Assembly (NCBI GenBank): GCA_016783455.1
Contig: JADHWN010000005.1
Location: 1-64,000, forward strand
Source: Candidatus Bathyarchaeota archaeon
GTDB lineage: Archaea > Thermoproteota > Bathyarchaeia > TCS64
Length of the DNA stretch: 64,000 nt
Direction of reading: 5' to 3'
Part shown: positions 1 through 64,000 of the stretch, one piece after another
Position numbering within the stretch: position 1 is the first letter of the stretch
Layout: every line of letters starts with the position of its first letter
The notes under the pieces: generated by a model
The model's input: the letters and a program-made list of their open reading frames with translations, nothing else
Told to the model about the DNA's origin: nothing
The model's database searches: none
Program-made: the position numbers and the translations under genes

Positions 1-195
1 GTGTTTAGCTCAGATTAAAATAAGCGAGATTTATTTATATTCTATCTAGTTTTTGCTAAATAAATCATGAAAATGTTAAAATAAGCACTGTTTAGAATTT
101 AATTTGACTTATATGCGTAACGAGCTAAACACGTACTAAGATTTAAACCTTCGATGTATGATTAGGACAGAGACAAGGGTCGAGTCGGTATTGGA
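1..195. other. AT-rich intergenic start of window
   Basis: This stretch is AT-rich and contains no ORF or RNA gene that I can support. It lies upstream of a small membrane-protein gene and may hold its promoter, but no single TATA element stands out. Confidence 0.4.
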
Positions 196-573
196 TTGTC
201 TGCTTTGAAGCGTATGCTCTTGGTGGCCCTCGGATGGGCGGTCTTTCATGGACAGCTTCAGTTCAACATCCTCGTCAATGAGAGCAGTGGCATCACACCA
301 GTCTGGTTTCTACTGGTCTTCCTAATGGCGCTCCTGGCTTCTTCTCTGCTCGAAGAGTTCGAACAGGCATTGAAAACATGGCTGGCATCGATCGTGTTTT
401 CAGTCGTCATCGTATTGCTGCTCATCACTCTCCCAATAGCCTTCGGGGTGCTCGCTTCAGAGTTCGCCCCATTAATCCTCGCGGGATCGATACAGCCTAT
501 GGCCACATTATTGATACTGACGGCGCCAATCAACCTGCTAGGGTGTTTCTTGGGCCAAATGCTTAGAAAATAA
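196..573 (+). CDS. small hypothetical membrane protein
   Basis: This 125-residue protein has about three hydrophobic segments (roughly residues 36-52, 62-88 and 93-120) and a possible fourth at the N-terminus, so it should sit in the cytoplasmic membrane. I do not recognise a family. The frame opens at a TTG at 196; an ATG at 214 is an alternative start that removes six residues. It converges on the dpp operon, whose last gene ends 13 bases beyond its stop. No function is proposed. Confidence 0.5.
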   Translation: MSALKRMLLVALGWAVFHGQLQFNILVNESSGITPVWFLLVFLMALLASSLLEEFEQALKTWLASIVFSVVIVLLLITLPIAFGVLASEFAPLILAGSIQPMATLLILTAPINLLGCFLGQMLRK

Positions 574-586
574 ACTGATTTAATAT

Positions 587-1579
587 TCAGCCTTGGTTGA
601 GATGGCAAGCCACCACGTGGCCATTGCCCACATCCACGAGTTCCGGCTCGAGTCTGGAGCAGATCTCCTTGGCCAGCAGGCACCTGCTGTAGAACCTGCA
701 TCGCCTGGGGGGGTTGATGGGGCTGATGACCTCTCCCTTAATGTTCACCTTCCCCCTCCTAGCCTTTGGATTCGGGACCGGCGTCGCCTCCAGGAGGGCT
801 CGTGTATAGGGGTGAATGGGGTTATTGACTATCTCGTCGCTGCTCGCCATCTCCATGATCCTGCCGAGGTACATGATGGCGATCCTGTCGCAGAAATGCC
901 TCGCAACAGCGAGCTCGTGGGTGATGAACAGGTAGGACCGGGTCAGCACCTTGAGCTCCATCATCAGGTTCAGGATCTCGCCACGGGTGGAGGTGTCAAG
1001 CATGGAGACCGGCTCATCCGCCACCACGAAGTCCGGGTGGATTATCAGGGCTCGGGCTACGGCGATACGCTGTCTCTGCCCACCGCTGAGCTCATGGGGG
1101 TAGCGGAACATGAAGTCCCTGGGGGGAGTAAGTCTCACTTTCTCCAGGATCTCGGCTACCTTCTCCTCCTTATCCGCATCGTTCTCTATTAGATGGTTGA
1201 CCTCCAAAGGTTCTGCCACCAAGTCCAGGACAGTCATCCTGGGGTTCAGGGACTCGTAGGGGTCCTGGAAGATGATCTGCATCTTGGGCCTCAGCTTCCT
1301 CATCTCGCTGTTAGAGAGAGACACGATGTTGGTGTCCATGTAATAGATCTCGCCGCTCGTAGGCTCCAGGAGGCGGATCAGTAGCCGGCCGAGCGTGGTC
1401 TTCCCGCAGCCACTCTCCCCGACCAGGCCGAGGACCTCGTCCGTTTGTATGTCGAAAGAGACATTGTCGACCGCGTGGACGAACAGTTCTTCCTTGGCTA
1501 GGAAAGAGCTGAAGAAGCCCCTTCTTATCGGGAACAGCTTCCTGAGCTCTCTGACTCTGATTATGGGCTCCTCGCTCAG
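587..1579 (-). CDS. dppF: oligopeptide ABC transporter ATP-binding protein DppF/OppF, CTG start
   Basis: This is the second ATPase of a Dpp/Opp peptide importer and should act at the inner face of the membrane. It has Walker A GESGCGKTT, a Q-loop (IFQDPYESLNP), the signature ELSGGQRQR, Walker B (VVADEP) and the C-terminal oligopeptide-binding-site extension with a Cys pattern (CRFYSRC). No ATG, GTG or TTG precedes Walker A in this frame. The frame opens just after an in-frame TGA, and the only plausible start is a CTG at 1577-1579. It overlaps the TGA stop of dppD in a CTGA arrangement and lies six bases after a strong GAGGTGA ribosome-binding site. This gives 330 residues, the usual family length. 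Starting at the first ATG (1339) would remove Walker A and is unlikely. Confidence 0.9.
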   Translation of the reverse strand: MSEEPIIRVRELRKLFPIRRGFFSSFLAKEELFVHAVDNVSFDIQTDEVLGLVGESGCGKTTLGRLLIRLLEPTSGEIYYMDTNIVSLSNSEMRKLRPKMQIIFQDPYESLNPRMTVLDLVAEPLEVNHLIENDADKEEKVAEILEKVRLTPPRDFMFRYPHELSGGQRQRIAVARALIIHPDFVVADEPVSMLDTSTRGEILNLMMELKVLTRSYLFITHELAVARHFCDRIAIMYLGRIMEMASSDEIVNNPIHPYTRALLEATPVPNPKARRGKVNIKGEVISPINPPRRCRFYSRCLLAKEICSRLEPELVDVGNGHVVACHLNQG

Positions 1580-2556
1580 TGTAGGTCACCTCTAGGGTGG
1601 TGGCACGCGACATAATGTTTCTCTGATATCTCCCTCAACTCCGGTGTAGGCTCCTGCCTGCAGATCTCCGTCGCCGCTGGACATCTGGGATGGAACCTGC
1701 ATCCCAGCGGTGGGTCGAGGAGGTTCGGTGGCGCTCCCGGTATGAACTCGAATGTGCTCTTCCTCTCCTTGTCCTCCACCGTTGGGAATGTGCTTATCAG
1801 CCCGTGAGTGTAGTGGTGTCTGGGATTCTCGAAGACCCCCTCGATCCCCCCCCACTCAACTATCCTCCCAGCGTACATGATGTTCAGGTAGTCGCACAGC
1901 TCGGCCAGGACGGAGATGTCGTGGCTGATGACTACCATGGAGAGGTTCATCTCGGCCTTGAGCCTCCTGAGCAGGTCCATGAGCTGCTTCTGTACAATAA
2001 CATCCAGCGCCGTAGTCGGCTCATCGGCTATAACGAGCTGGGGATCGCAGGCAAGGGCCATGGCGATCATAGCCCTCTGGCGCATCCCCCCGCTGAACTC
2101 GTGGGGGTAGTGGCGCCCCATAGTTGGGTCGATGTCCACTCTTTTCAGGAGGTCGCGTGCTGTCGCTAGACGCTCACTCTTCTTCGTCTTCGTGCTGTGG
2201 AGCTTGATGGCTTCCGCTATCTGGTCCTCGACCTTGAAGACGGGGTTGAGGGCGTTCATGGCCCCCTGGAAGATCATGGAGATTTGATTCCAACGGACGT
2301 TCACCCTGAAGTCCTTCTCATCCAAGCTGTAAATATCGTCGCCCTCGAATATCAGAGACCCGCCCTCTATCATACCGTTTTCAGGGAGAAGCTTAAGGAA
2401 GGAAAGGCCGAGGGTGGTCTTCCCGCATCCTGATTCTCCGGCCAATCCCACCGAAGTCCCTTCTTCAACTATGAAGTTTACGCCGTCAACCGCCTTTACG
2501 ACACCTTTCGTGGTATGGTAATAGACTTTCAGATCTGAGACTTCGAGGAGGTTCAT
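1576..2556 (-). CDS. dppD: oligopeptide ABC transporter ATP-binding protein DppD/OppD
   Basis: This first ATPase of the peptide importer has Walker A at residues 40-48 (GESGCGKTT), signature EFSGGMRQR, Walker B (LVIADEPTTALD), an H-loop (ISHD) and the OppD/DppD C-terminal domain with CRFHPRC. Its 326 residues match the family. It pairs with DppF to power uptake through DppB and DppC. Its start lies one base past the end of dppC, and its stop overlaps the dppF start, so the genes are translationally coupled. Confidence 0.95.
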   Translation of the reverse strand: MNLLEVSDLKVYYHTTKGVVKAVDGVNFIVEEGTSVGLAGESGCGKTTLGLSFLKLLPENGMIEGGSLIFEGDDIYSLDEKDFRVNVRWNQISMIFQGAMNALNPVFKVEDQIAEAIKLHSTKTKKSERLATARDLLKRVDIDPTMGRHYPHEFSGGMRQRAMIAMALACDPQLVIADEPTTALDVIVQKQLMDLLRRLKAEMNLSMVVISHDISVLAELCDYLNIMYAGRIVEWGGIEGVFENPRHHYTHGLISTFPTVEDKERKSTFEFIPGAPPNLLDPPLGCRFHPRCPAATEICRQEPTPELREISEKHYVACHHPRGDLH

Positions 2557-2557
2557 A

Positions 2558-4060
2558 TCATCGCCTCCTTAGTCTCGGGTTCAATATCTCGTCGAGGGAA
2601 AAGCCTATCATAACGAAGCTGACTGCTAGGAGGGCGATACACAGCCCGGGGGGAACGACCCAATATAGCTCCTTGATGGCGGCATAATAGACGATGTCAT
2701 GCAGCATCTGGCCCCAGCTCATGATGCTGGGGTCGCCGAGACCTAGGAAGCTCAGGGCCGCCTCGGCTGTTATGGCCCCTGGGACGCTTGTAGCGAGGCT
2801 CACGTACACGAGGCCCATGACGTTGGGTAGGATGTGCCTGATCGTTATGTGGGTGGTGGAGCCGCCCGCTGCGCGGGCCGCCTCGATGAATGTCCTCTCC
2901 TTCAAGCTCAAGACTTGGCTTCTCACGGTGCGGCTGAAGCCCATCCAGCCCAATAGGCTGATGACCAGTATTATGTTGAAGACACTCTGGCCCAGAATGG
3001 CGATTAGTATTAGGAGTAGGGGGAGGAATGGGATCACCAAGAGCATGTCTGCGAAGCGCATTGACAGTTCGTCGACCCACCCCCCGGTGAAGCCCGCGAA
3101 GAGGCCCACGACCAACCCGATGCTCACGGAGATGAAGGCGGACAGCATGCCCACGAAGAGGGATGTCTTCGCGCCATGGGCCAGCTGGCTGTACACGTCG
3201 CGGCCCCACTGGTCTGTGCCGAGAAGTCCATAGCAGGTGCCCATCAGCTCAATGCTCAAGTCATCGACGTAGAGACGGGTTGTGACGGTTGATTCCGTAT
3301 CGATGTCATCGAAGGATGCCCTAAAATAGAATTCGTAGTCACCGGCTCCGTTGAAGATTATTTGAGCTGGATCAGCGAACACTCCGTCGGGGAAGATCAT
3401 CTTCACCCTTATCGAATACGAGTCCACCTTGTACTCGGGATATGACCATATAGTATCCGAGGGTATGTCCTTCTGCCATAGGATGTACTCTTCTCCTTTT
3501 GCGTCAACCAGGACAAGCCCGAGTTTCAAACGTGTGCCCTCGAGGCCTTCGGCTTTGTAGCTCAGAACGGTTGTGAACCTCTTGGGAGGAGATGAATATT
3601 CCCACGAGAAGGTCTTGGAGATCTTGATGTCTGCAGTGGATGAACTGCTGGATTCTCTGTTCAAACTCATGAGGATTGAGCCAGGTCCACTACCGCGGTC
3701 GTAGCCTTCTCCGGAGTGTGTGACTGTAAAGCTATCCTCGGAGCTTGATTCAATGTCCCACTCTGAGAGTGCCTCGGGATCCTCGAAGCCTACATCCATA
3801 ACAGGCTTCAAGTTAGGGACCAGGTTTTGATAACCTGGGAGGTTCTTGAACCACGCCGGAGGTACTCTCCTGCCCCCAACATCCCAGTCATCTACAGGGT
3901 GGTTCTCTGATAACATCGGTCCGAAGGCGGCGAATAAAACGAAGAAGAGGATCAGACCTATGCCGAAGAGCCCCTTTCTATTCTGCTTATAAACGCCCCA
4001 GAATCCCTTCGCTCGACTCATCAAGAGGTTGAATCTTTTTCTGCGGGTCGATATTGTCAT
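2558..4060 (-). CDS. dppC: peptide ABC transporter permease DppC with extracytoplasmic beta-rich insertion
   Basis: This 500-residue permease is about 200 residues longer than a typical DppC. It has the family's N-terminal first membrane helix (about residues 28-48), then an external region, then GTDQWGRDVYSQL and five membrane helices with the permease EAA-type loop (EAARAAGGS). Between TM1 and the GTDQWGRD motif, roughly residues 95-270, lies a Ser/Thr- and aromatic-rich insertion with alternating beta pattern. It begins near VGFEDPEALSEW and ends near YVDDLSIELMG, which recalls carbohydrate-binding jelly-roll modules. The insertion would face outward next to the solute-binding protein. The fold assignment is inference; the permease assignment is firm. 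Confidence 0.9.
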   Translation of the reverse strand: MTISTRRKRFNLLMSRAKGFWGVYKQNRKGLFGIGLILFFVLFAAFGPMLSENHPVDDWDVGGRRVPPAWFKNLPGYQNLVPNLKPVMDVGFEDPEALSEWDIESSSEDSFTVTHSGEGYDRGSGPGSILMSLNRESSSSSTADIKISKTFSWEYSSPPKRFTTVLSYKAEGLEGTRLKLGLVLVDAKGEEYILWQKDIPSDTIWSYPEYKVDSYSIRVKMIFPDGVFADPAQIIFNGAGDYEFYFRASFDDIDTESTVTTRLYVDDLSIELMGTCYGLLGTDQWGRDVYSQLAHGAKTSLFVGMLSAFISVSIGLVVGLFAGFTGGWVDELSMRFADMLLVIPFLPLLLILIAILGQSVFNIILVISLLGWMGFSRTVRSQVLSLKERTFIEAARAAGGSTTHITIRHILPNVMGLVYVSLATSVPGAITAEAALSFLGLGDPSIMSWGQMLHDIVYYAAIKELYWVVPPGLCIALLAVSFVMIGFSLDEILNPRLRRR

Positions 4061-4069
4061 TTTATCCCC

Positions 4070-5038
4070 TCAATATTGGATCCTCGGATCAATGTATCCG
4101 TAGACGACGTCTACAATCAAGTTGCAGACTATGGTGACCAATGCGAAGATATAGAACAACGCTTGAAGCACCGGGTAGTCGGTGAATTGAATTGCGGACC
4201 AAGTGTAAAGCCCTAAACCTCGCCAGGAAAACACTGTTTCCGTCAGTATCGCGCCGTTTAAAAGACCTGGGATCTGAAGAGCGATATTTGTAACGAGAGG
4301 CAACATCGCGTTGCGGAAAGCGTGTTTGAAGAGCACGCCTCTCTCAGACACTCCTTTTGCCCTGGCCGTTGTGATGTAATCCTCGTGAAGGGCCTCAAGC
4401 AATGTGCTCCTCATCATGAGCAGCCAAGCCCCGTACTGGAAGAGGAACAGGGTCAGGCCGGGAAGAAAGAGGTGCCAGGCGAGATCGAATATCCTCACAA
4501 TGGGGTCTAATGGCGGCGGCCTAGACATGGTTCCCGCAAGAGGAAATAGGCCGAATACATATCCCCCGACATAAATCATGAGTAATCCCATCCAGAAGGT
4601 CGGAAGGGCATAACTGAAGAGTGAGATCGAGACCGAGGTTAGATCGAATAGACTCCCGCGTTTGTACGCCGCATAGATTCCGAAGACCGTACCAAAGGTG
4701 ATGGCGAAGAAGAGGGAGACGCCCATCAGGAGCAGGGTGTTGGGGAGCCTCTCCATGATCTCTCTACCCACTGGTTCCAAGGAGTTATAGGAGTAGCCAA
4801 AGTCCCATGTCAATGTAGATTTCAGGTAGCGCACGTATTGTACGTGTAGTGGCTCCTGGAGTCCCCATAGCTCTATCAGGCGCTCGACTTGCTCGGGCTC
4901 AAGCCTCATGCCGCTGGCCACAATCTGGATTGGGTTGCCAGGCGCCATCCTGAAGATAATGAAGTTCAGCGTAAGGGCGAAAAATAGGAGGACGAAGCTA
5001 TAGAGTATCCTCTTCAGTATGTATCTTTTCAGTGACAT
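4070..5038 (-). CDS. dppB: peptide ABC transporter permease DppB
   Basis: This 322-residue permease shows the DppB/OppB architecture. It has an N-terminal membrane helix (YILKRILYSFVLLFFALTL), an external loop with FRMAPGNP, five further helices and the cytoplasmic coupling loop (TTARAKGVSERGVLFKHAFRNA). It would form the channel together with DppC. It lies nine bases upstream of dppC in the same operon and downstream of the solute-binding protein gene. Confidence 0.95.
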   Translation of the reverse strand: MSLKRYILKRILYSFVLLFFALTLNFIIFRMAPGNPIQIVASGMRLEPEQVERLIELWGLQEPLHVQYVRYLKSTLTWDFGYSYNSLEPVGREIMERLPNTLLLMGVSLFFAITFGTVFGIYAAYKRGSLFDLTSVSISLFSYALPTFWMGLLMIYVGGYVFGLFPLAGTMSRPPPLDPIVRIFDLAWHLFLPGLTLFLFQYGAWLLMMRSTLLEALHEDYITTARAKGVSERGVLFKHAFRNAMLPLVTNIALQIPGLLNGAILTETVFSWRGLGLYTWSAIQFTDYPVLQALFYIFALVTIVCNLIVDVVYGYIDPRIQY

Positions 5039-5084
5039 CGGTTACGCCTCTCTACCCATCTCTAATTAGACCTTTTTTAACTTG

Positions 5085-5128
5085 GTGATCCGAGAAAAAT
5101 ATAAAAAATAAAGGGTTGGATTATGGGT
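5085..5128 (-). promoter_or_regulatory. AT-rich terminator/promoter region between SBP gene and dppB
   Basis: Read on the minus strand, a T-rich tract follows the solute-binding protein stop, with a TATA-like run at about 5095-5110. It could end a separate SBP transcript, start dppB transcription roughly 25 bases further on, or both. This would allow the binding protein to be made in excess, as is common for such operons. The sequence alone cannot separate the possibilities. Confidence 0.35.
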
Positions 5129-7222
5129 TTATGATTCTCTTCTGGACATGAAGATTGCGATAGCGCCTACGAGTATGGCGATACCTATTGAGGCGTATCC
5201 TAGGTTTGAAGCGCTGCTGAGTCCAGCCTGCAGATTTGACGTCTGTGTTTCAATTCCCGAGATGTCGGAGGTGAGGGATACGATCTCTGCGTCCAAGGTT
5301 CCGATGTTAGCGTCCAAGGCTTCGATGTTATCGGCCAAGTCGCCGATGCTATCGACGCTTGAACCAATCAGCTCTAGGGCACTGGCCTGGAAGTCGGTGA
5401 ACTGCGAACTGAGCTCGCTGATGGACTCTGCCTGCACCTCGACAGCCAGATTAGCCGCCGCAAGCTGAGCCCGGAGCATACTTAGCGATTTTGCCTGCCC
5501 GATCTCAGCCATGGAGAGACCCTGGTAGAAGCGGTCAGGGAACTTCCAGTAGTCCTCGTTTGCCACAAGGTGGACGTACTCACCCGCTACATAGTCGACG
5601 AACTTCCAGGGTCCAAGACCGATCAGTTCGCCTTCTGCTACGGGGTCGTAGTCCTGCCAGTCGTCTCCGACGTCCTCCCATATGTGTTTGGGAAGGACGG
5701 GTATGTTGATGTAGTGGAATGCGAAGTAGCTAGTGGTATCCTGATAAACCTCGAGGGTGTAGTCATCGACGAGGACGACATCCTCTATGAATTGGGTAGA
5801 TGATGCATACCTAGGTATGCCCTGTTCCATGATGTAGTTGTATGTGAATTCCATGTCTTCAGCCGTGAAGGGAACGTCATCGTGCCAGATCGCGTCTTCG
5901 ACGAAGTGGAATGTTATCTTGATTCCGTCGACGCCAGTGGGGCTAACCCAGTCTTCGATCTCCCAGGACTCGGCCAGCCATCCCCAGTCATCGGCCAGGT
6001 CATATGGGTTATTTGTGTATGGAGATTCGTAGATCTTGTCGAGAACCTCCCAAGTGTATGTCCATGCCGCAGTCATCACGTTTAAGGTCTCAATGTCCGA
6101 CTTTATCCCGTATTCGATTCTGCCACCATAGTCTTGAGCCGCGGGGTGCATGTTGTATGTGCTCCACCAGCTGTTGATGCCAGTTCCAACCGCGTTTACC
6201 AGGTCCGTCCACTCGACCCTGTAGGCTTTGACTCCGATGTGGCCGTACATGGGTATGCCGGGGACCTGCTCAGCGATTATCTCCTGACACATGAAAGCAG
6301 CTTCCTTAGTGTCTTCGAAGGTGCTGGCGGTCTTCAGGAGGTCTGCCCAGTAGTCGAATGTGCTGTTGACGAAGCCCGGATAGTTGTAGCCACGCCATCC
6401 GCCTATGCATTCAGGGTCGAACTCCTTGCTGTGGTAGAAGTCAGCGAGGTGGTCGGGGTCTCTACCGAGTCCCCATCCGCCAGTGTAGACGTTCCACTCT
6501 CCGGCCGGGGTGTCCATAACTGCATTTGAGCAGACGGACCTCTCGACGGCCAGCTCACCCTCAATGGGCACGCCCAAGGCTTTTAACTCCGCGGCCAGCC
6601 ACTCGCCAGCCTGCTTCCGCTCAGGGTCGTCTATTCGGATGAAGAAGAGTACGTCCGCCATATTATCACCGGTTATGGGATCGTTCCTGATGCCGTCGGC
6701 GTCTGTGTCCGTGAAACCGCCGAGGTCCAACTCGGCTGCAGCCAACGCGGCGCTGTACTCATATGTCCTGATGTCCGGATTGGCCCAGCCACCAAGGACG
6801 ACGGGTACGGGGCTGTCCAGCGCATATCCGAATCCCTGCAGGATGTCTGTCTCGATCCGAGCCTTATCGACAAGGTGAGCGAGAGCCCTTCTGAAGTGGA
6901 CATCGCTAGTAGGCCAGCGTTGGCAGTTGATATCTATCAAGTAGTAACCGAGGTCAGCAGTGCTATCAGTCACGATGTTCGGGTCGGCCAGAGCGTCGGC
7001 AACCTTCTCGGCTGGGAGCTCCCAGTCCATGAGGTTGATATCACCCGTCTTCAAGGCGAGGTACTCCACTTCAGGATTCAGATAGATCTTGAAGAACAGC
7101 TCATCCGCCCAGGGACCGGTCAATTCAACCTCGTCTTCGGCCATCACTGGCAAGATTGGTAGGAAAAGAGTAATTAGTATTAAAAGTCCGATTGTCTTCT
7201 CTACTTTACTACGTTTAATCAT
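5129..7222 (-). CDS. dppA: peptide ABC transporter solute-binding protein, C-terminal coiled coil and membrane anchor
   Basis: This 697-residue family 5 (SBP_bac_5) extracellular solute-binding protein captures peptides for the adjacent DppBCDF. It has an N-terminal signal segment (residues about 10-28, LLILITLFLPILPVMA) and a typical two-lobe body, including the region DAIWHDDVPFTAEDMEFTY. After the body comes a helical stretch (about 595-670) rich in Asn/Asp/Ser/Leu with coiled-coil character, then a C-terminal membrane helix near 675-692 followed by SRRES. It would be held to the membrane by its C-terminus on a stalk rather than by an N-terminal lipid. This arrangement is common in archaea. 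The ATG start lies just after a good TATA element in the intergenic region. Confidence 0.93.
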   Translation of the reverse strand: MIKRSKVEKTIGLLILITLFLPILPVMAEDEVELTGPWADELFFKIYLNPEVEYLALKTGDINLMDWELPAEKVADALADPNIVTDSTADLGYYLIDINCQRWPTSDVHFRRALAHLVDKARIETDILQGFGYALDSPVPVVLGGWANPDIRTYEYSAALAAAELDLGGFTDTDADGIRNDPITGDNMADVLFFIRIDDPERKQAGEWLAAELKALGVPIEGELAVERSVCSNAVMDTPAGEWNVYTGGWGLGRDPDHLADFYHSKEFDPECIGGWRGYNYPGFVNSTFDYWADLLKTASTFEDTKEAAFMCQEIIAEQVPGIPMYGHIGVKAYRVEWTDLVNAVGTGINSWWSTYNMHPAAQDYGGRIEYGIKSDIETLNVMTAAWTYTWEVLDKIYESPYTNNPYDLADDWGWLAESWEIEDWVSPTGVDGIKITFHFVEDAIWHDDVPFTAEDMEFTYNYIMEQGIPRYASSTQFIEDVVLVDDYTLEVYQDTTSYFAFHYINIPVLPKHIWEDVGDDWQDYDPVAEGELIGLGPWKFVDYVAGEYVHLVANEDYWKFPDRFYQGLSMAEIGQAKSLSMLRAQLAAANLAVEVQAESISELSSQFTDFQASALELIGSSVDSIGDLADNIEALDANIGTLDAEIVSLTSDISGIETQTSNLQAGLSSASNLGYASIGIAILVGAIAIFMSRRES

Positions 7223-7374
7223 GTTTATCCGGTACTAACATGAAGTAGAGATATAAAAAAGGTATTACGCACGCCCTCCATGACTGGATAACTGGGAACA
7301 ACACATGCGCGCGGTAAACTTCGGAAAAAAGCCTTATATCGTCTCGTAGACGCCTGAGAGGATAACCCTGAGGG
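7223..7374. promoter_or_regulatory. divergent promoter region between SBP gene and MFS gene
   Basis: On the minus strand a TATA-like element (plus-strand 7249-7261, a run containing GATATAAAAAA) lies about 30 bases upstream of the SBP start, implying a very short leader. On the plus strand CCTTATATC at about 7332-7340 is positioned as a TATA box for the MFS gene. Both assignments rest on spacing and composition. Confidence 0.5.
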
Positions 7375-8673
7375 ATGTGCCAGTTCATGATAGAGTCGCT
7401 GCGGCAGAGACTTGAGTTCATGAACGGCAACATGCGCATCCTTACCGCGACCCAGGTCCTGGGGATGTTCTTCAGGAATATGGTCCTACCATACGTCAGC
7501 CTCTTCATACTAGCGGTCGGAGGGGAGCCGGCCCAGGTGGGCATCATAAACAGCCTCCGCCCCCTTGCGGGGCTGCTCATATTCCCCATCTCTGGGTACC
7601 TGACGGACCGCACGGGTCGGGTGAAGCTCATCGCCCTGGCAAACTATCTCACTGCCCTGACAATGCTGCTCTACGTCTTCGCGCCGAGCTGGGAGTGGAT
7701 CGCCGTGGGCGCACTGCTGCAGGGATTTATGGTCTTCCAGTTCCCTCCGACATCGGCTATCCTTGCCGACAGCTTGGACCCTAGAAACAGGGGGGTGGGC
7801 ATCGCCACGATGAACACCCTCGCCAACGGCGTCGCCATGTTCAGCCCGTACATCGCAGGGATAGTCCTCATGCTCCTCGGGAACAACAACGGCATGAGGG
7901 TACTGTACGGGTTTCTGGCGCTCTCCTCCATTGTCAACGCTACCCTCATACTCCGATACCTGAAGGAGACGGTCGAGATCGAGAAGACTGAGGCCAAGTT
8001 CAATGTATTAACGGTATTGAAAGAAGCCTATACAGGGATACCCGAACTACTGGGTAACCTGCCGAGGAGCGTGAAGGCGCTTGGATTTGTCGTAGGATTG
8101 GGCTTCGTGGCGAATGGGATCTTGAGCCCGTACTGGGTGGTCTACGTTACCGCTGAGGTCGGGCTCGCGAACATTGAATGGGGGCTGATCCTCCTGTTTG
8201 AGTCCATTTTCAAGACGGTCCTCACCATCCCATGCGGGATGTTGGCCGACAGGTACGGCAGGTCTAAGACGCTGATGGTTGCGATGTTCCTATCAGTCTT
8301 CTCTCTGCCCAGCCTGATCTTCGCTAGAACATTCACCCATGTCCTGCTGGTCCGCCTTGGTGCGGGGCTCGTCGGAGCCCTGTTCTTCCCCTCCAGTGCG
8401 GCTTTGATGGCTGACCTCGTTCCACGGGAGTTGAGGGGTAGAGTCATGTCCGCGATAGGACGTGGCAGCGTCCTGATCGGGGCTACGGGCGGTGGGACTG
8501 GAGGTCCCGGGATGGGCTACCTGTTCACGATACCCGTGATGGCAGCGTCGATAGTCGGGGGTGTCCTGTACTCGATGAACGTGAGCTACCCCTGGGTCTG
8601 CCTCCTCGGGATATCCATAGTTCAGCTGCTGTGCGTTATCCTGTTCATCCGCGACCCTAAGAAGGCTGAATAG
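7375..8673 (+). CDS. MFS transporter
   Basis: This 432-residue major facilitator protein has about 12 membrane helices and two copies of the family's loop motif: GYLTDRTGRVKL between TM2 and TM3, and GMLADRYGRSKT in the second half. Proline-rich segments and a long central loop (about residues 200-225) separate the halves. The substrate cannot be read from the sequence. It shares its general layout and phrases such as FAPSWEW with the MFS genes at 12602 and 34585, which look like paralogues. A nearby in-frame ATG at 7387 is an alternative start. Confidence 0.9.
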   Translation: MCQFMIESLRQRLEFMNGNMRILTATQVLGMFFRNMVLPYVSLFILAVGGEPAQVGIINSLRPLAGLLIFPISGYLTDRTGRVKLIALANYLTALTMLLYVFAPSWEWIAVGALLQGFMVFQFPPTSAILADSLDPRNRGVGIATMNTLANGVAMFSPYIAGIVLMLLGNNNGMRVLYGFLALSSIVNATLILRYLKETVEIEKTEAKFNVLTVLKEAYTGIPELLGNLPRSVKALGFVVGLGFVANGILSPYWVVYVTAEVGLANIEWGLILLFESIFKTVLTIPCGMLADRYGRSKTLMVAMFLSVFSLPSLIFARTFTHVLLVRLGAGLVGALFFPSSAALMADLVPRELRGRVMSAIGRGSVLIGATGGGTGGPGMGYLFTIPVMAASIVGGVLYSMNVSYPWVCLLGISIVQLLCVILFIRDPKKAE

Positions 8674-8737
8674 CAATCGGAGAACGACTTCAGGGCTAAG
8701 CTCAGGCTGGATGAATAATACCGGGTCGAGCAGTCTC

Positions 8738-8747
8738 CCTTTTTTTG
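8738..8747 (+). terminator. T-run terminator after MFS gene
   Basis: A pyrimidine run ending in seven T residues about 65 bases after the MFS stop is a plausible archaeal T-rich terminator. No strong hairpin precedes it. Confidence 0.35.
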
Positions 8748-8865
8748 AGTGAGGGATCTGGTGGCAGAAGGGCATCCCCGCGGCCTTGAACGCCAACGCA
8801 AGATATTAAAAATAAATGGTTCACCCTAGTCTGTGAGAGAGAATATCTCATAGGTCGTAAGAATA

Positions 8866-9843
8866 TTGGATGAGAGATACACCGCGGCGATAATTCAGTT
8901 CATGAGGGTCAACCCCGAGGAGATACCCGACGTCGTTAAGCGTAGGGAGGAGAACCTCAAGAAGGCGCTGGCGACCTTCAAGACCCTGGAGACCTGGGAT
9001 CAGATAATCCCCGTCAGGCTCACCGTCCTCCCCGAGAACATCCTGAGGCACGAGTTCGATACCCAGGACCCCAGCCAGACCCAGGCGGACCGGGTGGCGT
9101 CAGCGGTGACCATCCCCGGGTCGGAGACCGATCAGCTGGCGGAGATGGCCAAGAAGTACGGGACGTATATCTCGGCGTCCATCCATGAGAGGGACCCTGA
9201 GCACCCGGACTACTTCTTCAACACGGCGTTCATCATGAATCCCAAGGGGAGGATCATCCTGAAGTTCAGGAAGATCAACCCCTGGATCCCTCTGGAACTC
9301 TCCACGAGCCCCCACGACGTCCTCGACGACTACAAGGCCCCACTGTTCCCCGTGGTGGAGACGGAGCTGGGGAACCTGGCGTGCATGGTCTGCTACGACC
9401 AGTTCTTCCCCGAGGTGGCCCGGCAGCTCGCGTTCAACGGCGCGGAGGTCATCATCAAGCCCACGATATTCCCTCCCTACCCTGAGCAGTTCATGTTCGA
9501 CCCCTACGACTGGTACACCATCGTGAACAAGATGCGGTCCATCGAGAACATGCTGTACGGGGTCAACTGCAACGGCGCCAAGTACGGGCACAGCATGATA
9601 GTGGACTACCTGGGGAGGACGATAGCCCTCGCGGCTAGGGGGAGGCAGATGACCATCGGGGCCACCATCGACATAGGTGAGCTGAGGGAGTACCGGAACA
9701 AGACGAAGCTCCACAACATGCTACAGCAGGTGAGGGCCGAGTGCTACACGTACCTCAACGGTAAGATGTGGCCCGCCAACAAGCCCCTGCTCAGAGAGGA
9801 AGACTACGCTGAATGGGCGCCTAAACCTCCGTTCTATAAATAA
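8866..9843 (+). CDS. nitrilase-superfamily carbon-nitrogen hydrolase
   Basis: This 325-residue protein has the catalytic triad of the carbon-nitrogen hydrolase superfamily in the right order: Glu57 (LPEN), Lys136 (FRKINPW) and Cys176 (MVCYDQFFPE). Members hydrolyse nitriles, amides or carbamoyl groups in the cytoplasm. The extended C-terminal part (residues 270-325) and the long insertion around Lys136 resemble the aliphatic amidase/formamidase-like branch, but the substrate is not determined. The start is a TTG at 8866, giving the sequence MDERYTAAII that begins the first beta strand. The structured repeat element at 9858 follows the stop directly. Confidence 0.88.
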   Translation: MDERYTAAIIQFMRVNPEEIPDVVKRREENLKKALATFKTLETWDQIIPVRLTVLPENILRHEFDTQDPSQTQADRVASAVTIPGSETDQLAEMAKKYGTYISASIHERDPEHPDYFFNTAFIMNPKGRIILKFRKINPWIPLELSTSPHDVLDDYKAPLFPVVETELGNLACMVCYDQFFPEVARQLAFNGAEVIIKPTIFPPYPEQFMFDPYDWYTIVNKMRSIENMLYGVNCNGAKYGHSMIVDYLGRTIALAARGRQMTIGATIDIGELREYRNKTKLHNMLQQVRAECYTYLNGKMWPANKPLLREEDYAEWAPKPPFYK

Positions 9844-9857
9844 ATCACTTTTAATCG

Positions 9858-9945
9858 AATGGAGCCCCGGGCGGGCTTCTAACTTTACTTAGAAAGCCCT
9901 TAGGTCATTCATAGATAGGGATTAAATTTAATCCCCCCCACACAA
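9858..9945. repeat. R2a: tRNA-3'-end-derived structured repeat, copy 1
   Basis: This roughly 88-base element is repeated at 13903-13989. It begins with AATGGAGCCCCGGGCGGG, identical to the plus-strand image of the tRNA-Thr 3' end at 15372-15389, then diverges from the tRNA. It continues into a stem GGGCTT...AAGCCC and a perfect palindrome at 9918-9935 (GGGATTAAATTTAATCCC). The 3' side is a CA repeat. It looks like a remnant attachment site or a small tRNA-derived mobile or structured element. Confidence 0.75.
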
Positions 9946-10007
9946 TGATGCTAACTAGGTGAAGTGAATCAGAAAAGCGCGTGCGCCTTAGATATTATCA
10001 CTCCTTT

Positions 10008-10424
10008 TTAGGAGAGTTTCTTGAAGAAAACATGTAAATTCTCTATATCCTCTCTGCTGACTTTGAACTCATGGCCGTATGGACATAAGCCATGAATAAC
10101 GAATTTCCCACATTTTTCATTATATACCAGTGGATAAAGCCGGCATCCTTCGGGTCTGAAAGAGTATATTTTACAGCCGTTGTCTCCGAGAAAAACGCAT
10201 ACACCATTACGGTTTTTCAAACGACGCTCTCTTTTACGTTTCACGACGAAATCTTTGAACCTGTATCCCTGCCGGGAGATTCTCTCTATATCAATACGCG
10301 AGAGAGGCATACGGGTCTCTATGCAACATTTGACACAGTTGTGAACCGTGCATGGAATGCCACTGCTCAAGAGGTGTTTCTTAGTTTCATTATTATTTTT
10401 TGAATCGAATTCTTTGCATTCCAA
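10008..10424 (-). CDS. YkgJ-family CxxCxxCC putative metal-chelating protein
   Basis: This 138-residue protein has the Cys-rich pattern of the YkgJ/UPF0153 family: an N-terminal CTVHNCVKCC, then CVFLGDNGCKIYSFRPEGCRLYP and a final GLCPYG. Such proteins are thought to bind zinc or an iron-sulfur cluster, but their reaction is not known. The gene is AT-rich compared with the flanking nitrilase and MFS genes and lies inside the tRNA-bounded accessory region, so it may have been acquired horizontally. Confidence 0.8.
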   Translation of the reverse strand: MECKEFDSKNNNETKKHLLSSGIPCTVHNCVKCCIETRMPLSRIDIERISRQGYRFKDFVVKRKRERRLKNRNGVCVFLGDNGCKIYSFRPEGCRLYPLVYNEKCGKFVIHGLCPYGHEFKVSREDIENLHVFFKKLS

Positions 10425-10685
10425 GAGAAATGTCTCCTCAAACGTCTATCCTTTTAATCCCCTATAGAGTATCCGGGATCCTTGGACCGCGCGAAGGATA
10501 AAGCATCTTTTACTTAGTAATTAGAGGCCTCAATAATTTAGCGCGCGCCGTCCGTTCGTACACCCGTCGTCGTGTGTGTGGGGGATAAAATTTAGCCCCT
10601 CCGAGAATTGGGAATCAGGGGAGAAGGGCATTACAGATGTTCTGGCTGAGGTTAATGTCGAATTGAGAAGAGGGATAGGCGTGAA
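10425..10685. other. intergenic region with inverted partial R2 palindrome
   Basis: No gene is supported here. At 10571-10600 a GT repeat followed by an imperfect palindrome (10582-10598, GGGATAAAATTTAGCCC) matches the distal half of the R2 repeats in inverted orientation. This makes it a third, partial and degraded copy of the element. Confidence 0.5.
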
Positions 10686-11333
10686 CTATCCTTCTTCAGA
10701 TAATTCCATTAGTTGTTTTCTAATACCCTTAGAAGAAAATTCAGTGTTGGGGCGGCCAGGTATCCGAATTACATGATAGTCATTTATCGAAAAGGTCGTT
10801 TTCCTAAGAGCCGATTTGAAAATTTTTTGGTGCCAGCTTGTCGGAAGAATGAGAATTTTTTTACTGTATTTTTCATGATACTTCGATATCCATGAGGACA
10901 ATCTATCAACAAAAATATCTCTAGATTCTCGGGCTAGAGGATTGGATAATTTCCCAATATAGAACTTGTATCGGTTATAGTCATAACTGTGAACAGGATA
11001 CTCGTCACTGTAACAATAAGGCACAATAACCATAGGCTCAGAAACAACAAATAAATCGATTTGTTTAAGGATTGGTAGAAGCGCTCTCAAGTATCCCTTT
11101 TTGTGACTAGGTGAATATGGGTAGGGCTTGCTAGCAGAACTAGGAAGAAAAACAGCTGTATCATATCTCGGTTGCCATTTCATTGCCCTTCCTTGGTAAA
11201 AATCAATGACGTCCTTATGATTCCATATTTCGACCCCGTCTTCAAAGCTATTAACCGTCAACTCTGCTGATGGCCTTCTTTTTTCTTTAAGGTCGTTCTC
11301 TATAATTGAAATGATATTATCTACTGAGAGCAT
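10686..11333 (-). CDS. DUF5591-like (archaeosine synthase core-like) protein
   Basis: This 215-residue protein contains the sequence FLPSSASKPYPYSPSHKK followed by SEPMVIVPY and YDYNRYKFYIGKLS. It resembles the DUF5591 domain of archaeosine synthase ArcS, where a PCSxxKPYxxSxSH motif and a PxElxxxYPxxxYD motif are typical. ArcS acts on preQ0-modified tRNA at position 15. Here only this domain is present: no PUA domain and no TGT-like catalytic domain. The Cys of the usual PCS motif is Ser in PSSA. It may be a stand-alone relative with a changed role. It is AT-rich and sits in the accessory region. Confidence 0.65.
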   Translation of the reverse strand: MLSVDNIISIIENDLKEKRRPSAELTVNSFEDGVEIWNHKDVIDFYQGRAMKWQPRYDTAVFLPSSASKPYPYSPSHKKGYLRALLPILKQIDLFVVSEPMVIVPYCYSDEYPVHSYDYNRYKFYIGKLSNPLARESRDIFVDRLSSWISKYHEKYSKKILILPTSWHQKIFKSALRKTTFSINDYHVIRIPGRPNTEFSSKGIRKQLMELSEEG

Positions 11334-11624
11334 TAGTATCTAAGGTAAATATCTAAACCAATTATAAAAATTTGACATTAAGTGATCGCGCGAGTGAAAC
11401 GGATGTCTAATATAGTTTACGTTATTCGCTGTGACGTTCTTAGCTATATTAGCTTAATATCGAAACCTTACTTTACGCCATTCGCGGGGCACTTTGGGTT
11501 TTTTGTGTTCTGGGATATGTTACATGATATATACCTTACACATTTTCCGTTATTGTCGGTCTGGTAGTTAGTTAGCACTCCACATTTTTTACTCAAAATT
11601 TCTTTCCCTCCCTTCATGAATCTG
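11334..11624. other. AT-rich intergenic stretch
   Basis: This roughly 290-base AT-rich stretch separates two minus-strand genes of the accessory region. A 61-codon plus-strand frame exists but has no ribosome-binding site and no recognisable similarity. I see no RNA gene. It should contain the promoter of the gene at 10686-11333. Confidence 0.4.
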
Positions 11625-12086
11625 CTATGATGTTATAAAGTCGCGGGCATGAGGAGTAATTCCGTATTTTCCACAGCCGCGATTTATGATTTTATTTCTC
11701 GTTAAAATCTTTCTAACATTCCTAGATAGTTTACTGATCTCTTTGCTCTCATCTTTTGATCCCATCACCTTCTTGAGTTCATGTTTATGGAAATGAATCA
11801 TGTTCTGAAACATCTTTTCATCAATGGTCATGCCCGTCATTCCATAGAATCGGTTGTCCCGTTTTTGTGCAGACACCTGTTTGTTAGCCTTGATCAGTTC
11901 CTTTTTCTTCTGGTACATCTGCTTAAGTTCTAGGTCTCTTTCGTGCTGCATCTTTCGTATGTCACTACTTATAATCCACTTGTTAACTCCAAGTTGTGAT
12001 GCAATCTCCGAGTAGGATAGATCCTTACCTATCCCTTCAAGGATCGTGAAACGGCGGCTCTCTCGATCTTCATATACATTTAACAA
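11625..12086 (-). CDS. helix-turn-helix DNA-binding protein of unknown role
   Basis: This 153-residue basic protein has an N-terminal helix-turn-helix (about residues 20-48: LSYSEIASQLGVNKWIISSD). A Lys/Gln/Glu-rich helical middle and a C-terminal winged-helix-like part ending ITPHARDFITS follow. The HTH suggests DNA binding, either as a regulator of the island or as a remnant recombination or partition factor. The family is not recognised. Codon use is AT-rich like the two genes beside it, in contrast to the GC-rich genome around the region. Confidence 0.6.
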   Translation of the reverse strand: MLNVYEDRESRRFTILEGIGKDLSYSEIASQLGVNKWIISSDIRKMQHERDLELKQMYQKKKELIKANKQVSAQKRDNRFYGMTGMTIDEKMFQNMIHFHKHELKKVMGSKDESKEISKLSRNVRKILTRNKIINRGCGKYGITPHARDFITS

Positions 12087-12190
12087 TCTCTTTTTTCAAC
12101 TCTCGTTGCCTAGTTAAACCTCGCCTATGCTCGGTTATCCAAGAATCAACATATTACGATGTGATTGGCTGCTTATAAGCAAGCTTATTG
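12087..12190. other. intergenic sequence before R1a
   Basis: This short AT-rich region contains no supported gene. It carries the presumed promoter of the divergent HTH gene and ends at the R1a repeat boundary. Confidence 0.3.
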
Positions 12191-12320
12191 CGCGCGAGAG
12201 AGTTCCAATCTTGTACTGTAGTCATGGGTGTCGATGGGGGTCATCACTGTTTTTCAATTCACAATTGATAGAAAGGGCAATTTTTCTTAAGGTGTGGAGC
12301 CCCGGGCGGGATTTGAATCC
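12191..12320. repeat. R1a: direct repeat containing tRNA-Thr 3' end fragment (att-like)
   Basis: This roughly 130-base segment matches 15271-15399 in the same orientation. Both run from a CGCGCG-rich start through TACTGTAGTCATGG, TTCAATTCA and ATTGATAGAAA to TGGAGCCCCGGGCGGGATTTGAA. The last 26 bases (12295-12320) duplicate the 3' end of the tRNA-Thr gene, including T-arm and acceptor. The remainder duplicates the sequence just downstream of that gene. Such a copy is what remains at the far end of an element integrated at a tRNA gene. Confidence 0.85.
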
Positions 12321-12601
12321 GATTAAAGGCTTTGAATTTAATTCGCATACTGCTTGTGGAGGATACGTTTTCTTCTTAATTGACGTCCTGAATTCGAATA
12401 TCAGATGTTTATGGTGATGGGCGATGAGGACGTGGGGGCCGTCAGGAAATGGATCGGTATCCTGGAGCACTGGCATTAACAGGAAATTTGCTCTGACGAT
12501 GCCGAGATACGGCTCGTGGGATTAGATGGGTACAGCGTGTTCCATGATAAATAATATAAGCTACGTAACAGCCTACTACCGATTTCATGGTGGTGATATG
12601 A
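12321..12601. other. intergenic region upstream of MFS gene
   Basis: This 280-base stretch follows the tRNA fragment. Near its end it carries an AT-rich segment (about 12545-12560, containing ATAATATAAG) and a GGTGAT ribosome-binding site for the MFS gene. No ORF or RNA gene is supported. Confidence 0.4.
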
Positions 12602-13858
12602 TTGGGGCTTAGGGGTAACCTTTCGGAATACTATTCCATGTTCAGGGAGGTCTTCAGCAACAAGAACATAATAGCGATCTCCATCACCACCTCCCTCTGG
12701 AGCCTGATAGGGATGGGCTATCGCCCCTTCTGGGCCCTCTACCTGCAGGATCACCTGGGGGCCTCGGTCGTGAATATCGGCATCTTCTCGATGATCTCAA
12801 CGGCTGAAAGCCTCATATTCCAGCTGCCGGGGGGGTTGTTGGCCGACAGGTATGGGAGGAGGAAACTGATTATCTTCGGCTCGTTCCTGAGGACCCTGGG
12901 GCCGATCATCTACTTTTTGGCTCCAAGCTGGGAGTGGGTGATCCCCGGTGCGATAGCGAGCGGCATGACGAGCCTGTACATGCCGGCCTTCACCGCGATA
13001 GTTGCGGAGTCCCTGCCCAGCAAGAGGAGGGGCTCCGGCTACGGGGTCTACAACACGATCACCCGCATTCCGAACATCGTTTCTCCTCTCATAGGCGGGA
13101 TCTTGATGGATACATACGGGCTCTACAGGGGCGTCAGGATGTTCCTCCTGGTGCAGATCGGCGTCTCCATCTTCACGGTCATCGTCAGGTACTTCACGAT
13201 AGAGGAGACGATGGTCCACAAGCCCGGTAAGAGGCCTCCCATCATTCCCACGGCTGAGACCTTCAGGGAGCTGCCCCGACCCATATTCATAATGATGATA
13301 GTTTCAATCATCGGGAGCTTCTCGGGGAGGCTCGTGATGGACTACACCAACCTCTACGCCCTTGACATCCTCAAGATAACCGCGACCCAGCTCGGTGTCA
13401 TCAGCTCAGTCGCCGGCCTAGTGCAGACGGTCCTGACGCTTCCCAGCGGGATGCTCTCTGACAAGTACGGGCGCAAGAACAACATCATGGTCTCAAGGGT
13501 CATCTCGCCCGTCACCCAGTACTTCATGGCGGCCGTCACGGGATACTACCCGTACATGCTTGTTCGGTCCTTCAACGCAATTGGGCTGGCCTTCGGGGGC
13601 GGCGGCGTTCGGGCAGGGGGATCCGCTTGGAATGCTTTGATCGCCGATATCGTCCCCTCTCGGAAGAGGGCTACCGTTAACGGCGTGATAGGCACCCTCA
13701 CAGCTGTCGTTGCTGCGCCGTCCTCTGTTCTCGGTGGTTGGCTTTGGGAGACGTTCAATCCGCAGTTGCCCTTCCAGCTCTCGGCGGTCATCGGTTTGGT
13801 TGCCGCTGCGGTCTTCTGGTTGGGCGTCCATGAACCGGAGAAGCCGCTTGAAGAATGA
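12602..13858 (+). CDS. MFS transporter
   Basis: This 418-residue major facilitator transporter has about 12 membrane helices and two loop motifs (GLLADRYGRRKL and GMLSDKYGRKNN). It is clearly related to the broken MFS gene at 34585-35852: both have an N-terminal NKN/NRN..AIS segment, a QLPGG sequence before the first loop motif and GFGGGGVRAGGSAWNAL/GGPAWQAL near the end. The frame opens at a TTG (12602), four bases after GGTGAT, which fits the start codon use in this window. It is GC-rich like the core genome but lies between tRNA-derived repeats. Confidence 0.9.
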   Translation: MGLRGNLSEYYSMFREVFSNKNIIAISITTSLWSLIGMGYRPFWALYLQDHLGASVVNIGIFSMISTAESLIFQLPGGLLADRYGRRKLIIFGSFLRTLGPIIYFLAPSWEWVIPGAIASGMTSLYMPAFTAIVAESLPSKRRGSGYGVYNTITRIPNIVSPLIGGILMDTYGLYRGVRMFLLVQIGVSIFTVIVRYFTIEETMVHKPGKRPPIIPTAETFRELPRPIFIMMIVSIIGSFSGRLVMDYTNLYALDILKITATQLGVISSVAGLVQTVLTLPSGMLSDKYGRKNNIMVSRVISPVTQYFMAAVTGYYPYMLVRSFNAIGLAFGGGGVRAGGSAWNALIADIVPSRKRATVNGVIGTLTAVVAAPSSVLGGWLWETFNPQLPFQLSAVIGLVAAAVFWLGVHEPEKPLEE

Positions 13859-13899
13859 CCTATGGGATATCCATGTGTGTAAGGTGCCTCTCTTCCTCG

Positions 13900-13989
13900 T
13901 AGAATGGAGCCCCGAGCGGGCTTCAAACCTTACGTGAAAAGCCCTTAGGTCGTGCATAAATAGGGATAAAATTTATCCCCTACACACAA
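13900..13989. repeat. R2b: tRNA-3'-end-derived structured repeat, copy 2
   Basis: This is the second copy of the element at 9858-9945, in the same orientation and about as far after a stop codon (the MFS gene ends at 13858). It has GAATGGAGCCCCGAGCGGG, the GGGCTT...AAGCCC stem, CCCTTAGGTC and a perfect palindrome at 13963-13979 (GGGATAAAATTTATCCC). The palindrome is one base shorter than in R2a but still symmetrical. A CACACA tract follows. Confidence 0.75.
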
Positions 13990-14144
13990 AAATACACACA
14001 CGTAAACCATTTTTATCAGTCTGTGCCAAAAAAGAGTTAGAATATAATGAAATATAATACTCCATACGCGTACAGAGCTCGAGCGCTTGCTCAAAAGTGT
14101 ATTATTATCTACATATGCCCAGATCATATATAGCGGTAGAAAAG

Positions 14145-15263
14145 TTGAAGATCACTGACATCAAGACCATAGCCCTCAAGATACCTTTGAAAGAGGGATC
14201 GCCTGTCTCCGCTTACCCTAACAGGAGAAGAGTGCACTTAATCGTTGAGGTCTCCACAGATGAGGGTATAACAGGATATGGGGAGTCTATCCCATTTACC
14301 TATGGCTCTGTAGGTGGTTACATCGAGCAGCAGTTGAAGCCCCTGCTAGTGGGGGAGAACCCGATGCACGTGGAAAGACTCTGGGACAAGGCCTACAGGG
14401 TGAGCTTTGGCCACGGCATCAGAGGCATCTCGTTGAATGCATTGAGTGCCGTTGAGGTCGCCCTCTGGGATATAATCGGAAAGGCCAGGAAGCTACCCGT
14501 CTACGAGATGATTGGCGGTCTCTGCCGAGACAAGATCAAGGCCTACGCGAGTCTAATGGAGTACCGTAAACCCGAGGAAGTGGGAAAGATTTCAGTCCAA
14601 TGGGTGGAGAAGGGATACAAAGCGGTAAAGATCCATCAGGGAAGGAGCGACGCGGTAGAGTCTACAAAAGCAGTAAGAGACGCCGTCGGCGATGACGTGG
14701 AGATCATGCTCGATGTGAATGGTGCATGGACGCCCATCGAGGCAATTAAACACGCCAAGACCCTTGAAAGATACGATCTTACTTGGCTGGAGGAGCCCAT
14801 CTGGCCCGTGGATGATTATGCTAGCTTGGCGAGGCTTCGGGAGAAAACCAGTATACCCATTGCTGGCGGTGAGAACGAGCATACTCACCATGGATTTAGG
14901 AATTTGATTACCCAGAACGCGGTAGACATCGTCCAGCCAGATGTTATTATGACGGGGGGTATCTCCGTTTGTAGGAAGATATTCGCCCTCGCAGAGGCTT
15001 GGAACCTTGGCATAGCCACACACAGCTTCTTTTTCGGGCCCGGGGTTCCAGCATCGGTACATCTGAGCCTGAGCAACATGAAGAGTGAGTGGGTGGAGAT
15101 TAACGCAGTTCCGTTGGAGGCTTTCTTTATCACACCTGCATATAGACCCATCAATGGGTATGTCACGGCTCCTAACAAACCAGGGCTAGGCTTCGAGATA
15201 GATTGGGATATCGTAGAGAGATACGCCGTTAAGGAGTCTCCGACGGGCTCCCTCTATTATTAA
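14145..15263 (+). CDS. enolase-superfamily (mandelate racemase/muconate lactonizing-like) enzyme
   Basis: This protein of about 372 residues has the N-terminal capping domain and barrel of the mandelate racemase branch. Metal ligands are visible as Asp in MLDVNG, Glu in WLEEP and Glu in AGGEN. The first catalytic site reads VKIHQG, so the usual KxK is KxH, and a late His lies in IATHSFFFGPG. Together these fit an acid-sugar dehydratase or related enzyme; the substrate is unknown. The frame extends to a GTG at 14097 and an ATG at 14115. Family members begin right at the KITDI strand, which favours the TTG at 14145. It lies between R2b and R1b, directly before the tRNA. Confidence 0.8.
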   Translation: MKITDIKTIALKIPLKEGSPVSAYPNRRRVHLIVEVSTDEGITGYGESIPFTYGSVGGYIEQQLKPLLVGENPMHVERLWDKAYRVSFGHGIRGISLNALSAVEVALWDIIGKARKLPVYEMIGGLCRDKIKAYASLMEYRKPEEVGKISVQWVEKGYKAVKIHQGRSDAVESTKAVRDAVGDDVEIMLDVNGAWTPIEAIKHAKTLERYDLTWLEEPIWPVDDYASLARLREKTSIPIAGGENEHTHHGFRNLITQNAVDIVQPDVIMTGGISVCRKIFALAEAWNLGIATHSFFFGPGVPASVHLSLSNMKSEWVEINAVPLEAFFITPAYRPINGYVTAPNKPGLGFEIDWDIVERYAVKESPTGSLYY

Positions 15264-15270
15264 ACTAAAC

Positions 15271-15399
15271 GCGCGCGCGAGTTACAATCTCGTACTGTAG
15301 TCATGGATGTCGATGGGCTTCATCAATGATCTTCAATTCACCATTGATAGAAAAGGCTATTATACACATGGAATGGAGCCCCGGGCGGGATTTGAACCC
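15271..15399. repeat. R1b: direct repeat ending in the intact tRNA-Thr 3' end
   Basis: This is the right-hand partner of R1a (12191-12320). Its final 26 bases are the genuine 3' end of the tRNA-Thr gene. The 3.1-kb unit between the copies contains the MFS gene, R2b and the enolase-superfamily gene. Confidence 0.85.
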
Positions 15400-15471
15400 G
15401 CGATCTCCTCCTCTTTGGCCCCCCAAGGGAGATACCAAGGAGACGCTTTAGCCAGTCTAAGCCACCAGGGC
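15374..15471 (-). tRNA. trnT: tRNA-Thr(GGT) with 20-base intron, CCA encoded
   Basis: Read on the minus strand, the acceptor GCCCTGG pairs with CCGGGGC, followed by discriminator T and an encoded CCA. The D-arm is GCTT/AAGC, the anticodon stem TCTCC/GGAGG, the variable loop AGATC and the T-arm GCGGG/CCCGC with loop TTCAAAT. The mature anticodon loop is TTGGTAA with anticodon GGT (plus-strand 15434-15436). A 20-base intron (plus-strand 15413-15432) lies at position 37/38. The junction forms a textbook bulge-helix-bulge: a 4-bp helix TTGG/CCAA between bulges TAT and AGA, each cut after its second base. Discriminator U and G1-C72/C2-G71 agree with archaeal threonine identity. Confidence 0.95.
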
Positions 15472-15498
15472 AAGCAACACTACAACCCCCCGACCTAG

Positions 15499-15511
15499 AT
15501 TAAAATTTTAC
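15499..15511 (-). promoter_or_regulatory. TATA-like box for tRNA-Thr
   Basis: On the minus strand an AT-rich box (plus-strand TAAAATTTTA) lies about 30 bases before the tRNA 5' end, as expected for an archaeal tRNA promoter. Confidence 0.5.
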
Positions 15512-15770
15512 CATGAGCCCACACAGCGGACAACAAGACAAACCAAAGGAAAGGAAAAGATGCAACCCTCGAAGATGCCATAGAAAAAAACCCATAAAAG
15601 AAAACGTATATTTTCGACTCATTTACGAGGAAAAGCCCTTTTTAGAGTTCGAATATTGACGGGACCTACACCACCCACCAACATATGCGCCTTTACCCGA
15701 AAGTAATGTCCGATAATATGGAATATGCTTATATACCTCGAAATTACATCCTTCATTAGACTGATTCAAG
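15512..15770. other. intergenic region; promoter of small protein at its end
   Basis: No gene is supported between the tRNA and the small ORF. A TATA-like element GCTTATATAC at 15727-15736 lies about 35 bases upstream of the ATG at 15771, implying a short leader for that gene. Confidence 0.5.
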
Positions 15771-16016
15771 ATGTCGAGGACAGGCAGAAGACGAGCGGAC
15801 ATCGAGGACCTGATACGGGTGACCACCAAGGCGGCCTCCCGTAAAGGCAAGCAGATCAGGACCGTGGACCCTCTCGTCATCTGCGCCAACAGGATGTACC
15901 CCTACCTCCCCGAGGCCACCATCTGGGAGTACGCCCGCACAGCCCTCAAGATAATCACCAACGGCACACCTAACCCCCCAGCAGCCCAGACCACCCTCCT
16001 CACCCACCTAGCCTAA
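15771..16016 (+). CDS. small hypothetical basic protein
   Basis: This 81-residue protein begins MSRTGRRRADIEDLIRV. It has a basic N-terminus, a central helix-forming region (about residues 12-62) and a flexible Pro/Thr-rich tail. I recognise no family. A well-placed TATA box upstream of the ATG and codon-like third-base composition favour a real gene. It lies alone between the tRNA and endonuclease IV. Confidence 0.5.
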   Translation: MSRTGRRRADIEDLIRVTTKAASRKGKQIRTVDPLVICANRMYPYLPEATIWEYARTALKIITNGTPNPPAAQTTLLTHLA

Positions 16017-16384
16017 ACCTCCACCCAGGAAAAAGCGGAGAAGCCACCCATCCCACAACCAGAACCCGCCGAACACCGCAAGCAACACGAACCCAACCCC
16101 ACCCAGCACATCCCACCGACAACCCCCGTACCCCCACAAGGGGGGGAGGGGGGGTCATACCATCCAACCCCGGAAAACACCCCGACCGACGCCTGCAACC
16201 GCGGAAACGCTCCGACCCCCTCCGGTTCATACCAAAAGGAGCACCCATTCACACCAAAAACACCCCTCAACGAAACAGTGAACCCCACACCCCCGACCCC
16301 AACCACCTCACACCGAAAAGACAACACCCAGGACGCTTATCCCCTGCCAGCCACACGCGAAAAACGCTTATCATACCCTACCAT
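16017..16384. other. C-rich, G-poor non-coding stretch with G-run
   Basis: This 368-base region is strongly skewed: its plus strand is rich in C and A with little T and G, apart from one block at about 16132-16155. There CCCCC is followed by two runs of seven G separated by A (16141-16155). The block can fold as a C/G hairpin or contribute to a G-quadruplex. Frames on the minus strand run through it but are low-complexity Gly/Val/Cys and look like shadows. It follows the stop of endonuclease IV and may be its 3' region. Confidence 0.45.
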
Positions 16385-17245
16385 TCACAGGCCCACGAGA
16401 CCCCTCACCACGCCCAGATCCTCCCCCTCCCCCCGCCTCTCATCCAGAGGAGTCTCCAAGATCAACGGAAAACCCGCGAGACGGCTCCCAACTATAGCCC
16501 TGAACCCATCCAGCCCGATCTCCCCCAGACCGATATGCTCATGATGGTCCCGCCCCGAGCCCAGAGCCCCAACCGAGTCATTCAGATGGACCACAAAAAG
16601 CCTGTCAAAACCCACCGAGGAATCGAAGGCATCCAGAGTCTCCCCCAACCTCTCAGGGGTCCTCAAGTCGTAACCGGCGACGAACGCGTGACACGTATCC
16701 AGGCAGACACCCACCCTCCCGGGACGCCCCACACCATCGAGGATCCGCCCAAGCTCCTCGAATCTGGACCCCACGCCATTAACCGACCCAGCACCATTCT
16801 CAAGGAGGACGACGACATCGGAGCCATCATCCCCTAGCACACGGTCGAGGGCCCCGACAACCCGCCTCACACCAGCCTCCGCCCCGGATCCCAGATGGCT
16901 GCCGAGATGGGTCACCAGGAACCGGATCCCGAGCACGGAGCACCTCTCAAGCCCCACAGCCAGGGACCCCACGGACCTCCCATAGACCCCATCCTGGGGA
17001 GAGGCCAGATTCAGGATGTAGGGCATATGCCCCACAACGGGGTCGAGGCCAGCCTCGGCCCGCTTCGCCTTGAACGCAGTCACCTCCTCATCGGTCAGCA
17101 GCCTCGACCTCCAGCTCCGTGGATTACGCGTGAAAATCTGAAAAGTATCGCACCCAAGCTCGACAGCCCTGTCCACAGCCCTGTCCACGCCCCCCGAAAT
17201 GGAGACATGATAGCCCAACCTCAGCCGCGCCAACCCGGAGATCAC
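16385..17245 (-). CDS. nfo: endonuclease IV (AP endonuclease, Nfo family)
   Basis: This 286-residue TIM-barrel zinc enzyme cuts DNA 5' to abasic sites in base-excision repair. Motifs in order are LGYHVSISGG, NPRSW, HMPYILNLASP, VTHLGSHLG, LENGAGS, VCLDTCHAFVAGYDL, VVHLNDS, GSGRDHHEHIGLG and the final LILETP. These supply the His, Glu and Asp ligands of the three zinc sites. Length matches the family. The frame starts at a GTG (17245); TTG codons four and eight residues further in are alternatives, closer to the usual start at the LGYH strand. The coding sequence is unusually G-rich on its own strand. Confidence 0.93.
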   Translation of the reverse strand: MISGLARLRLGYHVSISGGVDRAVDRAVELGCDTFQIFTRNPRSWRSRLLTDEEVTAFKAKRAEAGLDPVVGHMPYILNLASPQDGVYGRSVGSLAVGLERCSVLGIRFLVTHLGSHLGSGAEAGVRRVVGALDRVLGDDGSDVVVLLENGAGSVNGVGSRFEELGRILDGVGRPGRVGVCLDTCHAFVAGYDLRTPERLGETLDAFDSSVGFDRLFVVHLNDSVGALGSGRDHHEHIGLGEIGLDGFRAIVGSRLAGFPLILETPLDERRGEGEDLGVVRGLVGL

Positions 17246-17354
17246 ATCCTATACACCGCCCTAAGGGATAAAATCAGTGCCACGGAGAATCCGAGAAGTG
17301 CAGCAAACATGTCAAAACTAATGGATTACTATCCTATCTCATTCTTCCATAATT

Positions 17355-17366
17355 CTCTTTATAGCA
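17355..17366 (+). promoter_or_regulatory. TATA box upstream of TrmB-like regulator
   Basis: CTCTTTATAGCA lies about 30-38 bases before the ATG at 17395, the spacing expected for an archaeal promoter with a very short leader. Confidence 0.5.
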
Positions 17367-17394
17367 ATCTCAAACCCTAGACCGGGACAGGTAC

Positions 17395-18348
17395 ATGCAG
17401 TTAGGTCATTTAGACAAGCTTGAGGTAGAGGAAGACACAGAAAACCTCGAGTCAGACATCGAGCTCCTCACGACACACACCCGCAACACAAGCAGGACCA
17501 GGGTGACCGAGGAGGACGCCGAGCATCTCAAGGCCCTCAGGCAGATAAAGAACGCACTCTCCAAGTTCGATCTCTCCAAGAACGAGGTAAGGGTCTACCT
17601 CTACCTCGCCAGATTCGGCGCCCAGAAGGCCCAGAGGATAGCCGAGGCCCTCAGCGTCCACAGGACAGAGGCCTACAAGATCCTCCGCCGCCTCGAGAAG
17701 CAGGGCCTCGTCTCATGCGTATTCGAGCGACCCATGAAGTTCGTCTCCATACCCTTCGACAAGGCCCTGGAGAACCTCATCGAGGAGCGACGCCAGAAGG
17801 TCCACCAGATGGAGCAGTGGAAGAAGCAGCTCATGGAGACCTGGCAGTCCCTCCCCAAACCCACGGCCAAGAAGACAAGACGAGAGACATTCCAAGTCCT
17901 GGAAGGTCGCAGGCAGGTAAGCGTCAAGGCCACACAGCTCCTCGACGGCTGCGAGAAGGACATCCTGATGGTCCTCTCCGACGAGAACCTCCTGTGGCTC
18001 TACAACTCCCCATACTTCGACGACCTGGAGAAGCTCGTCAACAAGAAGGGAGTGAACGTACGCCTCATGACCAACTACTCGCCCACCAGCACATACGTCC
18101 TCGAGGAGGTAAGCCTCGGCGAGGGAGACTTCAACTACAAGCAGCTCTCCGAAGCACCATGCTTCATCCTCATCGACAACGAGCAGATGCTTCTCCTCAT
18201 GGAGCGAGAGGAAGGGGCAGACGGCAAGCCATTCGCCATCTGGACCAACTACAACACGCTGCTCAAGTCGTACACTATGCTATTCGAGATGATCTGGAAG
18301 GAGCCCCAGGACATATCCGTCATGGCGGACGCTCCACCCGTATCCTGA
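17395..18348 (+). CDS. TrmB-family-like transcriptional regulator
   Basis: This 317-residue protein has a winged helix at about residues 55-120. It contains LSKNEVRVYLYLARFGAQKA and ALSVHRTEAYKILRRLEKQG, the TrmB-type HTH that often reads sugar or membrane state. A coiled helix (about 125-150) leads into a phospholipase-D-like/TrmB C-terminal effector domain (about 160-300). It is transcribed in the same direction as, and lies 270 bases upstream of, the pilus operon, which makes control of surface structures a reasonable guess. The effector is unknown. Confidence 0.82.
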   Translation: MQLGHLDKLEVEEDTENLESDIELLTTHTRNTSRTRVTEEDAEHLKALRQIKNALSKFDLSKNEVRVYLYLARFGAQKAQRIAEALSVHRTEAYKILRRLEKQGLVSCVFERPMKFVSIPFDKALENLIEERRQKVHQMEQWKKQLMETWQSLPKPTAKKTRRETFQVLEGRRQVSVKATQLLDGCEKDILMVLSDENLLWLYNSPYFDDLEKLVNKKGVNVRLMTNYSPTSTYVLEEVSLGEGDFNYKQLSEAPCFILIDNEQMLLLMEREEGADGKPFAIWTNYNTLLKSYTMLFEMIWKEPQDISVMADAPPVS

Positions 18349-18615
18349 GAAGCCGTTCCCTAACCTATATCAATAACTCAGTTTTTTCACCACTATCAGT
18401 TATGTAGATTACTGCTACATACAAATCGACATATCCTCTCCACCCGCATGGGAAACCAAGTAAAACAAGAGTGGACAACCTCGCGGAGGCCACACAAGGG
18501 GCACAAGGGGCCATGGCGCCATGAGCACCTCCAACGGAGCGGCTCAGCAGACCCCGAATGACCCTGATAGACATCGGCACCGGAGGTAGAGCCGTCCATA
18601 TCATAGGTGGTAAAG
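18349..18615. other. intergenic leader of the pilus operon
   Basis: This region contains no supported gene. It has an AT-rich part at about 18365-18425 and a GGTGGT ribosome-binding site at 18606 for the first pilin-like gene, so it probably holds the operon promoter. Confidence 0.4.
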
Positions 18616-19449
18616 ATGAGGAGATCAAGGGCGAGGAGCCCCCAGGGGATACTCGGGACGAGGCATGGACTGGCAGCCTCAGTCAGCCTGCTCCTCATCC
18701 TATTCTCGCTCACAATAGTCTCAACCATAGCGTACTCCTACGCCCTCGGAACTATAGGCTCAAGGAAACAGGACCTGAAGCTAGTCGCCGCCGAGGAGAA
18801 GATGCTGGACATGGAGTCAGCCATCTCCGCGGTGGTCTGGTCCCCAGGCAGCATCCGAACACTGGCCTTCTCAAACTACGACGGGCAGCTCAGGGTCGAA
18901 CCCGACGCCAACCACCTCCTCCTCAACGCAACGATGGACGGCACCACCTACACTCTCTTCGACAGCGACACAGGGCGCTTCATCTACGAGCTGCCCAGCA
19001 CCGTCGTAGGCCACTACGGGAGATGGATCCGGGGAGACGACAGGGCGATAGTGAACCAGAGCGCGTCCTACCAGGCCCAGATGAGCGTGGGTGTAGGCGA
19101 TGACCACGAGGAGCTGAGGGCCCGATACAGGCCCCTCGCCTCATCCTCGGCGGGCAACCTGGTCTCCGACCGGAGGATAAACAACGTCAGGGTCTACGTC
19201 GTCAACCTCAACTCCTCCGCATCCATCGAATCCGGCGGGGAATTCCACGTCAAGGTGGAGTCAGAGAACGTCACAACGCAGGTCCGAAGCTACGACCTGG
19301 ATGCAGACGTGACGACGCTCAATCTGAAGGCAGTGCTGAATGGAGCAGAGAGGACCATAACGGTCCCCCTGACGGTGGGGGCCTCGGGGTCGACCGTGAG
19401 GATAGAGGTCGTCATCGGCTACGTCAAGATACAGGGGGTGGAGATCTGA
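18616..19449 (+). CDS. pilin-like secreted protein, first gene of pilus operon
   Basis: This protein of about 277 residues begins with a basic segment (RRSRARSP), then GTRHG followed by a strongly hydrophobic helix (LAASVSLLLILFSLTIVS). That fits an archaeal class III signal peptide that prepilin peptidase could cut after the Gly. The rest is beta-rich with repeated Asn-X-Ser/Thr sequons, as in glycosylated surface proteins. The frame can also start at a GTG at 18607, but the ATG at 18616 has a better-spaced ribosome-binding site. Its stop overlaps the next gene's ATG. Confidence 0.7.
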   Translation: MRRSRARSPQGILGTRHGLAASVSLLLILFSLTIVSTIAYSYALGTIGSRKQDLKLVAAEEKMLDMESAISAVVWSPGSIRTLAFSNYDGQLRVEPDANHLLLNATMDGTTYTLFDSDTGRFIYELPSTVVGHYGRWIRGDDRAIVNQSASYQAQMSVGVGDDHEELRARYRPLASSSAGNLVSDRRINNVRVYVVNLNSSASIESGGEFHVKVESENVTTQVRSYDLDADVTTLNLKAVLNGAERTITVPLTVGASGSTVRIEVVIGYVKIQGVEI

Positions 19450-19904
19450 TGCCGTCCCAGGCCACCAACTACTTCTACACCCTGGTAGCCATGGGGGTCG
19501 TCTCTCTGATGCTCACAAACGCCTTCGAAGGCCAAGTGGGTGCCCTCGAGAGCACGGGGGAGAAGAAGGAGCTCAGGAGGCTGATGGAGGCTGTGGCTGC
19601 AGAGGGAACCGAGCTAGTGAGCATCACGGAGGCCACGGGAGCAACCGTCAAAGTGAGCATCGAAGCCCCAACACAGATAGGGAATCGTCAGTACTGGGTC
19701 AGGCTGGAGTCAGACGGATCCAAGGCGTGGGTGGAGGGGGGCTTCGGAGAACCGTGGACGGGGACACTCCTACGTGAAGCCTATCTGCCCTGGAACGTGT
19801 CGGCCTCAGGTACATACAGAGGGGGATATGGGACCCTCTCGCTCAACTGCACGGATCTGGGCTCAGGATCCGTGCTGGTCATGGGAAGATGGGAGGATGG
19901 ATAG
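19449..19904 (+). CDS. small pilin-like membrane-anchored protein
   Basis: This 151-residue protein has an N-terminal hydrophobic helix (residues 8-26, NYFYTLVAMGVVSLMLTNA) and a beta-rich outer domain with NVSASG and NCT sequons. Layout and position between a pilin-like gene and the assembly ATPase suggest a minor pilin or assembly partner. No family is recognised. It overlaps the preceding gene by one base and lies three bases before the ATPase gene. Confidence 0.65.
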   Translation: MPSQATNYFYTLVAMGVVSLMLTNAFEGQVGALESTGEKKELRRLMEAVAAEGTELVSITEATGATVKVSIEAPTQIGNRQYWVRLESDGSKAWVEGGFGEPWTGTLLREAYLPWNVSASGTYRGGYGTLSLNCTDLGSGSVLVMGRWEDG

Positions 19905-19907
19905 AAG

Positions 19908-21491
19908 GTGCAATTACTAGGAAACAAGAAGATTAAACTCCCCGAGAAGAAGGACGAGGGAGTACCCGGCGAGGCCCTCCTGGGCGTCCTGGGCATGAGG
20001 AGATACAGGGTACCGGAGGGCTACGAGGAGCTCCAGAAATATCCCCTCAACCCTCCATTCTCATACTGCATAATAGCACGCAACTCAGAGAACTCCAACC
20101 ACATATACATCATCGACGAGCTGGCGCTCGCAGTGGAGGAGAGGGAGACCCTCGAGAATCTCAGAGAGGTATGCGAGAGGGACCTGCAGGCCCCGAGAGA
20201 GGAGCAGACCCTCCGAGAGGCCCTCAAGGAGCAGGTGCCCCTCATCCTGGACAAGAACAAGAAGGTGGTAAAGGGCCTCACCCCCATTGGCCTGAAAAAG
20301 GTCCTCTACTACCTCGAGAGGGACATCGCGGGCTTCGGAAAGATCGATGCCTTCATGCACGACATCAACATAGAGGACATCGGCTGCACCGGCTTCGGTA
20401 AGCCCCTCTACGTGTTCCACAGGGACTTCGAGAACATCAGGACGAACATCCAGTTCAGCGAGGAGGAGATTAACGACTACATCATGAAGCTCGTGCACAA
20501 GTCGGGTAAGCACGTAAGCCTCGCATTCCCCATAGTGGATGCGACCCTCCCTGGGAGGCACAGACTGGCGGTCACGTATGGAACGGAGGTCACACCGGCT
20601 GGCACGAGCTTCACCATCCGTAAGTTCAGGGCTGACCCCCTCACGATAGTGGACCTCATCAAGGGTGAGACCCTCAGCGAGACGATAGCCGCCTACCTCT
20701 GGCTCCTCATGGAGAACAAGTACTCGGCGATGATCCTCGGATCCACGGGCGCCGGGAAGACCACGGCCCTCAACGCCATCGCCTGCCTCGTCCACCCCGG
20801 GTACAAGGTCATCTCGGTAGAGGAGGTAGCAGAGGTAAACCTCCCCCACGAGAACTGGATCTCGACTATATCAAGGCCCGGCTTCGGGATGGAGAAGACC
20901 GGGGAGATCTCCCTATACGATCTCATAAGGTCAGCTGTCAGGCATCGCCCCGACCTCATCATAGTAGGGGAGATTAGGGGTGAGGAGGCTTATGTCCTAT
21001 TCCAGAGCCTCGCCACGGGCCACGGCGGCCTCGCCACGATGCACGCAGACAGCCCGGACATAGCGCTGAAGAGGCTCACCCAGCCCCCGATGAACATCCC
21101 CCACTCGATCCTCTCCCTGATGAACTGCATGATAATCGTGAAGCACGTCAGGTCACCCGTGTTCCTCGAGGGCGCTGTGCGCTCCTCCAGCAGGAAGTTC
21201 GTGAACATATCCGAGATCAGGCAGGGGGGCAGCCTCAACGAGGTGGCCAACTGGGTGCCCTCAAGCGACTCGTTCAACACCAACTTCGAGAGCAGCTACC
21301 TCCTGGGCCAGATAGCCCTCAGCCTGGACCTCTCCGTGGACTACCTGATCAACGAGATGGAGAGGCGGAAGGACATCCTCACGTGGATGGTGAACCGGAA
21401 CATCAGGGACTACAGGAGCGTCTACGGCGTCCTCAACCAGTACTACAACGACCCCGTGCACATGCACGAGAAGGCGATACAGAGCCTGTGA
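19908..21491 (+). CDS. type IV pilus/archaellum-type secretion ATPase (FlaI/GspE superfamily)
   Basis: This 527-residue hexameric ATPase powers pilin assembly from the cytoplasmic side. Walker A is at residues 278-286 (GSTGAGKTT), Walker B at 349-355 (DLIIVGE), followed by IRGEEA, and the His box at 372-379 (HGGLATMH). A long N-terminal domain precedes the motor. It starts at a GTG after a short ribosome-binding site. The downstream gene encodes its membrane platform, as in other archaeal pili. It is more like adhesive (Aap/Upsilon-type) pilus ATPases than the archaellum itself, because none of the other archaellum genes is present. Confidence 0.93.
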   Translation: MQLLGNKKIKLPEKKDEGVPGEALLGVLGMRRYRVPEGYEELQKYPLNPPFSYCIIARNSENSNHIYIIDELALAVEERETLENLREVCERDLQAPREEQTLREALKEQVPLILDKNKKVVKGLTPIGLKKVLYYLERDIAGFGKIDAFMHDINIEDIGCTGFGKPLYVFHRDFENIRTNIQFSEEEINDYIMKLVHKSGKHVSLAFPIVDATLPGRHRLAVTYGTEVTPAGTSFTIRKFRADPLTIVDLIKGETLSETIAAYLWLLMENKYSAMILGSTGAGKTTALNAIACLVHPGYKVISVEEVAEVNLPHENWISTISRPGFGMEKTGEISLYDLIRSAVRHRPDLIIVGEIRGEEAYVLFQSLATGHGGLATMHADSPDIALKRLTQPPMNIPHSILSLMNCMIIVKHVRSPVFLEGAVRSSSRKFVNISEIRQGGSLNEVANWVPSSDSFNTNFESSYLLGQIALSLDLSVDYLINEMERRKDILTWMVNRNIRDYRSVYGVLNQYYNDPVHMHEKAIQSL

Positions 21492-21502
21492 GAGGGTGAA
21501 AC

Positions 21503-22999
21503 ATGGTCAGGGCTGAGGAAGAGGGAGGCATCAGGGCTTGGATAAGCGCCATACTCGAGGGCGACTCAGATCCGAAGCTGGAGGCCGAGCTCCCCTTCGC
21601 CTCGATGATGATCACACTAATGGCCGCCAGCGGCATCACCCCCTACGAGAGCTTCAAGAGGATGAGGGGCGTCAAGGTTCTGGAGAAGTTCAAGGAGGAG
21701 GGGGACGAGATAGTCCGCCTCGTCGAGGTCCTAGGCAACGACCCCCTGACGGCCATGGAGAAGCGCGCCGACGCGACGATCTCAAGGCAGTACGCGGACT
21801 TCCTCGAGGGATACATCTCCTCCGTCAAGAGCGGCGGGAGCGTCATCAACTACCTCACCAGCAAGCTCAGAGGAATATTCGACGAGCACGCAGCGAAAGC
21901 CCACAACGCCATCGAGAGGCTGGAGACCCTCGTCGAGGCCTACATGGTGATGCTCATCGTCATATTCTGCTTCTACATAATCTCATCAGTGACCTCCCCA
22001 ACGACCGGCATGATGGGGAACGTCGGGCTGCCGGACACCTCCGCAATGGTCTACCCCCTCATACTGGTGGTCATCCCGGTCTTCTCCCTCTTCTTCATGT
22101 ACATGGCGAATAACATCCGACCAGGCACGCTGAAGGGCATGAGGAGACCATACTATGTCGCACTGGTCCCCGGAGCACTGTTCCTGCTCTTCTTCGCAGC
22201 ATCACAACTGCTGCCTTCGCTCTCCTTCGTCAACGAGCTAGTAAGCACCCCCCTTCTGGTCACGGCAGGGCTGGTCTTCGTCTCCACGCCTCCTTGGTTA
22301 GTGTATCGTGGTATAGCTAAGAAGAACTACGCAGCTGAGGCGGCGATACCCAGCCTTCTCAGGGACGTCACCGAGGCGAGGAGGACCGGGCTATCGCCGG
22401 AGAAAGCGATAGTTCACGCCGCTGATCGCAGGGGCTACGGACTCTTCACGGAGGATCTGAGGCGGATAATCAACCAGATCGAGTGGGGTGTCTCCCTCAG
22501 GAAGATCTACTACGACCTGTCGTCGTGGGTGAAGAGCTGGCCAGTCGTCGTGAACTTCTTCATCCTCGTGGAGACCATCGAGATCGGGGGAGGCGACGCC
22601 GATACGCTGGGCATCCTCGCCGAGTTCAGCGAGAAGACGCAGACGATTGAGAAGGGTCAGAGGGACATGCTGACTCCCTACGTCATACTACCCTTCGTCT
22701 GGACCATCCTGATGGTCTTCACGGTCACGTTCACGATCCAGACCCTCTCAAACATTCCTTCTCTGGCCCTCGGTGCCGTGGGAGGCGCTGAGATGCTGAA
22801 GGGTGCCGCCAACGACTCTCAGATAATCGAGGCGGGCATTATGTTCCACAGCTGGCTCTCAGGCTTCTTTATCGGCAAGATAAGCGAGGGGAACTTCGCC
22901 TCGGGCTTCAGGTACTCAGCGCTTCTCATCCTGACTGCATACATCACTCTCGTCATCTCGAAAGGATTAGTAGTCAGCTTCATGGGGGGCCTCTTCTAG
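21503..22999 (+). CDS. pilus assembly membrane platform protein (FlaJ/TadC superfamily)
   Basis: This 498-residue polytopic protein has two T2SSF-type cytoplasmic domains. The first is at about residues 25-130 (LPFASMMITLMAASGI...YADFLEGYISSVKSGG); the second is at about 280-390 (IPSLLRDVTEARRTGLSP...EIGGGDADTLGILAEF). Groups of membrane helices follow each. It anchors the ATPase at the membrane. It follows the ATPase gene by 11 bases, the usual pairing. Confidence 0.92.
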   Translation: MVRAEEEGGIRAWISAILEGDSDPKLEAELPFASMMITLMAASGITPYESFKRMRGVKVLEKFKEEGDEIVRLVEVLGNDPLTAMEKRADATISRQYADFLEGYISSVKSGGSVINYLTSKLRGIFDEHAAKAHNAIERLETLVEAYMVMLIVIFCFYIISSVTSPTTGMMGNVGLPDTSAMVYPLILVVIPVFSLFFMYMANNIRPGTLKGMRRPYYVALVPGALFLLFFAASQLLPSLSFVNELVSTPLLVTAGLVFVSTPPWLVYRGIAKKNYAAEAAIPSLLRDVTEARRTGLSPEKAIVHAADRRGYGLFTEDLRRIINQIEWGVSLRKIYYDLSSWVKSWPVVVNFFILVETIEIGGGDADTLGILAEFSEKTQTIEKGQRDMLTPYVILPFVWTILMVFTVTFTIQTLSNIPSLALGAVGGAEMLKGAANDSQIIEAGIMFHSWLSGFFIGKISEGNFASGFRYSALLILTAYITLVISKGLVVSFMGGLF

Positions 23000-25069
23000 T
23001 TGCCCACTGCCTCCATAGACTTCACCCTATCAGCATCGGCAATGATACTGCTGGTCATGGGGGCCATATTCGGCGTCAACATGGTGGCGGAGCCCTACTT
23101 GGAGAGCGAGACCTTCGACGAGGGACGATACAACCAGATAGCCAGACACATCCTGTTGTCGGAGGGTGAACCCGCTGACTGGGGTGTCGATGGCAACCTC
23201 ACATACTTCGGCCTCGCATCCACAGGAGGCGCTTATGAGCTTGACATCGACAAGGTGACCCGCTTAAACTCCTTGAACTCCTACTCCCTCGACTACAGGA
23301 GCATCTGGCAGGCTCTGGGCATCGAGGACGTATCATTCAGGATTGAGATGGAGCCCATTTTCGACACGACCCTAAACCTCGACGCATCGCAGTCCCAGGG
23401 GGGTGAGACCACATATAACTTCTCGGCGTCCACAGAACGGGATGGATATCCCCTCTCCACTCAGCTTAGCTACTACGTCATCTTCGGAAACACGACGTAC
23501 ACCGCCTCAGGAACCACTGATAGCACAGGCGACGGGACCGTGCAGTTCACGCTCCCCGATAGCGTCGAGGGAACGGCGCTTCTCGTCGGCTTCGCCAAGG
23601 AAGACGAGGGGGTGATCAGCTACAGCGTTCTCCCGTTCCCCCACATCAACGGTAGCGCTCACAGCAGTGGCGCATTCGCTCGCTTGAACCCCAACGATTA
23701 CTCACTGGATGTGGATCTGTACGAGAATAACTCGATAATGAACGCCGCATACCTCTCCCACGAGTACAGCTTCAACGATCCAGGCTGGCTCTATGGATGG
23801 GGCCAGAGAGTCCCAATAACGCTTGATCACGGAGACGTAGACAGCGAGCTGACGGATTTCCCTGTCCTCATCTACATCAGCAACTCGTCTGGAAGAAATG
23901 ATGACAACGTGTCTTTCATCTTCGATGAAATTGACGATTCAATTAGGAAGAAGATCGCCGTCACGACGGGCGACGGGGCCTCGCAGTGCTACGTCGAGAT
24001 AGAGGCATGGGACTCCACGAACGAGGAGGCCTGGCTCTGGGTGAGGGTTCCCACCGTCTCGAACGCCACGGACACAAAGCTGTACCTCTACTATGACGTT
24101 GGGCATGCCGACAACTCGGACTACGTGGGTGACGTAGGAGATGTCCCGGCTATGAGCGTGTGGGATGACGAATATGTCGGTGTCTGGCACATGTCCGAGA
24201 ATCCTGGGGGTGCCCCCCCGCAGATGACGAACAGCAGGTCCAGCGTAAACCATGGGACAAGCCATGGCTTCATGTCGAGCAGCGATCAGGTGAGAGGCGT
24301 GGTGGACGGCTCCCTGGCCCTCGACGGCCTCAACGACTATCTGGACTTCGGAAACGATGTCTCCCTCGACATCACTGGCGGTATCACAATCGAGGCCTGG
24401 CTCACGGTCGTAGACTATTCGGGGACCCCGGACGTCCTGACGAAGGGGAGCTACGATGTATCCTACTCCATGTGGATTCGGGCCGATGGAACCGTGAGGT
24501 TCGCATTAAACGACGACCGGTTGACGAGTAACACCTCCCTGGTCGCAGGGACGCTCTATCATATAGCGGCGACTAGGAGCGGTAGCACGCGTAAAATATT
24601 CGTCAATGGTACAGAGGACATCTCAGACTCCTACAGCACCGCGATAGGCACGACGGCGGGTCTCTTGACTTTCTCCACGGGGGGCTTTCCCTATGAGGGG
24701 CAGGTCGATGAGCTGCGGCTCTCGGCCAGTGGGAGGAGTGATGCGTGGGTCAAGGTGACCTATGAGAGTGGCGTAGACGACCTGGTGGATTTCGGGGGCG
24801 TCGAGACCCGTGAAGCCCAGGACAGTATAAACTACACGATCCCTCGCTTCCTAGATGGGAGCCCAAGGGTCCTCGTCGTCACCGGGCAGAACTCGACTCA
24901 ATATTGGGCGGAGTGGGTGGCTTACCCTCAGATACCCCTCGAGATAGGTATGGACATCGGAGCCGAGTACGTCGTCTCTGATGTTTACAGTGTGTCGTAC
25001 ATCGTTGAGGTTGAGGGGGCTCTATACAGGTTCAAAATGATGTTCAGGAGGCCACATCGATATGAATAG
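23000..25069 (+). CDS. large surface protein with DUF2341 and LamG-like domains
   Basis: This 689-residue secreted protein has an N-terminal hydrophobic segment (about residues 8-26), a beta-rich part and a DUF2341-type region (about 265-395; TDFPVLIYISNSSGRNDD, WLWVRVPTVS). A concanavalin/LamG-like domain follows (about 395-600; VWHMSENPGG, LDGLNDYLDFGN, ITIEAWLTV, VDELRLSASGRSD). DUF2341/LamG pairs occur in adhesins and glycan-binding surface proteins. It starts at TTG right after the platform gene stop and overlaps the next gene by eight bases. It is a close paralogue of 25474-27276. It is probably displayed on, or exported with, the pilus. Confidence 0.85.
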   Translation: MPTASIDFTLSASAMILLVMGAIFGVNMVAEPYLESETFDEGRYNQIARHILLSEGEPADWGVDGNLTYFGLASTGGAYELDIDKVTRLNSLNSYSLDYRSIWQALGIEDVSFRIEMEPIFDTTLNLDASQSQGGETTYNFSASTERDGYPLSTQLSYYVIFGNTTYTASGTTDSTGDGTVQFTLPDSVEGTALLVGFAKEDEGVISYSVLPFPHINGSAHSSGAFARLNPNDYSLDVDLYENNSIMNAAYLSHEYSFNDPGWLYGWGQRVPITLDHGDVDSELTDFPVLIYISNSSGRNDDNVSFIFDEIDDSIRKKIAVTTGDGASQCYVEIEAWDSTNEEAWLWVRVPTVSNATDTKLYLYYDVGHADNSDYVGDVGDVPAMSVWDDEYVGVWHMSENPGGAPPQMTNSRSSVNHGTSHGFMSSSDQVRGVVDGSLALDGLNDYLDFGNDVSLDITGGITIEAWLTVVDYSGTPDVLTKGSYDVSYSMWIRADGTVRFALNDDRLTSNTSLVAGTLYHIAATRSGSTRKIFVNGTEDISDSYSTAIGTTAGLLTFSTGGFPYEGQVDELRLSASGRSDAWVKVTYESGVDDLVDFGGVETREAQDSINYTIPRFLDGSPRVLVVTGQNSTQYWAEWVAYPQIPLEIGMDIGAEYVVSDVYSVSYIVEVEGALYRFKMMFRRPHRYE

Positions 25070-25472
25070 GCGCGGTGTGGTCCACACCCTGGACACGATC
25101 CTAGCGGCCGCGATCATATCCACGGTCCTCTTCTACGCCTCCCAGGTTCCTCTGGAGCTGGATACATCCAGCGAGAGGCCCCTTGACGTCTGGGGGATGC
25201 AGGCCCTTGTAGGGATCGATAGAAACGGGACCCTTGGACGGCTTGTGGACTCGGAGAGCTGGCAGGACCTCGAGGAGCTGCTGAGGGTCGTCCTCCCCTC
25301 AGGCGTCTCCTTTAACGTGACCGTATACGATGAGCAGGGGGCAGTCGTGAACGACTGCTACATCTCCAATGGAGGCCTACTAGGGCGCACGGTTGAGTCC
25401 GTCGACTACCTGGTGGTCGTCCCATCCGAAGAATGCCCGATGTACCGGTTGAGGCTGCAGTTGGGGGGATGA
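25062..25472 (+). CDS. small pilin-like membrane protein
   Basis: This 136-residue protein begins MNRRGVVHTLDTILAAAIIS. The basic start, a Gly and a hydrophobic helix (about 9-26) form a pilin-like N-terminus, followed by a small beta-rich outer domain with a FNVT sequon and two Cys residues (DCYI, ECPMYR). It lies between the two LamG paralogues and overlaps the first. A minor pilin or tip-protein carrier is a reasonable guess. Confidence 0.65.
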   Translation: MNRRGVVHTLDTILAAAIISTVLFYASQVPLELDTSSERPLDVWGMQALVGIDRNGTLGRLVDSESWQDLEELLRVVLPSGVSFNVTVYDEQGAVVNDCYISNGGLLGRTVESVDYLVVVPSEECPMYRLRLQLGG

Positions 25473-25473
25473 C

Positions 25474-27276
25474 ATGGAAGTGAGGTCGCGCAGGAAGGGG
25501 CAGGTCCTCGTCATCGCGGCCCTAGCGATAGCCCTGTCCATCCTCGCGGTCCAGGTATACCTGTATGACCTCAGTGAGACCTCGATCAGCTCTAACTTTG
25601 ACAGCTTGAGCGACTACATCCTGAGCATTGAGCAGGGATCCAGCCATGTGGTCGAGACATCACTCGTCGACGGCGGGGGCTGGCTTCAAGGTTGGAGCAG
25701 ACGTGTGAAGCTTGACCTAGACTCGAATGATATCGACGAGAACCTCACGGACTTCCCAGTTCTCATCTATCTGAGCAGCTCCTCAGGCCGCAATAACGAC
25801 AACCTGTCCTTTGTGTTCGACGAGATACAGTCCGATTCAGGCCGGAAGAAGATAGCCGTCACTACGAGCGACGGCTTGACCCAGTGCTACGCAGAGATTG
25901 AGAAGTGGAATGCCACGAGCGAGGAGGCCTGGATATGGGTCCGGGTCCCATCGGTCTCAGACTCATCGGACACGGAGTTGTTTCTCTACTTCGACAGCGA
26001 GCAAGAGGAGAACTCGGATTTCATCGGAGACGTCGGCGACTCCGCTTCCATGAGCGTCTGGGATGACGACTACGTCGGCGTCTGGCACCTGTCCGAGAAT
26101 CCGGGGGGAGCCCCCCCTCAGATGATTAATAGCAAGTCCGATGGTAGCCATGGGACCAGCCACGGCTTCATGTCGAGCGATGATCAGGTGAGAGGGGTGG
26201 TGGACGGCTCACTGGAGCTAGATGGTTTCACCGACTACGTTGACTTCGGGAGCGATACCTCCCTTGACCTCACGGGGAACATTACCATAGAGGCATGGGT
26301 CAGACCGGATGACTTTGCCGGACCCCCAGATCTACTGACAAAGGGGGACTACGATGAGGCCTATTCCGTATGGCTCAGAACCTCAGGTGAAGTAAGATTC
26401 GGCTTAAACAACAATCCACTGACGAGCAACGCTACCCTCGTCGCTGGCACAAGATATCATGTCGTAGCTACAAGGAGCGGTACAACGCGTAAGATATTCA
26501 TTAATGGCACCGAGGACATATCAGACACCTACGGTTTTTCCATAGGCACCACGTTCACAGATCTGACGCTCTCCTCAAGCAGTTACCCACTGGAGGGCAT
26601 GGTTGATGAGATCAGGCTCTCGAGCAGCGGCAGGAGCGATGCCTGGATTAGAGCGTCATTCGAGAGTGAGAGAGATTCCTTGGTCGACTTCGAGGGCGAG
26701 GAGACGGTCGAGGCTTATTACAGTGAGGAGGCAGAGGAAAATCTGGCCTCATACCTGGTTCGCTGGGAGTCATTCGTGGGCGGGGACTACGCCTATGGGT
26801 TCTGCTACCTCAACTCCACCCCTGCTTCACAGGCTCCTTACTCAGATGGGATATGGATAGACTGGGGTGAAGATGGTGCTGGTGTCACCGGGGCATGTAG
26901 CGACTACACGTTCAATATATCGGGGAGGGGGGCGGAGGCCGATCTTTCATTCACGGTCAACATGACTACGAGGGTTCAGCTATCTGGCAGCTATCAGGAT
27001 ATGGGTGGGGACAGCAAGGCGGTCACGGTCACCATGCAGCTCATAAAGGATGATTCTCCGGCCCTCTACGGGGATGTCACTCCTGAGGTTATGACCTCTG
27101 CTGGATGGGCGGATATGACTGCTATTGGTGACTATTCGGAGGAGGACCACGGGAACGGGACCTACACATACACCTTCACAGCAGACATCCCAGGTAGCGA
27201 CGTCCCTGTACGCTTCATGGTCCACGATAAGAGGGGGATCTACGTGATGGCAGAGGTGACATTGAACGAGGGGTGA
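25474..27276 (+). CDS. surface protein with DUF2341 and LamG-like domains (paralogue)
   Basis: This 600-residue protein has an N-terminal anchor (RRKGQVLVIAALAIALSILA, residues 6-25), the DUF2341-like part (about 70-200) and the LamG-like part (about 200-410). It shares long near-identical phrases with the protein at 23000-25069, such as YVGVWH.SENPGGAPPQM and HGTSHGFMSS.DQVRGVVDGSL. A further C-terminal beta region with FNISG, NMTT and NGTYTYTF sequons is not shared. It ends the surface-protein part of the operon, directly before the peptidase gene. Confidence 0.85.
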   Translation: MEVRSRRKGQVLVIAALAIALSILAVQVYLYDLSETSISSNFDSLSDYILSIEQGSSHVVETSLVDGGGWLQGWSRRVKLDLDSNDIDENLTDFPVLIYLSSSSGRNNDNLSFVFDEIQSDSGRKKIAVTTSDGLTQCYAEIEKWNATSEEAWIWVRVPSVSDSSDTELFLYFDSEQEENSDFIGDVGDSASMSVWDDDYVGVWHLSENPGGAPPQMINSKSDGSHGTSHGFMSSDDQVRGVVDGSLELDGFTDYVDFGSDTSLDLTGNITIEAWVRPDDFAGPPDLLTKGDYDEAYSVWLRTSGEVRFGLNNNPLTSNATLVAGTRYHVVATRSGTTRKIFINGTEDISDTYGFSIGTTFTDLTLSSSSYPLEGMVDEIRLSSSGRSDAWIRASFESERDSLVDFEGEETVEAYYSEEAEENLASYLVRWESFVGGDYAYGFCYLNSTPASQAPYSDGIWIDWGEDGAGVTGACSDYTFNISGRGAEADLSFTVNMTTRVQLSGSYQDMGGDSKAVTVTMQLIKDDSPALYGDVTPEVMTSAGWADMTAIGDYSEEDHGNGTYTYTFTADIPGSDVPVRFMVHDKRGIYVMAEVTLNEG

Positions 27277-27297
27277 TGATAACCCCCTTAAATGTAG

Positions 27298-28101
27298 ATG
27301 ATGAGTAACGAAAGAGAGGTACTCTCCCTGGATCCCATTACCTTTACCAGAATTCTACTGAGCCTCGTGATGCTAGGCTACACCTCCTGGGTCGACATGA
27401 AGACCCGCGAGATATACGACTTGATCTGGGTGATCTTTGGGGCATTGGGTCTCATAATAAACGTGTACGAAGTCTACACGGGCACTCTGCCATTCTGGGG
27501 CTTAGGTATATCCATAGTGTTCTCAGCTATCCTGAGTCTTGTCCTCGGATATATGGGGCTCTTCGGGGGGGCAGATGTCTTCGCGTTCATAGCCCTGGCC
27601 GTTCTCAACCCCTTTCAGCCCAGGGGTGTGAATCCCTCATTGGGCTTCGTATCCATAATCTATCCTCTCTCCCTCTTCTCCAACTCGGCTCTTGCCGGGG
27701 TCTCCTTTGCGATATTTCTCCTATTGAGGAACCTCTCCCTTTCTTTTGGGGGGAGGACGCTCTTCAGCAGCTATGGTTCGAGCCCCCTGTGGAGGAAGCT
27801 AGTCCTGATGGCCACGGGCATGAGAGTCGACATAGGGAAGGTTCGTGGTCCGCCATTCCAGTATCCCCTCGAGATGCCCTCAGAAGATGGTCTGTCTGAG
27901 AGGAAGCTCATCGTGATGCCCGATATACAGGACGACGAGGGAGCAGAGGAGATATTCAGAAGGCTGAAGAAGCAGGGCGTGGGGGAGGTCTGGGTCTCCC
28001 AGACTCTTCCATTCCTCCTATTCATCTTAATCGGCTATATTGTAACACTGGTAATAGGTGATATCGCACTCTACGCGTTGATCGGGTTACTATCCCGTTG
28101 A
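27298..28101 (+). CDS. prepilin peptidase (A24/FlaK-like aspartic protease)
   Basis: This 267-residue membrane protein has about six helices. The catalytic Asp pair is visible as WVDMKTREI after the first helix and LFGGADVFAF after the fourth; the latter is a GGAD version of the family's GxGD motif. It would remove the basic leader from the operon's pilin-like proteins. A cytoplasmic loop (about 160-235) precedes the last helices. As the last gene of the cluster it completes a self-contained pilus system. Confidence 0.85.
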   Translation: MMSNEREVLSLDPITFTRILLSLVMLGYTSWVDMKTREIYDLIWVIFGALGLIINVYEVYTGTLPFWGLGISIVFSAILSLVLGYMGLFGGADVFAFIALAVLNPFQPRGVNPSLGFVSIIYPLSLFSNSALAGVSFAIFLLLRNLSLSFGGRTLFSSYGSSPLWRKLVLMATGMRVDIGKVRGPPFQYPLEMPSEDGLSERKLIVMPDIQDDEGAEEIFRRLKKQGVGEVWVSQTLPFLLFILIGYIVTLVIGDIALYALIGLLSR

Positions 28102-28222
28102 TGCCTTTTAGAAAGTGTGTAGCGTAGAGAACTCACAAACTCTCATTAGAACTCCGGATTGATTTGAGGCTAGACTGGAACCCATGGGTCCAGGTTACCA
28201 TAGCACTAGGTGAGAGTAGAAA

Positions 28223-28789
28223 TTGCCAGGTAAGCTCGTAGCCGAGATAGTAACGCTGCGCTCCCTCCAGACACTCGAACAGCAGATCGAGGCGGATATT
28301 GCCGCGTATTCTTTCCAGAAGGAGGACTACAGCGAACGCCTAGGTAACTTCCTGAGGGACGCGGAGGAGAAGTACGGGGACGAGGACTGGTTCAAGGAGT
28401 TCTCGCTTGAAAAAATAAGCGGGGATAAGCCGAAGAAGGACGACTCAAAAAAGAAGTCTAAAAAGAAAAAGAAGCGGAAGAAAGGCGATTCGGACAGCTG
28501 GGTGCCTTTCAAGAGCCTTGAGCTTTCATCCAGCGTGCAAGGAGAGGCTGAGATAATGTTCGAGACCCTTCAGGCTATCACCGAGAAGCTGGAGGCACTC
28601 GAGGAGTCAAAGGAGTCTATCAATGAGCTCAGAAACGTTGGCCTCGGTAACGAAGTGGTCTACATCTGCTATGTCAAAGATGGTGTCATCAGCAAGATTG
28701 TCCTGAAATCCGTGGACACTGACGAAGTATCGAAGTTTACGTTCAACATGGGCTTCTCGAAGTCCCACATCTTAGAACAAAATCTCTAG
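28223..28789 (+). CDS. hypothetical charged protein with poly-lysine linker
   Basis: This 188-residue protein has a helical N-terminal part (1-65), a very basic low-complexity linker (about 70-95, with KKKSKKKKKRKKG) and a C-terminal alpha/beta part ending SKSHILEQNL. It starts at TTG 28223 after GGTGAG. The basic linker could bind nucleic acid or acidic lipid. It converges on the vWA gene. The acidic protein at 31854 is a possible charge-complementary partner by location; I recognise no family. Confidence 0.55.
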   Translation: MPGKLVAEIVTLRSLQTLEQQIEADIAAYSFQKEDYSERLGNFLRDAEEKYGDEDWFKEFSLEKISGDKPKKDDSKKKSKKKKKRKKGDSDSWVPFKSLELSSSVQGEAEIMFETLQAITEKLEALEESKESINELRNVGLGNEVVYICYVKDGVISKIVLKSVDTDEVSKFTFNMGFSKSHILEQNL

Positions 28790-28805
28790 AACCTTTAGTC
28801 GTATA

Positions 28806-30503
28806 TTATCCGAGCTCGCTCATGGAGGCTCGCAGGAATATCCTCGAGATGTTGTTTATCAGGTCCTTCTGTGAATAGACTCCTGCACTGTACCTGAAGT
28901 GCTCACCCATCCTCTCTGTGTCTACGCCGATACCTATCAGGATCATCCCGCCTCCCATGTAAGTTAAGTTATTCTCCTCCAAGGTTTCGTAAATGCCCTC
29001 GTAGCCATAGGGGTAGCCGTCCGAGATGACCAAGATGATCCTCTGCTCCTCAGCCTTGCCTTTCAAAAACTCAGCGGCGGCCATCAGTGCATCCGGCATG
29101 TAGGTCGTACCATCGAAGGGGACACCTCCGATCCGAGCCCGAACGCTCTTCGAGAAGGCCTCCGAGCCATCTTTTAAGACGTAGAGCCTATCGCTGAAGC
29201 CGTACATTGCACATGACGCGTTCTCGGTCACGAACGTGGCCACCGCGTCCGCTACGCAGATCGCCCTAGCCCTGTTCTCGCGTTCAGCAGTCCCCATACT
29301 CCTGCTCACGTCTATGAGGACGACGATGGCGAAGCTCTGCTTCATGAGCTCGTCTCTCTGGAAGACATCGCTCCTATCGCTCTTGCTGGCTACAACCTGG
29401 ACTGCGTCGGCTAGGTCGAGGACACCGAACTTCTTTCTGATGTCCTCGAACTCTAAATTCGATGCCTGCATGATATTGTTGAGGAGGCGCCTCGATGAGC
29501 CCCCGACAATATCTTTGGCCCTAAGGTACTCATGGTAGTCCTCAGGTGGCATCTCTATCGATCTGAACCGAGTATCAGGGAGGCCTTCCTTTATCCTTGC
29601 CAGTATCTTTTCTTCTTTTTCTTTCTCAATCTTGCTGTTGCTGAAAACCTGCACTCCAGCGACTTCCTCTGACCTTATCCAGGTTGATGACATGTCGCTA
29701 TCTTCTGGAAGCGGCTGTCCTAGAGCCCGCATGGCATCCTTGAAGAAGGTTTCAACTTCGGTATCATCAGGAGTCGACGTTCTTGAGTAGACGCTACTTG
29801 TAGAAGCATTCTCAGTGTAAGGAAAGGCCGGGAGTTCAACGAACGGCCCTTTGTCAGCGAGCCTGTCGTATATCCATTCAGCTGTCTCCTTCAGCCTTTC
29901 AAAGCCTATCTCGTCTTCACCTAGCGAAGACGAAATATATGATTTCAAATCGCGTAGCCTTTCTGCGATGTCATCGACAAGTTCAGCCTCAACTTTATCG
30001 AGCTCATCGAGCGGCTTTCCCCCGAAAACTTTGGCCAGTATCGCGGTCATGATCCGAGTTGATGGGAGGTATATCCTCTTCAAAGGTTTAAACGAGGAGG
30101 TCGCCAAAGCGTTGGCGTAGGCGAGGTCAGCAAGCCTATCCGGCTGCTCAGCCCCGATCTTGACCGTGGCGTAGACATCCTTGATAAGCGTCTCGACGAA
30201 CTCTGCTTGAATGGATTGCGCCTCAAGGAGTCTAGGTATCTCCGTCACAGTGTGAGCGGTGATGTGGGTCACAGTAGCTCTGAAAAGCCTTGAGGTTCTT
30301 CTCTTGCCGTCATCATTTTTCGGGAATGTGTAGCCGAGGAACTTTATGGACTCCTCGGTGATTCTAGGTTCAGGCAACCTGAGTTTAGGTAGATCTCCTT
30401 CATAATCTAGAGTCGGATAGGTCAGGGTTCTGTCTAAGAGGATCTTTATCCCGAATTTATCTTTCAGGAGGGAGTGTTTCTCAGCGTAGTCCCTGAACCC
30501 CAT
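28806..30503 (-). CDS. von Willebrand factor A domain protein
   Basis: This 565-residue cytoplasmic protein has a C-terminal vWA domain (about residues 390-560). Its metal-ion-dependent adhesion site is intact: Asp398-x-Ser400-x-Ser402 (VLIDVSRSMG), a Thr in GGVPFDGTTYMPDAL and an Asp in LVISDGYPYG. The N-terminal 380 residues are mostly helical. It lies 20 bases downstream of the MoxR-type ATPase gene in the same operon. MoxR/vWA pairs act as chaperone-like systems that activate or remodel protein complexes; the client here is unknown. Confidence 0.9.
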   Translation of the reverse strand: MGFRDYAEKHSLLKDKFGIKILLDRTLTYPTLDYEGDLPKLRLPEPRITEESIKFLGYTFPKNDDGKRRTSRLFRATVTHITAHTVTEIPRLLEAQSIQAEFVETLIKDVYATVKIGAEQPDRLADLAYANALATSSFKPLKRIYLPSTRIMTAILAKVFGGKPLDELDKVEAELVDDIAERLRDLKSYISSSLGEDEIGFERLKETAEWIYDRLADKGPFVELPAFPYTENASTSSVYSRTSTPDDTEVETFFKDAMRALGQPLPEDSDMSSTWIRSEEVAGVQVFSNSKIEKEKEEKILARIKEGLPDTRFRSIEMPPEDYHEYLRAKDIVGGSSRRLLNNIMQASNLEFEDIRKKFGVLDLADAVQVVASKSDRSDVFQRDELMKQSFAIVVLIDVSRSMGTAERENRARAICVADAVATFVTENASCAMYGFSDRLYVLKDGSEAFSKSVRARIGGVPFDGTTYMPDALMAAAEFLKGKAEEQRIILVISDGYPYGYEGIYETLEENNLTYMGGGMILIGIGVDTERMGEHFRYSAGVYSQKDLINNISRIFLRASMSELG

Positions 30504-30522
30504 GACCCATCAACCCAGGCTT

Positions 30523-31554
30523 CTATTCGAACACGTTCACGATGATCCTTCTCACTTCTTCCTGGACCTCGTGGTTGTCGCTGGTCAACGCGATCAGGGT
30601 CTCCTCGGCAGCCTTAATCGGCTCGACGCCATCGTTGCAGAGGACCGCCCAGTTGATGAGGTCTCCAGGGCTTGGACCATAGGGGAGGTCGCCTTCCTGG
30701 TACTGCTTCCGCATCTCCGCACCCACTCTTAGGATATTGTAGGCGATCTCATCGCTCGCGCCGGAACGCTTCACGATGAGGTCCTTCTCCCTGTCAGAGA
30801 GGTTCTCACCGATACTCTGGTACGTGAAGTTGAGCCAGACCGACATCCTCCTCCTGAAGGCAGCGTTCAGCTTCTTTGTTCCCGAGAACTCAGCCGAGAA
30901 TGGGTTCATGGCGAGGACGCAGTATCCGAACTTGTGGCGGGGCACGATCTCGTTGTCCTTCTCCGTGATGACGAGGTGGCCACGGGTGTCCAGGATCGGG
31001 TTGAGCCTCGTTGCGACGTCCTGCTTCATCATGTTGGCCTCGTCGAGGTAGAGGATGCCCCCATGCCTGAGCCAGAGGGTTACCTGACCGTCGATCCAGT
31101 TCTCCTTGCCAAGACCGACGAAGCGCCCGATTAGGTCGTAGCTGCTCGTCTGCAGTCCACAGTTGACCTCCCATACCGGGAGTCCCGTGAGCTCCGCTAC
31201 GAGGTAGATGATGTGTGTCTTCCCCGTCCCGCTGGGCCCGATGAGGGCACACTGCTTGAAGTGGTACATGGCTCTGACTATACGTTCGACGTACTGCTGG
31301 CCGTCGTCGATGTACTCAGGCACTCCGCTGGGGAGCATGTTCGCGATGTCATCGAAATAGTAGCCCGGATGCAGGTCGTACTTCTGGATATCGTACTTGT
31401 AGTACAGTGGAGAGGTCGTTATCACCCTCTGCTTGGAGAGGTGGACGGTGATCTTACCGTTCCTCCCCTTGGTGGACATGACCTCCTGGACCTTACTGAT
31501 GCCATGCTCCCTTCTACCCTGACGGCCGTACCCAAGAGCCTTCTGATCAGCCAT
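30523..31554 (-). CDS. MoxR-type AAA+ ATPase
   Basis: This protein of about 343 residues has Walker A at roughly 106-113 (GPSGTGKT), Walker B in GGILYLDEANMM, a sensor (YCVLAMNPFS) and an arginine-finger region (AAFRRRMSVWLNF). This is the MoxR/CbbQ-like type. An ATG at 31554 follows a GAGG-containing ribosome-binding site; a TTG three codons earlier (31563) is also possible. It is the first gene of a two-gene operon with the vWA protein and is divergent from an acidic protein gene. Confidence 0.9.
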   Translation of the reverse strand: MADQKALGYGRQGRREHGISKVQEVMSTKGRNGKITVHLSKQRVITTSPLYYKYDIQKYDLHPGYYFDDIANMLPSGVPEYIDDGQQYVERIVRAMYHFKQCALIGPSGTGKTHIIYLVAELTGLPVWEVNCGLQTSSYDLIGRFVGLGKENWIDGQVTLWLRHGGILYLDEANMMKQDVATRLNPILDTRGHLVITEKDNEIVPRHKFGYCVLAMNPFSAEFSGTKKLNAAFRRRMSVWLNFTYQSIGENLSDREKDLIVKRSGASDEIAYNILRVGAEMRKQYQEGDLPYGPSPGDLINWAVLCNDGVEPIKAAEETLIALTSDNHEVQEEVRRIIVNVFE

Positions 31555-31563
31555 AACCTGCAA

Positions 31564-31853
31564 CTCGCCTCAAATCTAATGCCCCTTCGATGTCTCCCCG
31601 TGAACTTAGCCCTTATCGGCAAAAACTCAATATATAGATTCTTCAGCATCGTTCCAGTCGTTTTCTCCCTTTTTATGATACCGCGTAGCCGAATCTATTT
31701 GTGATACATACTAGAATCCAGAGAGAGGCCTCTATTTCATCCATGAGTGTTACCTGAAAAAGGTGGGAAACCCGTGATGTGGGTTAATAATACATACAAA
31801 ACATTATCGATTCACCCGTCTCAGAATAGTTTCCGGGAGAGAGTGGAAACTAG
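31564..31853. other. divergent intergenic region between MoxR operon and acidic protein gene
   Basis: This roughly 290-base region should contain promoters for both directions. An AT-rich stretch around 31640-31720 suits the MoxR side, and another at about 31783-31812 suits the plus-strand gene. A short frame from 31747 overlaps the acidic gene in another frame and is not credible. Confidence 0.4.
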
Positions 31854-32537
31854 ATGTCTCAGGTGCCACCTGAAGAGGAAGCAGCTCAGCCTCAAGAGGC
31901 CTCACCAGAAGAAGAGGCCGAGGTATCCGGTGAGGTATCTGAACCTGCTCCAGATGATGAAATAACTGCTGTCACACCTGAGGGTCAAGATCTGGAGGAT
32001 GTTCCCGATGACTCCGAGGGCACTATTGAAGAGGATTTGATAGAAGAAAGTGTCCCAGATGCATCTATCTCCGAAGAGGCTCCAAAGCCGAAGGTCTCCC
32101 CTGCGTCTCCCGAGGATGTTATAGCCACTCTCAAGAAGCTGAGGGAGGACGTGGGTCAGATATATGAGATCAGCTCGGAGGAGGAAAACATCGTCGTCGC
32201 CTTCTCCCTGGCCTTCCTGAAACTCATGGAATCTCTGACGAGGAGCCTGCCCGTCGATGTGGAGATCCTGCAGGGACAGCTGAGGAACGCTGAGAGGGCC
32301 AACATCCTGCCCAAGGGGGAGCTCGTGGTCCTCTTCAGGGATGGTCGAATGGAGTCGATGGACCTCACAAAGCCTGAGAATAGGGATCTGCTCGTCGACG
32401 TCGTGAGCGACGTGATGCCCAAGTTCAACGACCTGATAGGTGAGCGGAGGCATATGATCGAGAAGAGGATCTCATTCCTTGCGGACGTTACAAAGGAATT
32501 GCAGAACATAGCAGACTCGGTTACGGCTGTGAGTTAA
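31854..32537 (+). CDS. hypothetical acidic protein with disordered N-terminus
   Basis: The first 80 residues of this 227-residue protein are low-complexity Glu/Pro/Asp/Ser (pI very low) and likely disordered. The rest is a helical domain (about 88-225) with IATLKKLREDVGQIYEIS and LVVLFRDGRMESMDL. A MaoC- or receptor-like family was considered but nothing fits. It begins with ATGTCTCAGG. It lies beside the MoxR/vWA operon and the SecB-like gene and may be part of the same complex; that is inference from position only. Confidence 0.6.
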   Translation: MSQVPPEEEAAQPQEASPEEEAEVSGEVSEPAPDDEITAVTPEGQDLEDVPDDSEGTIEEDLIEESVPDASISEEAPKPKVSPASPEDVIATLKKLREDVGQIYEISSEEENIVVAFSLAFLKLMESLTRSLPVDVEILQGQLRNAERANILPKGELVVLFRDGRMESMDLTKPENRDLLVDVVSDVMPKFNDLIGERRHMIEKRISFLADVTKELQNIADSVTAVS

Positions 32538-32683
32538 TCTGTTGTTGGACCGAAGGTCATTGTCTCTTACTATGGTTTCCGGATGTCTCGGGCAGCTACA
32601 TACATATCTACAATACCCTCTCGAAGCCTATTCCATTCAATTCCAGGGGGCACTCCTGTAAGGATAATGGATAATGGGGGTCA

Positions 32684-33151
32684 ATAGCCATCGAATCCAA
32701 CGCTGAGGCATCGCCAGCAATAATAAGCCTCGATAAAATAGAGGGCACGAAGATCGATACATCCGTTAATCCGAATGAGCTCAACTTCGACGTCGAGGTA
32801 AAAATGGACGAAGAGAACAGGACTAACGACGAACTGACCCTAAGCTTCCTCCTGATGATAAGCACGAAGCCCAGCCTGGTCAAATACGAGGTAGGCGGAA
32901 AGGCAGTGATATCCGGAGGTAGGAAGGCCTTCGACGCTGCCCTGGAGGTGGACGAGTCCACAAAAGTCCCCAGGATACTCCACACGATCTATCAGAGGGC
33001 ATTCATGTCCCTGTTCCTGGTATCATCCGTCATTGAGTCTCCATACCCCCCTCCTGATCTGATCCACCACCCCAGCGGTAAGCACGAGCTCCGTCCAGAA
33101 GATCAGGTAGCCGTCGATGCGGCTCAGGCAGAACAGCAGGTCGCACAGTAA
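32684..33151 (+). CDS. SecB-like protein, start codon unclear
   Basis: The C-terminal part reads LSFLLMISTKPSLVKYEVGG, VPRILHTIYQRAFMSLFLVS and YPPPDLI. It resembles the SecB-type fold, in which strands are followed by P.iL...yq...s.l....g.PP..l. SecB holds unfolded proteins for export or serves as an antitoxin chaperone. Conserved-looking strands begin well before the first ATG (32804). The frame is open from 32675 without an ATG, GTG or TTG; an ATA at 32684 or ATC at 32690 would have to start it. A lost start by frameshift or sequencing error is the alternative: an ATG at 32674 reads GGGGGTC in a neighbouring frame. Confidence 0.55.
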   Translation: MAIESNAEASPAIISLDKIEGTKIDTSVNPNELNFDVEVKMDEENRTNDELTLSFLLMISTKPSLVKYEVGGKAVISGGRKAFDAALEVDESTKVPRILHTIYQRAFMSLFLVSSVIESPYPPPDLIHHPSGKHELRPEDQVAVDAAQAEQQVAQ

Positions 33152-33171
33152 AATCATAAAAAAGGGGGGAA

Positions 33172-34506
33172 TCAGGCCTTCTTGAAGGCCTCTTCCATTA
33201 TCGCCAAGCCCTTCTCCAGTAGCTCGTCCTCTATCGTGAGGGGCGGGTGTAGCCGTATGCAGTTGCCGTACAGTCCTGCTTTCAGGGTCAGCAAGCCTGC
33301 TCCCAGGCAGTCCTTCATGACCTTCGAGGCGGCCTCCGGGTTGGGCTCCTTCGTCTTCCTGTCCTTGACGAGCTCCATGGCGAGCATCGGCCCCTTTCCC
33401 CGGACATCGCCGATGACCTCGTATCTGTCGTAGAACTCGTCGAGGCGCTTCTGAAGCTTCTTGCCCAGGGCTGCGGCCTGCTCGACGACCTTCTCCCGCT
33501 CGATGAGCTCCAGGACCTTGAGGGCCGTGGCGCAGGCTATGGGGTTGCCTCCATATGTCCCGCCAAGGCTTCCTGGGTAGACGTCCTTCATGAGCTCGTC
33601 CCTGGCGACGACGGCGCTCAACGGAAGACCAGACGCAATTGCCTTGGCCATGGTCATCAGGTCGGGTTCCACTCCGTAGTGCTCGATGGCCCACATCTTG
33701 CCGGTGCGGGCGAATCCCGTCTGGATCTCGTCGATGATTAGCTTGATGTCATGTGCATCGCAGATCTTCTTGATCTCCTTGAAGTAATCGTCGGGCGGGG
33801 CTATGAATCCACCCTCTCCCTGGATGGGCTCGGAGATGATGGCGCCGACCTGGTCTGGTGGTATCTGTGTCTTCAGTACGGACTTCTCGATGTGGTGGAC
33901 GCAGTGTAGGCTGCAGCCCGGGTACTCCAGGTGGAATGGGCATCGGTAGCAGTAGGCGAAGGGCGTGAAGTGTACCCCTGGGACGAAGGGTCCGAAGCCG
34001 ACCTTGTAGGGGTCCCACTTCCCCGTGAGTGTGAGGGCCATGTACGAGCGCCCGTGGAAGCTGTTCTCGAAGCTGATGATCCCGGGTCGACCTGTATGCT
34101 GGCGCACGATCTTTACAGCGTTCTCTACGGCCTCCGAGCCGCTGTTGAGCAGAATCACCCTCTTCTTGAAGCTACCTGGGGTGACCTCGGTAAGCTTCTG
34201 GGCCAGGTCGAGGTATGGCTCGTAGTTGACCACATGGATGCAGCTGTGGATGAGCTTAGCGGCCTGACCGCTGATGGTCTCAACCACCTCGTCGACGCAG
34301 TGGCCGAGGCTTGTGACACCTATTCCCGACGTGAAGTCGATGTAGACGTTACCGTCCACGTCCTTCATGACGGCTCCCTTGGATTCTGCTATTGTGATGG
34401 GCTGCACAAGGTAGACTCCGGGGGGGATCAGGTCGTTCCTTTTCTCCAACAGGGCCCTGGACTTGGGGCCTGGTGGGGGAGTGACAATGTTAGGAACTTT
34501 ATCCAT
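33172..34506 (-). CDS. class III aminotransferase (acetylornithine/4-aminobutyrate type)
   Basis: This 444-residue PLP enzyme of fold type I has the motifs LNSGSEAVENAVKIVRQHTGR, SFHGRS, SEPIQGEGGF, LIIDEIQTGFARTGK and MAKAIASGLPLSAV, where the Lys binds PLP. A Cys-containing insert (YCYRCPFHLEYPGCSLHC) is typical of archaeal members, some of which are amino-acid racemases rather than transaminases. Ornithine carbamoyltransferase lies 1.4 kb upstream on the same strand, so ornithine is a possible substrate, but GABA or other amino acids remain open. A T-rich tract on the minus strand follows its stop. Confidence 0.9.
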   Translation of the reverse strand: MDKVPNIVTPPPGPKSRALLEKRNDLIPPGVYLVQPITIAESKGAVMKDVDGNVYIDFTSGIGVTSLGHCVDEVVETISGQAAKLIHSCIHVVNYEPYLDLAQKLTEVTPGSFKKRVILLNSGSEAVENAVKIVRQHTGRPGIISFENSFHGRSYMALTLTGKWDPYKVGFGPFVPGVHFTPFAYCYRCPFHLEYPGCSLHCVHHIEKSVLKTQIPPDQVGAIISEPIQGEGGFIAPPDDYFKEIKKICDAHDIKLIIDEIQTGFARTGKMWAIEHYGVEPDLMTMAKAIASGLPLSAVVARDELMKDVYPGSLGGTYGGNPIACATALKVLELIEREKVVEQAAALGKKLQKRLDEFYDRYEVIGDVRGKGPMLAMELVKDRKTKEPNPEAASKVMKDCLGAGLLTLKAGLYGNCIRLHPPLTIEDELLEKGLAIMEEAFKKA

Positions 34507-34584
34507 TTCAATCTACTAACCTTTAACCTATTGAGTATTAACCGTTTTCCACAAAGATATCGGTAAAATAGGGTTAGATGGGTG

Positions 34585-35852
34585 CTATTGGGGTACCTTC
34601 TCTTCCCTCTTGGGCTCCTTCACGAACAACAGTATCACTGGGATGACCAGTGTCTCTAATCCCGCTCCCAGGGCAAGGAGGGTGTTAGGATTTCTTTCGT
34701 ATAGGCATCCTCCAAGCGCTGGACCCGGTAGGCTGGCTATACCCGTAATGGTGCCCATCAGACCAAGTACTTTCCCTCTGTCCTCCTGTGGGACGATGTC
34801 AGTGATTAGGGCTTGCCAAGCTGGGCCTCCCATATATCCTCCCCCCTAATCCTCCCTCCCCCGAGTCCTCCCGCTACACCGATCACGGAGTAAGCGGCGA
34901 GGAGCTGGTTGAAGTCTTTAAAGAGCAGTAGGCTGAGCGAGTCGAAAGGTCCTAGACCTCTGGCCAACAGTATACAGGGCATTCTCCCGAAGCGGTCAGC
35001 AATCATGCCGCTGACGAGAAATAAGGGGGTCGAGATCAACGTGGCCACAGATTGGAGCATGCCGTACTGGGTGGTTGTTAGGTTGACTACGTCTACGGCG
35101 TAGTACGATAGGAAGCTCCAGGTCATATTCATGGCGAACCTGGAGATTATGGCGACTCCAAGCATAGCGTAGATGGTCTTATGCTGCCGCTTTAAAGTGG
35201 CCATTAGACCGTCGCTCCCACTCTTCTCCTTTGATACAACTGCTTTCCTCGCTTGGGGGTCGAAAGTCTCCTTGAGGAAGATGGCTCGGACTACGGTGGC
35301 GATCAGCGCGGCTCCTGAGAACATCATCAGCCCGATCCTGACGCCTTTGGCGACTCCCATTACCTCGAGGTAGTATCCGCTCACAACGGGCATGAAGATC
35401 CCTGGGATGGACGTCATCATCCTGTATGCGCTAAACGCTGTACCTCTTCTTTCCTTAGGCAGGGACTCGGCTATCAGTGCGTTGAACGATGGCATGTAGA
35501 GGGATGTGACGGCGTTCAGTATGATGCCCGGGACGACCCAGTGCCACGATCTGGTTGTGAAAAGAAAGATAGGGGCGATGGCCATCAGTCCGGTTCCGAA
35601 TATTATCATCCTCTTCCTGCCTATCCTGTCCGCAAGGATGCCTCCAGGGAGCTGGAATAGGATGCTGCTCCCGCTCTGGATCGTGGCGAGTAACCCGACT
35701 ATGGTTATGGGCGTGTTCAGCTCATCGATTAGGTACAGCGTCCACCACAGCTGTCATAGGCCGTTGAAGATCTGGTAGAGCATGTTGGTGGTCGATATGG
35801 CAAGGACGTTCCTGTTCAAGAAAACCTGTTTCAGTATTGATGCCAATAACAT
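34585..35852 (-). pseudogene. broken MFS transporter gene (in-frame TGA plus frameshift)
   Basis: Read together, two disrupted frames give one complete MFS transporter related to that at 12602-13858. The ATG at 35850-35852 starts a frame reading FLNRNVLAISTTNMLYQIFNGL, which meets a TGA (plus-strand TCA at 35754-35756). It continues QLWWTLYLIDEL, QLPGGILADRIGRKRM and onward to about 34840. There a second lesion in a G-rich run shifts the frame: the protein would read GLGGGRI and then GGYMGGPAWQALITDIVP to the true end at 34585. Two separate lesions favour a decayed gene, though sequencing error in the G run cannot be excluded. Confidence 0.85.
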
Positions 35853-35949
35853 CTACCCGTTTGGGGAGTTCCCATTCGCACCACTAACATAGTTACATAA
35901 TAAAATGGTTTCGACTCGGGATATTGAAAAATGGATGGTAAATCGGGGT

Positions 35950-36888
35950 CTATGCCACAACCAGGGCCAGGACGGCCTTCTCGGTGTGCATCCTGTTCTC
36001 GCCCTCGTCGAACACAGCGCTTTGGGGGCCCTCGATGACGCTGTCAGTCATCTCCTCACCCCTGTACCCGGGGAGGCAGTGCATGAAGATAGCGTCTGGC
36101 TTCGCCAGGGCCAGGGTCTCGTCGTTTATCTGGTACTTGGCGAAGGCCTTCTTCCTCTCCTCGATGTCCTTGTGGCCCATGCTGTGGAAGGTGTTCGCGT
36201 AGACGACGTCCGCCCCACTGAGGGCTGCCTCCACGTCGTCCGTGACTACCATCTCTGTGCCCCTCTTCTTGGCGTTGTCCTCTGCGAAGTCAACGATGAC
36301 CTTCGCGGGAGCCCAGCCCTTGGGGACAGCGACGTAGCAGTCCATACCCGTGAGGCTGCTCCCCACCATCAGAGATTGACAGACATTCCACGGGTCGCCG
36401 ACGTAGGCCAGCTTGTTTCCCTTGATCTTTCCCTTGTGCTCCCGTATTGTTAGGAGGTCGGCCAGTCCCTGGCACGGGTGTGTGAGGTCGGTGAGGGCGT
36501 TGATGACGGGGTTCGTCATGTACTCGGCGTACTCCTCGACAACGTCCTGACCGTACGTCCTGATGACCAGCGAGTCGCAGTACCTATCCAGGATCCTGGC
36601 GGTGTCCTTGATGGGCTCCCCCCGGGCCAGCTGCATTGTCTGAGGGGTCGAGTAGAAGCTCTGCATCCCCAGGTGGGCGATGGCAGCCTGGAAGCTGAAC
36701 CTGGTGCGTGTGCTGTGCTTCTCGAAGACCATGGCGATGGTGCGACCCTTGAGGTAGTCGTGGGGCTCCTTGATCATCCTCATCCGCTTGAACTCCTGTG
36801 CGACGTCGAGCATGTACCTGATCTCGACTGGGCTGTAGTCCATGAGGGTGAGGAAGTCCTTACCCCTGAATCGGTCCTTCATACTCAT
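35950..36888 (-). CDS. argF: ornithine carbamoyltransferase
   Basis: This 312-residue enzyme transfers the carbamoyl group from carbamoyl phosphate to ornithine to give citrulline, for arginine synthesis or degradation. The carbamoyl-phosphate site is STRTRFSFQAA, followed by HPCQGLADLLT and the ornithine-binding, catalytic HCLPGYRGEEM. SLTGMDCYVAVPKGW is the family's second-domain signature region. Length is standard. It follows the DUF1846 gene by 69 bases on the same strand. No other arginine genes are in the window apart from the class III aminotransferase. Confidence 0.95.
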   Translation of the reverse strand: MSMKDRFRGKDFLTLMDYSPVEIRYMLDVAQEFKRMRMIKEPHDYLKGRTIAMVFEKHSTRTRFSFQAAIAHLGMQSFYSTPQTMQLARGEPIKDTARILDRYCDSLVIRTYGQDVVEEYAEYMTNPVINALTDLTHPCQGLADLLTIREHKGKIKGNKLAYVGDPWNVCQSLMVGSSLTGMDCYVAVPKGWAPAKVIVDFAEDNAKKRGTEMVVTDDVEAALSGADVVYANTFHSMGHKDIEERKKAFAKYQINDETLALAKPDAIFMHCLPGYRGEEMTDSVIEGPQSAVFDEGENRMHTEKAVLALVVA

Positions 36889-36957
36889 CTCGGATTCAGT
36901 AGGTACTTGGACCTAAAGTCGTCTTAACGTTTCCGCCTCAGTATAAGATGAAGCGGT

Positions 36958-38499
36958 TCAGCCATTATATCCGTTGGAGAAAGTGAGTCTTGCGTCCGTG
37001 GTGACGTTCAGCCACAGTCTCTTCAGAGGGTTCTCATCCTCCACATCCATGAGGTGTGTGGTATGCATCTCGCAATCCTTGAGCCTGTACAGAGAGTCGA
37101 TGCACCTGCGGGCGTTCATGTCCGATACAGCGCTGGCAGCGAGTGCGTCGAGCACCTCCTTGACGTTCAGAGATGTGCTACTCTGTCCCATGGTCTTCTT
37201 CAACAATATCATGCTCTCTATGACAGGCCTTGAGATCACCTCGACATCGTCTGGGACCTCAGCGAGAGTCTTCGCAGCGTTCAGTAGGGCCGCTGACTCC
37301 GCATGGAGGAGAGGGGAGTTCTTCCCCTGTATCATCACCTTCGTCCCAGAGTCGTCGCAGATCTCGATGGCTGCTCCGCAGAAGATGCCCATGACCCCCT
37401 TCCCCTCGTGGCTCCTCCTCCTTGCGTCCTCTGCGGCCTCCCTGGCAGGAAGGACTACTCTGCGGTCCATGGGTGTGACCCCCACCTTTGCCATGATGGC
37501 CTCCATCCGCTCCAGCGTGTCGTTGGTCGTCTCGCCTTCCACGAACTCACGGTTGTACCTGAAGTGGCGCCTAACTATCTCCTGTCTACTGGCCTCCCTG
37601 ACTGCCCCGTCATCGACTATCCCTTCCTTAGCCATGTTGACCCCCATGTCCGTGGGGGATCTGATCTCCGCCATTGGGTCGTCGGCTGGCACCATCTTCT
37701 CGATGATCTTCTTCATAATTGCGAAGTTCTCCACGTCCCTGTTGTAGCTGATGGCGGTGACCCCGTGGGCTTCAAGATGGAAGGGATCAACGAGGTTGTA
37801 ATCCCCCATGTCAGCGGTGGCAGCCTCGTACGCGACGTTCACGGGGTGATTGAGCTCCAGGTTCCAGATGGGGAATGTCTCGAACTTCGCGAAGCCCGCC
37901 TTGACTCCCCTCTTTCTCTCCTGATACACCATTGACATCGCGAATGACATCTTCCCACTCCCGGGACCAGGGGCGGTCACTATGACTATAGGCTTATCAG
38001 TTGGCACGTACTCGGGCTTACCGTACCCCTCGTCGCTCACGACTAGAGCCATGTCAGTCAGGTAGTTGGGGATCTCGTAATGGATGAAGGTCCTGATGCC
38101 CCTGTTCTCCAGCTTCTGCTTGAACTTGAGTGCGGTTCCCTCCCCCTCATAGCGGTTTATCACGACGGCTGATACGTCCAGTCCCAGCTCACGGAGGTCT
38201 CTTATGTCTTTGAGGATCTGGTCCTCGTAGGTTAGGCCGAAGTCCCGCCTGACCTTCCTTCTCTCGATATCCTTCGCACTGATGCAGTGGACTATCTCGA
38301 TCTTGTCCCCGAGCCTGGCCAGCATCTGTACCTTCGTGTCCAGCTCGAAGCCGGGTAGAACCCTTGAGGCGTGATGGTCGTACCTGAGCTTCCCCCCGAA
38401 CTCCAAGTAGAGCTTGTCGAATTGGGAGACCCTTTCCAGAATCCGGCCTACCTGAGCGTTCAGGTACTTTTCCGTATCAAAACCGATCTTCTTTGTCAA
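36958..38499 (-). CDS. DUF1846 family protein
   Basis: This 513-residue protein matches the DUF1846 family from its start (KIGFDTEKYLNAQ). Features are KLYLEFGGKLRYDHHASRVL, VVINRYEGEGTALKFK, a P-loop-like TAPGPGSGKMSFAMSM, FPIWNLELNHPVN and the C-terminal region with VISRPVIESMILLKK. The P-loop-like part suggests nucleotide binding. Members are widespread in anaerobes, but the biochemical role is not established. Family assignment is firm; function is unknown. It is transcribed toward argF. Confidence 0.9.
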   Translation of the reverse strand: MTKKIGFDTEKYLNAQVGRILERVSQFDKLYLEFGGKLRYDHHASRVLPGFELDTKVQMLARLGDKIEIVHCISAKDIERRKVRRDFGLTYEDQILKDIRDLRELGLDVSAVVINRYEGEGTALKFKQKLENRGIRTFIHYEIPNYLTDMALVVSDEGYGKPEYVPTDKPIVIVTAPGPGSGKMSFAMSMVYQERKRGVKAGFAKFETFPIWNLELNHPVNVAYEAATADMGDYNLVDPFHLEAHGVTAISYNRDVENFAIMKKIIEKMVPADDPMAEIRSPTDMGVNMAKEGIVDDGAVREASRQEIVRRHFRYNREFVEGETTNDTLERMEAIMAKVGVTPMDRRVVLPAREAAEDARRRSHEGKGVMGIFCGAAIEICDDSGTKVMIQGKNSPLLHAESAALLNAAKTLAEVPDDVEVISRPVIESMILLKKTMGQSSTSLNVKEVLDALAASAVSDMNARRCIDSLYRLKDCEMHTTHLMDVEDENPLKRLWLNVTTDARLTFSNGYNG

Positions 38500-38677
38500 T
38501 TGAGTACCTCCGATGTAGGCATGTGACTGATGAGTCTGAAATCTTGGGATCTTATTCTATATGATGAAAACGAACCGTACTGAGAGGTCTTCTGCATAAC
38601 AGTTAATGATTCTATTCTAAGATAAGATTTTCGAATCTTCAACGCACCGGGTTCCTTTTTCTGAGCATTACCTCATT

Positions 38678-40225
38678 TCAAATATCCAGTACTTTGATAA
38701 TATTCGCTCCAGTCATCTCTCGGGGTTTCTCGATTCCCATGAGCGACAGGATTGTAGGGGCAATGCTGCTGAGCCCAAGGCCGCTGCATAGCTTAGTGTG
38801 TCTTAGACTCGGCTTATCGCTGACGACGATGAAGGGCACCGAGTTGACTCCATGGGATGGATTGGGTGTTCCATCGGGATAGAACATGGTCTCAATGTTC
38901 CCGTGGTCCCCCGTGACTATGATGACGTACCCTTCGGACAATCCAGCCTCGACCACTTCACCGACGCACCTGTCCACCGCCTCGCATGCTTTGATACCTG
39001 CTTCAAGACCCGCGGAGTGGCCCACCAGATCGCCGTTGGCGTAATTCACCAGGATGAAGGCGTAGACGCCCTTGCGTATCTCTGGTATGAGGCGTGTTGT
39101 TATCTCCTCTGCGCTCATCTCGGGTTTTTCGTCATAGCTTGGAACCTTTGGGCTGGGAACAAGGATCCTGTCCTCCCCAGGGTACGGCTCCTCCACCTGA
39201 CTGTTGAAGAAGAAAGTGACGTGAGCATACTTCTCGGTCTCGGCGATCCTGAGCTGCCTCACACCGTGATCGCTGAGGACCTTTCCCATGTTGTTCTCAA
39301 CCTCTTTCTGTGGGAAGGCGACTGATAGGCCAAGACTCTGGTTGTACACGCTCATACAGGTGAAGTGGACTCCAGGGAACTTACACCTCTGGAACTTATC
39401 GAACTCGGGTTGCGTCAATGCATAGGTAATTTGCCTTGCACGGTCAGACCGGAAGTTCCAGAAGATGACCGCGTCCTCGTCGTCGATGGTGGCAAGAGGG
39501 CTCCCCCCCGCACCCGTGATGACCATGGGCTCAAGGTAGTAGTCCGTCTCGTCCCCCTTTCGATAGGCCTTATCTATCGCTCGTAGGGCATCGGTTTCCC
39601 CGTGGCCCTCTCCCAGGGTGAGGAGATCGTAAGCCCTCTCTGTGCGCTCCCAGTTGGTGTCCCGGTCCATGGCGTAGTATCTGCCCATCAGGGAGGCGAT
39701 CTCTCCGACCCCTTTCTCATCGATCTGCCTCAATGTCTCCTCGATGAACGCCTTGGCACTCCTCTCCGGGACGTCCCGACCGTCGAGAAAGCAGTGGATG
39801 AAGGCTCTCTTGAGGTCCTTCATCCTCGCCAGTTCCAGCAGGGCGTAGAGGTGCTGGGTTGTGCCGTGGATGCCCTGGTCGCTGTGAAGGCCCATGAGGT
39901 GGAGCTTGCTCCCCTTATCCTTCACGTGACGAATCGCATCGAGGAATGCAGGGTTGCCGTAGAAGCTTCCATCCTCAATACCCCTGTTTATCTCCTCAAG
40001 GGGCTGCCACACAACTCTCCCTGCACCCATGGTGAGATGGCCCGGCTCGCTTCCGCCCTGAGTTCCCTCGGGGACTCCGATGGCGTTCCCCGTGCACTTG
40101 AGGAGAGTCCAAGGGTACTCCTCCATGTACCTGTCGTTGTTTGGAGTATTAGCAAGGTATACCGCGTTACCCTGTTTCTCCTCGGAGTAGCCCCAGCCGT
40201 CCCTCACGACGAGGATGACCCTCAT
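38678..40225 (-). CDS. gpmI: 2,3-bisphosphoglycerate-independent phosphoglycerate mutase
   Basis: This 515-residue bimetal enzyme of the alkaline phosphatase superfamily interconverts 3- and 2-phosphoglycerate in glycolysis/gluconeogenesis. Motifs are VVRDGWGYS (metal Asp), GGSEPGHLTMGAGR (the Ser that is phosphorylated), HCFLDGRDVPERSA, GRYYAMDRDTNW, FWNFRSDRARQIT, YANGDLVGHSA and TGDHGNIE. Length and the two-domain layout match GpmI rather than the shorter archaeal ApgM. It is transcribed alone, divergent from proS. Confidence 0.95.
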   Translation of the reverse strand: MRVILVVRDGWGYSEEKQGNAVYLANTPNNDRYMEEYPWTLLKCTGNAIGVPEGTQGGSEPGHLTMGAGRVVWQPLEEINRGIEDGSFYGNPAFLDAIRHVKDKGSKLHLMGLHSDQGIHGTTQHLYALLELARMKDLKRAFIHCFLDGRDVPERSAKAFIEETLRQIDEKGVGEIASLMGRYYAMDRDTNWERTERAYDLLTLGEGHGETDALRAIDKAYRKGDETDYYLEPMVITGAGGSPLATIDDEDAVIFWNFRSDRARQITYALTQPEFDKFQRCKFPGVHFTCMSVYNQSLGLSVAFPQKEVENNMGKVLSDHGVRQLRIAETEKYAHVTFFFNSQVEEPYPGEDRILVPSPKVPSYDEKPEMSAEEITTRLIPEIRKGVYAFILVNYANGDLVGHSAGLEAGIKACEAVDRCVGEVVEAGLSEGYVIIVTGDHGNIETMFYPDGTPNPSHGVNSVPFIVVSDKPSLRHTKLCSGLGLSSIAPTILSLMGIEKPREMTGANIIKVLDI

Positions 40226-40481
40226 GACGCTCGTTTAAACCGGGTGAAAGATGATTAAAAGCTTGCACTACTTGACTCCGAAAAAGGCTATCTGGATACA
40301 GGCTTAATCTATGCGATGTGGTTCACGCAAGTAAATAGGCAAAATGGCTTAATCCGGAAAGATTAAATTTAACAAATGGAATCTACACGAGGTTAAGAAT
40401 GGGTGAATACATTCCGTCGGAATAACCCAGAAAAAACCACTGTTTCTAGTCGCAACCATACAAAACGAGTAGGTGAAAGGA
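40226..40481. other. divergent intergenic region gpmI/proS
   Basis: This AT-rich region between gpmI and proS should hold both promoters. I see no RNA gene or repeat. AGGTGA at 40471-40476 is the ribosome-binding site that fixes the proS start at 40482. Confidence 0.4.
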
Positions 40482-41924
40482 ATGAGCGATAAGGTAAATT
40501 CTGACCAAAAATTCGAGGACTTCAGCACGTGGTACGACAAGATACTGCTAGAGGCCCATATAGCCGACGACCGCTACCCCGTGAAGGGCTTCACAGTCTA
40601 CACCGGCTGGGGCTACAGCATAGCGAAACGCATCTACCAGATGCTCGAGAACATGCTTGAGGAGGTTGACCACCAGCCCATGCAGTTCCCCGTGGTGATA
40701 CCCGAGGACGCATTTCAGAAGGAGGCGGACCACATCGAAGGCTTCTCCGCGGAGGTCTTCTGGATCACCCACGCCGGGGACAACAAGCTGGAGAGGCGCC
40801 TCCTCCTCAGGCCGACGTCGGAAACCGCCATCTACCCGATGTTCAAGCTCTGGATCAGATCCCACGCCGACCTGCCCCTCAGAATGCACCAGACATGCAA
40901 CGTATACCGCTACGAGACCAAGGCCACAAGACCCCTGTACAGAGGGAGGGAGTTCCTCTGGAACGAGGGCCACACAGCACACGTGGACTTCGAGGACGCC
41001 GAACGCCAGGTTCAGGTAGCCGTTAAGATCTACAGGAAGGTCTACGACGCTCTAGGCTTGAGCTACATATTACTAAAGCGCCCAGACTTCGACAAGTTCG
41101 CCGGCGCAGTCTACACACTCGCTTTCGACACATGGAATCCAGACGGTAAGACCAGTCAGATTGGTACGGTACACAACCTCGGGGAGAACTTCGCGAAGGC
41201 CTTCGATGTAACATACGAGGACGACGAGGGCAGCCACAGGTACGTCTCGAACACATGCTACGGCATGGGCTTCGGCAGGACCCTTGCGGCAACCATAGCC
41301 CACCACGGAGACAACAACGGCCTGGTTCTCCCTCCCTTGGTCGCCCCCAAGCAGGTCGTCATAGTCCCGATCCTCTTCAGAGGCAGGGAGGGGGACGTCG
41401 TCGGCTACTCTAAGGAGATAGAGGCGAAGCTCAAGGAGGCAGGGATACGCACGGTCCTGGACGACGATGACCGGTTAAGGCCAGGGGAGAAGTACTACAA
41501 GTGGGACATGTACGGCGTACCCCTCAGGGTCGAGGTGGGCCCCAGGGAGGCCGAAGCGAGGACCGTCACCCTCGTGAGGAGGGACAACCGGGCGAAGAGC
41601 AAGGCCTCCTTCGACGAGTTGGTTGAGACGATCCAGGGGCTGTTCGAGGATCTCTTCGCCGACCTCAAGAGGCGCAGTAGGGAACGCCTTGAGAGCGAGC
41701 TGGTGGACGCCCATAGCCTGGATGAGCTCAAGTCGTACATGGAGCAGAGGAAGATCGCACGGGTGAACTGGTGCGGTGAACCCAGATGCGCCTTCGAACT
41801 GAAGGACCAGGTGGCGGGAGAGGTGAGGGGAACCCTCTGGGATGGGAGCGATGAGCCTACGGGCCCCTGCATGGTCTGCGGAGACGAGGCAAAGTACATA
41901 GCCTACGTCTCCCAAACCTACTGA
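40482..41924 (+). CDS. proS: prolyl-tRNA synthetase, archaeal/eukaryotic type
   Basis: This 480-residue class II synthetase charges tRNA-Pro. Features are a first-strand region DFSTWYDKILLEA, motif 2 region LLRPTSETAIYPMFKLWI, FLWNEGHTAH, motif 3 region NTCYGMGFGRTLAA, an anticodon-binding domain (about 290-380) and a C-terminal zinc-binding domain with Cys pairs (WCGEPRCAF, CMVCGD) ending in Tyr. This lacks the bacterial editing insertion and is the archaeal form. The ATG at 40482 is chosen over an upstream GTG (40473) because AGGTGA overlaps that GTG and is well spaced from the ATG. Confidence 0.95.
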   Translation: MSDKVNSDQKFEDFSTWYDKILLEAHIADDRYPVKGFTVYTGWGYSIAKRIYQMLENMLEEVDHQPMQFPVVIPEDAFQKEADHIEGFSAEVFWITHAGDNKLERRLLLRPTSETAIYPMFKLWIRSHADLPLRMHQTCNVYRYETKATRPLYRGREFLWNEGHTAHVDFEDAERQVQVAVKIYRKVYDALGLSYILLKRPDFDKFAGAVYTLAFDTWNPDGKTSQIGTVHNLGENFAKAFDVTYEDDEGSHRYVSNTCYGMGFGRTLAATIAHHGDNNGLVLPPLVAPKQVVIVPILFRGREGDVVGYSKEIEAKLKEAGIRTVLDDDDRLRPGEKYYKWDMYGVPLRVEVGPREAEARTVTLVRRDNRAKSKASFDELVETIQGLFEDLFADLKRRSRERLESELVDAHSLDELKSYMEQRKIARVNWCGEPRCAFELKDQVAGEVRGTLWDGSDEPTGPCMVCGDEAKYIAYVSQTY

Positions 41925-42107
41925 GCTCCCACATTTCAGTCTCTCCACGTCTCTAAGGCTTGATCCTGACCGGTTTTTACCTCTTTGACCCCATTTTCTG
42001 AAGAATTTCCTGCCTAAAAATAATAAAAACGATGTTAAAAGGAACTGAACACTAGGCGCACAAGTTAAATTAATAACGCCGTATCCATAGTTGGAGGGGG
42101 CAGCTAT

Positions 42108-43085
42108 TTGAAGAGACAAGGGATTTTTTTCCTCTTAGTGATATTATGCCTAGTTTCCGCCACAGTGCCCGCTGAGGGACAGGAGGAGAGATGGCTCGTC
42201 TCGTACAGCGTGGTGGACATGACTACGAAGCAGCTCGTCTTCGAGCAGGACTACGAGACCGGGAGGACCATCTCGAACGCCCCAATGTTCGCTGGGGCTG
42301 AGTACAACATCACGGTGACCCTCGACATCGGCCTATCCGCTCCCTACGCCAATCTCAGTCTATGGGTGAACCTGAACCACGCCGACTCCATAGATCGGTA
42401 CTGGGAGATCCACACTGTGAGCCTCAACCTCACCGATGACTACAACCCGAACATTCCCACATTCAACTTCTGGCAGATAGAAGGGAGGTATGTCATCTCC
42501 ACGTTCGGGAGGGTCCCAAGCGACCTGACAATGGTCGACCTCGGCAACGTGGTGCTGCATTTCCCCATCAATCACGTAACATTGCAGTTGAGAGGTCCCG
42601 ACAACAGCCTTCTTGACGAGGTCAAGCTCACCATCATCGACTCGGAGATAGACAGCTACAACTTCTTCCTAGGTGAGCGGGAGGCCGACCTTCTGGAGTA
42701 CGAGGAGGTTGGCGTAGACCCTGCATTCACAGATGTCTTCGAGAACTACATCAGCCTGGCCAAGTCCCAGGCTGAGAGGGGTTTCATCCAGACGGCGAAG
42801 ACGATCCTTGAGCCACTGGAGATCGAGATACCCCCCATACAGACGGGGCCCACCCTGGCGGACCAGTACTTCCTCCCTGCAGTGGGAGGCTTGGGGCTGC
42901 TCGTCGTTCTACTCGGCGTCCTCTTCTTCAAGGCGAGGGGGAGGATCGCGTTCACTTCCATGGTGATAGAGGACCAGATCCGGGAGCTGGAGGGCCTCAC
43001 GATGAGGGCAGCCAGGACCGATAAGAACCTGGGGGAAAGGCTCCAGGAGATAAATAAGAGGTTGAAGGATATGGAGGGAATATAG
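42108..43085 (+). CDS. single-pass membrane protein of tubulin cluster
   Basis: This 325-residue protein starts at TTG after GGAGGGGG. It has a signal peptide (about 1-23), a beta-rich external domain to about residue 255 with NITVT and NLS sequons, one membrane helix (about 260-280, LPAVGGLGLLVVLLGVLFF) and a cytoplasmic coiled-coil tail (about 285-325). It ends exactly one base before the tubulin-like gene. It could link an outside domain to the cytoplasmic filament system. No family is recognised. Confidence 0.7.
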   Translation: MKRQGIFFLLVILCLVSATVPAEGQEERWLVSYSVVDMTTKQLVFEQDYETGRTISNAPMFAGAEYNITVTLDIGLSAPYANLSLWVNLNHADSIDRYWEIHTVSLNLTDDYNPNIPTFNFWQIEGRYVISTFGRVPSDLTMVDLGNVVLHFPINHVTLQLRGPDNSLLDEVKLTIIDSEIDSYNFFLGEREADLLEYEEVGVDPAFTDVFENYISLAKSQAERGFIQTAKTILEPLEIEIPPIQTGPTLADQYFLPAVGGLGLLVVLLGVLFFKARGRIAFTSMVIEDQIRELEGLTMRAARTDKNLGERLQEINKRLKDMEGI

Positions 43086-45740
43086 ATGTCTGACATAGGA
43101 TACTCAGGTGTCATCCACCTCGTGGGCTTAGGTGGGGCGGGCACAAACATTGTCGAGTCTTTCCTGAAGAACGAGAAGACCATGGAGCTCCTCGAAAGCG
43201 GGGTGACGCGGCTCTCCCTCATGGCCCTGGACATCGCCGACCCAGATATCAAGAGCCTAGAGGAGGCACACAAGAAGGTTCTCGACGCGATGAAGAGGAA
43301 CGGGGTCCCCAGGGAGCGCCTCAGCCTCATCGCGAGGTCCATCAAGTTCCCGAGCGCCGAGGCGATGTTCGACTTCGTCCATCACAAGTTCAGCGAGCAC
43401 TTGGTCAACGAGGGGATCAGGGTCAAGGAGTACTACCCCTGGCTGCCCTCCACTGTGGCGATCCCCCCCCTGGCCGGAGGTGCGGGGCGGCGTAGGTCCC
43501 TCGCCAAGGCCATCTACAACCTTAACTACTACCAGCTGGGTATCATAAAGTCCCTCATCAACATGTACAAGGACCACGCCCTCTCGTCCATCAACGCCCC
43601 CATCATCCTCCTGCTCTTCGGATTGGGCGGAGGGACGGGGAGCGGGATCGTCTTCGACTTCGCCCGCCACCTCAGGAAGTCCGTGGGCTCAGGAGTGCCG
43701 ATCCTCGCACTGTGTGTGCTGCCCTGTGCGGGTGACGACCCACCGGCGAAGGGCTACTCGGCCTTCAACGCCATCAACGAGCTCACGGCTCTCCTCAACA
43801 GGGAGACCAACGAGAAGCTGGTGGAGAAGCTCGGCGAGGAGTACAGGAACCCCTTCAACTCCGTCCTCTTCCTTCCCCTGATGCCCGCATACTCCAAGAC
43901 CGGGAACATCATGCTCGCCCGGGACGAGATCGACCAGATGATCACGGAGATGATCTACGTCCTCATGGACTTCGACATGGCAGACCTCATGAGCGGCATA
44001 GGCACCGAGGTAGGCCTCCTCGACAACAGCATCCACACGCTGAGCATGGTGAAGGTCAACTACCCCGTCGACGCCTACGTCGACGCTTTCAAGTCCAAGC
44101 TGGAGGAGATGCAGCAGCTCTCCCAGATCCGGCGGGAGAAGCTCAACTTCCTGGAGATGATCAACAAGGTCCTCGGGGTGAAGTACGCGGAGGTCTCCAC
44201 CCTCTACAAGCAGTACCTCATCAGGACTAACAGCTATGTCGAGGACGAGTTCGAGGAGAAGCTGAGGAGCCTCATCTACGGGAGTCCCCGGTTCGACGAG
44301 GACTACAACCTCTACATCAGGGGCGTCCAGGACCAGATAAAGAGCTGGATAGATGACTCCATCCAGTTCATCTCCACGATCAAGGTCGTCGCCCAGGAGG
44401 GCACCATCGAGGACTCCATAATGAAGCTCACACTCCAGACTGACGAGTCCTCGAACCAGGACAGCCTGGAGGGTCTCATGAAGAACCTGATGAGGAACCA
44501 CTCCGAGTTCTCTGAGCTCAAGACAGCCCTCTTCGAGCGCCTGCAGCAGCTAGTACCCAGCTCACAGCTACTAAGCGTGAGGCAGAAGAAGCTCGTGGAG
44601 GACTTCATGACCCTCGCCGACGTCACGGAGAAGGTCCTCGACATCCTCAGGTTCTACAACGAGACGAGGCACCTCACCGACGCCATGATTCGGCGCTACG
44701 AGATCCTGCCCGAGGACGAGTTCCCGCCCATAAACTTCCAGGACTTCAAGGCCGAGCTGACGACGCTCTACCACCTACTCCAGCTCATGGTGAAGCACGC
44801 CTCCGACGAGGTGAAGATGATCGACGAGCACCTCACCTACCTCCAAGCCATCGTCGGCAAGTTCAGAGGCCGCAAGGAGACCATGGAGAACGAGCTCTAC
44901 AGGCTCGAGGAGAGGCAGAAGCGGAAGGAGTTCGACAAGCAGAAGTACGAGAAGGAGTCGGGGGGCTTCTTCAGGTTCGGGAAGAAGAGGTACGCCAAGG
45001 AGAAGCTCAACGAGGTGGAGAGGGAGCTCCGGGTGATAAACGAGGAGATGCTGACCACCAATGAAGAGATCGGGAAGACCGACGTCGTCACAGACCTCTA
45101 CAACGACCTCCTGAAGAACCTCGAGGTCACCTCGGACTACAGGAAGAAGCTGAACATCGTCCTCGACCTCAACAAGGAGTACCAGAGGCTGTTCTCAGAG
45201 ATCATCAAGCCCAAGAGGTTCTACGAGAGGACGACGGAGTTGACCCAGGACGAGCAGGTGAAGATCATCTACAAGATCCTCGCGGAGCAGGAGGAGGCCC
45301 TGAGCAGGGAGGGGATCCTCAGGGAGATCCTGGACGTAGAGCACTTCAAGGACTACATGAGGAGCGTCGTCAGGGTCTACCGCACACCCAACATCATGGG
45401 CCTCAAGTCCAGCTTCAGGTCCGACTACCTCTGGGTAACCGTGCAGACCCCCCCAGGACTCTGGGACTCCGACCTCACCCAGGAGCTCTACACAGCCTTG
45501 GCCGGATACGTAACGGGGGACGTCTCGAAGACGATCACCGTGAGGGAGGTCAACGCCAGGGACCCATGGGTGATAAGGGTCGTCGTCGTGGGAGGCAGGA
45601 GCCGCGTGGAGGACCTGGCGACCTTCGACGAGATGGAGCGTCTCAACAGGAAGGCCTCGGACTTCGAGAAGGGGCTCTCCAAGTCGTTCCTGATAGAGCA
45701 CAAGGCCTCACTGAAGGAGATCCTGAAGAAGGACTACTAG
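43086..45740 (+). CDS. tubulin/FtsZ-superfamily GTPase with long coiled-coil tail (Tubulin_2-like)
   Basis: This 884-residue protein has an N-terminal tubulin/FtsZ GTPase domain. The first nucleotide loop is LVGLGGAGTN (residues 12-21), the tubulin signature GGGTGSG is at 181-187 and a T7 synergy loop DFDMADL at 295-301 keeps the catalytic Asp residues. Sequence is far from FtsZ, CetZ and tubulin; it fits the Tubulin_2/FtsZ-like families linked to membrane remodelling. Residues about 330-790 are mostly helical with strong coiled coil (600-690, many Lys/Glu). The last 90 residues form an alpha/beta part (YLWVTVQTPPGLW, PWVIRVVVVGG) resembling the FtsZ C-terminal subdomain. It immediately follows a membrane-protein gene, with GGAGG before its ATG. 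Confidence 0.88.
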   Translation: MSDIGYSGVIHLVGLGGAGTNIVESFLKNEKTMELLESGVTRLSLMALDIADPDIKSLEEAHKKVLDAMKRNGVPRERLSLIARSIKFPSAEAMFDFVHHKFSEHLVNEGIRVKEYYPWLPSTVAIPPLAGGAGRRRSLAKAIYNLNYYQLGIIKSLINMYKDHALSSINAPIILLLFGLGGGTGSGIVFDFARHLRKSVGSGVPILALCVLPCAGDDPPAKGYSAFNAINELTALLNRETNEKLVEKLGEEYRNPFNSVLFLPLMPAYSKTGNIMLARDEIDQMITEMIYVLMDFDMADLMSGIGTEVGLLDNSIHTLSMVKVNYPVDAYVDAFKSKLEEMQQLSQIRREKLNFLEMINKVLGVKYAEVSTLYKQYLIRTNSYVEDEFEEKLRSLIYGSPRFDEDYNLYIRGVQDQIKSWIDDSIQFISTIKVVAQEGTIEDSIMKLTLQTDESSNQDSLEGLMKNLMRNHSEFSELKTALFERLQQLVPSSQLLSVRQKKLVEDFMTLADVTEKVLDILRFYNETRHLTDAMIRRYEILPEDEFPPINFQDFKAELTTLYHLLQLMVKHASDEVKMIDEHLTYLQAIVGKFRGRKETMENELYRLEERQKRKEFDKQKYEKESGGFFRFGKKRYAKEKLNEVERELRVINEEMLTTNEEIGKTDVVTDLYNDLLKNLEVTSDYRKKLNIVLDLNKEYQRLFSEIIKPKRFYERTTELTQDEQVKIIYKILAEQEEALSREGILREILDVEHFKDYMRSVVRVYRTPNIMGLKSSFRSDYLWVTVQTPPGLWDSDLTQELYTALAGYVTGDVSKTITVREVNARDPWVIRVVVVGGRSRVEDLATFDEMERLNRKASDFEKGLSKSFLIEHKASLKEILKKDY

Positions 45741-46888
45741 AACTCCTCTATCTTCCTCTGCGTGTTATCAAGCAGGGTCTTCCTTATCTTCCCCCAGATC
45801 TCCTTCTCGTAGAGCTCGTGCTCGACGATGAGGGTGCTGAACCTGGAGATACGCTTATCCATCGTCTCGAAGAGGTGCCCCGTCTCGAAGCCCCCAACGA
45901 GGACGACGACGTCGATCCTGTCGCCGTGCTCCTCAACGTAGACTGGCTCGCAGATCAACGGGGCGTTGAGGTCAGCCACATCCTTGAGCCAGCTATTGAC
46001 CTCAAGCTCGATGTAGCCCTTGGGGAGCTGATACTGGAGCCTGAGGGGAGCCCTAACTAGGACGTAGACGAACTGGGCGGTGGAGAGGTCGAAGTCCAGG
46101 AGGGGCTGCTCAAGGGTTATGTCAAGGATGTTCCTCAGGCTCTCGTAGATTTCGAGGCTAGCACCCGCCGCCATGAGGGCGGTGAACATGTCCACCTTGA
46201 ACGAGTTGGACTGCTTCACTAGGTCCCGTATCAGGCCCCTCTTGTCAAGGAACAGCTCGACGAGGAAGTCTACAATATCCCCATTGGAGAGTCGCCCCCC
46301 TCCCCTGTTGACCCCTATGAACTGGCTCAGCCGGGTGTTGTCGAGGAGGATGATGGGTCCGGTCTCCGCGCCGAGGAGAAGCCCCAGGGATGAGAAGGCG
46401 TTGAAGAGGGCGTCCGAGCTGTAGTCCATGGACGGGAAGACGGCTAGAAATACGGCGTTCTTCTTGTCTCTCACCAGCTTCGAGTTGAGTGTGGGCAGGA
46501 CACCTGCCGTGACGCCGTCCGAGAGGGAGCCCGATATCACGATCTCGTCGTGGTAGTCGAAGATCGTCTCATCGAGAGACTTTGTAAATTCCCCGTTTCC
46601 ATCGATGTAGGAGTGGATGTCGAACCAGTAGTGGGGCTCGAAGACCGTGTCAAACATGAGGGTTGAGGCCGGATCAGGGGTTATCTCAACGGTTTTAAGG
46701 TCTAACTCCTTCCTATGGAGTATGTGGAGGAGTGTGGGCGTGTCAATACCATTGAAGCGCTTGGGGTTCCTCAACGCTTTAAAGGCGAACTGACCCACAG
46801 TTAATGCCAACTGGCTTGGGAGAACTGGGTTGATGCGGTCGATATGGGTCCTTATCTGCTTCAGGACGTCGAATCCGGACTCGGTCAT
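45737..46888 (-). CDS. degenerate tubulin/FtsZ-like protein (predicted, GTP loop lost)
   Basis: This 383-residue protein appears to follow the FtsZ fold order but with lost nucleotide motifs. LALTVGQFAFKAL stands where the first glycine loop would be. GSLSDGVTAGVLPTLNSKL replaces the tubulin signature. Next comes FLAVFPS...FNAFSSLGLLL and IILLDNTRL, as in FtsZ's strand plus NDRL loop. FKVDMFTALMAAG is placed like T7, and a C-terminal half ends in DRIDVVVLVGGF. It may be a catalytically dead partner of the GTPase it converges on, overlapping by four bases. The ATG at 46888 is chosen because the upstream extension overlaps the divergent gene. Fold assignment is inference. Confidence 0.6.
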   Translation of the reverse strand: MTESGFDVLKQIRTHIDRINPVLPSQLALTVGQFAFKALRNPKRFNGIDTPTLLHILHRKELDLKTVEITPDPASTLMFDTVFEPHYWFDIHSYIDGNGEFTKSLDETIFDYHDEIVISGSLSDGVTAGVLPTLNSKLVRDKKNAVFLAVFPSMDYSSDALFNAFSSLGLLLGAETGPIILLDNTRLSQFIGVNRGGGRLSNGDIVDFLVELFLDKRGLIRDLVKQSNSFKVDMFTALMAAGASLEIYESLRNILDITLEQPLLDFDLSTAQFVYVLVRAPLRLQYQLPKGYIELEVNSWLKDVADLNAPLICEPVYVEEHGDRIDVVVLVGGFETGHLFETMDKRISRFSTLIVEHELYEKEIWGKIRKTLLDNTQRKIEEF

Positions 46889-46939
46889 CTGGGGATAAGA
46901 AAAGGATTGGGAACTTAATATAAAAGGTGCGTTTCGGTC
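46889..46939. promoter_or_regulatory. 51-base divergent promoter of tubulin cluster
   Basis: The two divergent genes are only 51 bases apart, sharing an AT-rich core at about 46913-46926 (CTTAATATAAAAGG) that can read as a TATA element in both directions. Transcripts would have almost no leader. Close sharing suggests matched expression of the degenerate tubulin and the polytopic membrane protein. Confidence 0.5.
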
Positions 46940-49270
46940 ATGAGCATCACTTTCCTGAACGATGAGAGCTTCACGGACCAGACCGGTCGCGCGATAACCA
47001 TCCTCGTGACAGCTATTAGCATGGCCCTCTCCTTCACCCTGATACCCCTCCTCCCGAAGCCGTTGCCTGTTATCGTCGCCCTCCTCGTCGCCTACCTTGT
47101 CTATAGGGACCCGCCGATGGGGGCCTTCGTGGGTAGCATGATCATAGCCTTTGGGGTGTTCTACCACCTCTCAAGGATCGGGTTCTTCCTCCTCTTCCCC
47201 CCGCCGTGGGTCCGCATGCTCGTCATGGTGGTGCTCCTCCTCCCCTTCTTTCTCGTCTCCACGCAGCTGTTCACCAACATCGCCATCATCTCAATGGACA
47301 TAGGCATACTCGCCGTCTCCCTCCTATTCTTCAAGTCGACGTACTACCTCGCAATTCCCATCATCCTCGTCTTCGCCACGATCTACCGGAAGCGGGGTCT
47401 CATCGTCACCTTCTCCTACTACCTCTTCATCTCGCTCCCCCTCCAGGTCATGCAGTACCTGAAGACGTTTCAGGTGGGGATGGTACCGCCCCTCTACACC
47501 CCTCTCGACGTCATATTTACGGACATCCAGCAGGCTATGGAGCAGGTCAGCCTCGAGGAGATCCAGAAGATCCTTGGTGTGATAATGAGGCAGATACTGA
47601 TGCTCAACGGGAACGGGGGGGATCTCCAGCCCGCCCTCAGTAGCTACGTCAACTCGTTCCCGGGGATGATCTTCTTCATACTTATCATCTCGGCTCTCAT
47701 CTCCGTAGCTGCCCTTTTAACGCTGAAGCTCCCGGAGCCCCTGAAGAGGAGCAGGCTCCCGAGGAGGTATATGGACACGCTTATCTACGTCATACCAGTG
47801 GGTGTCGCCATCTTCACGAACATGGTCTTCTTCGTCCTCCTTGACATCCTCCAGGGACCCCTGGCGTTCCAGGCGAGCGTGGATCCTACGATACTCATGC
47901 TCTCAACGAGCTTCACCCTCTTCCTCTCGGCCCCCGTCTCCCTGTCAAAGTACATCGTCGACCTGAGGGATGTATTGGCAGATCGGAAGGCTGAGCTGAA
48001 GAACAGGGCCGAGTCCCTCCTCGAGGAGGTGGACCACTACATATGGCTGATGAACCTGCTGGGAGACCCCATTCCCCAGGGCTTCATCTCACTCCACACC
48101 CGGATGCTCATAGTCGCCGACGAGCTGAAGGACACGATCGCCCTCTCCTCCGATGGCCCCTCGACCCTCAAGGAGGTGGACCCCCTCATGAGAAGGGTGT
48201 TCACCCATCTCCAGGATGAGGTCTCCAACTTCAGGTGGCAGCTCGACATCGCCCTTGACGACTATTACATCAAGATCAAGTTCGAGTTCCTCGAGTCTGC
48301 CAGGGAGATACGTGAGCTAGGACTGGAGGTGGAGCTACCCGAGATACGTGATCCTCCCAAGGACGCACCTCTGGAGGAGAAGGTCGAGAGCATACTGTGG
48401 GTGATGGACGCCGGGGGCAATCTGGTGGACAAGCTCATCTCCACATCGGACAAGATCTACGAGATCATCTGCTCCCTCTTTGAGCCCTCCCTCCCGGGGG
48501 TGAGCCCCATCATCCAGATCTCCAAGGAGAAGCAGGAGAGCGACGAGCCCTGGGTCATCATAGAGGCCATCCTCGCCTCCCTCAGGAACTGGGAGAAGCA
48601 GTACTCCGCTGAGATAATGCGGTCCACGAAGCCCATACAGGACTCCGTGGAAGCCGTCATCGAGCTCAGGAAGAGGGAGGGAGCCCTCCTGCCCATCCTC
48701 GGCGACAGGTTCACCCTCATCAGCGACCTGGCTGGGAAGCTCGAGGTCAGGGATTTCGGTAGAGAGGACGACCTGAAGGTGCTCAGGGTCATCCTCATCA
48801 GGGACACCATCTTCTCCACCGTGGACGTCGTGGCCAGGGTTGTGGGGGTTCTCTACGATCACCTGAGGGAGCTGGAGGCCGACATCGACTCCCTGATGCC
48901 CATGGAGGACTATGAGTGGAACAAGAACCTCACCCTCCTCGACAGGATGAACACGAGCCTCGGGGTCATAAACCACTACGAGAGCCACGAGATCAACGAG
49001 ATCATCAGCCACCTCTACAGGGTGCTCAGCTACATAGACGAGGCTGTGGACACGGTGCAGTACTACAACGAGAGGAAGGAGCTCCTGCTCAACTACCGCA
49101 TTCTGGAGAAGAAGATTGGGCGCATACTCGCGGATAACGATCAGGTGAGCCTGGATGACCTCGGCGTCTCGGAGAAGTTCGGCAGGGAGTACCTGAAGCT
49201 CTACCTCCGAGGGCATTACACTGAGATCCCCCTGGAAGAGGTCGGGAGCTCCCTGAGGAGGGTTAGCTAG
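46940..49270 (+). CDS. polytopic membrane protein with long cytoplasmic helical tail
   Basis: This 776-residue protein has about 10 membrane helices within residues 15-330, e.g. LLVAYLVYRDPPMGAFVGSM and VLLLPFFLVSTQLF. A tail of about 440 residues, largely helical and charged (about 330-776), follows. I recognise no family. The tail length and coiled-coil character resemble those of the tubulin-like protein, and the gene overlaps the PH-like gene by one base. It could be the membrane receptor for the filament. Confidence 0.75.
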   Translation: MSITFLNDESFTDQTGRAITILVTAISMALSFTLIPLLPKPLPVIVALLVAYLVYRDPPMGAFVGSMIIAFGVFYHLSRIGFFLLFPPPWVRMLVMVVLLLPFFLVSTQLFTNIAIISMDIGILAVSLLFFKSTYYLAIPIILVFATIYRKRGLIVTFSYYLFISLPLQVMQYLKTFQVGMVPPLYTPLDVIFTDIQQAMEQVSLEEIQKILGVIMRQILMLNGNGGDLQPALSSYVNSFPGMIFFILIISALISVAALLTLKLPEPLKRSRLPRRYMDTLIYVIPVGVAIFTNMVFFVLLDILQGPLAFQASVDPTILMLSTSFTLFLSAPVSLSKYIVDLRDVLADRKAELKNRAESLLEEVDHYIWLMNLLGDPIPQGFISLHTRMLIVADELKDTIALSSDGPSTLKEVDPLMRRVFTHLQDEVSNFRWQLDIALDDYYIKIKFEFLESAREIRELGLEVELPEIRDPPKDAPLEEKVESILWVMDAGGNLVDKLISTSDKIYEIICSLFEPSLPGVSPIIQISKEKQESDEPWVIIEAILASLRNWEKQYSAEIMRSTKPIQDSVEAVIELRKREGALLPILGDRFTLISDLAGKLEVRDFGREDDLKVLRVILIRDTIFSTVDVVARVVGVLYDHLRELEADIDSLMPMEDYEWNKNLTLLDRMNTSLGVINHYESHEINEIISHLYRVLSYIDEAVDTVQYYNERKELLLNYRILEKKIGRILADNDQVSLDDLGVSEKFGREYLKLYLRGHYTEIPLEEVGSSLRRVS

Positions 49271-50187
49271 TGGACAAGATCAAGGGTAAGCTGAGGAGCG
49301 GTCAACGGGCTTACATTGAGCTCAAGGACGGCTCCGTCAACGTCTCCATGGAGCGGGGGCTCATCATGAAGAGCCTCGTGGTCCACAGGGAGCTCCCGCT
49401 ATCCGAGATCACACACGTGACGCTTGAGAAGGACAGCTCCCCCCGGAGTAGGAATCATCACCTGACCCTTGTGTACGGTGAGGGTGAGGAGGAGGTCTTC
49501 TCCTCGACCGAGGACGAGCCTCTTGAAGCCCTCCGGTCCCAGATAGCGGCTGACCTGGAGCGGCGGAGGGCTGAGCGTGAGAGGGAGGAGGCCGAGAGGA
49601 GGCGGGTCTGGGAGGCACATGTCCACCAGATATCCCTCATGCTGGACCTCATGGAGGAGGTCTTCCTCATGCTAGAGGGGCTGCAGGGATGGGTCGAGTG
49701 GACGGGTATCGGGGGCCACCTTGTACAGCTTGAGCACGTCATCGGGGAGATGAGGGAGATAGAGGTCCTGGCGCCTCTGAAGTACGACCTCCAGGGCCTC
49801 AATACAGCCGTGAGGAGGAGGCTCCCCGGGGCGATCAGGGAGGAGTGCTTCGCGGTCCTCACAGTCCTCAGGCAGGACATAGAGCGGCTCTCCAAGTCCG
49901 ATGAGTCCTCCATGGGCTTCGACCTAAGGCTCTACGAGCGGTTCGTGGGCGCCTACTTCCTCCTCTGGGATATCAACCTCTCGGAGTTCCTGGGAGAGCC
50001 AGCTGAGAGGGCGGAGGTCATCGAGTTGAACACCTTCCTTGAGAGGCTGAGCAGCCTAGAGGTCAACGGGGAGGCAGAGGTGCCTCGATTCCCCGATCTA
50101 ACCGAGATCGATGTCCTCGGCCCTAAGATCAAAGATATCCGGGGTGCAATCCAGTTCCATCTACACGCCCTCTTAGACGGAATATGA
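49270..50187 (+). CDS. PH-like N-terminal domain, coiled-coil protein
   Basis: This 305-residue protein starts at a GTG overlapping the previous stop. Residues about 1-90 form a beta-rich module (QRAYIELKDGSVNVSMERG, LPLSEITHVTLEKD, HLTLVYGEGEEEVF) typical of bacterial/archaeal PH-like domains that bind lipid or protein. A charged helix (about 92-118, RRRAEREREEAERRR) and a helical C-terminal domain follow. No signal peptide or membrane helix is present. It is the last gene of the tubulin cluster and a likely peripheral adaptor at the membrane; that role is inference. Confidence 0.7.
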   Translation: MDKIKGKLRSGQRAYIELKDGSVNVSMERGLIMKSLVVHRELPLSEITHVTLEKDSSPRSRNHHLTLVYGEGEEEVFSSTEDEPLEALRSQIAADLERRRAEREREEAERRRVWEAHVHQISLMLDLMEEVFLMLEGLQGWVEWTGIGGHLVQLEHVIGEMREIEVLAPLKYDLQGLNTAVRRRLPGAIREECFAVLTVLRQDIERLSKSDESSMGFDLRLYERFVGAYFLLWDINLSEFLGEPAERAEVIELNTFLERLSSLEVNGEAEVPRFPDLTEIDVLGPKIKDIRGAIQFHLHALLDGI

Positions 50188-50271
50188 TACCCAGATGCTG
50201 AGCTAAGGGTCTGCATTCAGGTATCTTCATATAGTCTGAGGTCTCTCCCGTCAGATATTTGAGGTTCAACG

Positions 50272-51471
50272 ATGGCGGGCACAGCTGGTACCAAGAAGAC
50301 GTCGATTCTCACTTACGGGCTCTTCGTCATGACCCTCACCCACACTCTCACCCACGTCTTCGGTAGGCTCTACACCGCTACGTTCCCAATCATCCGAGAG
50401 GAGTTCCTCCTGACGAGCTGGCAGCTGGGCATGATAGCCGCAATCCCTCCGCTCTGTCAGGCAGTCCTCTCTATTCCGGTTGGGCTCCTATGTGATAGGA
50501 TCGGGTCCAAGAGGATGCTCCTGATAAGCATGCTCTTCGCCGCGGCGGGGAGCCTCCTCGCCGCTACCGCTGCGAATCCCATAATGCTCGTCGTAGCTAT
50601 AAGCCTGGTCTACCTGAACACGACGTTCTACCATCCGGCCTCGTACAGCTTCACTACCCGTCTCTTTTCGGGGGAGAATAGGCCGAGGGCGTTGGGGATC
50701 CATGGTGCCGGCGGTACGTTTGGGATGGCCCTCGGACCCTTGACATTGAGCATCTTTCTGGGGTACCTGGGCCTGACCTGGAGGAACGTCTACCTTTTCT
50801 GGGCGATACCGATTATCCTGGGGACCTTTCTGGTCATGCGGGTGGACTACGGAGAGGTCGAGGAGGTAGAGGTCAGTAGAACGGAGGAGAGGGGCAGCTC
50901 GGGGGACGCCACTTCGCTCATCACGCCGGCGCTCCTGACCTTCCTGGTCTACACTGCCACGCGCACAATGGCTATGCAGATGATAAGCCCCTTCATGCCC
51001 ATCTACATGGTGGACGAGAAGGGCTTCACCGTGAACCAGATGGGCTTCCTCTACAGCAGCCTCTCTATATCAGGGCTTATCTCTGCCCCCCTCGGGGGCG
51101 TCTTCGCGTCGAGGTTCGGCTCTAAGAGGTGGCTGACCACGACCATCACCCTCAGCACCGTCTTGCTGGGGCTGGTGGCAGTTGCCCCTGGAGGCTGGCC
51201 CTTCGTGGTCGCCTACCTAGTGTACGGCTTCTCCGGGACCCTTGGGATGGCGGCGAGGTCCGATATCATTGCACGGCTCACGCCGCGGAACCAGAGGGGT
51301 ATGGGGTACTCCCTCCTCTTCCTGCCTGGGAGCATAATGGGGGCGATCTCACCGCTGTTCTCCGCGAAGTTGATCGAGGTTCTGGGATTCTCTCAGCTGT
51401 TCCCCATTGCGATCGGTATATCGATCGTGAGCATCCTCATTCTCGTCTTCGCGATAAAGGAGCGACACTAG
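50272..51471 (+). CDS. MFS transporter
   Basis: This 399-residue major facilitator protein has about 12 helices, the loop motif GLLCDRIGSKRM and a second-half counterpart GGVFASRFGSKRW. HTLTHVFGRLYTATFPIIREEF in TM1 and PASYSFTTRLF recall the Fsr/NNP-like or sugar-phosphate branch, but the substrate is unknown. It is less related to the other MFS genes of the window. The ATG at 50272 follows a TTTGAGG ribosome-binding site. Confidence 0.88.
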   Translation: MAGTAGTKKTSILTYGLFVMTLTHTLTHVFGRLYTATFPIIREEFLLTSWQLGMIAAIPPLCQAVLSIPVGLLCDRIGSKRMLLISMLFAAAGSLLAATAANPIMLVVAISLVYLNTTFYHPASYSFTTRLFSGENRPRALGIHGAGGTFGMALGPLTLSIFLGYLGLTWRNVYLFWAIPIILGTFLVMRVDYGEVEEVEVSRTEERGSSGDATSLITPALLTFLVYTATRTMAMQMISPFMPIYMVDEKGFTVNQMGFLYSSLSISGLISAPLGGVFASRFGSKRWLTTTITLSTVLLGLVAVAPGGWPFVVAYLVYGFSGTLGMAARSDIIARLTPRNQRGMGYSLLFLPGSIMGAISPLFSAKLIEVLGFSQLFPIAIGISIVSILILVFAIKERH

Positions 51472-51543
51472 ATACTGAACCCAAAATATCGAGTCGTTCC
51501 CAAATTTCTTTAAGGGCATCTCTGCCCCTGTTATTGGATTGAC

Positions 51544-52977
51544 ATGGGCTCTCCTCCTCTGGACCAACTGACGATCCTTCAGTCCAGCGTCCGGCTGGGC
51601 GACCCCCATACCGTGAGCGACTCCGCCAATCGCAACAGCCTCATCGCAGCCATCTACGACTCCCTCGTCAGCCGCAACATGACTGGGAGCTACGTCCCAT
51701 GTCTGGCGGAGAGCTGGAGCGTGGAGGGCGACGCCATGACATGGGTCTTCGATCTGCGCCAGAAGGTCTCCTTCCACAATGGAGATGTCCTGACCGCCAG
51801 CGATGTCTTGGCGACCATGGGGAGGGTGCTGGACCCGGCGATCGGGGGAGCTTTCGGCACTCAGGGGGTCTTCGCGAGCTACCTGGGAGACTCCGTCATC
51901 GAGGCGGAGGGGAAGTACTCCGTCAAGATCTTGACGGGAGAGCCCATGGCCGACCTCCTCGACCTCCTTGTGAACGTGCCCATAGCCCCTGAGAGCGCCC
52001 TGAAGGATCTCCCGGAATCCTACGTTGGTAGCGGCCCCTATAGGGTCTCCGAGATGGGGGACGATCTCGTCGTCCTGGATGCATTCCCCGAATATTGGGG
52101 TGGGCAGATCCCGGCCCAGCGGCTGCACTGGCGCGCGGTCAGAGACCCCCAGGAGAGGGCCTCCGCCCTAATTGAGGGGCGGGGGGACCTTGCCTCGGGG
52201 TTGAGCCCGGAGGAGGTGAAAGCGGTCGAGGCCTCGGGGAGCGCAACGGCTGTGTGGAGGGACAGCAACCTGTGCATCATCTTCATGTTCAACGCCTCCT
52301 CGGGGGTCTGCTCCGACAGCAGGGTCCGGAGGGCCCTCAACCTCGCATTGGACAAGAATGCGATCATCTCCGAGGCCGTGGGGGGAGCGGCGAAGCCCCT
52401 GAACGGCATCTTCACGCCTCTGCATTTTGGATACGATCCCGACACCCCCGTCTACCCCTACAACCCCGAGCAGGCAAGGAGCCTCCTCGCCGAGGCCGGA
52501 TACAGTGACGGAATGAGGCTCGTTATGGACATCCCCACGAGGATGCCCGACGAGGCCCGGAAGCTTGCTCAGATGATGACCGAGATGTACTCCGAGGTAG
52601 GGGTCAGCGTGGAGGTGAAGGAGTACGAGGATCGGCAGGCCTACGCCGAGATGGTGAGGGCCAAGAAGATCAACGACCTCTGCTGCTTCGACTCCAGCCC
52701 CCTGAGCACCTTCAGGGTGATGCGTGAGAAGGTACACTCGGGCATCAAGGGGCCGTGGTGGGAGGGGTACACCAACGTCGAGGTGGACGCCCTCATCGAG
52801 AGGGCCGAGGCGACCCTGGACGAGTCGCTGAGACGGAGGATCTACAGGCTAGCCTACCGGATGATAAGGGACGACGCCCTCTGGGTGTTCCTGTACAGCC
52901 CAGTCAGGTTCTGGGGCGTGGGGCCGAGGCTGAGGGGCTGGAGGCCGGGAAATGACGGCGTAATCCGCTTCACCTGA
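51544..52977 (+). CDS. family 5 solute-binding-like protein without signal peptide
   Basis: This 477-residue protein has the SBP_bac_5 architecture: YDSLVSRN, LAESWSVEGDAMTWVFDLRQKVSFHNGD, VGSGPYRV, FNASSGVCSDSRVRRALNLALDKNAI, YNPEQARSLLAEAGY. It lacks the N-terminal signal or lipobox that such proteins need for export: the mature-like sequence begins within 10 residues of the ATG. No permease or ATPase gene is adjacent. It may be a cytoplasmic ligand-binding protein. Alternatively, the start is misjudged, but the sequence just upstream contains no plausible signal in this frame. Confidence 0.85.
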   Translation: MGSPPLDQLTILQSSVRLGDPHTVSDSANRNSLIAAIYDSLVSRNMTGSYVPCLAESWSVEGDAMTWVFDLRQKVSFHNGDVLTASDVLATMGRVLDPAIGGAFGTQGVFASYLGDSVIEAEGKYSVKILTGEPMADLLDLLVNVPIAPESALKDLPESYVGSGPYRVSEMGDDLVVLDAFPEYWGGQIPAQRLHWRAVRDPQERASALIEGRGDLASGLSPEEVKAVEASGSATAVWRDSNLCIIFMFNASSGVCSDSRVRRALNLALDKNAIISEAVGGAAKPLNGIFTPLHFGYDPDTPVYPYNPEQARSLLAEAGYSDGMRLVMDIPTRMPDEARKLAQMMTEMYSEVGVSVEVKEYEDRQAYAEMVRAKKINDLCCFDSSPLSTFRVMREKVHSGIKGPWWEGYTNVEVDALIERAEATLDESLRRRIYRLAYRMIRDDALWVFLYSPVRFWGVGPRLRGWRPGNDGVIRFT

Positions 52978-53048
52978 TTTTTTCTAGAAAACGGGCTGCT
53001 TTAACAAGAAATGTGTCTCTAGTGTGGTCCCCGTGACACGTTTTAACC

Positions 53049-53061
53049 AAACATACCTTTA
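53049..53061 (+). promoter_or_regulatory. TATA-like element upstream of zinc-ribbon gene
   Basis: ATACCTTTAAAAG at 53049-53061 looks like an archaeal TATA element. It lies about 85 bases upstream of the preferred TTG start at 53147, implying a leader of about 60 bases. Confidence 0.35.
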
Positions 53062-53146
53062 AAAGGAGCCTTGTACACCGAAATTGCAGCATGAGGAAAC
53101 GCCCTCAGGGTATTCTTTTCATGCGAACAAAAAAGGAGTGAAAGTA

Positions 53147-53317
53147 TTGGGTTATAGAGAGAGGCGCGGTGGATACGACCGTGGCCCCAGAGAGATGACA
53201 AAGATCGTCTGTTCTGACTGTGGTAAGGAGGACGAGGTTCCTTTCAAGCCTACAGAGGGCCGCCCGGTTTACTGCCGTGAGTGCTTCGCAAAGCACAGGC
53301 CGCCGAGAAGGTACTAG
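53147..53317 (+). CDS. CxxC-x17-CxxC zinc-ribbon protein
   Basis: This protein of about 56 residues starts MGYRERRGGYDRGP, continues with CSDC, 17 residues, then CREC, and ends RPPRRY. This spacing defines a known small zinc-binding family found in archaea and anaerobic bacteria; the basic, RG-rich ends suggest nucleic-acid contact. The TTG at 53147 is preferred because GGAGTG lies six bases upstream; the frame runs back to 53084 but that extension does not fit the family. Confidence 0.85.
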   Translation: MGYRERRGGYDRGPREMTKIVCSDCGKEDEVPFKPTEGRPVYCRECFAKHRPPRRY

Positions 53318-53324
53318 AAAACTC

Positions 53325-53387
53325 GCCCGCGCCTCGAGCGCGACGGGGTTTAGAGACCGTCTAAGAATTTTATTTTGTTTTTTTGTT
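53325..53387 (+). terminator. hairpin followed by T-rich tract
   Basis: A GC-rich stem (CCCG/CGGG and CGC/GCG around a CTCGAG-like core, 53325-53348) is followed 20 bases later by a T-rich tract (53368-53387). It lies directly after the zinc-ribbon gene and probably ends its transcript, or forms a stable 3' end. Confidence 0.55.
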
Positions 53388-53441
53388 CAACTTGTGCGAG
53401 TGCACAGTAGATGTGTTCTTGAATAAAGTAAAAAAGGGGGT

Positions 53442-54536
53442 TTATTCTCCCCAGACCTTCTTGAAGAGCTTCACCCAGTTGCCGCCCAGGATCCCCTTTA
53501 CCTCCTTGTCTGAGTAGCCCCTGGCGACCAGTCCCTTCGTGAAGTTGGGCATGTGCCCCAGCCATCCGTAGCCCCACGACTTGTCCATGGGTGTGAAGTA
53601 GCTGATGTCGATCCTCTCCGGGTACTTCCATATGTACGCCCCGCGGTAGACCGAGTTTCGGTAGTCGAGGTCGCTTCCGAATCCCACGTGGTCGGCGCCG
53701 ATGAGGTTGACTGTGTGGTCGACCTGGTCCATCAGGTCGTCGGTGAGTGTGCTGGATCCCTTCTTCTTCGCGAAGAACGGGGTCACACCCACCATCCCGC
53801 CTTTCTCGGCGCATGCCTTGAGGGCCTCGTCGGTGATTCCCCTGGCCATGGAGTACTCCTGGAACTGGCCGTAGTCGCCGTGCCTGCTGGACCAGTCGGC
53901 GTAGCCCCCCATCTCCTTGGGCGTTGAGCTCCGGGGGATGACGTGGGTGAAGCTGACCGGGTCCTTGGAGGTCTCAATTGTCTCCATGACGGTCCGGTCA
54001 CCGGTGTGGCTGAGGTCCACCAGGATGCCCCGCTTGTTCATCTCCTCGACGAGGCTGACGCCAAAGTTGCTGAGGCCGGCGTCGTTCCGCTCCATGCAGC
54101 CGTCCCCGACCTCGTTCCTGAAGTTGTAGGTGATCTGGATGATCCGTATGCCCCACTGGTGGGCGACCTTGAGGAAGTGGAGGCTCCTCTCCAGGAAGCT
54201 GCTGTCCTGGGGTCCGAAGATGATGCCGTGCTTCCCCTCCTTCTTTGCCTTCTCGATGTCCGAGGCCTTCTTGACGATGAGGGCCTTGTCCGCCTTGCCC
54301 TTGGCCCAGTCATGGTAGTGTGCAAGCTCCCTGAGTGCCCCACTGAAGCTGCGCCCCATGCAGACCGTGGCGTTCCCGGCGGTCACTCCTCCCTCTAGGA
54401 CGTCGTCGATCCAGATGTCCTCCCCGACGCCCTCGATGAAGGCGACGAGGCTGGCGTCGATGACGAAGCTCTCCTTGTGAAGGGCGAGGGCGTGCTCCTC
54501 CTCGTCCTTGCTGAGGTCAAGATAGCTCCTGCTCAT
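53442..54536 (-). CDS. M19 (membrane dipeptidase-like) protein lacking metal ligands
   Basis: This protein of about 364 residues has the renal dipeptidase barrel: RIIQITYNFRNEVGDGCME, LVEEMNKRGILVDLSHTG, MVGVTPFF and DHVGFGSDLD. The late His (LSH), the next His (SFTH) and Asp (GSDLD) are present. The N-terminal metal pair HxD is replaced in VIDASLVAF, and the bridging Glu of the G(V/I)EG motif is Gln in IFGPQDSS. A normal two-zinc site therefore seems absent, so activity on dipeptides is doubtful. The ATG at 54536 is chosen for its GTGAT ribosome-binding site and nearby TATA (plus-strand about 54568-54580). Confidence 0.82.
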   Translation of the reverse strand: MSRSYLDLSKDEEEHALALHKESFVIDASLVAFIEGVGEDIWIDDVLEGGVTAGNATVCMGRSFSGALRELAHYHDWAKGKADKALIVKKASDIEKAKKEGKHGIIFGPQDSSFLERSLHFLKVAHQWGIRIIQITYNFRNEVGDGCMERNDAGLSNFGVSLVEEMNKRGILVDLSHTGDRTVMETIETSKDPVSFTHVIPRSSTPKEMGGYADWSSRHGDYGQFQEYSMARGITDEALKACAEKGGMVGVTPFFAKKKGSSTLTDDLMDQVDHTVNLIGADHVGFGSDLDYRNSVYRGAYIWKYPERIDISYFTPMDKSWGYGWLGHMPNFTKGLVARGYSDKEVKGILGGNWVKLFKKVWGE

Positions 54537-54673
54537 TTCAATCACTGAAGATACCCACGTAGGGCTTAAAGATATAACCATCAGGCCTCAGGGGCTGACG
54601 AATAAACAGTAATATGAGAAAAGCCCAATTCGGTGTAACTGTAGTACATTCTATTTGATGGGAGTTGAACTCG

Positions 54674-55546
54674 TTGGATTATCTGTTCAGACCGAAATCA
54701 TACCTTAGGCCTCGGAGTGTAGAGGAGGCCCTCTCGCTTCTCGGTAATCACGGTGGATCCGCGAAGATCGTAGCAGGGGGGACCGACCTATTGGTTGAGA
54801 AGCCAGGGGGCGTCGAGTGCCTGATAGACGTGAACTCCCTGCCCCTTGACTATATCAAAGACGATGGGGAAGGCCTCAGGATCGGAGCGCTTACCACCAT
54901 AGAGAGTATCAAAGGCTCCGAGATACTAACCGGTCCCTTCCATGTACTAACAGAGGCCTCGAACATTTTCGGTCACAGGAACGTCAGGAACCTGGCGACG
55001 ATAGGTGGGAACCTGTGCAGCTCCGTCCCATCAGCGGACATGGCGACCCCCCTCATGGTCCAGGACTCCAGCGCCCACATAGCCAGCTTGAGAGGGGAGA
55101 GAACTGTCCCCCTCGAGGAGTTCTTCGTCTTCGTCAGGGAGAACGCCCTGGAGGAGGACGAGATGCTCATCGAGGTCCAGGTGCCCCCGCAACCCGCCCG
55201 TACAGGGACGGCCTTCGAAAAGATTGGGCGGACCAGCGTGGACATAGCCCTCGTGAACGTCGCCGTCCGCCTCACTCTGGGAGAGGACGACGTCTGCAGC
55301 GATGTCAGGATCGCACTTGGCTCCGTTGCACCAACGCCTATGCGGTCTGCGAGGGCAGAGGGGCTTCTCAGGGAAAGGAGATTAGATGAGGCCCTCATCG
55401 ACGAGGCAGCGCAGGCAGCCTCCGAGGAGATTAAACCCATCAGTGACGTCCGCTCCTCGGCCGAGTACAGGAGGGATGCATGTAAGGTTCTGGCTAAGAG
55501 GTGCATACTGCGGGCTCTTGAGATGGCGGGGGGAGGTCCAGATTGA
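54674..55546 (+). CDS. xanthine dehydrogenase family FAD-binding subunit
   Basis: This protein of about 290 residues is the medium (CoxM/XdhB-like) subunit. FAD-binding motifs are IVAGGTDLL and LATIGGNLCSSVPSADMATPL, and the C-terminal domain has RTSVDIALVNVAVRL. It moves electrons between FAD and the iron-sulfur subunit. The frame can start at TTG 54665, only one base after GGGAG, or at TTG 54674 with normal spacing; I prefer the latter. It overlaps the small subunit gene by four bases. Confidence 0.93.
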   Translation: MDYLFRPKSYLRPRSVEEALSLLGNHGGSAKIVAGGTDLLVEKPGGVECLIDVNSLPLDYIKDDGEGLRIGALTTIESIKGSEILTGPFHVLTEASNIFGHRNVRNLATIGGNLCSSVPSADMATPLMVQDSSAHIASLRGERTVPLEEFFVFVRENALEEDEMLIEVQVPPQPARTGTAFEKIGRTSVDIALVNVAVRLTLGEDDVCSDVRIALGSVAPTPMRSARAEGLLRERRLDEALIDEAAQAASEEIKPISDVRSSAEYRRDACKVLAKRCILRALEMAGGGPD

Positions 55547-56019
55547 TGGTCGAGAAGATGAGGATAGTCCTGAGGGTCAACGGGGAGCCCCGAGAGGTGT
55601 ACGTCGAGCCCGGATGGACCCTGCTCAGGGTTCTGAGGGAGGACCTCGGGCTGACGGGTGCGAAGCATGGCTGCGGGAACGGGGAGTGCGGGGCGTGCAC
55701 GGTTATCATGGATGGCAAGGCGGTTCCGTCTTGCCTCGTCCTCGCCGCGAGCGCCCAGGGGAAGGAGATCGAGACAATAGAGAGCCTCCAGACGGGCGGA
55801 GAGCATCACCCCCTCCAGAGGGCCTTCATCGAGCACGGGGCCGTCCAGTGCGGTTTCTGCACCCCCGGGATGATCATGTCCGCCAAGGCCCTCCTCGACG
55901 GGAACCCGGATCCTTCCGAGGAGGAGGTCAGGGAGGCCCTCCAGGGGAACCTCTGCAGGTGCACGGGGTACAAGAAGATAGTCGAGGCCGTGATGTCGGT
56001 CTCGGGGAGGGAGGGCTGA
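55543..56019 (+). CDS. xanthine dehydrogenase family [2Fe-2S] subunit
   Basis: This 158-residue subunit carries two [2Fe-2S] clusters. The plant-ferredoxin-type site is HGCGNGECGACTVIMDG plus a Cys in VPSCL. The second site is CGFCTPGMIM and CRCTGYKKI. It links the molybdenum subunit to the FAD subunit. Length is standard. ATG start overlaps the FAD-subunit stop. Confidence 0.95.
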   Translation: MMVEKMRIVLRVNGEPREVYVEPGWTLLRVLREDLGLTGAKHGCGNGECGACTVIMDGKAVPSCLVLAASAQGKEIETIESLQTGGEHHPLQRAFIEHGAVQCGFCTPGMIMSAKALLDGNPDPSEEEVREALQGNLCRCTGYKKIVEAVMSVSGREG

Positions 56020-56023
56020 GAAG

Positions 56024-58294
56024 ATGGTGGAAGAGCTTACGATAGTCGGGCGATCCGTCGCGATGAAGGGCTCCGGGGAGAAGGTGACGGGGACGGCGGA
56101 GTACACAGTCGACATGAAGCTCCCCGGGATGCTCTACGCCAAGATCCTGAGGAGCCCCCACGCCCACGCCAACATCAGGGGCATCGACACTAGCCGAGCC
56201 GAGGCCTTACCCGGGGTAAGGGCCGTAATCACCCACGAGGAGGCGAAGATCCTCTACAAGGTCACCCACGGGAGCGCCAGGGAGTACGGAATCGACGACC
56301 GGGTGAGGTACCACGGGGACAAAGTGGCAGCCGTGGCGGCGGTCTCTGAGGAGGTGGCCGAGGAGGCCCTGGGCTTCATCGACGTGGATTACGAGGTCCT
56401 CCCCGCCGTCTTCGACATGGAGGAGGCCATGAGGGCGGACGCCCCGGTGGTCCACCCCGAGAGGGACGACGTGGACGGAAACATTCTGGAGCATTCGGTC
56501 CAGGAGTGGGGGGACGTCGAAAAGGGATTCAAGGAGGCTGACCACGTCTTCGAGAACAGGTTCACCACTCAGAGGGTCTGCCACAGCGCCCTGGAGCCCC
56601 ACGCCATGGTGGCATCCTGGGACGGAGACGGAAACCTCACCATGTGGAGCAGCGAGCAGACCGCCTTCATGATCAGGGACAGCCTCGCCGAGGCATTCCA
56701 GATGCCCCGGAGCAAGATCAGGTTCATCGTCCCACCCCACGTGGGAGGAGGCTTCGGCGGCAAGTACGAGAGCGCCGAGAAGATAGTCGTCGCCCTGCTG
56801 GCGAGGAAAGCCGGGAGGCCCGTGATGCTCAGGCTCTCAAGGGAGGAGGTCTTCCACACGACTCGGACCCGCTCCCCGTGCATCTTCGAGACCAAGACAG
56901 GGGTGAAGGAGGACGGTACTTTGGTGGCCCGGGAGGTAAGGGCCATCGTGGACGTGGGGGCTTACGCCTGGGGGGCCATCATGGCGAGCAGGGCCGCCAG
57001 CTACATGACTCTCCTCTACAGGTGTCCCAACATCAGGTACGTGGGCTACGGTGTCTACACCAACACCCCGCCCTCGGGGGCTATGCGGGGCTTCACGAGC
57101 ACCCCCATCCACTACGCCATGGAGTCCGAGCTGGAGGAGATCGCCTACGCCATCGGCATGGACCCGACGGAGTTCAGGCTCAAGAACGCCCTCAACGTCG
57201 GGGACATCATACCCATCAACAGCAAGCCCGTGACTAGCAGCGGCCTTAGGGAGGCCGTCATCAAAGGGAGGGAGGCCATCGGCTGGGAGAGGCGGCAGAG
57301 GGTCCCCGGCTCCGAGGGGGGAGTCAAGAGGAGGGGCATCGGGATGGCCTGCTACAGCCACTACGCCCCCATGCTGAAGAGCACCGAGCGCTCCGTGGGG
57401 AACGCCGTCCTGAAGATCAACGTCGACGGCTCCTTCCACCTGCTCCTAGGGGTCCCCGACATCGGTCAGGGGCTGAGGACCATCATGGCCCAGATAGCTG
57501 CGGAGGCCCTGGGAGGGAGGCTTGACGAGATCAGCGTCACCCTCGCTGACACGTCGGTCACCCCCTGGGGGACCACGACGGCTGCCAGCAGGAGCACCCA
57601 GGAGACGGGTGGTGCCGTCAAGATGGCGGCGGGGAGGATGAAGGGGAGACTCCTGGAGCTGGCTTCAGACATCATGGGCATCCCTGTCGAAAGGTTGGAC
57701 GCCAAGGACGGCGTCGTGTTCGCCAAGGGTGTGCCAGAGCAGGGTCTCACCTTCAAGGACATCCTGAACCACCCCGACGTCTTCCAAAGTGGCGAGAACG
57801 TCATCGTCACGAAGGCGACCTACAACGTCCCCACGTTCATCCCGCCCTACGGCACCGCCTTCGCCGATGTCGAGGTGGACACCGAGACCGGCCAGGTGAG
57901 GGTGCTGAAGATGGTCGCGGCCTCTGATGTCGGCAGGGCCATTAACCCCCAGTCGGTGGAGGGGCAGCTTGAGGGGGGGATGCAGATGGGCATCGGCTAC
58001 GCCCTGACCGAGGTGCTCCGGCTCCACCCGGAGACGGGGGCGCCCCTCAACAACAGCTTCATGGACTACAAGGTGCTCAGGGCAGGGGACATGCCTGAGA
58101 TGGAGGTCATCATCGTGGAGCCTGTGGACCCCAACTCGGTCTACGGCACCAAGGGGATAGGGGAGATGTCCGTGATACCCATGGCCCCCGCCGTCAGGAA
58201 CGCCATCTACAACGCCACGGGGGCGAGGGTCCACGACCTCCCTATAACCCCTGAGGTTCTCCTGAAGGCGCTGCGCGAGAAAGAGAAATGCTAG
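56024..58294 (+). CDS. xanthine dehydrogenase family molybdopterin-binding subunit
   Basis: This 756-residue large subunit binds the molybdenum cofactor. Motifs are GTAEYTVDMKLPGMLYAKIL, VGGGFGGKYES, PPSGAMRGFTSTP, GVPDIGQGLRTIM and the catalytic Glu in GTKGIGEMSVIP. It lacks the AYRCSFR loop of true aerobic CO dehydrogenase, so hydroxylation of a purine, aldehyde or heteroaromatic compound is more likely. Order FAD-FeS-Mo and short spacings form one operon. The enzyme should be cytoplasmic; no maturation genes are adjacent. Confidence 0.93.
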   Translation: MVEELTIVGRSVAMKGSGEKVTGTAEYTVDMKLPGMLYAKILRSPHAHANIRGIDTSRAEALPGVRAVITHEEAKILYKVTHGSAREYGIDDRVRYHGDKVAAVAAVSEEVAEEALGFIDVDYEVLPAVFDMEEAMRADAPVVHPERDDVDGNILEHSVQEWGDVEKGFKEADHVFENRFTTQRVCHSALEPHAMVASWDGDGNLTMWSSEQTAFMIRDSLAEAFQMPRSKIRFIVPPHVGGGFGGKYESAEKIVVALLARKAGRPVMLRLSREEVFHTTRTRSPCIFETKTGVKEDGTLVAREVRAIVDVGAYAWGAIMASRAASYMTLLYRCPNIRYVGYGVYTNTPPSGAMRGFTSTPIHYAMESELEEIAYAIGMDPTEFRLKNALNVGDIIPINSKPVTSSGLREAVIKGREAIGWERRQRVPGSEGGVKRRGIGMACYSHYAPMLKSTERSVGNAVLKINVDGSFHLLLGVPDIGQGLRTIMAQIAAEALGGRLDEISVTLADTSVTPWGTTTAASRSTQETGGAVKMAAGRMKGRLLELASDIMGIPVERLDAKDGVVFAKGVPEQGLTFKDILNHPDVFQSGENVIVTKATYNVPTFIPPYGTAFADVEVDTETGQVRVLKMVAASDVGRAINPQSVEGQLEGGMQMGIGYALTEVLRLHPETGAPLNNSFMDYKVLRAGDMPEMEVIIVEPVDPNSVYGTKGIGEMSVIPMAPAVRNAIYNATGARVHDLPITPEVLLKALREKEKC

Positions 58295-58302
58295 GGTTGG
58301 CC

Positions 58303-59262
58303 TCACTCAGGAGGAGGGACATAGAGACCCTTCTGCCTCCTGCGCTCAGCCCAGGACTCGTAGGGCTCCTCCAGCCGCTCGTCCCATGAGACGTAATCCG
58401 GATTCAGGAAGTCCTCCTTCGTGTACTCCCCGTCGTACGGCGCCTTGACGAACTCCCTCTCCTCGTCGGGCGGGGCCTCGTAGAACAGGGGCCTCCCCTT
58501 CTCCCGCCACTGCTCGAGGACGCTGCAGAGGGAGGGCATCATCTCGCTGGGTATCGAGAGGCTGACGTGGTTGCGGTTCATCCCCATGATGCTGAACACC
58601 CCGAAGCACCCCAGCGTGTACCTCGGCTCGCCATTTATGTAGGCCGCCGCCCAGCTCGACGAGCAGGTCCCGGGCCCCGTGAGGCTCTTGGGGGTTATCC
58701 CGCTGTACCATTGGAGGGCGCGGGAGGCGTATGTCATCTGCTTGGGGTTGCCGAAGAGCACCACAACGTCGGGGTCGAAGGGGCAGTCGCTGAGGGGCGC
58801 CACGCCGAGGTGGCGGACGTTGGGGGGCACAATGGTGTAGTCGTGGATGAGGTTCCTCCTAGCCGCCACAGGTGTGCCATAGATCCGGGGCACAGCGGGC
58901 TGGCCGCTCTCCGGGTTCGTCCGGGCGCTCCAGGCTCCGGTCATGAGGTCGTTGGAGACCTCCGTCAGGCCCACGTAGGCGTCCCCGTTGCAGACGGGAG
59001 GGTCTGGCCTGCTGCTGATGCCGTCGAGGACGTATGTCTCGCCCCTCCACCGGGCCCGCATCATGAACTGGCAGTGCACAAGTCTCAGGAGTCCCCTGTA
59101 GACGTGTTTCTCGAGCCGGGGGGGCATCAGCTTGTCGGGCCACCAGGCGAGGGCGACGGGGTCACCCTGGAGCCTGAGCTCCCTTATCAGTATCTCCCCC
59201 TGCTTCTTGGGGGGGTAGCCCAGCCAGTCTCGGTCGTAGACAGACCAGTCATATTCGTCCAT
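58303..59262 (-). CDS. DUF169 family protein
   Basis: This 319-residue protein belongs to DUF169. Features are LRLQGDPVALAW near the N-terminus, VVVLFGNPKQMTYASRALQW, GPGTCSSSWAAAYINGE, YTLGCFGVFSIMGMNRNHV and SIPSEMM. The conserved Cys residues suggest metal or cofactor binding; the function of the family is not established. Its stop faces the molybdoenzyme operon eight bases away. An AT-rich promoter lies upstream near 59265-59300. Confidence 0.85.
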   Translation of the reverse strand: MDEYDWSVYDRDWLGYPPKKQGEILIRELRLQGDPVALAWWPDKLMPPRLEKHVYRGLLRLVHCQFMMRARWRGETYVLDGISSRPDPPVCNGDAYVGLTEVSNDLMTGAWSARTNPESGQPAVPRIYGTPVAARRNLIHDYTIVPPNVRHLGVAPLSDCPFDPDVVVLFGNPKQMTYASRALQWYSGITPKSLTGPGTCSSSWAAAYINGEPRYTLGCFGVFSIMGMNRNHVSLSIPSEMMPSLCSVLEQWREKGRPLFYEAPPDEEREFVKAPYDGEYTKEDFLNPDYVSWDERLEEPYESWAERRRQKGLYVPPPE

Positions 59263-59295
59263 AATTCATCATGAGAAGTCCTCGCCTTAGCGGAT

Positions 59296-59590
59296 TTAAT
59301 AATTACTAGGGGTCATGGAAGCTAATCTCAGCTTCCCTGCCTCCTCGAGCCTGTCCGCCACGGCCTTCAGGTCGACCGCCTCAAGGGAGTCCATGGTCTG
59401 GCGCCCTGACTCGGCATCCCATCCGTGGAGGGAGTAGTACATGTCCAACATCCTCTCCCAAACCTCGTGCTCGATGCGGCTGAGCTGAAGGACCGGCGTC
59501 CGCTGTGGTGGAAGGAGCACGCAAGCTCGCATACCCTGCAGCCCTTACACCTGCTGATGTCCGTAAGAATATACGTCGAGACCTGGGATC
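59296..59590 (-). pseudogene. relic: ferredoxin N-terminus joined to aldehyde ferredoxin oxidoreductase C-terminus
   Basis: On the minus strand the upstream frame reads YILTDISRCKGCRVCELACSF, the first cluster-binding part of a 4Fe-4S ferredoxin of the type beside AOR genes. At about 59500 the coding frame shifts. The second frame reads LSRIEHEVWERMLDMYYSLHGWD, then AESGRQTMDSLEAVDLKAVADRL, which matches the extreme C-terminus of aldehyde ferredoxin oxidoreductase. The middle of the ferredoxin and nearly all of AOR are missing. No start codon precedes the ferredoxin part properly. This is a deletion scar of a lost ferredoxin-AOR pair. Confidence 0.75.
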
Positions 59591-59814
59591 CCCTCGTGCA
59601 GATCCGATATTGAGTCGCTGAGGGGCTATTAATTTCGCGTCTCAGGATTATCCCGCTTGATGGCAAGTAACGTGGGAGGTATAATCACTATTTTAAAGAC
59701 TCACGGACAACTTCATATATCGTGTGGATGGGATATCATGACCTACGTTAGTATAGTTGTCGAGTCGAGGAACCTCAAGCCTTCACCTGTAGGGAACTCT
59801 GGAGGAATCATGAC
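59591..59814. other. intergenic leader of glyA
   Basis: No gene is supported. A TTCATATATCG element (about 59711-59721) could serve as a TATA box, and GGAGG at 59801-59805 is the ribosome-binding site of glyA. Confidence 0.4.
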
Positions 59815-61122
59815 ATGTTGATGAATAATCTCAAGAAATCCGACCCCGAGGTCTACGACCTCATCGTCGCCGAGGGCGATAGGATCGAGAGGGGCGTCGA
59901 GCTCATCCCCTCCGAGAACTTCGTCTCGAAGGCCGTCATGCAGGCGATGAGCTCAGTGTTCACCAACAAGTACTCGGAGGGATACCCCGGGAGACGATAT
60001 TACGGGGGTCAGGAGTTCGTCGACAAAGTTGAGCGCCTCGCCATCAGTAGGGCAAAGGAGCTCTTCGGTGCCGAGCACGTGAACGTGCAGCCTTATTCGG
60101 GGTCACCCGCAAATCACGCCGTCTTCTTCGCCCTCCTAGAGCTCGGTGACAAGTTCATGGGGCTGGACATGGGCTGCGGGGGTCACCTGACCCACGGGAG
60201 CCCCGTCAACTTCTCGGGGTTGAGCTACACCGCCATTCCGTATTACGTGGACCGGGAGACCGAGTTCATCGACCTCGACGAGGTCAAGAGGGCCGCCGTC
60301 AAGGAGAGGCCCAAGATGATCATCTCCAGCCTCACGGCATATCCCCGGAAGCTGGACTTCAAGGGCTTCCAGGAGATCTGCGAGGAGGTCGACGCATACC
60401 ACCTCGCCGACATCAGCCACATCGCCGGCCTCATCGTCGGGGAGGCCCACGAGTCGCCCTTCCCATTCACGGACATCGTGACAACGACGACCCACAAGTC
60501 CCTGAGGGGGCCACGGGGGGCCATGATCATGTGCAGGAAGGAGGACAGGCTCCACGACCTCTATCACCCCGACACTAAGAAGAACCAGGCGCAGCTCATC
60601 GACTCCGCAGTCTTCCCGGGCCTTCAGGGCGGCCCTCATGACCACATCACGGCTGCCAAGGCCGTGGCCTTCAGCGAGGCCTTGAGGCCGGAGTTCAAGA
60701 CATACGCAGGCCAGATCGTAAAGAACGCGAAGGCTATGGCCGAGGAGCTAATGGTCCAGGGGGTCAAACTCGTCACAAATGGGACGGACAACCACCTGAT
60801 GGTGATAGACATGAGGCCCAGCGGCCTCACCGGCAAGGGAAAGCAGCTGCAGACGGCCATGGACGAGGCCGGGATCACCCTGAACAAGAACTCCGTCCCC
60901 TTCGACGAGGCACGCCCCTTCAACCCATCTGGATTGAGGCTGGGGACACCCGCCGTGACGACTAGGGGTATGGGGGAGGGGGAGATGCGGGTCATCGCCC
61001 GCTGCATAGCCCGTGTGCTCGGCGACTACAAGGACAAATCTGCCCTGGAGAAGACTAAGCAGGAGATTCTTGAACTCGTGAGCGACTTCCCGCTCTACCC
61101 CGATTTTGCAGTACTGGAATAG
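59815..61122 (+). CDS. glyA: serine hydroxymethyltransferase
   Basis: This 435-residue PLP enzyme interconverts serine and glycine with a pterin one-carbon carrier. Motifs are LIPSENFVSKAV, YSEGYPGRRYYGGQEFVD, NVQPYSGSPANHAVF, LADISHIAGLIVGE and TTTTHKSLRGPRG, where the Lys binds PLP. It fits family length. The ATG at 59815 has GGAGG nine bases upstream; the in-frame ATG two codons on is possible too. It converges on the reductive-dehalogenase-like gene. Confidence 0.96.
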   Translation: MLMNNLKKSDPEVYDLIVAEGDRIERGVELIPSENFVSKAVMQAMSSVFTNKYSEGYPGRRYYGGQEFVDKVERLAISRAKELFGAEHVNVQPYSGSPANHAVFFALLELGDKFMGLDMGCGGHLTHGSPVNFSGLSYTAIPYYVDRETEFIDLDEVKRAAVKERPKMIISSLTAYPRKLDFKGFQEICEEVDAYHLADISHIAGLIVGEAHESPFPFTDIVTTTTHKSLRGPRGAMIMCRKEDRLHDLYHPDTKKNQAQLIDSAVFPGLQGGPHDHITAAKAVAFSEALRPEFKTYAGQIVKNAKAMAEELMVQGVKLVTNGTDNHLMVIDMRPSGLTGKGKQLQTAMDEAGITLNKNSVPFDEARPFNPSGLRLGTPAVTTRGMGEGEMRVIARCIARVLGDYKDKSALEKTKQEILELVSDFPLYPDFAVLE

Positions 61123-61140
61123 GAGAGCCTATCTCCTCTC

Positions 61141-62313
61141 CTAGCTGGGCTCGTAGGGTATGTCCCAGTACTTCCTCGGGTCCGACATCTTCCCGTATCC
61201 GAAGAGGTCGTCCGTGTAGGCCCAGAACTTGTTGAGGGCAGGCACGTTCCTGATGAACCACTTTATCATGTCGTGGCTCAGCCCCTGTTTCTTGGTGAAG
61301 CTGCAGCACCTGAAGCAGATGGAGCATCCCGTGCCCACCTTGTGCCAGTAGTCGAGGCAGGAGTCCTCGTCGCAGTACCACTTGTAGACCCCAGGCGCGT
61401 TGGACTCCTTGGGGCCCTCCCATGTTCGGGGACCCTCGGGTATGGAACCGCTTGGGCAGTTGTGGGCGCACTTCTTGCAGACCTCACAGTACTCGATGAT
61501 CCCTCCCGGCGCCTGGGGGCTCGGAGCGAGAGGCATGTCGGTGAAGACCTTGCAGATCCGTACCAGTGGTCCCCTCTCCCAGGTTATGAGGCGGCCCATC
61601 CTGCCTATGTGGCCAAGGCCCGCCTGGATGGCGATGGGGACGCTGAGGGCGGTGTCGTTGCCGCAGGGGATGGCGTGCCAGCCGAGGCCTCGTATGAACT
61701 CCGCCAGTGAGCCGGCGGTGACGTGCATGCGGCTGTAGCCGACGTTGCTGGTGACCTCGATGGGAGTCGGGGCGTAGCTGTTCTCGATGAACTCCATGGG
61801 GACGGCGATGGCGACCACCCACTTGTGACTGTTGGGTATCACCGCCTTCTCGTCGTCCATGTAGCCCTCCTCGACGTCCTCAAAGACGATGGGCCTCCCA
61901 TCGCCCAGATTGCTGTAGAACCACCGCTTGTCGGTCTCGGTGAATCCGACGCTGGTCGCACCGTAGAACTTTGCTGCCTTCTTGACGACCTTCGACGCCT
62001 CCTCCGGGGAGACCTCCCACCTGGGGACGCCCTCGGGCTTCGTCGCGACGCCCAGTGAGGTCCAGGAGTAGTATCCCGTGTTCATGCCGCGTCCCGTATA
62101 TGTCTCTGCGGCGTCCTTGAACGCGTAGTCGACGATGGAGAAGCCGGGTATCCCCTTGTTCATCCGCTCCACCTTCCCAGCGTCGTCGGCGTATCCGAGG
62201 CCCTCAGATTGTCTCCTCCGCCGGCTCTGGGCGAAGGACGTGTTCCTTGAGTCGAACCTCTTGTACGTGTCCTTGATGGGGTAGACTTCCTCGAAGGGCT
62301 TCCTCTTGGTCAT
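61141..62313 (-). CDS. reductive-dehalogenase-family iron-sulfur protein, soluble
   Basis: This 390-residue protein has the C-terminal double-cluster region of reductive dehalogenases: CEVCKKCAHNCPSGSIPEG, then VYKWYCDEDSCLDYWHKVGTGCSICFRCC. The upstream domain (about 110-270, FYGATSVGFTETDKRWFYSN, GRLITWERGPLVRICKVFTD) is placed like the corrinoid-binding NRE domain shared with epoxyqueuosine reductase. There is no Tat signal and no RdhB membrane anchor gene nearby, unlike respiratory enzymes. A cytoplasmic corrinoid reductase is likely; the substrate is unknown and organohalide use is not shown. Confidence 0.85.
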   Translation of the reverse strand: MTKRKPFEEVYPIKDTYKRFDSRNTSFAQSRRRRQSEGLGYADDAGKVERMNKGIPGFSIVDYAFKDAAETYTGRGMNTGYYSWTSLGVATKPEGVPRWEVSPEEASKVVKKAAKFYGATSVGFTETDKRWFYSNLGDGRPIVFEDVEEGYMDDEKAVIPNSHKWVVAIAVPMEFIENSYAPTPIEVTSNVGYSRMHVTAGSLAEFIRGLGWHAIPCGNDTALSVPIAIQAGLGHIGRMGRLITWERGPLVRICKVFTDMPLAPSPQAPGGIIEYCEVCKKCAHNCPSGSIPEGPRTWEGPKESNAPGVYKWYCDEDSCLDYWHKVGTGCSICFRCCSFTKKQGLSHDMIKWFIRNVPALNKFWAYTDDLFGYGKMSDPRKYWDIPYEPS

Positions 62314-62426
62314 GGTGTCACCGGTCTCTCAAAGGCTGTGCAAGGCCGTATAAATATCTGATGTCTGGACATGGCAGAGAGCAGATCTGTTTATGCAATT
62401 GTAAACATTCGTTCAGCATGCGTGAG

Positions 62427-62894
62427 CTACCCTGTAGCCTTCTGCGCCTTCCAGTACCCCGTCTCCCAGGTCTCGATGTCCCCCTCCACGACCTTGAAAA
62501 GCGGATGGGGACGGGGAGGGTTATCTGTATACTCCTCTTGTATCGCTTTCAGCCAGTCAGGGTCCCTGCGCTCCAATCTCTCTGAAAGTAGCGCGAGCTC
62601 ATACCTCAGCTGGCCATCCGTCAGCTCAAGGGGCTCTATCTCCTCCACTGGTTTCACGATCTTCGAGAAGTTATAGTTGTACTCCCTCCTCGTCGCCTCC
62701 TCGTGGTTCTTAAGCAGGAAGAAACCGACAGCCGCCACAGGATCCTCATGCTCCTTGAACCTGTTGAGCTGGGGATGGTTCCTCCAGCCCTTGGTCTTTC
62801 CCTGGACCACGGCCTGAGCGAGAAGCCCCTCCCTCCAGTTGGCGCCGAGCCCCTTCCAGTCCAGGTAGACGGGGTGGATTGACCATAGGCGCAT
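62427..62894 (-). CDS. pyrimidine-dimer DNA glycosylase-like protein (Pyr_excise family)
   Basis: This protein of about 155 residues begins MRLWSIHPVYLDWKGLGANW and continues LLAQAVVQGKTKGWRNHPQL and RFKEHEDP. These match the Pyr_excise family related to T4 endonuclease V. In that enzyme the N-terminal residue is the catalytic nucleophile and acts on UV-damaged DNA; many cellular members are uncharacterised. The ATG at 62894 is chosen to place MRLW at the start, with GTGAT upstream. A T-rich tract on the minus strand (plus-strand 62904-62910) separates it from rubrerythrin. Confidence 0.82.
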   Translation of the reverse strand: MRLWSIHPVYLDWKGLGANWREGLLAQAVVQGKTKGWRNHPQLNRFKEHEDPVAAVGFFLLKNHEEATRREYNYNFSKIVKPVEEIEPLELTDGQLRYELALLSERLERRDPDWLKAIQEEYTDNPPRPHPLFKVVEGDIETWETGYWKAQKATG

Positions 62895-62922
62895 GCGTAT
62901 CACTAAAAAAAGGGAGAATGGG

Positions 62923-63426
62923 TTACTTAATCTTCTTGAACTGGGCAGCCGGGGCCCCGCAGATTGGGCAGGCGTCGGGGGCCGCGTTCTCCACGGTGTT
63001 CCCGCAGACCTTGCAGACATAGTAGTCGACATCGGGAAGCTTCTGGCTGTTCTTCACGGCCTCAAGGGCGGCCTTGAAGAGCCCCGCGTGGATCTTCTCC
63101 ACCTCGTTGGCGACGTTGAAGCTCCACTCCGCCTGCTTGTTCTTCTCCTTCCTGGCGATGTCGAGGAACTCGGGGTACATCTTGGTATACTCGTAGGTCT
63201 CCCCGGAGACGGCCTCGTCGAGGTTGCTCACGGTCATCCCGATCTCGCCGGCGACCCTCATGTGGTTATGGGCGTGGACGGTTTCAGCCGCCGCAGCGGC
63301 CCTGAAGAGCCTAGCGACCTGGCCAAGCCCCTCCTCGTCGGCCTTCTTAGCGTAGGCCAGGTACCGCCTGTTCGCCTGAGACTCCCCGGCGAAGGCGGCC
63401 TTCAGCTTCTCTATGGAATCACTCAT
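62923..63426 (-). CDS. rubrerythrin
   Basis: This 167-residue protein has an N-terminal ferritin-like four-helix diiron domain. Diiron Glu/His residues are in AAFAGESQANRRYL, AAAAAETVHAHNHM and ANEVEKIHAGLF. A C-terminal rubredoxin domain binds one Fe through CKVCG and CPICG. Rubrerythrin reduces hydrogen peroxide in anaerobes. It is divergent from the desulforedoxin gene, together a typical oxidative-stress pair. Confidence 0.95.
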   Translation of the reverse strand: MSDSIEKLKAAFAGESQANRRYLAYAKKADEEGLGQVARLFRAAAAAETVHAHNHMRVAGEIGMTVSNLDEAVSGETYEYTKMYPEFLDIARKEKNKQAEWSFNVANEVEKIHAGLFKAALEAVKNSQKLPDVDYYVCKVCGNTVENAAPDACPICGAPAAQFKKIK

Positions 63427-63514
63427 TATATTTCATGTCAGGGATCGGTGTGGTGTCGGATAAATGTTAAGATAACATTATAATTGGCCACTCCCCATTT
63501 GAGGATGAAATACG
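63427..63514. promoter_or_regulatory. divergent promoter between rubrerythrin and desulforedoxin
   Basis: This 88-base region contains an AT-rich core around 63464-63486 (AACATTATAATTGG), suitable as a TATA box for both directions, and GGATGA as ribosome-binding site before the desulforedoxin ATG. Shared control of the two oxidative-stress genes is likely. Confidence 0.5.
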
Positions 63515-63631
63515 ATGACGAATGTGAACGAGGTCTACCTCTGCGAGATCTGCGGGAACAAGGTGAAGGTCGTCGAGGCAGGCGCCGGCCAGCTGGTCTG
63601 CTGCGGCCAGCCCATGACGAAGGTTGAATAG
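63515..63631 (+). CDS. desulforedoxin (38 residues)
   Basis: This 38-residue protein has CEIC near the N-terminus and a vicinal CC in LVCCGQPM. That is the Cys4 iron centre of desulforedoxin and the N-terminal domain of desulfoferrodoxin. It ends at Glu38, so the superoxide reductase domain is absent and the protein is a free electron carrier. It starts with ATG 63515 and is too short for usual gene calling. A run of T residues follows the stop. Confidence 0.93.
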
Positions 63632-63657
63632 AGCTGAACTGAACCATTCACCCCAAC

Positions 63658-63670
63658 TCTTTTTTTCTTT
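63658..63670 (+). terminator. T-run after desulforedoxin
   Basis: A T-rich run directly after the desulforedoxin stop can end its transcript. The following TTTTAAA may also serve as TATA box of the next gene. Confidence 0.45.
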
Positions 63671-63695
63671 TAAACCCCTTTACTATGGATATAGT

Positions 63696-64000
63696 ATGGA
63701 GATCAAGGATATCTTCCTCAAGCTAACCGAAGTGGACGCCCCATCTGGCTACGAGGAGCCCATGATGCGCCACATGCTCTACGAGCTGACCCCCCTCTGC
63801 GACGAGGTCCACCTCACCCCACGGGGTAATGTCGTGGGAGTCCAGAGGGGCACGGATGACAGCGCCCCCTCGGTGGCCATCGAGGCCCACATGGACCAGG
63901 TTGGGTTCATCGTGGCAAACATCGATGACCGGGGCTTCATCAGGTTCCGCAGGATAGGGGGCGCCCTGGAGAGGACACTCATGGGACAGCACGTGAGAGC
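63696..64000 (+). CDS. M42-family aminopeptidase, partial at window end
   Basis: The first 101 residues of an M42 (deblocking aminopeptidase/glutamyl aminopeptidase-type) metallopeptidase are present. They include SGYEEPMMRHM, PRGNVVGV and the metal-binding start IEAHMDQVGFIV, where His and Asp bind zinc or cobalt. The enzyme forms tetrahedral cytoplasmic complexes that finish peptide breakdown, in line with the Dpp importer at the other end of the window. The gene runs off the window. Confidence 0.92.
   Translation, partial: MEIKDIFLKLTEVDAPSGYEEPMMRHMLYELTPLCDEVHLTPRGNVVGVQRGTDDSAPSVAIEAHMDQVGFIVANIDDRGFIRFRRIGGALERTLMGQHVR

Follow-up and report, generated by a model that had tools for sequence, protein, structure and literature searches.

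How did several partial copies of one tRNA gene come to lie in a row, each followed by different genes, in an archaeal genome? The question is raised by positions 9860-15471 of the window, by which we mean the whole 64,000-nt stretch of DNA analysed here, taken from a bathyarchaeal MAG that is 75% complete. Bathyarchaeia are mostly known from MAGs and, to our knowledge, little is known about how they gain genes. They are described as abundant in sediments (PMC10848311). The stretch probably consists of three small cassettes, none with an integrase, that were inserted serially at the 3' end of a tRNA-Thr(GGT) gene by a recombinase supplied in trans, and this genome has at least ten arrays of this kind behind its tRNA genes, the present one included.

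The tRNA gene was detected by ARAGORN with introns allowed, and Rfam placed a tRNA at 15377-15471; with the intron option off, ARAGORN reported no tRNA gene in the window. Comparison with the last 26 nt of the gene revealed three partial copies, referred to as tail copies:
15374-15471, minus strand: intact tRNA-Thr(GGT) gene with a 20-nt intron
13905-13930, minus strand: tail copy, 21/26, at the start of R2b
12295-12320, minus strand: tail copy, 25/26, at the end of R1a
9860-9885, minus strand: tail copy, 21/26, at the start of R2a
These scores bear out the initial annotation, which had placed partial copies of the tRNA-Thr 3' end at 9859, 12295 and 13904 in one orientation, and the gene and its three copies all lie on the same strand. 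The next-best match to the tail in the window reached 16/26. A 16-nt core was present with no mismatch at 9860, 12295 and 15374 and with one mismatch at 13905; allowing up to three mismatches, it matched five times on both strands of the window, against 1.53 matches expected from shuffles. The tRNA-Thr(GGT) gene is the docking (attB-like) gene, with the core formed by its last 26 nt.

The three tail copies divide the DNA behind the gene into three segments, which carry the following features:
13905-15373, plus strand: segment 1, 1469 bp, reaching from the first tail copy up to the end of the tRNA gene, with a single gene and both arms
15270-15373, minus strand: R1b arm of segment 1, next to the 3' end of the tRNA gene, 84% alike to R1a and also to another copy, found on contig C74
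14097-15263, plus strand: cargo gene of the mandelate-racemase/enolase superfamily, nearest to sugar-acid dehydratases (Pfam MR_MLE_C 3.3e-62, MR_MLE_N 4.6e-18)
13931-13980, minus strand: R2b arm of segment 1, 85% alike to R2a, containing the palindrome GGGATAAAATTTATCCC
12295-13904, plus strand: segment 2, 1610 bp between tail copies, one gene, neither R1 nor R2 arm
12602-13858, plus strand: cargo gene for an MFS transporter (Pfam MFS_1 1.2e-48)
9860-12294, minus strand: segment 3, 2435 bp between tail copies, with a GC content of 0.40, three AT-rich genes and both arms
12191-12294, minus strand: R1a arm of segment 3, recognised by its likeness to R1b
11625-12086, minus strand: cargo gene for a helix-turn-helix protein (UPF0122 at 21.9 bits, just under the cut-off of 22.7)
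10686-11333, minus strand: cargo gene for a DUF5591 protein that is similar to a portion of archaeosine synthase (Pfam 2.2e-8; NCBIfam far below cut-off)
10008-10424, minus strand: cargo gene for a CxxCxxCC zinc/iron-chelating domain protein (Pfam 5.4e-13)
9886-9935, minus strand: R2a arm of segment 3, recognised by its likeness to R2b
8866-9843, plus strand: carbon-nitrogen hydrolase (nitrilase) gene of the distal flank, past the last tail copy (Pfam CN_hydrolase 7.2e-34)
The racemase-like product scored 219.7 bits against the NCBIfam arabinonate dehydratase family, below the cut-off of 650. GC content was 0.38-0.41 at 10-12 kb compared with 0.49-0.58 around it, which agrees with the earlier remark that the AT-rich genes at 10.0-12.1 kb differ from their surroundings.

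The initial annotation had also described two repeat families in the order A-B-A'-B' and taken them as a sign of at least two integration or duplication events at one tRNA. Both pairs were recovered by alignment, R1 at 12191-12321 / 15270-15400 (131 nt, 84%) and R2 at 9857-9935 / 13902-13980 (79 nt, 85%). The R1 likeness, put earlier at about 100 bases past the tRNA, extends for approximately 104 nt on the downstream side of the tRNA, while the R2 likeness covers approximately 50 nt on the opposite side of the core. R1 and R2 are thus the unlike ends of segments 1 and 3, and the order A-B-A'-B' therefore represents two complete elements flanking a third. Several site-specific insertions are retained from the earlier account, and three segments replace two interleaved repeats of one kind, since R1 and R2 belong to the two opposite, unlike ends of a single type of element.

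Partial tail copies were tallied around 38 tRNA genes of the window's genome (G000; 37 genes plus a hand-added tRNA-Ser) at a threshold of 19/26 or better. Ten loci carried 20 distinct tail copies downstream; the count in 242 kb of downstream DNA was 22 because one site on contig C34 was scored for each of three tandem tRNA-Gln genes. There were no copies in 335 kb upstream and none on the opposite strand in 578 kb. Every copy resembled the nearest upstream tRNA (Thr, Met, Gln, Ala, Ser, Lys, Leu or Ile). The 25 segments measured were 0.46-3.2 kb long (median 1274 bp), with up to seven segments per array, and by a looser count the arrays behind tRNA-Met (C16) and tRNA-Gln (C63) had seven boundaries each. 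Segment borders tend to lie between genes: only 2 of 25 tail copies fell inside greedy ORFs of at least 100 aa, while positions drawn at random from these arrays did so in 60.8% of cases (P ~5e-8). A steady decay of the copies with distance from the tRNA was considered and dropped, as identity does not drop steadily. The occurrence of the same pattern behind at least nine other tRNA loci of the genome is an observation that goes beyond the initial annotation.

These properties bear on two explanations that involve no site-specific cassette. Tandem duplication, in which homologous recombination or replication slippage copies a tRNA 3' end along with the DNA next to it and no mobile element takes part, would account for the C34 tRNA-Gln cluster, where near-complete tandem tRNA copies share their 5' flank. 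However, besides C34 and the Thr arms, the sequences adjoining the tail copies are unlike each other, the copies begin inside the tRNA gene, the segments carry unrelated genes and range in GC from 0.29 to 0.64, and a segment behind tRNA-Ala is absent from a congener (see below), so that we consider duplication very improbable. The tRNA-Met tail copies include sequence that interrupts the gene, and copying therefore took place at the DNA level. Insertion-sequence-like transposons whose ends resemble a tRNA tail by chance would fit R1 and R2 as reproducible, unlike ends, but the tail copy follows the nearest upstream tRNA and not one common sequence, no transposase was found, and self-comparison of the window revealed no inverted-repeat pair joining the two ends of a segment. 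This explanation is hardly credible.

We scanned 38 cassette proteins of the window's genome and obtained a Pfam match for 28, many of them of nearly full family length. None of the 38 was a recombinase, transposase, replication or virion protein, and none belonged to integration or transfer genes; no remnant of ICE/IME origin was seen in these scans, which small remnants could escape. PHROGs, searched with 10 cassette proteins, gave two matches, both to families of unknown function. A whole-genome search for PF00589 identified four places, none on the window contig and none near arrays, which confirmed the initial annotation that no integrase is present; no tail copies of at least 21/26 surrounded these four genes. 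In G002 and G017, no PF00589 match was found at E<=1e-5, though both genomes carry tail copies. In G013, an integrase gene lies directly behind tRNA-Leu and another lies beyond an array. The earlier proposal had been that the element is decayed or was mobilised in trans; mobilisation in trans fits better, although the helper enzyme was not found, and decay fits worse, as the cargo is without visible decay.

Relatives were compared in six Bathyarchaeia genomes in all, covering 37 tRNA genes plus tRNA-Ser in G000, 35/35 in G002, 27/49 in G013, 13/20 plus one added by hand in G017, 25/32 in G038 and 24/30 in G054. All four genomes sampled within this bathyarchaeal family had tail copies; the two from other families had none. 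Behind tRNA-Ala(TGC), a 1093-bp one-gene segment of G000 is absent from the congener G002. Alignment of the flank begins at +1234 in G000 and at +142 in G002; this offset of 1092 compares with a tail copy at +1093. The flank scored 53 beyond the copy and -58.5 at the tRNA side, with a shuffled maximum of -31. The first 140 nt of the flank at the empty site have diverged, and the junction was therefore placed by offset and not base by base. Behind tRNA-Thr, the genes upstream are conserved in G002, and nothing of window positions 1-15372 was found in the 14.8 kb downstream. At these two G002 loci, where comparison was possible, we did not find the same gene order free of tRNA fragments, which the initial annotation had named as evidence against its reading. 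Behind tRNA-Met, G000 and G002 share distal genes and not the tRNA-proximal segments, and behind tRNA-Gln they share the upstream DNA and the distal flank and no segments, a pattern of segment turnover.

An ABC-transporter cassette appeared to lie at two different tRNA genes (tRNA-Ala in G000, tRNA-Thr in G017), which was rejected on reading the sequence. The cassette (3171 bp in G000, 3188 bp in G017) lies in both genomes behind an intron-bearing tRNA-Ser(GGA) that was missed by Rfam and misread by ARAGORN; the match at +878 in G017 is this gene itself, and both genes were added by hand before the tally. Compared with G002, G000 has an additional 5.5 kb behind tRNA-Asn; this DNA was not accepted as an array, as it has no clear tail copy. 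Among 27 genomes, relatives of the racemase-like gene occurred in 4 (the window's own included) and nitrilase relatives in 10. Racemase-like relatives in another genus had no tail copy within 1-1.5 kb around them, and at six loci of racemase-like or nitrilase relatives, five had no tail of at least 19/26 nearby and one had two 19/26 matches inside or beside the gene.

The R1 arm recurs behind tRNA-Thr(CGT) on contig C74, where it adjoins a phytoene-synthase-like gene. One R1 arm thus stands beside three cargos (the sugar-acid-dehydratase-like, AT-rich and phytoene-synthase-like cassettes) at two tRNA-Thr genes. One core on C74 lies between an R1 arm and the R2 position, the arrangement that a tandem junction would give; R2-like arms at the C74 cassettes were weak (P 0.02 to 0.19) and are suggestive only. 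R1-arm patterns gave no matches in viral_contigs and genome_contigs, and in a search of 61 genomes with R1 plus core the arm matched only the window's own genome. Arms are strongly shared among Thr cassettes only, with no strong recurrence among Met or Gln cassettes, and one common recombination site is therefore not established.

The main rival to the cassette reading is stepwise decay, in which large tRNA-targeting plasmids or proviruses with integrases inserted repeatedly and were then deleted to att-bounded scraps, as in CIME-like graveyards. Tandem integration with integrase loss has been described for archaeal elements (PMC8371274) and CIME formation with accretion for bacteria (PMC5704250), most cassettes have arms unlike those of the others, which unrelated integrases would produce, and the element behind tRNA-Leu in G013 is larger and integrase-bearing. 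Against this, all 25 segments are small, with intact-looking single genes or small operons between their borders, integrase, replication and virion proteins are missing from the scanned set, the tRNA-Ala insertion is an exact one-gene insertion free of decay products, and independent decay would hardly yield one arm beside three cargos. We regard accretion and decay as unlikely. Under serial cassette insertion, the tail core on a circular cassette would recombine with its counterpart at the end of the intact tRNA gene; the inserted cassette would restore the full tRNA 3' end and leave a tail copy at its far side, and the next cassette would enter at the tRNA and displace older ones outward. 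The recombinase would most likely be a tyrosine integrase encoded by a larger element that targets tRNA genes. We infer the circular intermediate, the direction of growth (from one locus) and the class and source of the recombinase. A dedicated archaeal integron-like gene-capture system is conceivable, though doubtful: a tail-reading recombinase would load small circular cassettes, each made up of a single gene or operon and a tail core, behind many tRNA genes, giving dozens of exchangeable cassettes per genome (metabolic enzymes, transporters, toxin-antitoxin and defence genes).

Should the cassette reading hold, tRNA tails would serve to map the genes that these genomes have gained recently, array cargo could be listed and strains compared, the enzyme could be found through tRNA-tail recombination, and an integron-like outcome would have arisen from a different kind of site. 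If accretion and decay alone were true, the arrays would still show that one archaeal family has its tRNA genes used unusually densely for insertion.

In open-licence literature, which leaves most subscription journals outside, we found no description of such tRNA-tail cassette arrays, and several known systems share parts of the pattern. CIMEs are described as elements that lack integration genes, lie between att sites at the 3' end of a tRNA gene and are accreted in tandem (PMC5704250). Likewise, the segments here are flanked by attL- and attR-like sites (tail copies, with R1/R2 at two window segments) and have no integration or transfer genes of their own. However, the CIMEs described there are bacterial ICE/IME derivatives, whereas here units of intact-looking single-gene cargo occupy approximately ten tRNA loci of one archaeal genome. 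Archaeal tyrosine-recombinase elements are reported to insert at tRNA 3' ends with direct repeats, also in tandem (PMC8371274; PMC6563490), and here, too, a tRNA 3' end takes the place of attB and is matched by a direct repeat on the distal side. In these accounts the known elements mostly carry an integrase and are larger than the integrase-less cassettes, thaumarchaeal cryptic elements measuring 2.6-98 kb (median 17 kb). Tycheposons are described as cargo islands bordered by tRNA genes, as here, but they span 4-200 kb and use the tyrosine recombinase XerD (PMC10872708), whereas our segments are of 0.46-3.2 kb and carry no recombinase. In Caldiarchaeum, a 1.9-kb insertion at tRNA-Thr(GGU) varies within the population, with a related copy beside tRNA-Thr(CGU) (PMC3293823). 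It resembles the present case in being short and in the anticodon of its tRNA, and differs, as described there, in having a putative recombinase, in being one repeated element at tRNA-Thr only and in leaving a 5' fragment. Integrons and CALINs, Archaea included, are described as arrays of small, mostly single-gene cassettes, often with no integrase nearby, whose toxin-antitoxin and metabolic cargo is shared with the arrays here (PMC9668308). The description of them in that source mentions no tRNA. Integron cassettes enter at attI beside intI, whereas the segments here start at tRNA 3' ends; docking takes place at the 3' ends of many different tRNA genes, and the site that is repeated is the tail of the tRNA.

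The genome that holds the window (C76:1-64000) comprises 2.19 Mb in 83 contigs and is 75% complete. Its tRNA-Thr(GGT) gene was missed by the default tRNA search because of an intron, and three segments lie behind it, each ending at a partial copy of the gene's last 26 nt (its tail).

Features of the tRNA-Thr(GGT) array, read away from the tRNA 3' end (descending coordinates)
c15374-15471, minus strand: tRNA-Thr(GGT), 20-nt intron
13905-15373, segment 1: tail, R1 arm, mandelate-racemase-superfamily gene, R2 arm, tail copy at 13905
12295-13904, segment 2: beyond the copy at 13905, an MFS gene, up to the tail copy at 12295
9860-12294, segment 3: tail copy at 12295, R1 arm, three AT-rich genes, R2 arm, tail copy at 9860
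beyond 9860, distal flank: nitrilase side

The three tail copies matched the tRNA-Thr tail at 25/26, 21/26 and 21/26 positions, with no other site in the window above 16/26, and all lie on one strand, downstream of the tRNA every time. The initial annotation had described interleaved repeats of two families in the order A-B-A'-B'. The order held, but the families were reinterpreted: R1 and R2 are the two unlike ends of one kind of element, which is found twice around an armless third segment, and this explains the order. The R2 palindrome occurs a third time, inverted (GGGATAAAATTTATCCC-like), at 10573-10598 between genes of the AT-rich segment; this copy may be a regulator or recombinase site. 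Directly upstream of the tRNA, base skew is strong over 15500-17500 (GC skew -0.37 and AT skew 0.45 at 16-17 kb). The array and nitrilase gene are flanked by a pair of MFS transporters that share about 28% identity (7375-8673 and 12602-13858); only the second of them sits between tail copies.

We found one further occurrence of the R1 arm in this genome, 84% alike, on contig C74 near tRNA-Thr(CGT). There the tail copy lies between the R1 arm and a stretch that weakly resembles R2. The R1 arm thus accompanies three cargos, all different, behind two tRNA genes.

Segments of the C74 array behind tRNA-Thr(CGT)
first, 2514 bp: aldehyde ferredoxin oxidoreductase gene and two MoaD-like genes, then a tail copy
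second, 1274 bp: phytoene-synthase-like gene, then a tail copy

The last 26 nt of each tRNA gene examined were compared with the surrounding DNA, and partial copies of at least 19/26 were counted. The 38 tRNA genes of this genome gave 22 downstream counts in 242 kb, with none upstream (335 kb) and none on the opposite strand (578 kb). Since three tandem tRNA-Gln-like genes precede one site on C34, that site was counted three times; the distinct copies numbered 20 at 10 loci, namely Thr(GGT), Thr(CGT), Met, Gln (two loci), Ile, Lys, Ala(TGC), Leu(TAG) and Ser(GGA). When weaker copies were added (18/26, or seen in alignment), tRNA-Met (C16) and tRNA-Gln (C63) had seven boundaries each. The tRNA-Met copies contain the gene's interrupting sequence, indicating that their source was DNA rather than mature tRNA. 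Lengths measured for 25 segments ranged from 460 to 3171 bp (median 1274), and the segment borders avoid genes, with 2/25 inside greedy ORFs versus 60.8% of random positions. On contigs C14, C59, C3, C58, C82, C2 and C40, the contig ends within 2 kb downstream of seven tRNA genes and within 2 kb upstream of three; arrays may be points at which assemblies break.

Comparison with the congener G002 placed several arrays against related DNA. Behind tRNA-Ala(TGC) on C77 lies a 1093-bp segment with a single metallo-beta-lactamase-fold gene. The distal flank aligns from +142 in G002 versus +1234 here, an offset of 1092, and scored 53 beyond the copy against -58.5 from the tRNA side (shuffled maximum -31). 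The junction was placed by offset because the first 140 nt of the flank have diverged. Judged by this alignment, the segment is shown to be an insertion relative to G002. At tRNA-Met the distal genes are common to both genomes (SOUL-MsrA, methyltransferase) but the tRNA-proximal segments are not; at tRNA-Gln the upstream DNA and distal flank are common and none of the segments. At the window tRNA-Thr only the upstream side is common. At sites lacking tail copies, such as tRNA-Gly on C73, the DNA directly 3' of the tRNA is syntenic.

Tail copies were also present in other members of the family. G002 has 4 distinct copies at 3 loci, with one upstream and one opposite-strand match at 19/26. In the same family, G017, identical over 18,438 bases to the Candidatus Bathyarchaeota chromosome CP070640.1, has 3 at 3 loci, and G013 has 10 at 4 loci among 27 tRNA genes, up to four behind one tRNA. 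Of three matches counted upstream in G013, one is a copy belonging to a second tRNA-Met; for the other two, the gene that follows is tRNA-like and stands at the end of a contig. Two genomes from other families of the class (G038 and G054) had no downstream copies for 25 and 24 tRNA genes, respectively, with one upstream and one opposite-strand match each. A G-rich repeat (containing gctggcgggggataagggtt), possibly a terminator, small RNA or short mobile repeat, lies next to the 3' ends of many tRNA genes in several family genomes (downstream of tRNA genes on C70, C82, C2 and C34, loci L070, L061, L066 and L076; also L086-L145).

Pfam matched 28 of 38 scanned cassette proteins of the window genome, and the scan revealed no integrase, transposase, replication or virion protein among them. 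The matches include AOR, phytoene-synthase-like, metallo-beta-lactamase-fold, SOUL, MsrA, heliorhodopsin, radical SAM, MFS, amidohydrolase, methyltransferase and ABC ATPase proteins, as well as ParE, two PIN toxins and their antitoxins of VapB and MazE type, and an NTP-transferase/HEPN pair. The heliorhodopsin gene (L073:13776-14600), in a cassette block of the tRNA-Met array, scored 336.6 bits against NCBIfam HeR (cut-off 100). PADLOC models matched some cassette proteins of the Gln arrays, both of which contain a VapBC-bearing segment (76% over 685 bp). The same ABC-transporter cassette lies behind tRNA-Ser(GGA) in two genera; it is 3171 bp long behind the tRNA gene at L082:11015-11120 and 3188 bp long in L117 (G017, tRNA near C1:756572). 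Rfam's tRNA model did not detect this intron-bearing tRNA, and ARAGORN misread it.

The arrays have the anatomy of conservative recombination at the 3' end of a tRNA gene. Insertion would keep the tRNA whole and mark the far side with a tail copy, and each new element would enter at the tRNA, displacing earlier ones outwards. The units are unusual in their size, number and cargo, and in the lack of an enzyme. The main rival, that larger elements inserted repeatedly and then decayed, appears unlikely to us. On the favoured reading, insertion of small cassettes as such, the recombinase would have to act in trans; it would most likely come from elements that target tRNA genes and encode tyrosine integrases. 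The window genome has four PF00589 genes, and no good tail copy adjoins any of them. In G013 an integrase gene lies directly behind tRNA-Leu (L126, contig C24), followed by ribbon-helix, helicase/primase-like, ParB-like (ParB-methylase) and topoisomerase-VI-like ORFs, named from translations by eye; this element is plausibly a full-size relative able to supply the enzyme. Another G013 integrase gene lies beyond an array. PF00589 had no match in G002 or G017 at E<=1e-5, and their arrays may therefore be at rest.

Several related systems are known. Passages in the literature describe tandem accretion and integrase-less CIMEs (PMC5704250), archaeal tandem and integrase-less elements (PMC8371274; PMC6563490), tRNA fragments that integration leaves behind (PMC9897764), integrons of Archaea that have attC sites (PMC9668308), tycheposons (PMC10872708) and a 1.9-kb insertion at tRNA-Thr(GGU) in Caldiarchaeum (PMC3293823). 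In our search of openly licensed literature, no paper described small cassettes without an integrase that form arrays behind many tRNA genes across a genome. That elements insert at tRNA genes is well established; we regard their arrangement as cassette arrays as the new feature.

Follow-up and report, generated by a model that had tools for sequence, protein, structure and literature searches.

The question raised by this locus is what a protein predicted to resemble tubulin does among genes for membrane proteins, and whether it serves cell division or some other task. The stretch of DNA analyzed (the window, 64,000 nucleotides) belongs to a 2.19-Mb, 75% complete genome of a Candidatus Bathyarchaeota archaeon, and it contains a set of five open reading frames, here named A to E, all of which were found where the original prediction had put them (Table 1). 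For gene C, the mechanically called reading frame extends to 47167, into D, and we placed the start at the ATG at 46888 because the resulting protein agrees with the C proteins of relatives. The intergenic region left between the divergent C and D genes might be a promoter shared by both, as its AT-rich stretch would allow. The cluster is flanked upstream by genes for ProRS and iPGM and downstream by genes for an MFS transporter and a solute-binding protein (Pfam). An assembly artifact was ruled out, since the cluster was found again in MAGs of independent projects.

Table 1. Genes and sequence features of the cluster, with positions in the window
Feature	Residues	Position	Strand	Basis or remark
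Gene A	325 aa	42108-43085	+	
A, conserved cytoplasmic tail		42933-43082	+	Candidate docking site for B
Gene B	884 aa	43086-45740	+	Start immediately after the stop codon of A
B, T1 loop GGAGTN	16-21	43131-43148	+	Sequence; kept among relatives
B, T4 signature GGGTGSG	181-187	43626-43646	+	GGG(T/S)GSG in all relatives
B, T7 loop DFDMADL	295-301	43968-43988	+	D297 and D300 are the counterparts of the FtsZ T7 aspartates
B, helical arm	328-771 (~440 residues)	44067-45398	+	AF2 element order; colinear arm-less homologs
B, S8-H10-S9-S10	776-840	45411-45605	+	AF2; homology to bacterial C-terminus
B, C-terminal motif S-[FYL]-L-x-E-[HQW]	863-873	45672-45704	+	Conserved; candidate docking peptide
Gene C	383 aa	45737-46888	-	4-nt tail-to-tail overlap with the end of B
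C, lost T4 site, ISGSLSDGVTAG region	118-129	46502-46537	-	Alignment with FtsZ and relatives
C/D divergent intergenic region	51 nt	46889-46939	.	TATA-like AT-rich stretch at about 46916-46927 (sequence)
Gene D	776 aa	46940-49270	+	
Gene E	305 aa	49270-50187	+	1-nt overlap with the stop codon of D

B is a member of the tubulin superfamily and belongs to its FtsZl1/Tubulin_2 branch. It matched the Pfam Tubulin_2 model at an E value of 7.7e-14 with 52.1 bits (curated cut-off 27) and the Pfam Tubulin model with 33.3 bits (curated cut-off 33), and because both matches pass their cut-offs, the motifs GGAGTN, GGGTGSG and DFDMADL, which the translation of B holds exactly at the residues first claimed, are not owed to chance. 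The T4 and T7 motifs were essentially invariant across 29-35 relatives, and residues G181-183, G185-187, D297 and D300 were invariant in 29 of them. The T7 aspartates of FtsZ and tubulin act across the subunit interface. With its GTP-binding and T7 residues intact, B is predicted from its sequence to be a GTPase. The further claim that it is not the FtsZ of cell division was borne out by a score of 15.3 bits with the TIGR00065 FtsZ equivalog model, far under the cut-off of 295.2; a match to FtsZ_C was absent from the Pfam search. B may be distinct from CetZ as well, as had been proposed; its best Pfam model is Tubulin_2. Near the end of the protein, S867, L869 and E871 were invariant in 29 relatives while the remaining tail diverges, and the motif that holds them is a candidate docking peptide.

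Structure prediction found in B the tubulin fold that had been proposed; neither this check nor the comparison of genomes below, the two that could have overturned the original proposal, did so. With 11 sequences, the GTPase core of the AF2 model was poorly determined and Foldseek matched it to nothing at E<=0.001; with 29 sequences, the model reached a pLDDT of 83.4 and a pTM of 0.74, with residues 108-151 at low confidence. In Foldseek searches of the PDB, the best matches of B were TubZ, FtsZ and tubulin (E from 1.1e-4, probability 1.00), with 9-15% identity in the structural alignments. The modeled elements run in the order S1, H1, S2, H2, S3, S4, T4, H4, S5 and S6 (259-263), followed by H7 (275-294), T7, H8 (298-305), S7 (316-325) and the helical arm, beyond which lie a strand (782-788), a helix (795-808) and two further strands (817-823 and 829-839). 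The order of elements after H8 in FtsZ is S7-H9-S8-H10-S9-S10, and by comparison of S7-H9-S8 with the model, the arm therefore stands in the place of H9. As modeled, B has a complete two-domain tubulin fold, whose C-terminal half is assigned from the order of elements and from homology with arm-less relatives, not from Foldseek.

Rather than being an appended tail, the arm interrupts the tubulin C-terminal domain between S7 and S8, as is shown by arm-less bacterial homologs, which are colinear with B across the gap. A tblastn search with residues 1-330 of B retrieved proteins annotated as 'tubulin-like' from Rhodococcus and Agrobacterium plasmids (E to 1e-26), and bacterial Tubulin_2 proteins were about 30% identical to B over residues 10-295. 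Five such proteins, encoded at two loci, are 382-568 residues long and have no long arm. When the arm was deleted from B, the rest aligned with the arm-less bacterial proteins over 430 columns (hhalign probability 100, E 4.5e-54), and the C-terminal segment alone matched the bacterial C-terminus (hhalign probability 96, E 3.8e-9; hmmsearch iE 2.1e-11). The same segment gave no match to the FtsZ profile (E 0.59), and the Foldseek alignments, of about 350 columns, do not reach across the arm; because neither provides a bridge, the insertion is argued from the bacterial relatives and from the order of elements. Thus, the hundreds of residues of coiled coil that had been noted in B stand, and what had been missed is that they interrupt the C-terminal domain.

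The second tubulin-like gene of the cluster differs from B in its motifs. C seems, from its profile matches, to be a diverged tubulin-superfamily protein that lacks the GTP-binding signature, that is, a pseudo-tubulin. The C profile aligned with that of FtsZ/CetZ over 250 columns (hhalign probability 96.1, E 3.1e-9), and the profiles of A, D and E, which served as negative controls, gave no match to it. Among all PDB sequences, the same C profile found CetZ (7.1e-6 and 8.4e-6) and the Asgard tubulin AtubB2 (5.9e-5), and the Pfam Tubulin model was matched by 14 of 26 C relatives (best 4.6e-5). When the C proteins that have diverged most, those of crenarchaea and Nitrososphaerales, were profiled clade by clade, no profile on its own had a significant FtsZ match. 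At the T4 position, SGSLSDGVTAG stands in the C protein of the window and a W-D-G-V/I-G-S form in that of most other Bathyarchaeia; GGGTGSG was absent from the motif columns of every C relative examined, and the DxxD of T7 is gone in C and in every relative examined. Therefore, sequence profiles uphold the original description of C as tubulin-fold-like, which had overlooked the loss of its nucleotide-binding motifs. In one group of Bathyarchaeia (L038, L042, L043 and L044), the C protein continues at its C-terminus for about 70-120 further residues, many of them P, E, K and R, and the C protein of the window lacks this extension.

The remaining three genes include two for membrane proteins. 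According to hydropathy and charge, A consists of a signal peptide (residues 1-24), an extracellular domain (25-245), one transmembrane segment (about 250-275) and a coiled-coil-like cytoplasmic tail of ~50 residues (276-325), and the predicted layout of signal peptide, membrane segment and cytoplasmic tail agrees with the hydropathy of its relatives, nearly all of which have an N-terminal hydrophobic segment and one further transmembrane segment. The tail is the most conserved region of A (mean pairwise identity 0.44 vs 0.28 in the ectodomain), D305 and L312 are invariant in 19 relatives, and we regard the tail as a candidate docking site for B. D has a polytopic membrane part (residues 1-345, 6-9 hydrophobic segments) followed by a helical tail of ~430 residues, as had been described and as hydropathy shows throughout 28 relatives. 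Searches against Pfam and PDB profiles assigned no family to A and no known family to D, for which they returned weak coiled-coil-type matches only. E, a fast-evolving protein, has an N-terminal part of about 100 residues and a helical remainder. It had been labeled PH-like, and it may have such a domain, but the label gains no support from Pfam and PDB profile searches, in which E had no match, PH-type included.

The cluster had been expected to recur as a unit in other archaea, and a comparison of gene neighborhoods found A-B-C-D together in 28 genomes besides that of the window (iterated profiles, each genome counted once), in a search that stayed within the phylum and had euryarchaeal FtsZl1 loci outside its reach. 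The carriers are many Bathyarchaeia, Desulfurococcales/Pyrodictiaceae and other Thermoprotei. Most of them have the order A-B-C-D with C reversed, as in the window, and this is the order in Desulfurococcales/Pyrodictiaceae; the rest, namely other Thermoprotei and L030, have A-B-D-C in one direction. In a Nitrososphaerales genome (L059) and an unplaced archaeon (L058), A-B-D is followed by a C-like gene (weak match, probability 68). The full set A-B-C(reversed)-D-E was found in eight relatives from the family of the window's genome, and the flanking ProRS and iPGM genes are kept in relatives. E adjoins D in these eight close relatives and in one other Bathyarchaeia genome (L066), and genes of similar size occupy its place in four distant ones (L061, L062, L064 and L065); the E profile matched the crenarchaeal form weakly (probability 51, E 1.5e-4). 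The lowest identities among relatives were 31-33% for B and about 15% for C. Pairwise distances in the trees of A, B, C and D correlate at 0.89-0.97, and the trees have 12-18 of 21 splits in common, an agreement that is owed partly to common (vertical) descent. The distribution of the module is patchy: it is missing from a congeneric sister species, G002 (92% complete), and in another genome, G035, B occurs alone, without the other four genes. Among further B-type genes, one at L031:8008-10890 has none of the module partners and adjoins a Cdc6-like AAA gene, and its product has a zinc-ribbon end similar to that of a CetZ-like protein (L017:234-1496). In two MAGs, B is split into two reading frames (L029:690-2629 and L049:1394-3709).

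As for cell division, canonical FtsZ is encoded twice in the window genome, and the module was found alongside FtsZ in G000, G005, G011 and G013. In six other genomes (G007, G012, G233, G255, G067 and G095), B was the sole match to the Tubulin model and ESCRT-III-like matches were present, the absences of FtsZ or of the module being soft because the genomes are MAGs; in G233, a second place matching the Tubulin model lies 3 kb from B, where C would lie. B was also the sole match in two crenarchaeal genomes (G348 and G349), and an ESCRT-III match was found in G349 only. Because FtsZ-bearing genomes carry the module and most FtsZ-less carriers have ESCRT-III-like genes, and because it is absent from close relatives such as G002, the module is unlikely to be the core division apparatus. 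That B and C are the sole tubulin-superfamily proteins found in several genomes is what would be expected if the module divided the cell or assisted in its division, and yet, given the two FtsZ genes of the window genome, the ESCRT-III-like genes in most FtsZ-less carriers and the close relatives without the module, we regard either role as very improbable.

We consider instead that the products of genes A to E form a GTP-driven machine, linked to the membrane, that belongs to the FtsZl1/Tubulin_2 branch of the tubulin superfamily, and we put the probability of this reading at about 0.5. In such a machine, B subunits carrying GTP would assemble head to tail at the cytoplasmic face of the membrane, and their arms would stick out like spokes. 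A point against such assemblies is that the arm could get in the way of lateral or longitudinal packing. C would bind B but not GTP, and might in this way cap, nucleate or space the assemblies, which the tails of A, D and perhaps E would tie to the membrane via the arm and the C-terminal peptide of B. The T7 aspartates of one subunit would set off hydrolysis in its neighbor, upon which the assemblies would come apart. The likeliest output would be local membrane shaping or the organization of an envelope complex, and not cytokinesis itself. The more specific picture of an active, arm-bearing B that is capped by or co-assembles with a dedicated pseudo-tubulin C and is coupled across the membrane via A and D, in archaea without FtsZ, is offered as a tentative one.

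Bacterial gene neighborhoods are the best reason to keep a role without filaments in view, namely that B acts as a switch operated by GTP, or as an assembly factor, and together with C controls the maturation or insertion of an A-D envelope complex in a metallochaperone- or NorQ/NorD-like manner. The Tubulin_2 proteins of Rhodococcus and Agrobacterium plasmids are encoded as 2-3 genes beside CobW, CbtA/CbtB and CbbQ-type AAA plus VWA genes, and nickel transporter and amidase genes lie near the bacterial short forms. Because these relatives adjoin CobW, cobalt/nickel transport, AAA-VWA and amidase genes, there is a hint, by analogy, that some Tubulin_2 proteins serve enzyme maturation and not membranes. 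For the archaeal module, we find such a role possible but unlikely, since the T7 aspartates of B are invariant and no metal-enzyme gene adjoins the cluster in the window. The patchy distribution of the module, its membrane partners and its presence independent of the division system would also suit a cytoskeleton that acts like CetZ in cell shape or motility and is anchored at the cortex by A, D and E; this is quite unlikely in view of the place of B in the Tubulin_2 branch (Pfam), its large arm, which CetZ structures lack, and the absence of linked motility genes next to the cluster. Patchiness would be equally in line with an antiviral or other conflict system, which we hold to be highly improbable, as the housekeeping flanks (ProRS, iPGM) are kept in relatives. 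A defense system was rejected after PADLOC gave no match of note, and so was a viral origin, the module not being found on the viral contigs and phage records searched.

The preferred reading, a membrane-linked tubulin-superfamily machine, has its closest published counterpart in FtsZl1, a name that is scarce in the open literature searched. FtsZl1 was described as a protein whose N-terminus is like FtsZ and is followed by a coiled coil and a C-terminal domain of helices; T6-H7 was not identified in it, and its operons often include a vWA gene (the majority, so that vWA is a frequent but not a defining partner), kinases or a P-loop GTPase (PMC2875224); a 2023 analysis of the tubulin family left Tubulin_2 out as different in history (PMC9871819). 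B resembles FtsZl1 in its FtsZ-like N-terminal GTPase domain, extended coiled coil and further C-terminal domain (PMC2875224; Pfam PF13809), and the module resembles the published loci in occurring alongside canonical FtsZ and in having membrane-protein neighbors (PMC2875224). In contrast to the 2010 account, T6-H7-T7 and a tubulin-type C-terminal domain are identifiable in B, and unlike in FtsZl1 operons, the genes next to the window cluster include none for a vWA protein, a kinase or a second GTPase. The cluster also has the putative pseudo-tubulin C. The sole vWA match in the window genome lies 11-13 kb upstream, beside MoxR and a type IV pilus operon, and none was found near B in 10 other genomes searched. 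The claim that the cluster has its own partners therefore holds against the vWA, kinase and GTPase partners published for FtsZl1; gene A or D may, however, overlap with the A1-A2 partner families of FtsZl1 loci. Positions 18607-31563 of the window hold this pilus-like operon, which encodes large LamG-like secreted proteins, and after it, on the opposite strand, the MoxR (30523-31563) and vWA (28806-30503) genes.

Other relatives share parts of this design. The bacterial short-form Tubulin_2 proteins, such as that of R. jostii RHA1 pRHL2 (L142), are like B minus the arm, with which they are colinear over the 430 columns given above, and their loci hold several tubulin-like genes each, as B and C do. 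They differ in having no long arm and in their metal, amidase and AAA-VWA neighbors, and, unlike C, the tubulin-like genes of these loci have a complete or near-complete T4 motif. The Rhodococcus and Agrobacterium plasmid loci (L142:11857-15437 and L143:8854-16597) each carry 2-3 tubulin-like genes, which match Tubulin_2 or Tubulin, and a gene for a protein of ~100 residues; CbbQ-type AAA, VWA, CobW and CbtA/CbtB genes lie beside those of L143, and amidase genes near both loci. In some of the bacterial plasmid proteins, AGGTGSG or AGKTGSG replaces GGGTGSG. Other Thermoproteota (L078 and L079) encode proteins of about 1,020-1,050 residues that share the Tubulin_2 domain with B and resemble SSO1376 of the 2010 study (PMC2875224), but they have N-terminal transmembrane segments of their own, and none of A, C, D and E is found near their genes; each of these genes (L078:7552-10707 and L079:8307-11357) is followed by one for a protein of ~700-770 residues. 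The solved structures of TubZ, FtsZ and tubulin have the fold, nucleotide loops and T7 aspartates of B, without its inserted arm.

Taken together, the module provides the FtsZl1/Tubulin_2 branch, which was named in 2010, with a defined and recurring set of partners and adds a pseudo-tubulin to them, and B gives reason to expect that the tubulin fold is complete in that branch and is interrupted by an arm. Since the module occurs in archaea that apparently lack FtsZ, a role of the tubulin family outside division is directly testable there. Set beside the known systems, the module is real and represents a form of FtsZl1, apparently not described before, that has a partner set of its own.

Follow-up and report, generated by a model that had tools for sequence, protein, structure and literature searches.

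The question raised by this locus is what a protein with the outline of a tubulin, and with every canonical nucleotide motif lost, is doing beside an active-looking tubulin in a bathyarchaeon. The protein, 383 aa long and here termed the pseudo-tubulin, is encoded on the minus strand at 45737..46888 of the window, i.e., the 64,000-nucleotide stretch of Candidatus Bathyarchaeota archaeon contig JADHWN010000005.1 (assembly GCA_016783455.1) that was analysed, and runs from an ATG at 46888 to a stop at 45737. A longer reading from a GTG at 47167 was discarded: it would overrun the beginning of the membrane-protein gene that diverges from this one, and the orthologues have their starts near the ATG. 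The gene converges on its neighbour (43086..45740, plus strand) and, as the preliminary description of this DNA had it, overlaps it by four bases, the stop codons of both genes sharing 45737-45740 (4 bp). The answer that we favour, with somewhat better than even confidence in the explanation as a whole, is that the protein is a pseudo-GTPase of the tubulin superfamily, dedicated to its neighbour FtsZl1 and acting as the built-in inactive subunit of an assembly held at the membrane.

Fold and nucleotide-site motifs of the pseudo-tubulin

That the protein keeps the order of FtsZ-like landmarks had been proposed from the letters alone, and an AlphaFold2 model, built from 11 orthologues only, recovered that order from S1-H1 through H7 to S7-S10. 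The best model (pLDDT 81, pTM 0.83) shows both domains of the tubulin fold in full and stands far above the other four (pLDDT 67, 65, 57 and 55). In it, the loops T1, T4, T5 and T6 lie between S1 and H1, S4 and H4, S5 and H5, and S6 and H6, respectively, followed by H7, H8, S7, H9, S8, H10, S9, S10 and H11. A Foldseek search with this model returned CetZ (3zid, E 8.9e-16) as the best match, followed by TubZ and tubulins, placing the protein in the tubulin/FtsZ fold and not in another Rossmann family, and VIA-align matched it to OdinTubulin with a Z of 29.3 (341 residues, 3.4 A). Sequence similarity is weak: the profile of the orthologue alignment A1 found AtubB2 (E 7e-4) and CetZ (E 4e-3) in the PDB, its five best matches all belonging to the tubulin superfamily, and single-sequence Pfam matches fall below the cut-off. 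The hhalign scores against FtsZ (E 1.4e-3) and FtsZl1 (E 8e-4) are weak and about equal, and do not discriminate its placement among FtsZ, CetZ, tubulin and FtsZl1. Phage tubulins were the best matches in a viral library, which agrees with the fold and is no more specific; a Tubulin_C search of 398 Thermoproteota genomes had no matches, but its controls were silent too, hence it is uninformative.

The model also located, at T1 and T4, the two replaced motifs to which the preliminary description had drawn attention. At T1, VGQFAFKAL (residues 31-39, 46772..46798, minus strand as for all motifs of this gene) stands in place of the GGxGxN-type tubulin/FtsZ loop; the glycine/cysteine loop for nucleotide contact is absent, its place taken by variants such as GQF/Y and GEYP, and all 22 orthologues have Tyr or Phe at residue 34. 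At T4, GSLSDGVTAG (residues 120-129, 46502..46531) replaces GGGTG(S/T)G, the signature of the FtsZ, CetZ and tubulin GTPase families proper, and all 22 orthologues read (S/W/G)-(D/E)-G-(not T)-x-x-(G/A), the Thr being missing and the second Gly being Asp or Glu. The base-binding Asn position of T6, in LLDNTRL (residues 181-187, 46328..46348), is Arg in 16 orthologues, Gln in 4, and Asn, His and Lys in 1 each. T5, PSMDYSSD (residues 152-159, 46412..46435), has a tubulin-like PSxxxSD, and P152, S153, D159 and N163 are invariant across orthologues. The T7/H8 region, KRGLIRDLVK (residues 216-225, 46214..46243), is a short loop without the NxDxxD/E pattern, with H7-T7 shortened; K216 and, in H8, D/E222 are invariant. 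With the T7/H8 stretch 5-7 residues shorter than in FtsZ/tubulin, the residue match there is tentative. At residue 225, the window's family has K/R and the sister family E.

The loss of motifs is common to all 22 readable orthologues, so that sequencing errors in a single metagenome-assembled genome (MAG) are not its cause. The term ‘catalytically dead’, suggested as a possibility at the outset, is well supported for the nucleotide-binding face, but may not extend to the T7/H8 face, which, with its invariant acidic D/E222, may still act on the partner. Nucleotide binding would seem to have been lost in full, but could in principle persist in an unusual mode. That the 383-aa protein is a tubulin-fold pseudo-GTPase we regard as nearly certain.

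FtsZl1 and the membrane-protein cassette

The 884-aa neighbour, which had been called an active-looking tubulin, lives up to that name: it matches Tubulin_2 (PF13809) at 52.1 bits against a cut-off of 27 (E 8e-14), and its structure model has T1, T4 and T7 intact. On the plus strand, these are the T1 loop GLGGAGTN (residues 14-21, 43125..43148), the T4 signature GLGGGTGSG (residues 179-187, 43620..43646), and the T7 acids DFDMAD (residues 295-300, 43968..43985), of which D297 and D300 are invariant in 18 sequences. With the PF13809 match above cut-off, the intact GLGGGTGSG and a long insert, it is an FtsZl1, rather than the canonical FtsZ or tubulin that the earlier wording might suggest. In the model, the helical/coiled-coil insert of ~440 aa (residues 328-771, 44067..45398) lies between S7 and S8 and splits the tubulin C-terminal domain, the second half of which (S8, H10, S9, S10) occupies residues 780-859 (45423..45662). 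This predicted split domain is an architecture previously unreported, and its completeness is a prediction of the structure model alone. The pseudo-tubulin has neither a PF13809 match nor a long coiled-coil insert, and is therefore not an FtsZl1 member; its C-terminal domain resembles that of FtsZl1 in sequence by eye, but no better than shuffled controls do.

The pair is embedded in a conserved membrane-protein cassette, an addition to the preliminary description. Ahead of FtsZl1 is a conserved secreted or membrane-anchored protein of 325 aa (42108..43085, plus strand) with an N-terminal signal-like segment, a C-terminal transmembrane segment and a short tail. Beyond the pseudo-tubulin, also on the plus strand, are a conserved polytopic membrane protein of 776 aa (46940..49270), whose C-terminal region beyond the last hydrophobic segment (~residue 300) is long and charged, and a soluble protein of 305 aa (49270..50187) that many members of the window's family retain and that is occasional elsewhere. 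The order of anchored protein, FtsZl1, convergent pseudo-tubulin and polytopic membrane protein is conserved, the last accompanies the pseudo-tubulin in all complete loci, and the gap between these two genes is 22-87 bp in the Bathyarchaeia loci examined. In the window, this gap is the 51 bp at 46889..46939, a putative divergent promoter region that contains a TATA-box-like TTTATATTAA. PADLOC gave no match to any of the five proteins, and a defence-system reading was set aside on that result.

The co-occurrence of the two genes is nearly perfect, with both present in 35 genomes of two Bathyarchaeia families. The counts, which concern neighbouring genes in related genomes and so are not independent evidence and do not imply contact, are 25 with both, 63 with neither and 2 with one alone among the 90 genomes of the sister family (Fisher 6e-20), and 10 with both, 15 with neither and 1 with each alone in the window's family (Fisher 1e-5). 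Three of the four single-gene cases are at contig ends (G458, G446, G022), and the fourth has a diverged partner (G010). Diverged partners are also present in other Thermoproteota; none was found for the N-terminally extended FtsZl1 subtype (L064, L065, L066, L071), and none was detectable for the FtsZl1 of L072. We consider it very likely that the pseudo-tubulin is a functional partner of FtsZl1, and a dedicated partner of this kind is apparently undescribed.

Selection, proposed mechanism and alternatives

The dN/dS values of the pseudo-tubulin (0.205, 0.215 and 0.151, for pairs with dS < 2) point to purifying selection and mark it as a maintained protein, and A1 has 23 invariant columns. 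The residues that are invariant, or nearly so, are on the old nucleotide face (T5, H86, W88, G125) and on the opposite side (K216, D/E222); scored in stretches along the protein, conservation puts T5 in the top 2 percent, and T4 and T3 above average. It is hardly credible, then, that this is a decaying FtsZ-like paralogue, non-functional and stuck beside FtsZl1 by chance, even with all its nucleotide motifs gone: dN/dS and conservation led to the rejection of a pseudogene, and the protein is conserved over two families, with diverged forms in others. The three fragments into which it is broken in MAG G447 can be put down to faulty assembly or to a locus decaying as a whole, since FtsZl1 and the membrane protein are broken there as well. 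Another possibility is that the rebuilt pocket (Tyr/Phe34, His86, Trp88, Asp/Glu124 and often Arg184), whose columns are conserved and not drifting, takes a ligand other than GTP, or takes GTP differently. We think this improbable: a phosphate chain would meet an acidic residue in T4 and a filled T1, and so be repelled or blocked, and a protein contact explains the conservation equally well.

In the mechanism that we favour, FtsZl1 would bind and hydrolyse GTP and form protofilaments, and the pseudo-tubulin would join it longitudinally, with its conserved T7/H8 side (K216, D/E222) set against the face at which FtsZl1 binds GTP. The nucleotide face of the pseudo-tubulin, filled with conserved side chains, would offer a nucleotide-independent contact, making it a built-in inactive subunit that may alternate with FtsZl1, or may be a filament end or nucleator, while the 776-aa polytopic and 325-aa anchored proteins would hold the assembly at the membrane. 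An active/inactive pair probably works there; whether its inactive member is a direct longitudinal subunit or end-piece, as opposed to another kind of partner, we put at even chances. Direct contact is something that we infer, as is any choice between heteropolymer and cap. The fullest version, a membrane-anchored heteropolymer with one subunit unable to bind nucleotide, alternate longitudinal interfaces nucleotide-free and diverged forms across Thermoproteota, is less likely than not.

By analogy with MinC/SulA-type inhibitors of FtsZ, the pseudo-tubulin might instead bind one FtsZl1 end, or free FtsZl1, and limit or position polymerisation without ever being a filament subunit. A protein without its own nucleotide site could not go through a normal longitudinal cycle, convergent transcription separate from that of FtsZl1 would allow its dose to be tuned, and the catalytic-acid position may be Lys/Arg in the window's family; however, both of its faces are conserved, which fits two longitudinal contacts better, and a regulator of this type is possible rather than likely. 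Less likely again is an adaptor role, in which the tubulin fold is a mere scaffold and links the polytopic membrane protein to filaments of FtsZl1. For this one may cite the adjoining genes, with their short gap and shared putative promoter region, and the fact that all complete loci retain the membrane protein, but co-occurrence with FtsZl1 is equally strong.

Relation to known systems

Since 2010, FtsZl1 has stood as an orphan among tubulins, with neither a mode of filament formation nor a tubulin partner known for it. A partner that is constant, has the tubulin fold and lacks a nucleotide site, together with the predicted complete, though split, tubulin C-terminal domain of FtsZl1, would make of it a concrete two-subunit system, and bears on why tubulins often become active/inactive pairs. 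The heteropolymer, if true, would be a further independent route to an asymmetric tubulin filament besides those of alpha/beta-tubulin, AtubA/B and BtubA/B. Degenerate motifs also occur in ARC3 of chloroplast division and in Misato/DML1. ARC3 regulates FtsZ-ring assembly (PMC13335998), and Misato is a divergent FtsZ/tubulin relative that acts on an active FtsZ/tubulin system (PMC4510148). These are divergent relatives, like the pseudo-tubulin, but they are eukaryotic, have other domain additions and are not known to be paired by gene with an FtsZl1.

The passages on FtsZl1/Tubulin_2 in Makarova and Koonin (2010, PMC2875224) describe an archaeal family with membrane-associated neighbourhoods and a predicted role in membrane remodelling, to which the locus is tied by its PF13809 member. 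The partners that they list are vWA, GTPase, kinase and OmpA proteins, with no second tubulin-fold protein among them. They also give no match to T6-H7 and a C-terminal domain without similarity to that of FtsZ/tubulin, whereas the model here has T6-H7 and a tubulin C-terminal domain, with a helical insert. Among the GAP1-N2 conflict systems with tubulins (Kaur et al. 2020, PMC7159879), the Firmicutes versions encode two proteins that combine a tubulin domain with coiled coils, but those systems carry vWA and GTPase genes, and the cassette here has neither. CetZ, also archaeal, serves cell shape and motility and not division (PMC9723716); it is the closest solved fold for the pseudo-tubulin (Foldseek) and for FtsZl1 (VIA-align), but it retains its GTP-binding motifs and its sequence similarity to the pseudo-tubulin is marginal. 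AtubA/AtubB and alpha/beta-tubulin resemble our pair in being two tubulin-fold proteins from neighbouring genes, with one GTPase interface believed to be disabled (PMC13394414 for AtubAB); both of their subunits keep the GTP site, whereas here one has lost its motifs and the heterodimer is presumed. For AtubAB, which is from Asgard archaea, a T7-region Lys of AtubA presumably puts one of the GTPase interfaces out of action (PMC13394414); residue 225 of the pseudo-tubulin is likewise Lys or Arg in the window's family.

Fold and nucleotide site of the pseudo-tubulin

The minus-strand ORF at 45737-46888 encodes a 383-aa protein with the two altered motifs quoted in the preliminary description, at residues 31-39 and 120-129. 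As also stated there, it converges on its tubulin neighbour, overlapping it by 4 bp; this gene lies on the plus strand (43086-45740), and the two stop codons fall within the overlap. This pseudo-tubulin was matched by none of the NCBIfam or PADLOC models, and its sole Pfam match, FtsZ_C, was sub-threshold (E 0.18, residues 252-334). The suggestion that it has a tubulin/FtsZ fold was tested by structure prediction and Foldseek, and was borne out. With A1, an alignment of 11 orthologues, as input, AlphaFold2 produced a model with a mean pLDDT of 81.2 and a pTM of 0.83; because the remaining four models were poorer (55-67), weight for the predicted fold was put on the match to external structures. 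A Foldseek search of the PDB gave 981 matches at E < 1e-3; CetZ ranked first (3zid, E 8.9e-16), ahead of CetZ1, TubZ and tubulins, and in a second structural aligner the chains listed were tubulins, with OdinTubulin at Z 29.3 (341 residues, 3.4 A). A structure-independent line came from searching all PDB sequences with the A1 profile, the best five matches being AtubB2 (E 7e-4), CetZ (4e-3), 4b45 (CetZ2) and two BtubB entries.

Both hmmsearch and hhalign aligned SDGVTAG to the T4 signature, the counterparts being GDGTGAG in AtubB2, SGGTGSS in CetZ (3zid) and GGGTGTG in the organism's own FtsZ. The T4 threonine was present in 0 of 22 readable orthologues (V in 13, otherwise S, A, F, I or M); the second T4 position was Asp or Glu in all 22, and the first Trp, Ser or Gly. 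Residue 34 of T1 was Tyr or Phe (22/22), and Arg occupied the T6 Asn position in 16 of 23 sequences. In tubulin and FtsZ, residues at the substituted positions hold the phosphates and the guanine. P152, S153, D159 and N163 were invariant, and conservation of the T5 window was among the highest 2 percent in the protein, which argues that the motif changes, as read from the alignments, are conserved replacements rather than drift. Together with low dN/dS (0.205, 0.215 and 0.151 in informative pairs), these replacements indicate that the protein is maintained, with a rebuilt pocket.

On the T7 side, the S6-to-H8 stretch was shorter by 5-7 residues than its FtsZ or tubulin counterpart, as counted on the sequences, and the NxDxxD pattern was not found in it. 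K216 was invariant (23/23), position 222 was Asp or Glu (23/23), and position 225 was Lys/Arg in 10/10 sequences of the window's family and Glu in 13/13 of a sister family of Bathyarchaeia. For the Asgard AtubAB dimer, it has been proposed that one interface is silenced by a Lys that AtubA carries in its T7 region (PMC13394414); the window-family proteins have Lys/Arg at 225, which, like 216 and 222, is a candidate counterpart of the catalytic acid.

The FtsZl1 neighbour and the shared cassette

The neighbour matched Tubulin_2/FtsZl1 (52 bits vs a cut-off of 27), and its retention of GLGGAGTN and GLGGGTGSG, together with D297 and D300 (invariant, n=18), is consistent with its earlier description as an active-looking tubulin. 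The hhalign alignment with FtsZ extended into the T7 region, with DFDMADL opposite NLDFADF. In its model (pLDDT 81.8, pTM 0.72), S1 to S7 fell within the first 325 residues and were followed by a helical insert at 328 to 771 and by S8, H10, S9 and S10 at 782-839; the model aligned structurally with CetZ1 over 322 residues across 8-859 (Z 25.9). In this model the insert of ~440 aa apparently separates S7 from S8 within the tubulin C-terminal domain; such an arrangement is absent from the published descriptions examined. The predicted model differs from the published view of FtsZl1 as having neither recognisable T6-H7 elements nor a related C-terminal domain (PMC2875224; PMC9871819). When the C-terminal domains of FtsZl1 and the pseudo-tubulin were compared directly by sequence, the signal did not exceed that of shuffled controls.

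All complete loci in both families had the same gene order: an anchored protein (42108..43085 in the window), FtsZl1, the convergent pseudo-tubulin and a polytopic membrane protein (46940..49270), followed in most window-family loci by a 305-aa soluble protein. Genome-wide searches found both genes in 25 of 90 sister-family genomes, neither in 63 and a single gene in 1 + 1, and in the window's family (27 genomes) both in 10, neither in 15 and a single gene in 1 + 1 (Fisher tests with these 'neither' cells, 6e-20 and 1e-5, values in which the kinship of the genomes overstates independence). In the single-gene genomes G458, G446 and G022 the genes lay at contig ends, and in G010 the cassette contains a 346-aa gene; its product is 24 percent identical to that of locus L070 (E 5e-26), and the two combined matched the pseudo-tubulin profile by hhalign (E 4e-7 to 8e-9). 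Small local searches recognised diverged relatives in the same cassette in other Thermoproteota families (L062 1.5e-8, L063 1.8e-7, L070 2e-6, L068 6e-4), that of L067 being recognised through 35 percent identity to L063, and the membrane protein was also recognisable in these cassettes. At L103 (G447:C10:1-7572) only the anchored protein is intact, the other three genes being in fragments, through decay of the cassette as a whole or through frameshift errors of the assembly. The 51-bp gap at 46889-46939 holds one TATA-like element, which could act for the two divergent genes alike; their transcripts would then be near-leaderless.

Possible roles of the pair

Motif loss, selection and genetic linkage are established for the pseudo-tubulin, as is, by prediction, its fold. 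We think that it would act as a structural subunit or end-piece of a membrane-held FtsZl1 filament; the contact, stoichiometry, polarity and membrane attachment of such an assembly we infer. The main rival to this reading is a one-sided cap or inhibitor of FtsZl1, while a membrane adaptor, or a tubulin that has acquired a new ligand, is less likely. Since the window genome has two ordinary FtsZ genes, cell division probably does not depend mainly on this pair. Searches of the open literature on Tubulin_2, FtsZl1 and degenerate or inactive tubulins of prokaryotes gave no description of the partner; because subscription papers and supplements were outside the scope of that search, an unnamed 'associated family' of the 2010 FtsZl1 paper (PMC2875224) may be its gene.

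Other FtsZ-type genes and a window neighbour

Loci L064, L065, L066 and L071 represent a second subtype of FtsZl1 in archaea, extended at the N terminus (in some by membrane segments) and set in different neighbourhoods; a partner was looked for at these loci and none was found. A lone FtsZl1 of 961 aa (L072:9407-13636) is without partner or membrane genes, and is followed by an AAA ATPase that we take, by appearance, to resemble Orc1/Cdc6. Within the window, a DUF1846 two-domain protein (36958-38499) adjoins a carbamoyltransferase, an arrangement that is, to our knowledge, uncommon in archaea. One Bathyarchaeia MAG carries a tandem of four FtsZ-family genes (G047:C3:10249-13963; L023 / L081 / L091 / L097 / L100), in one of which GGGVGSG replaces GGGTGSG.
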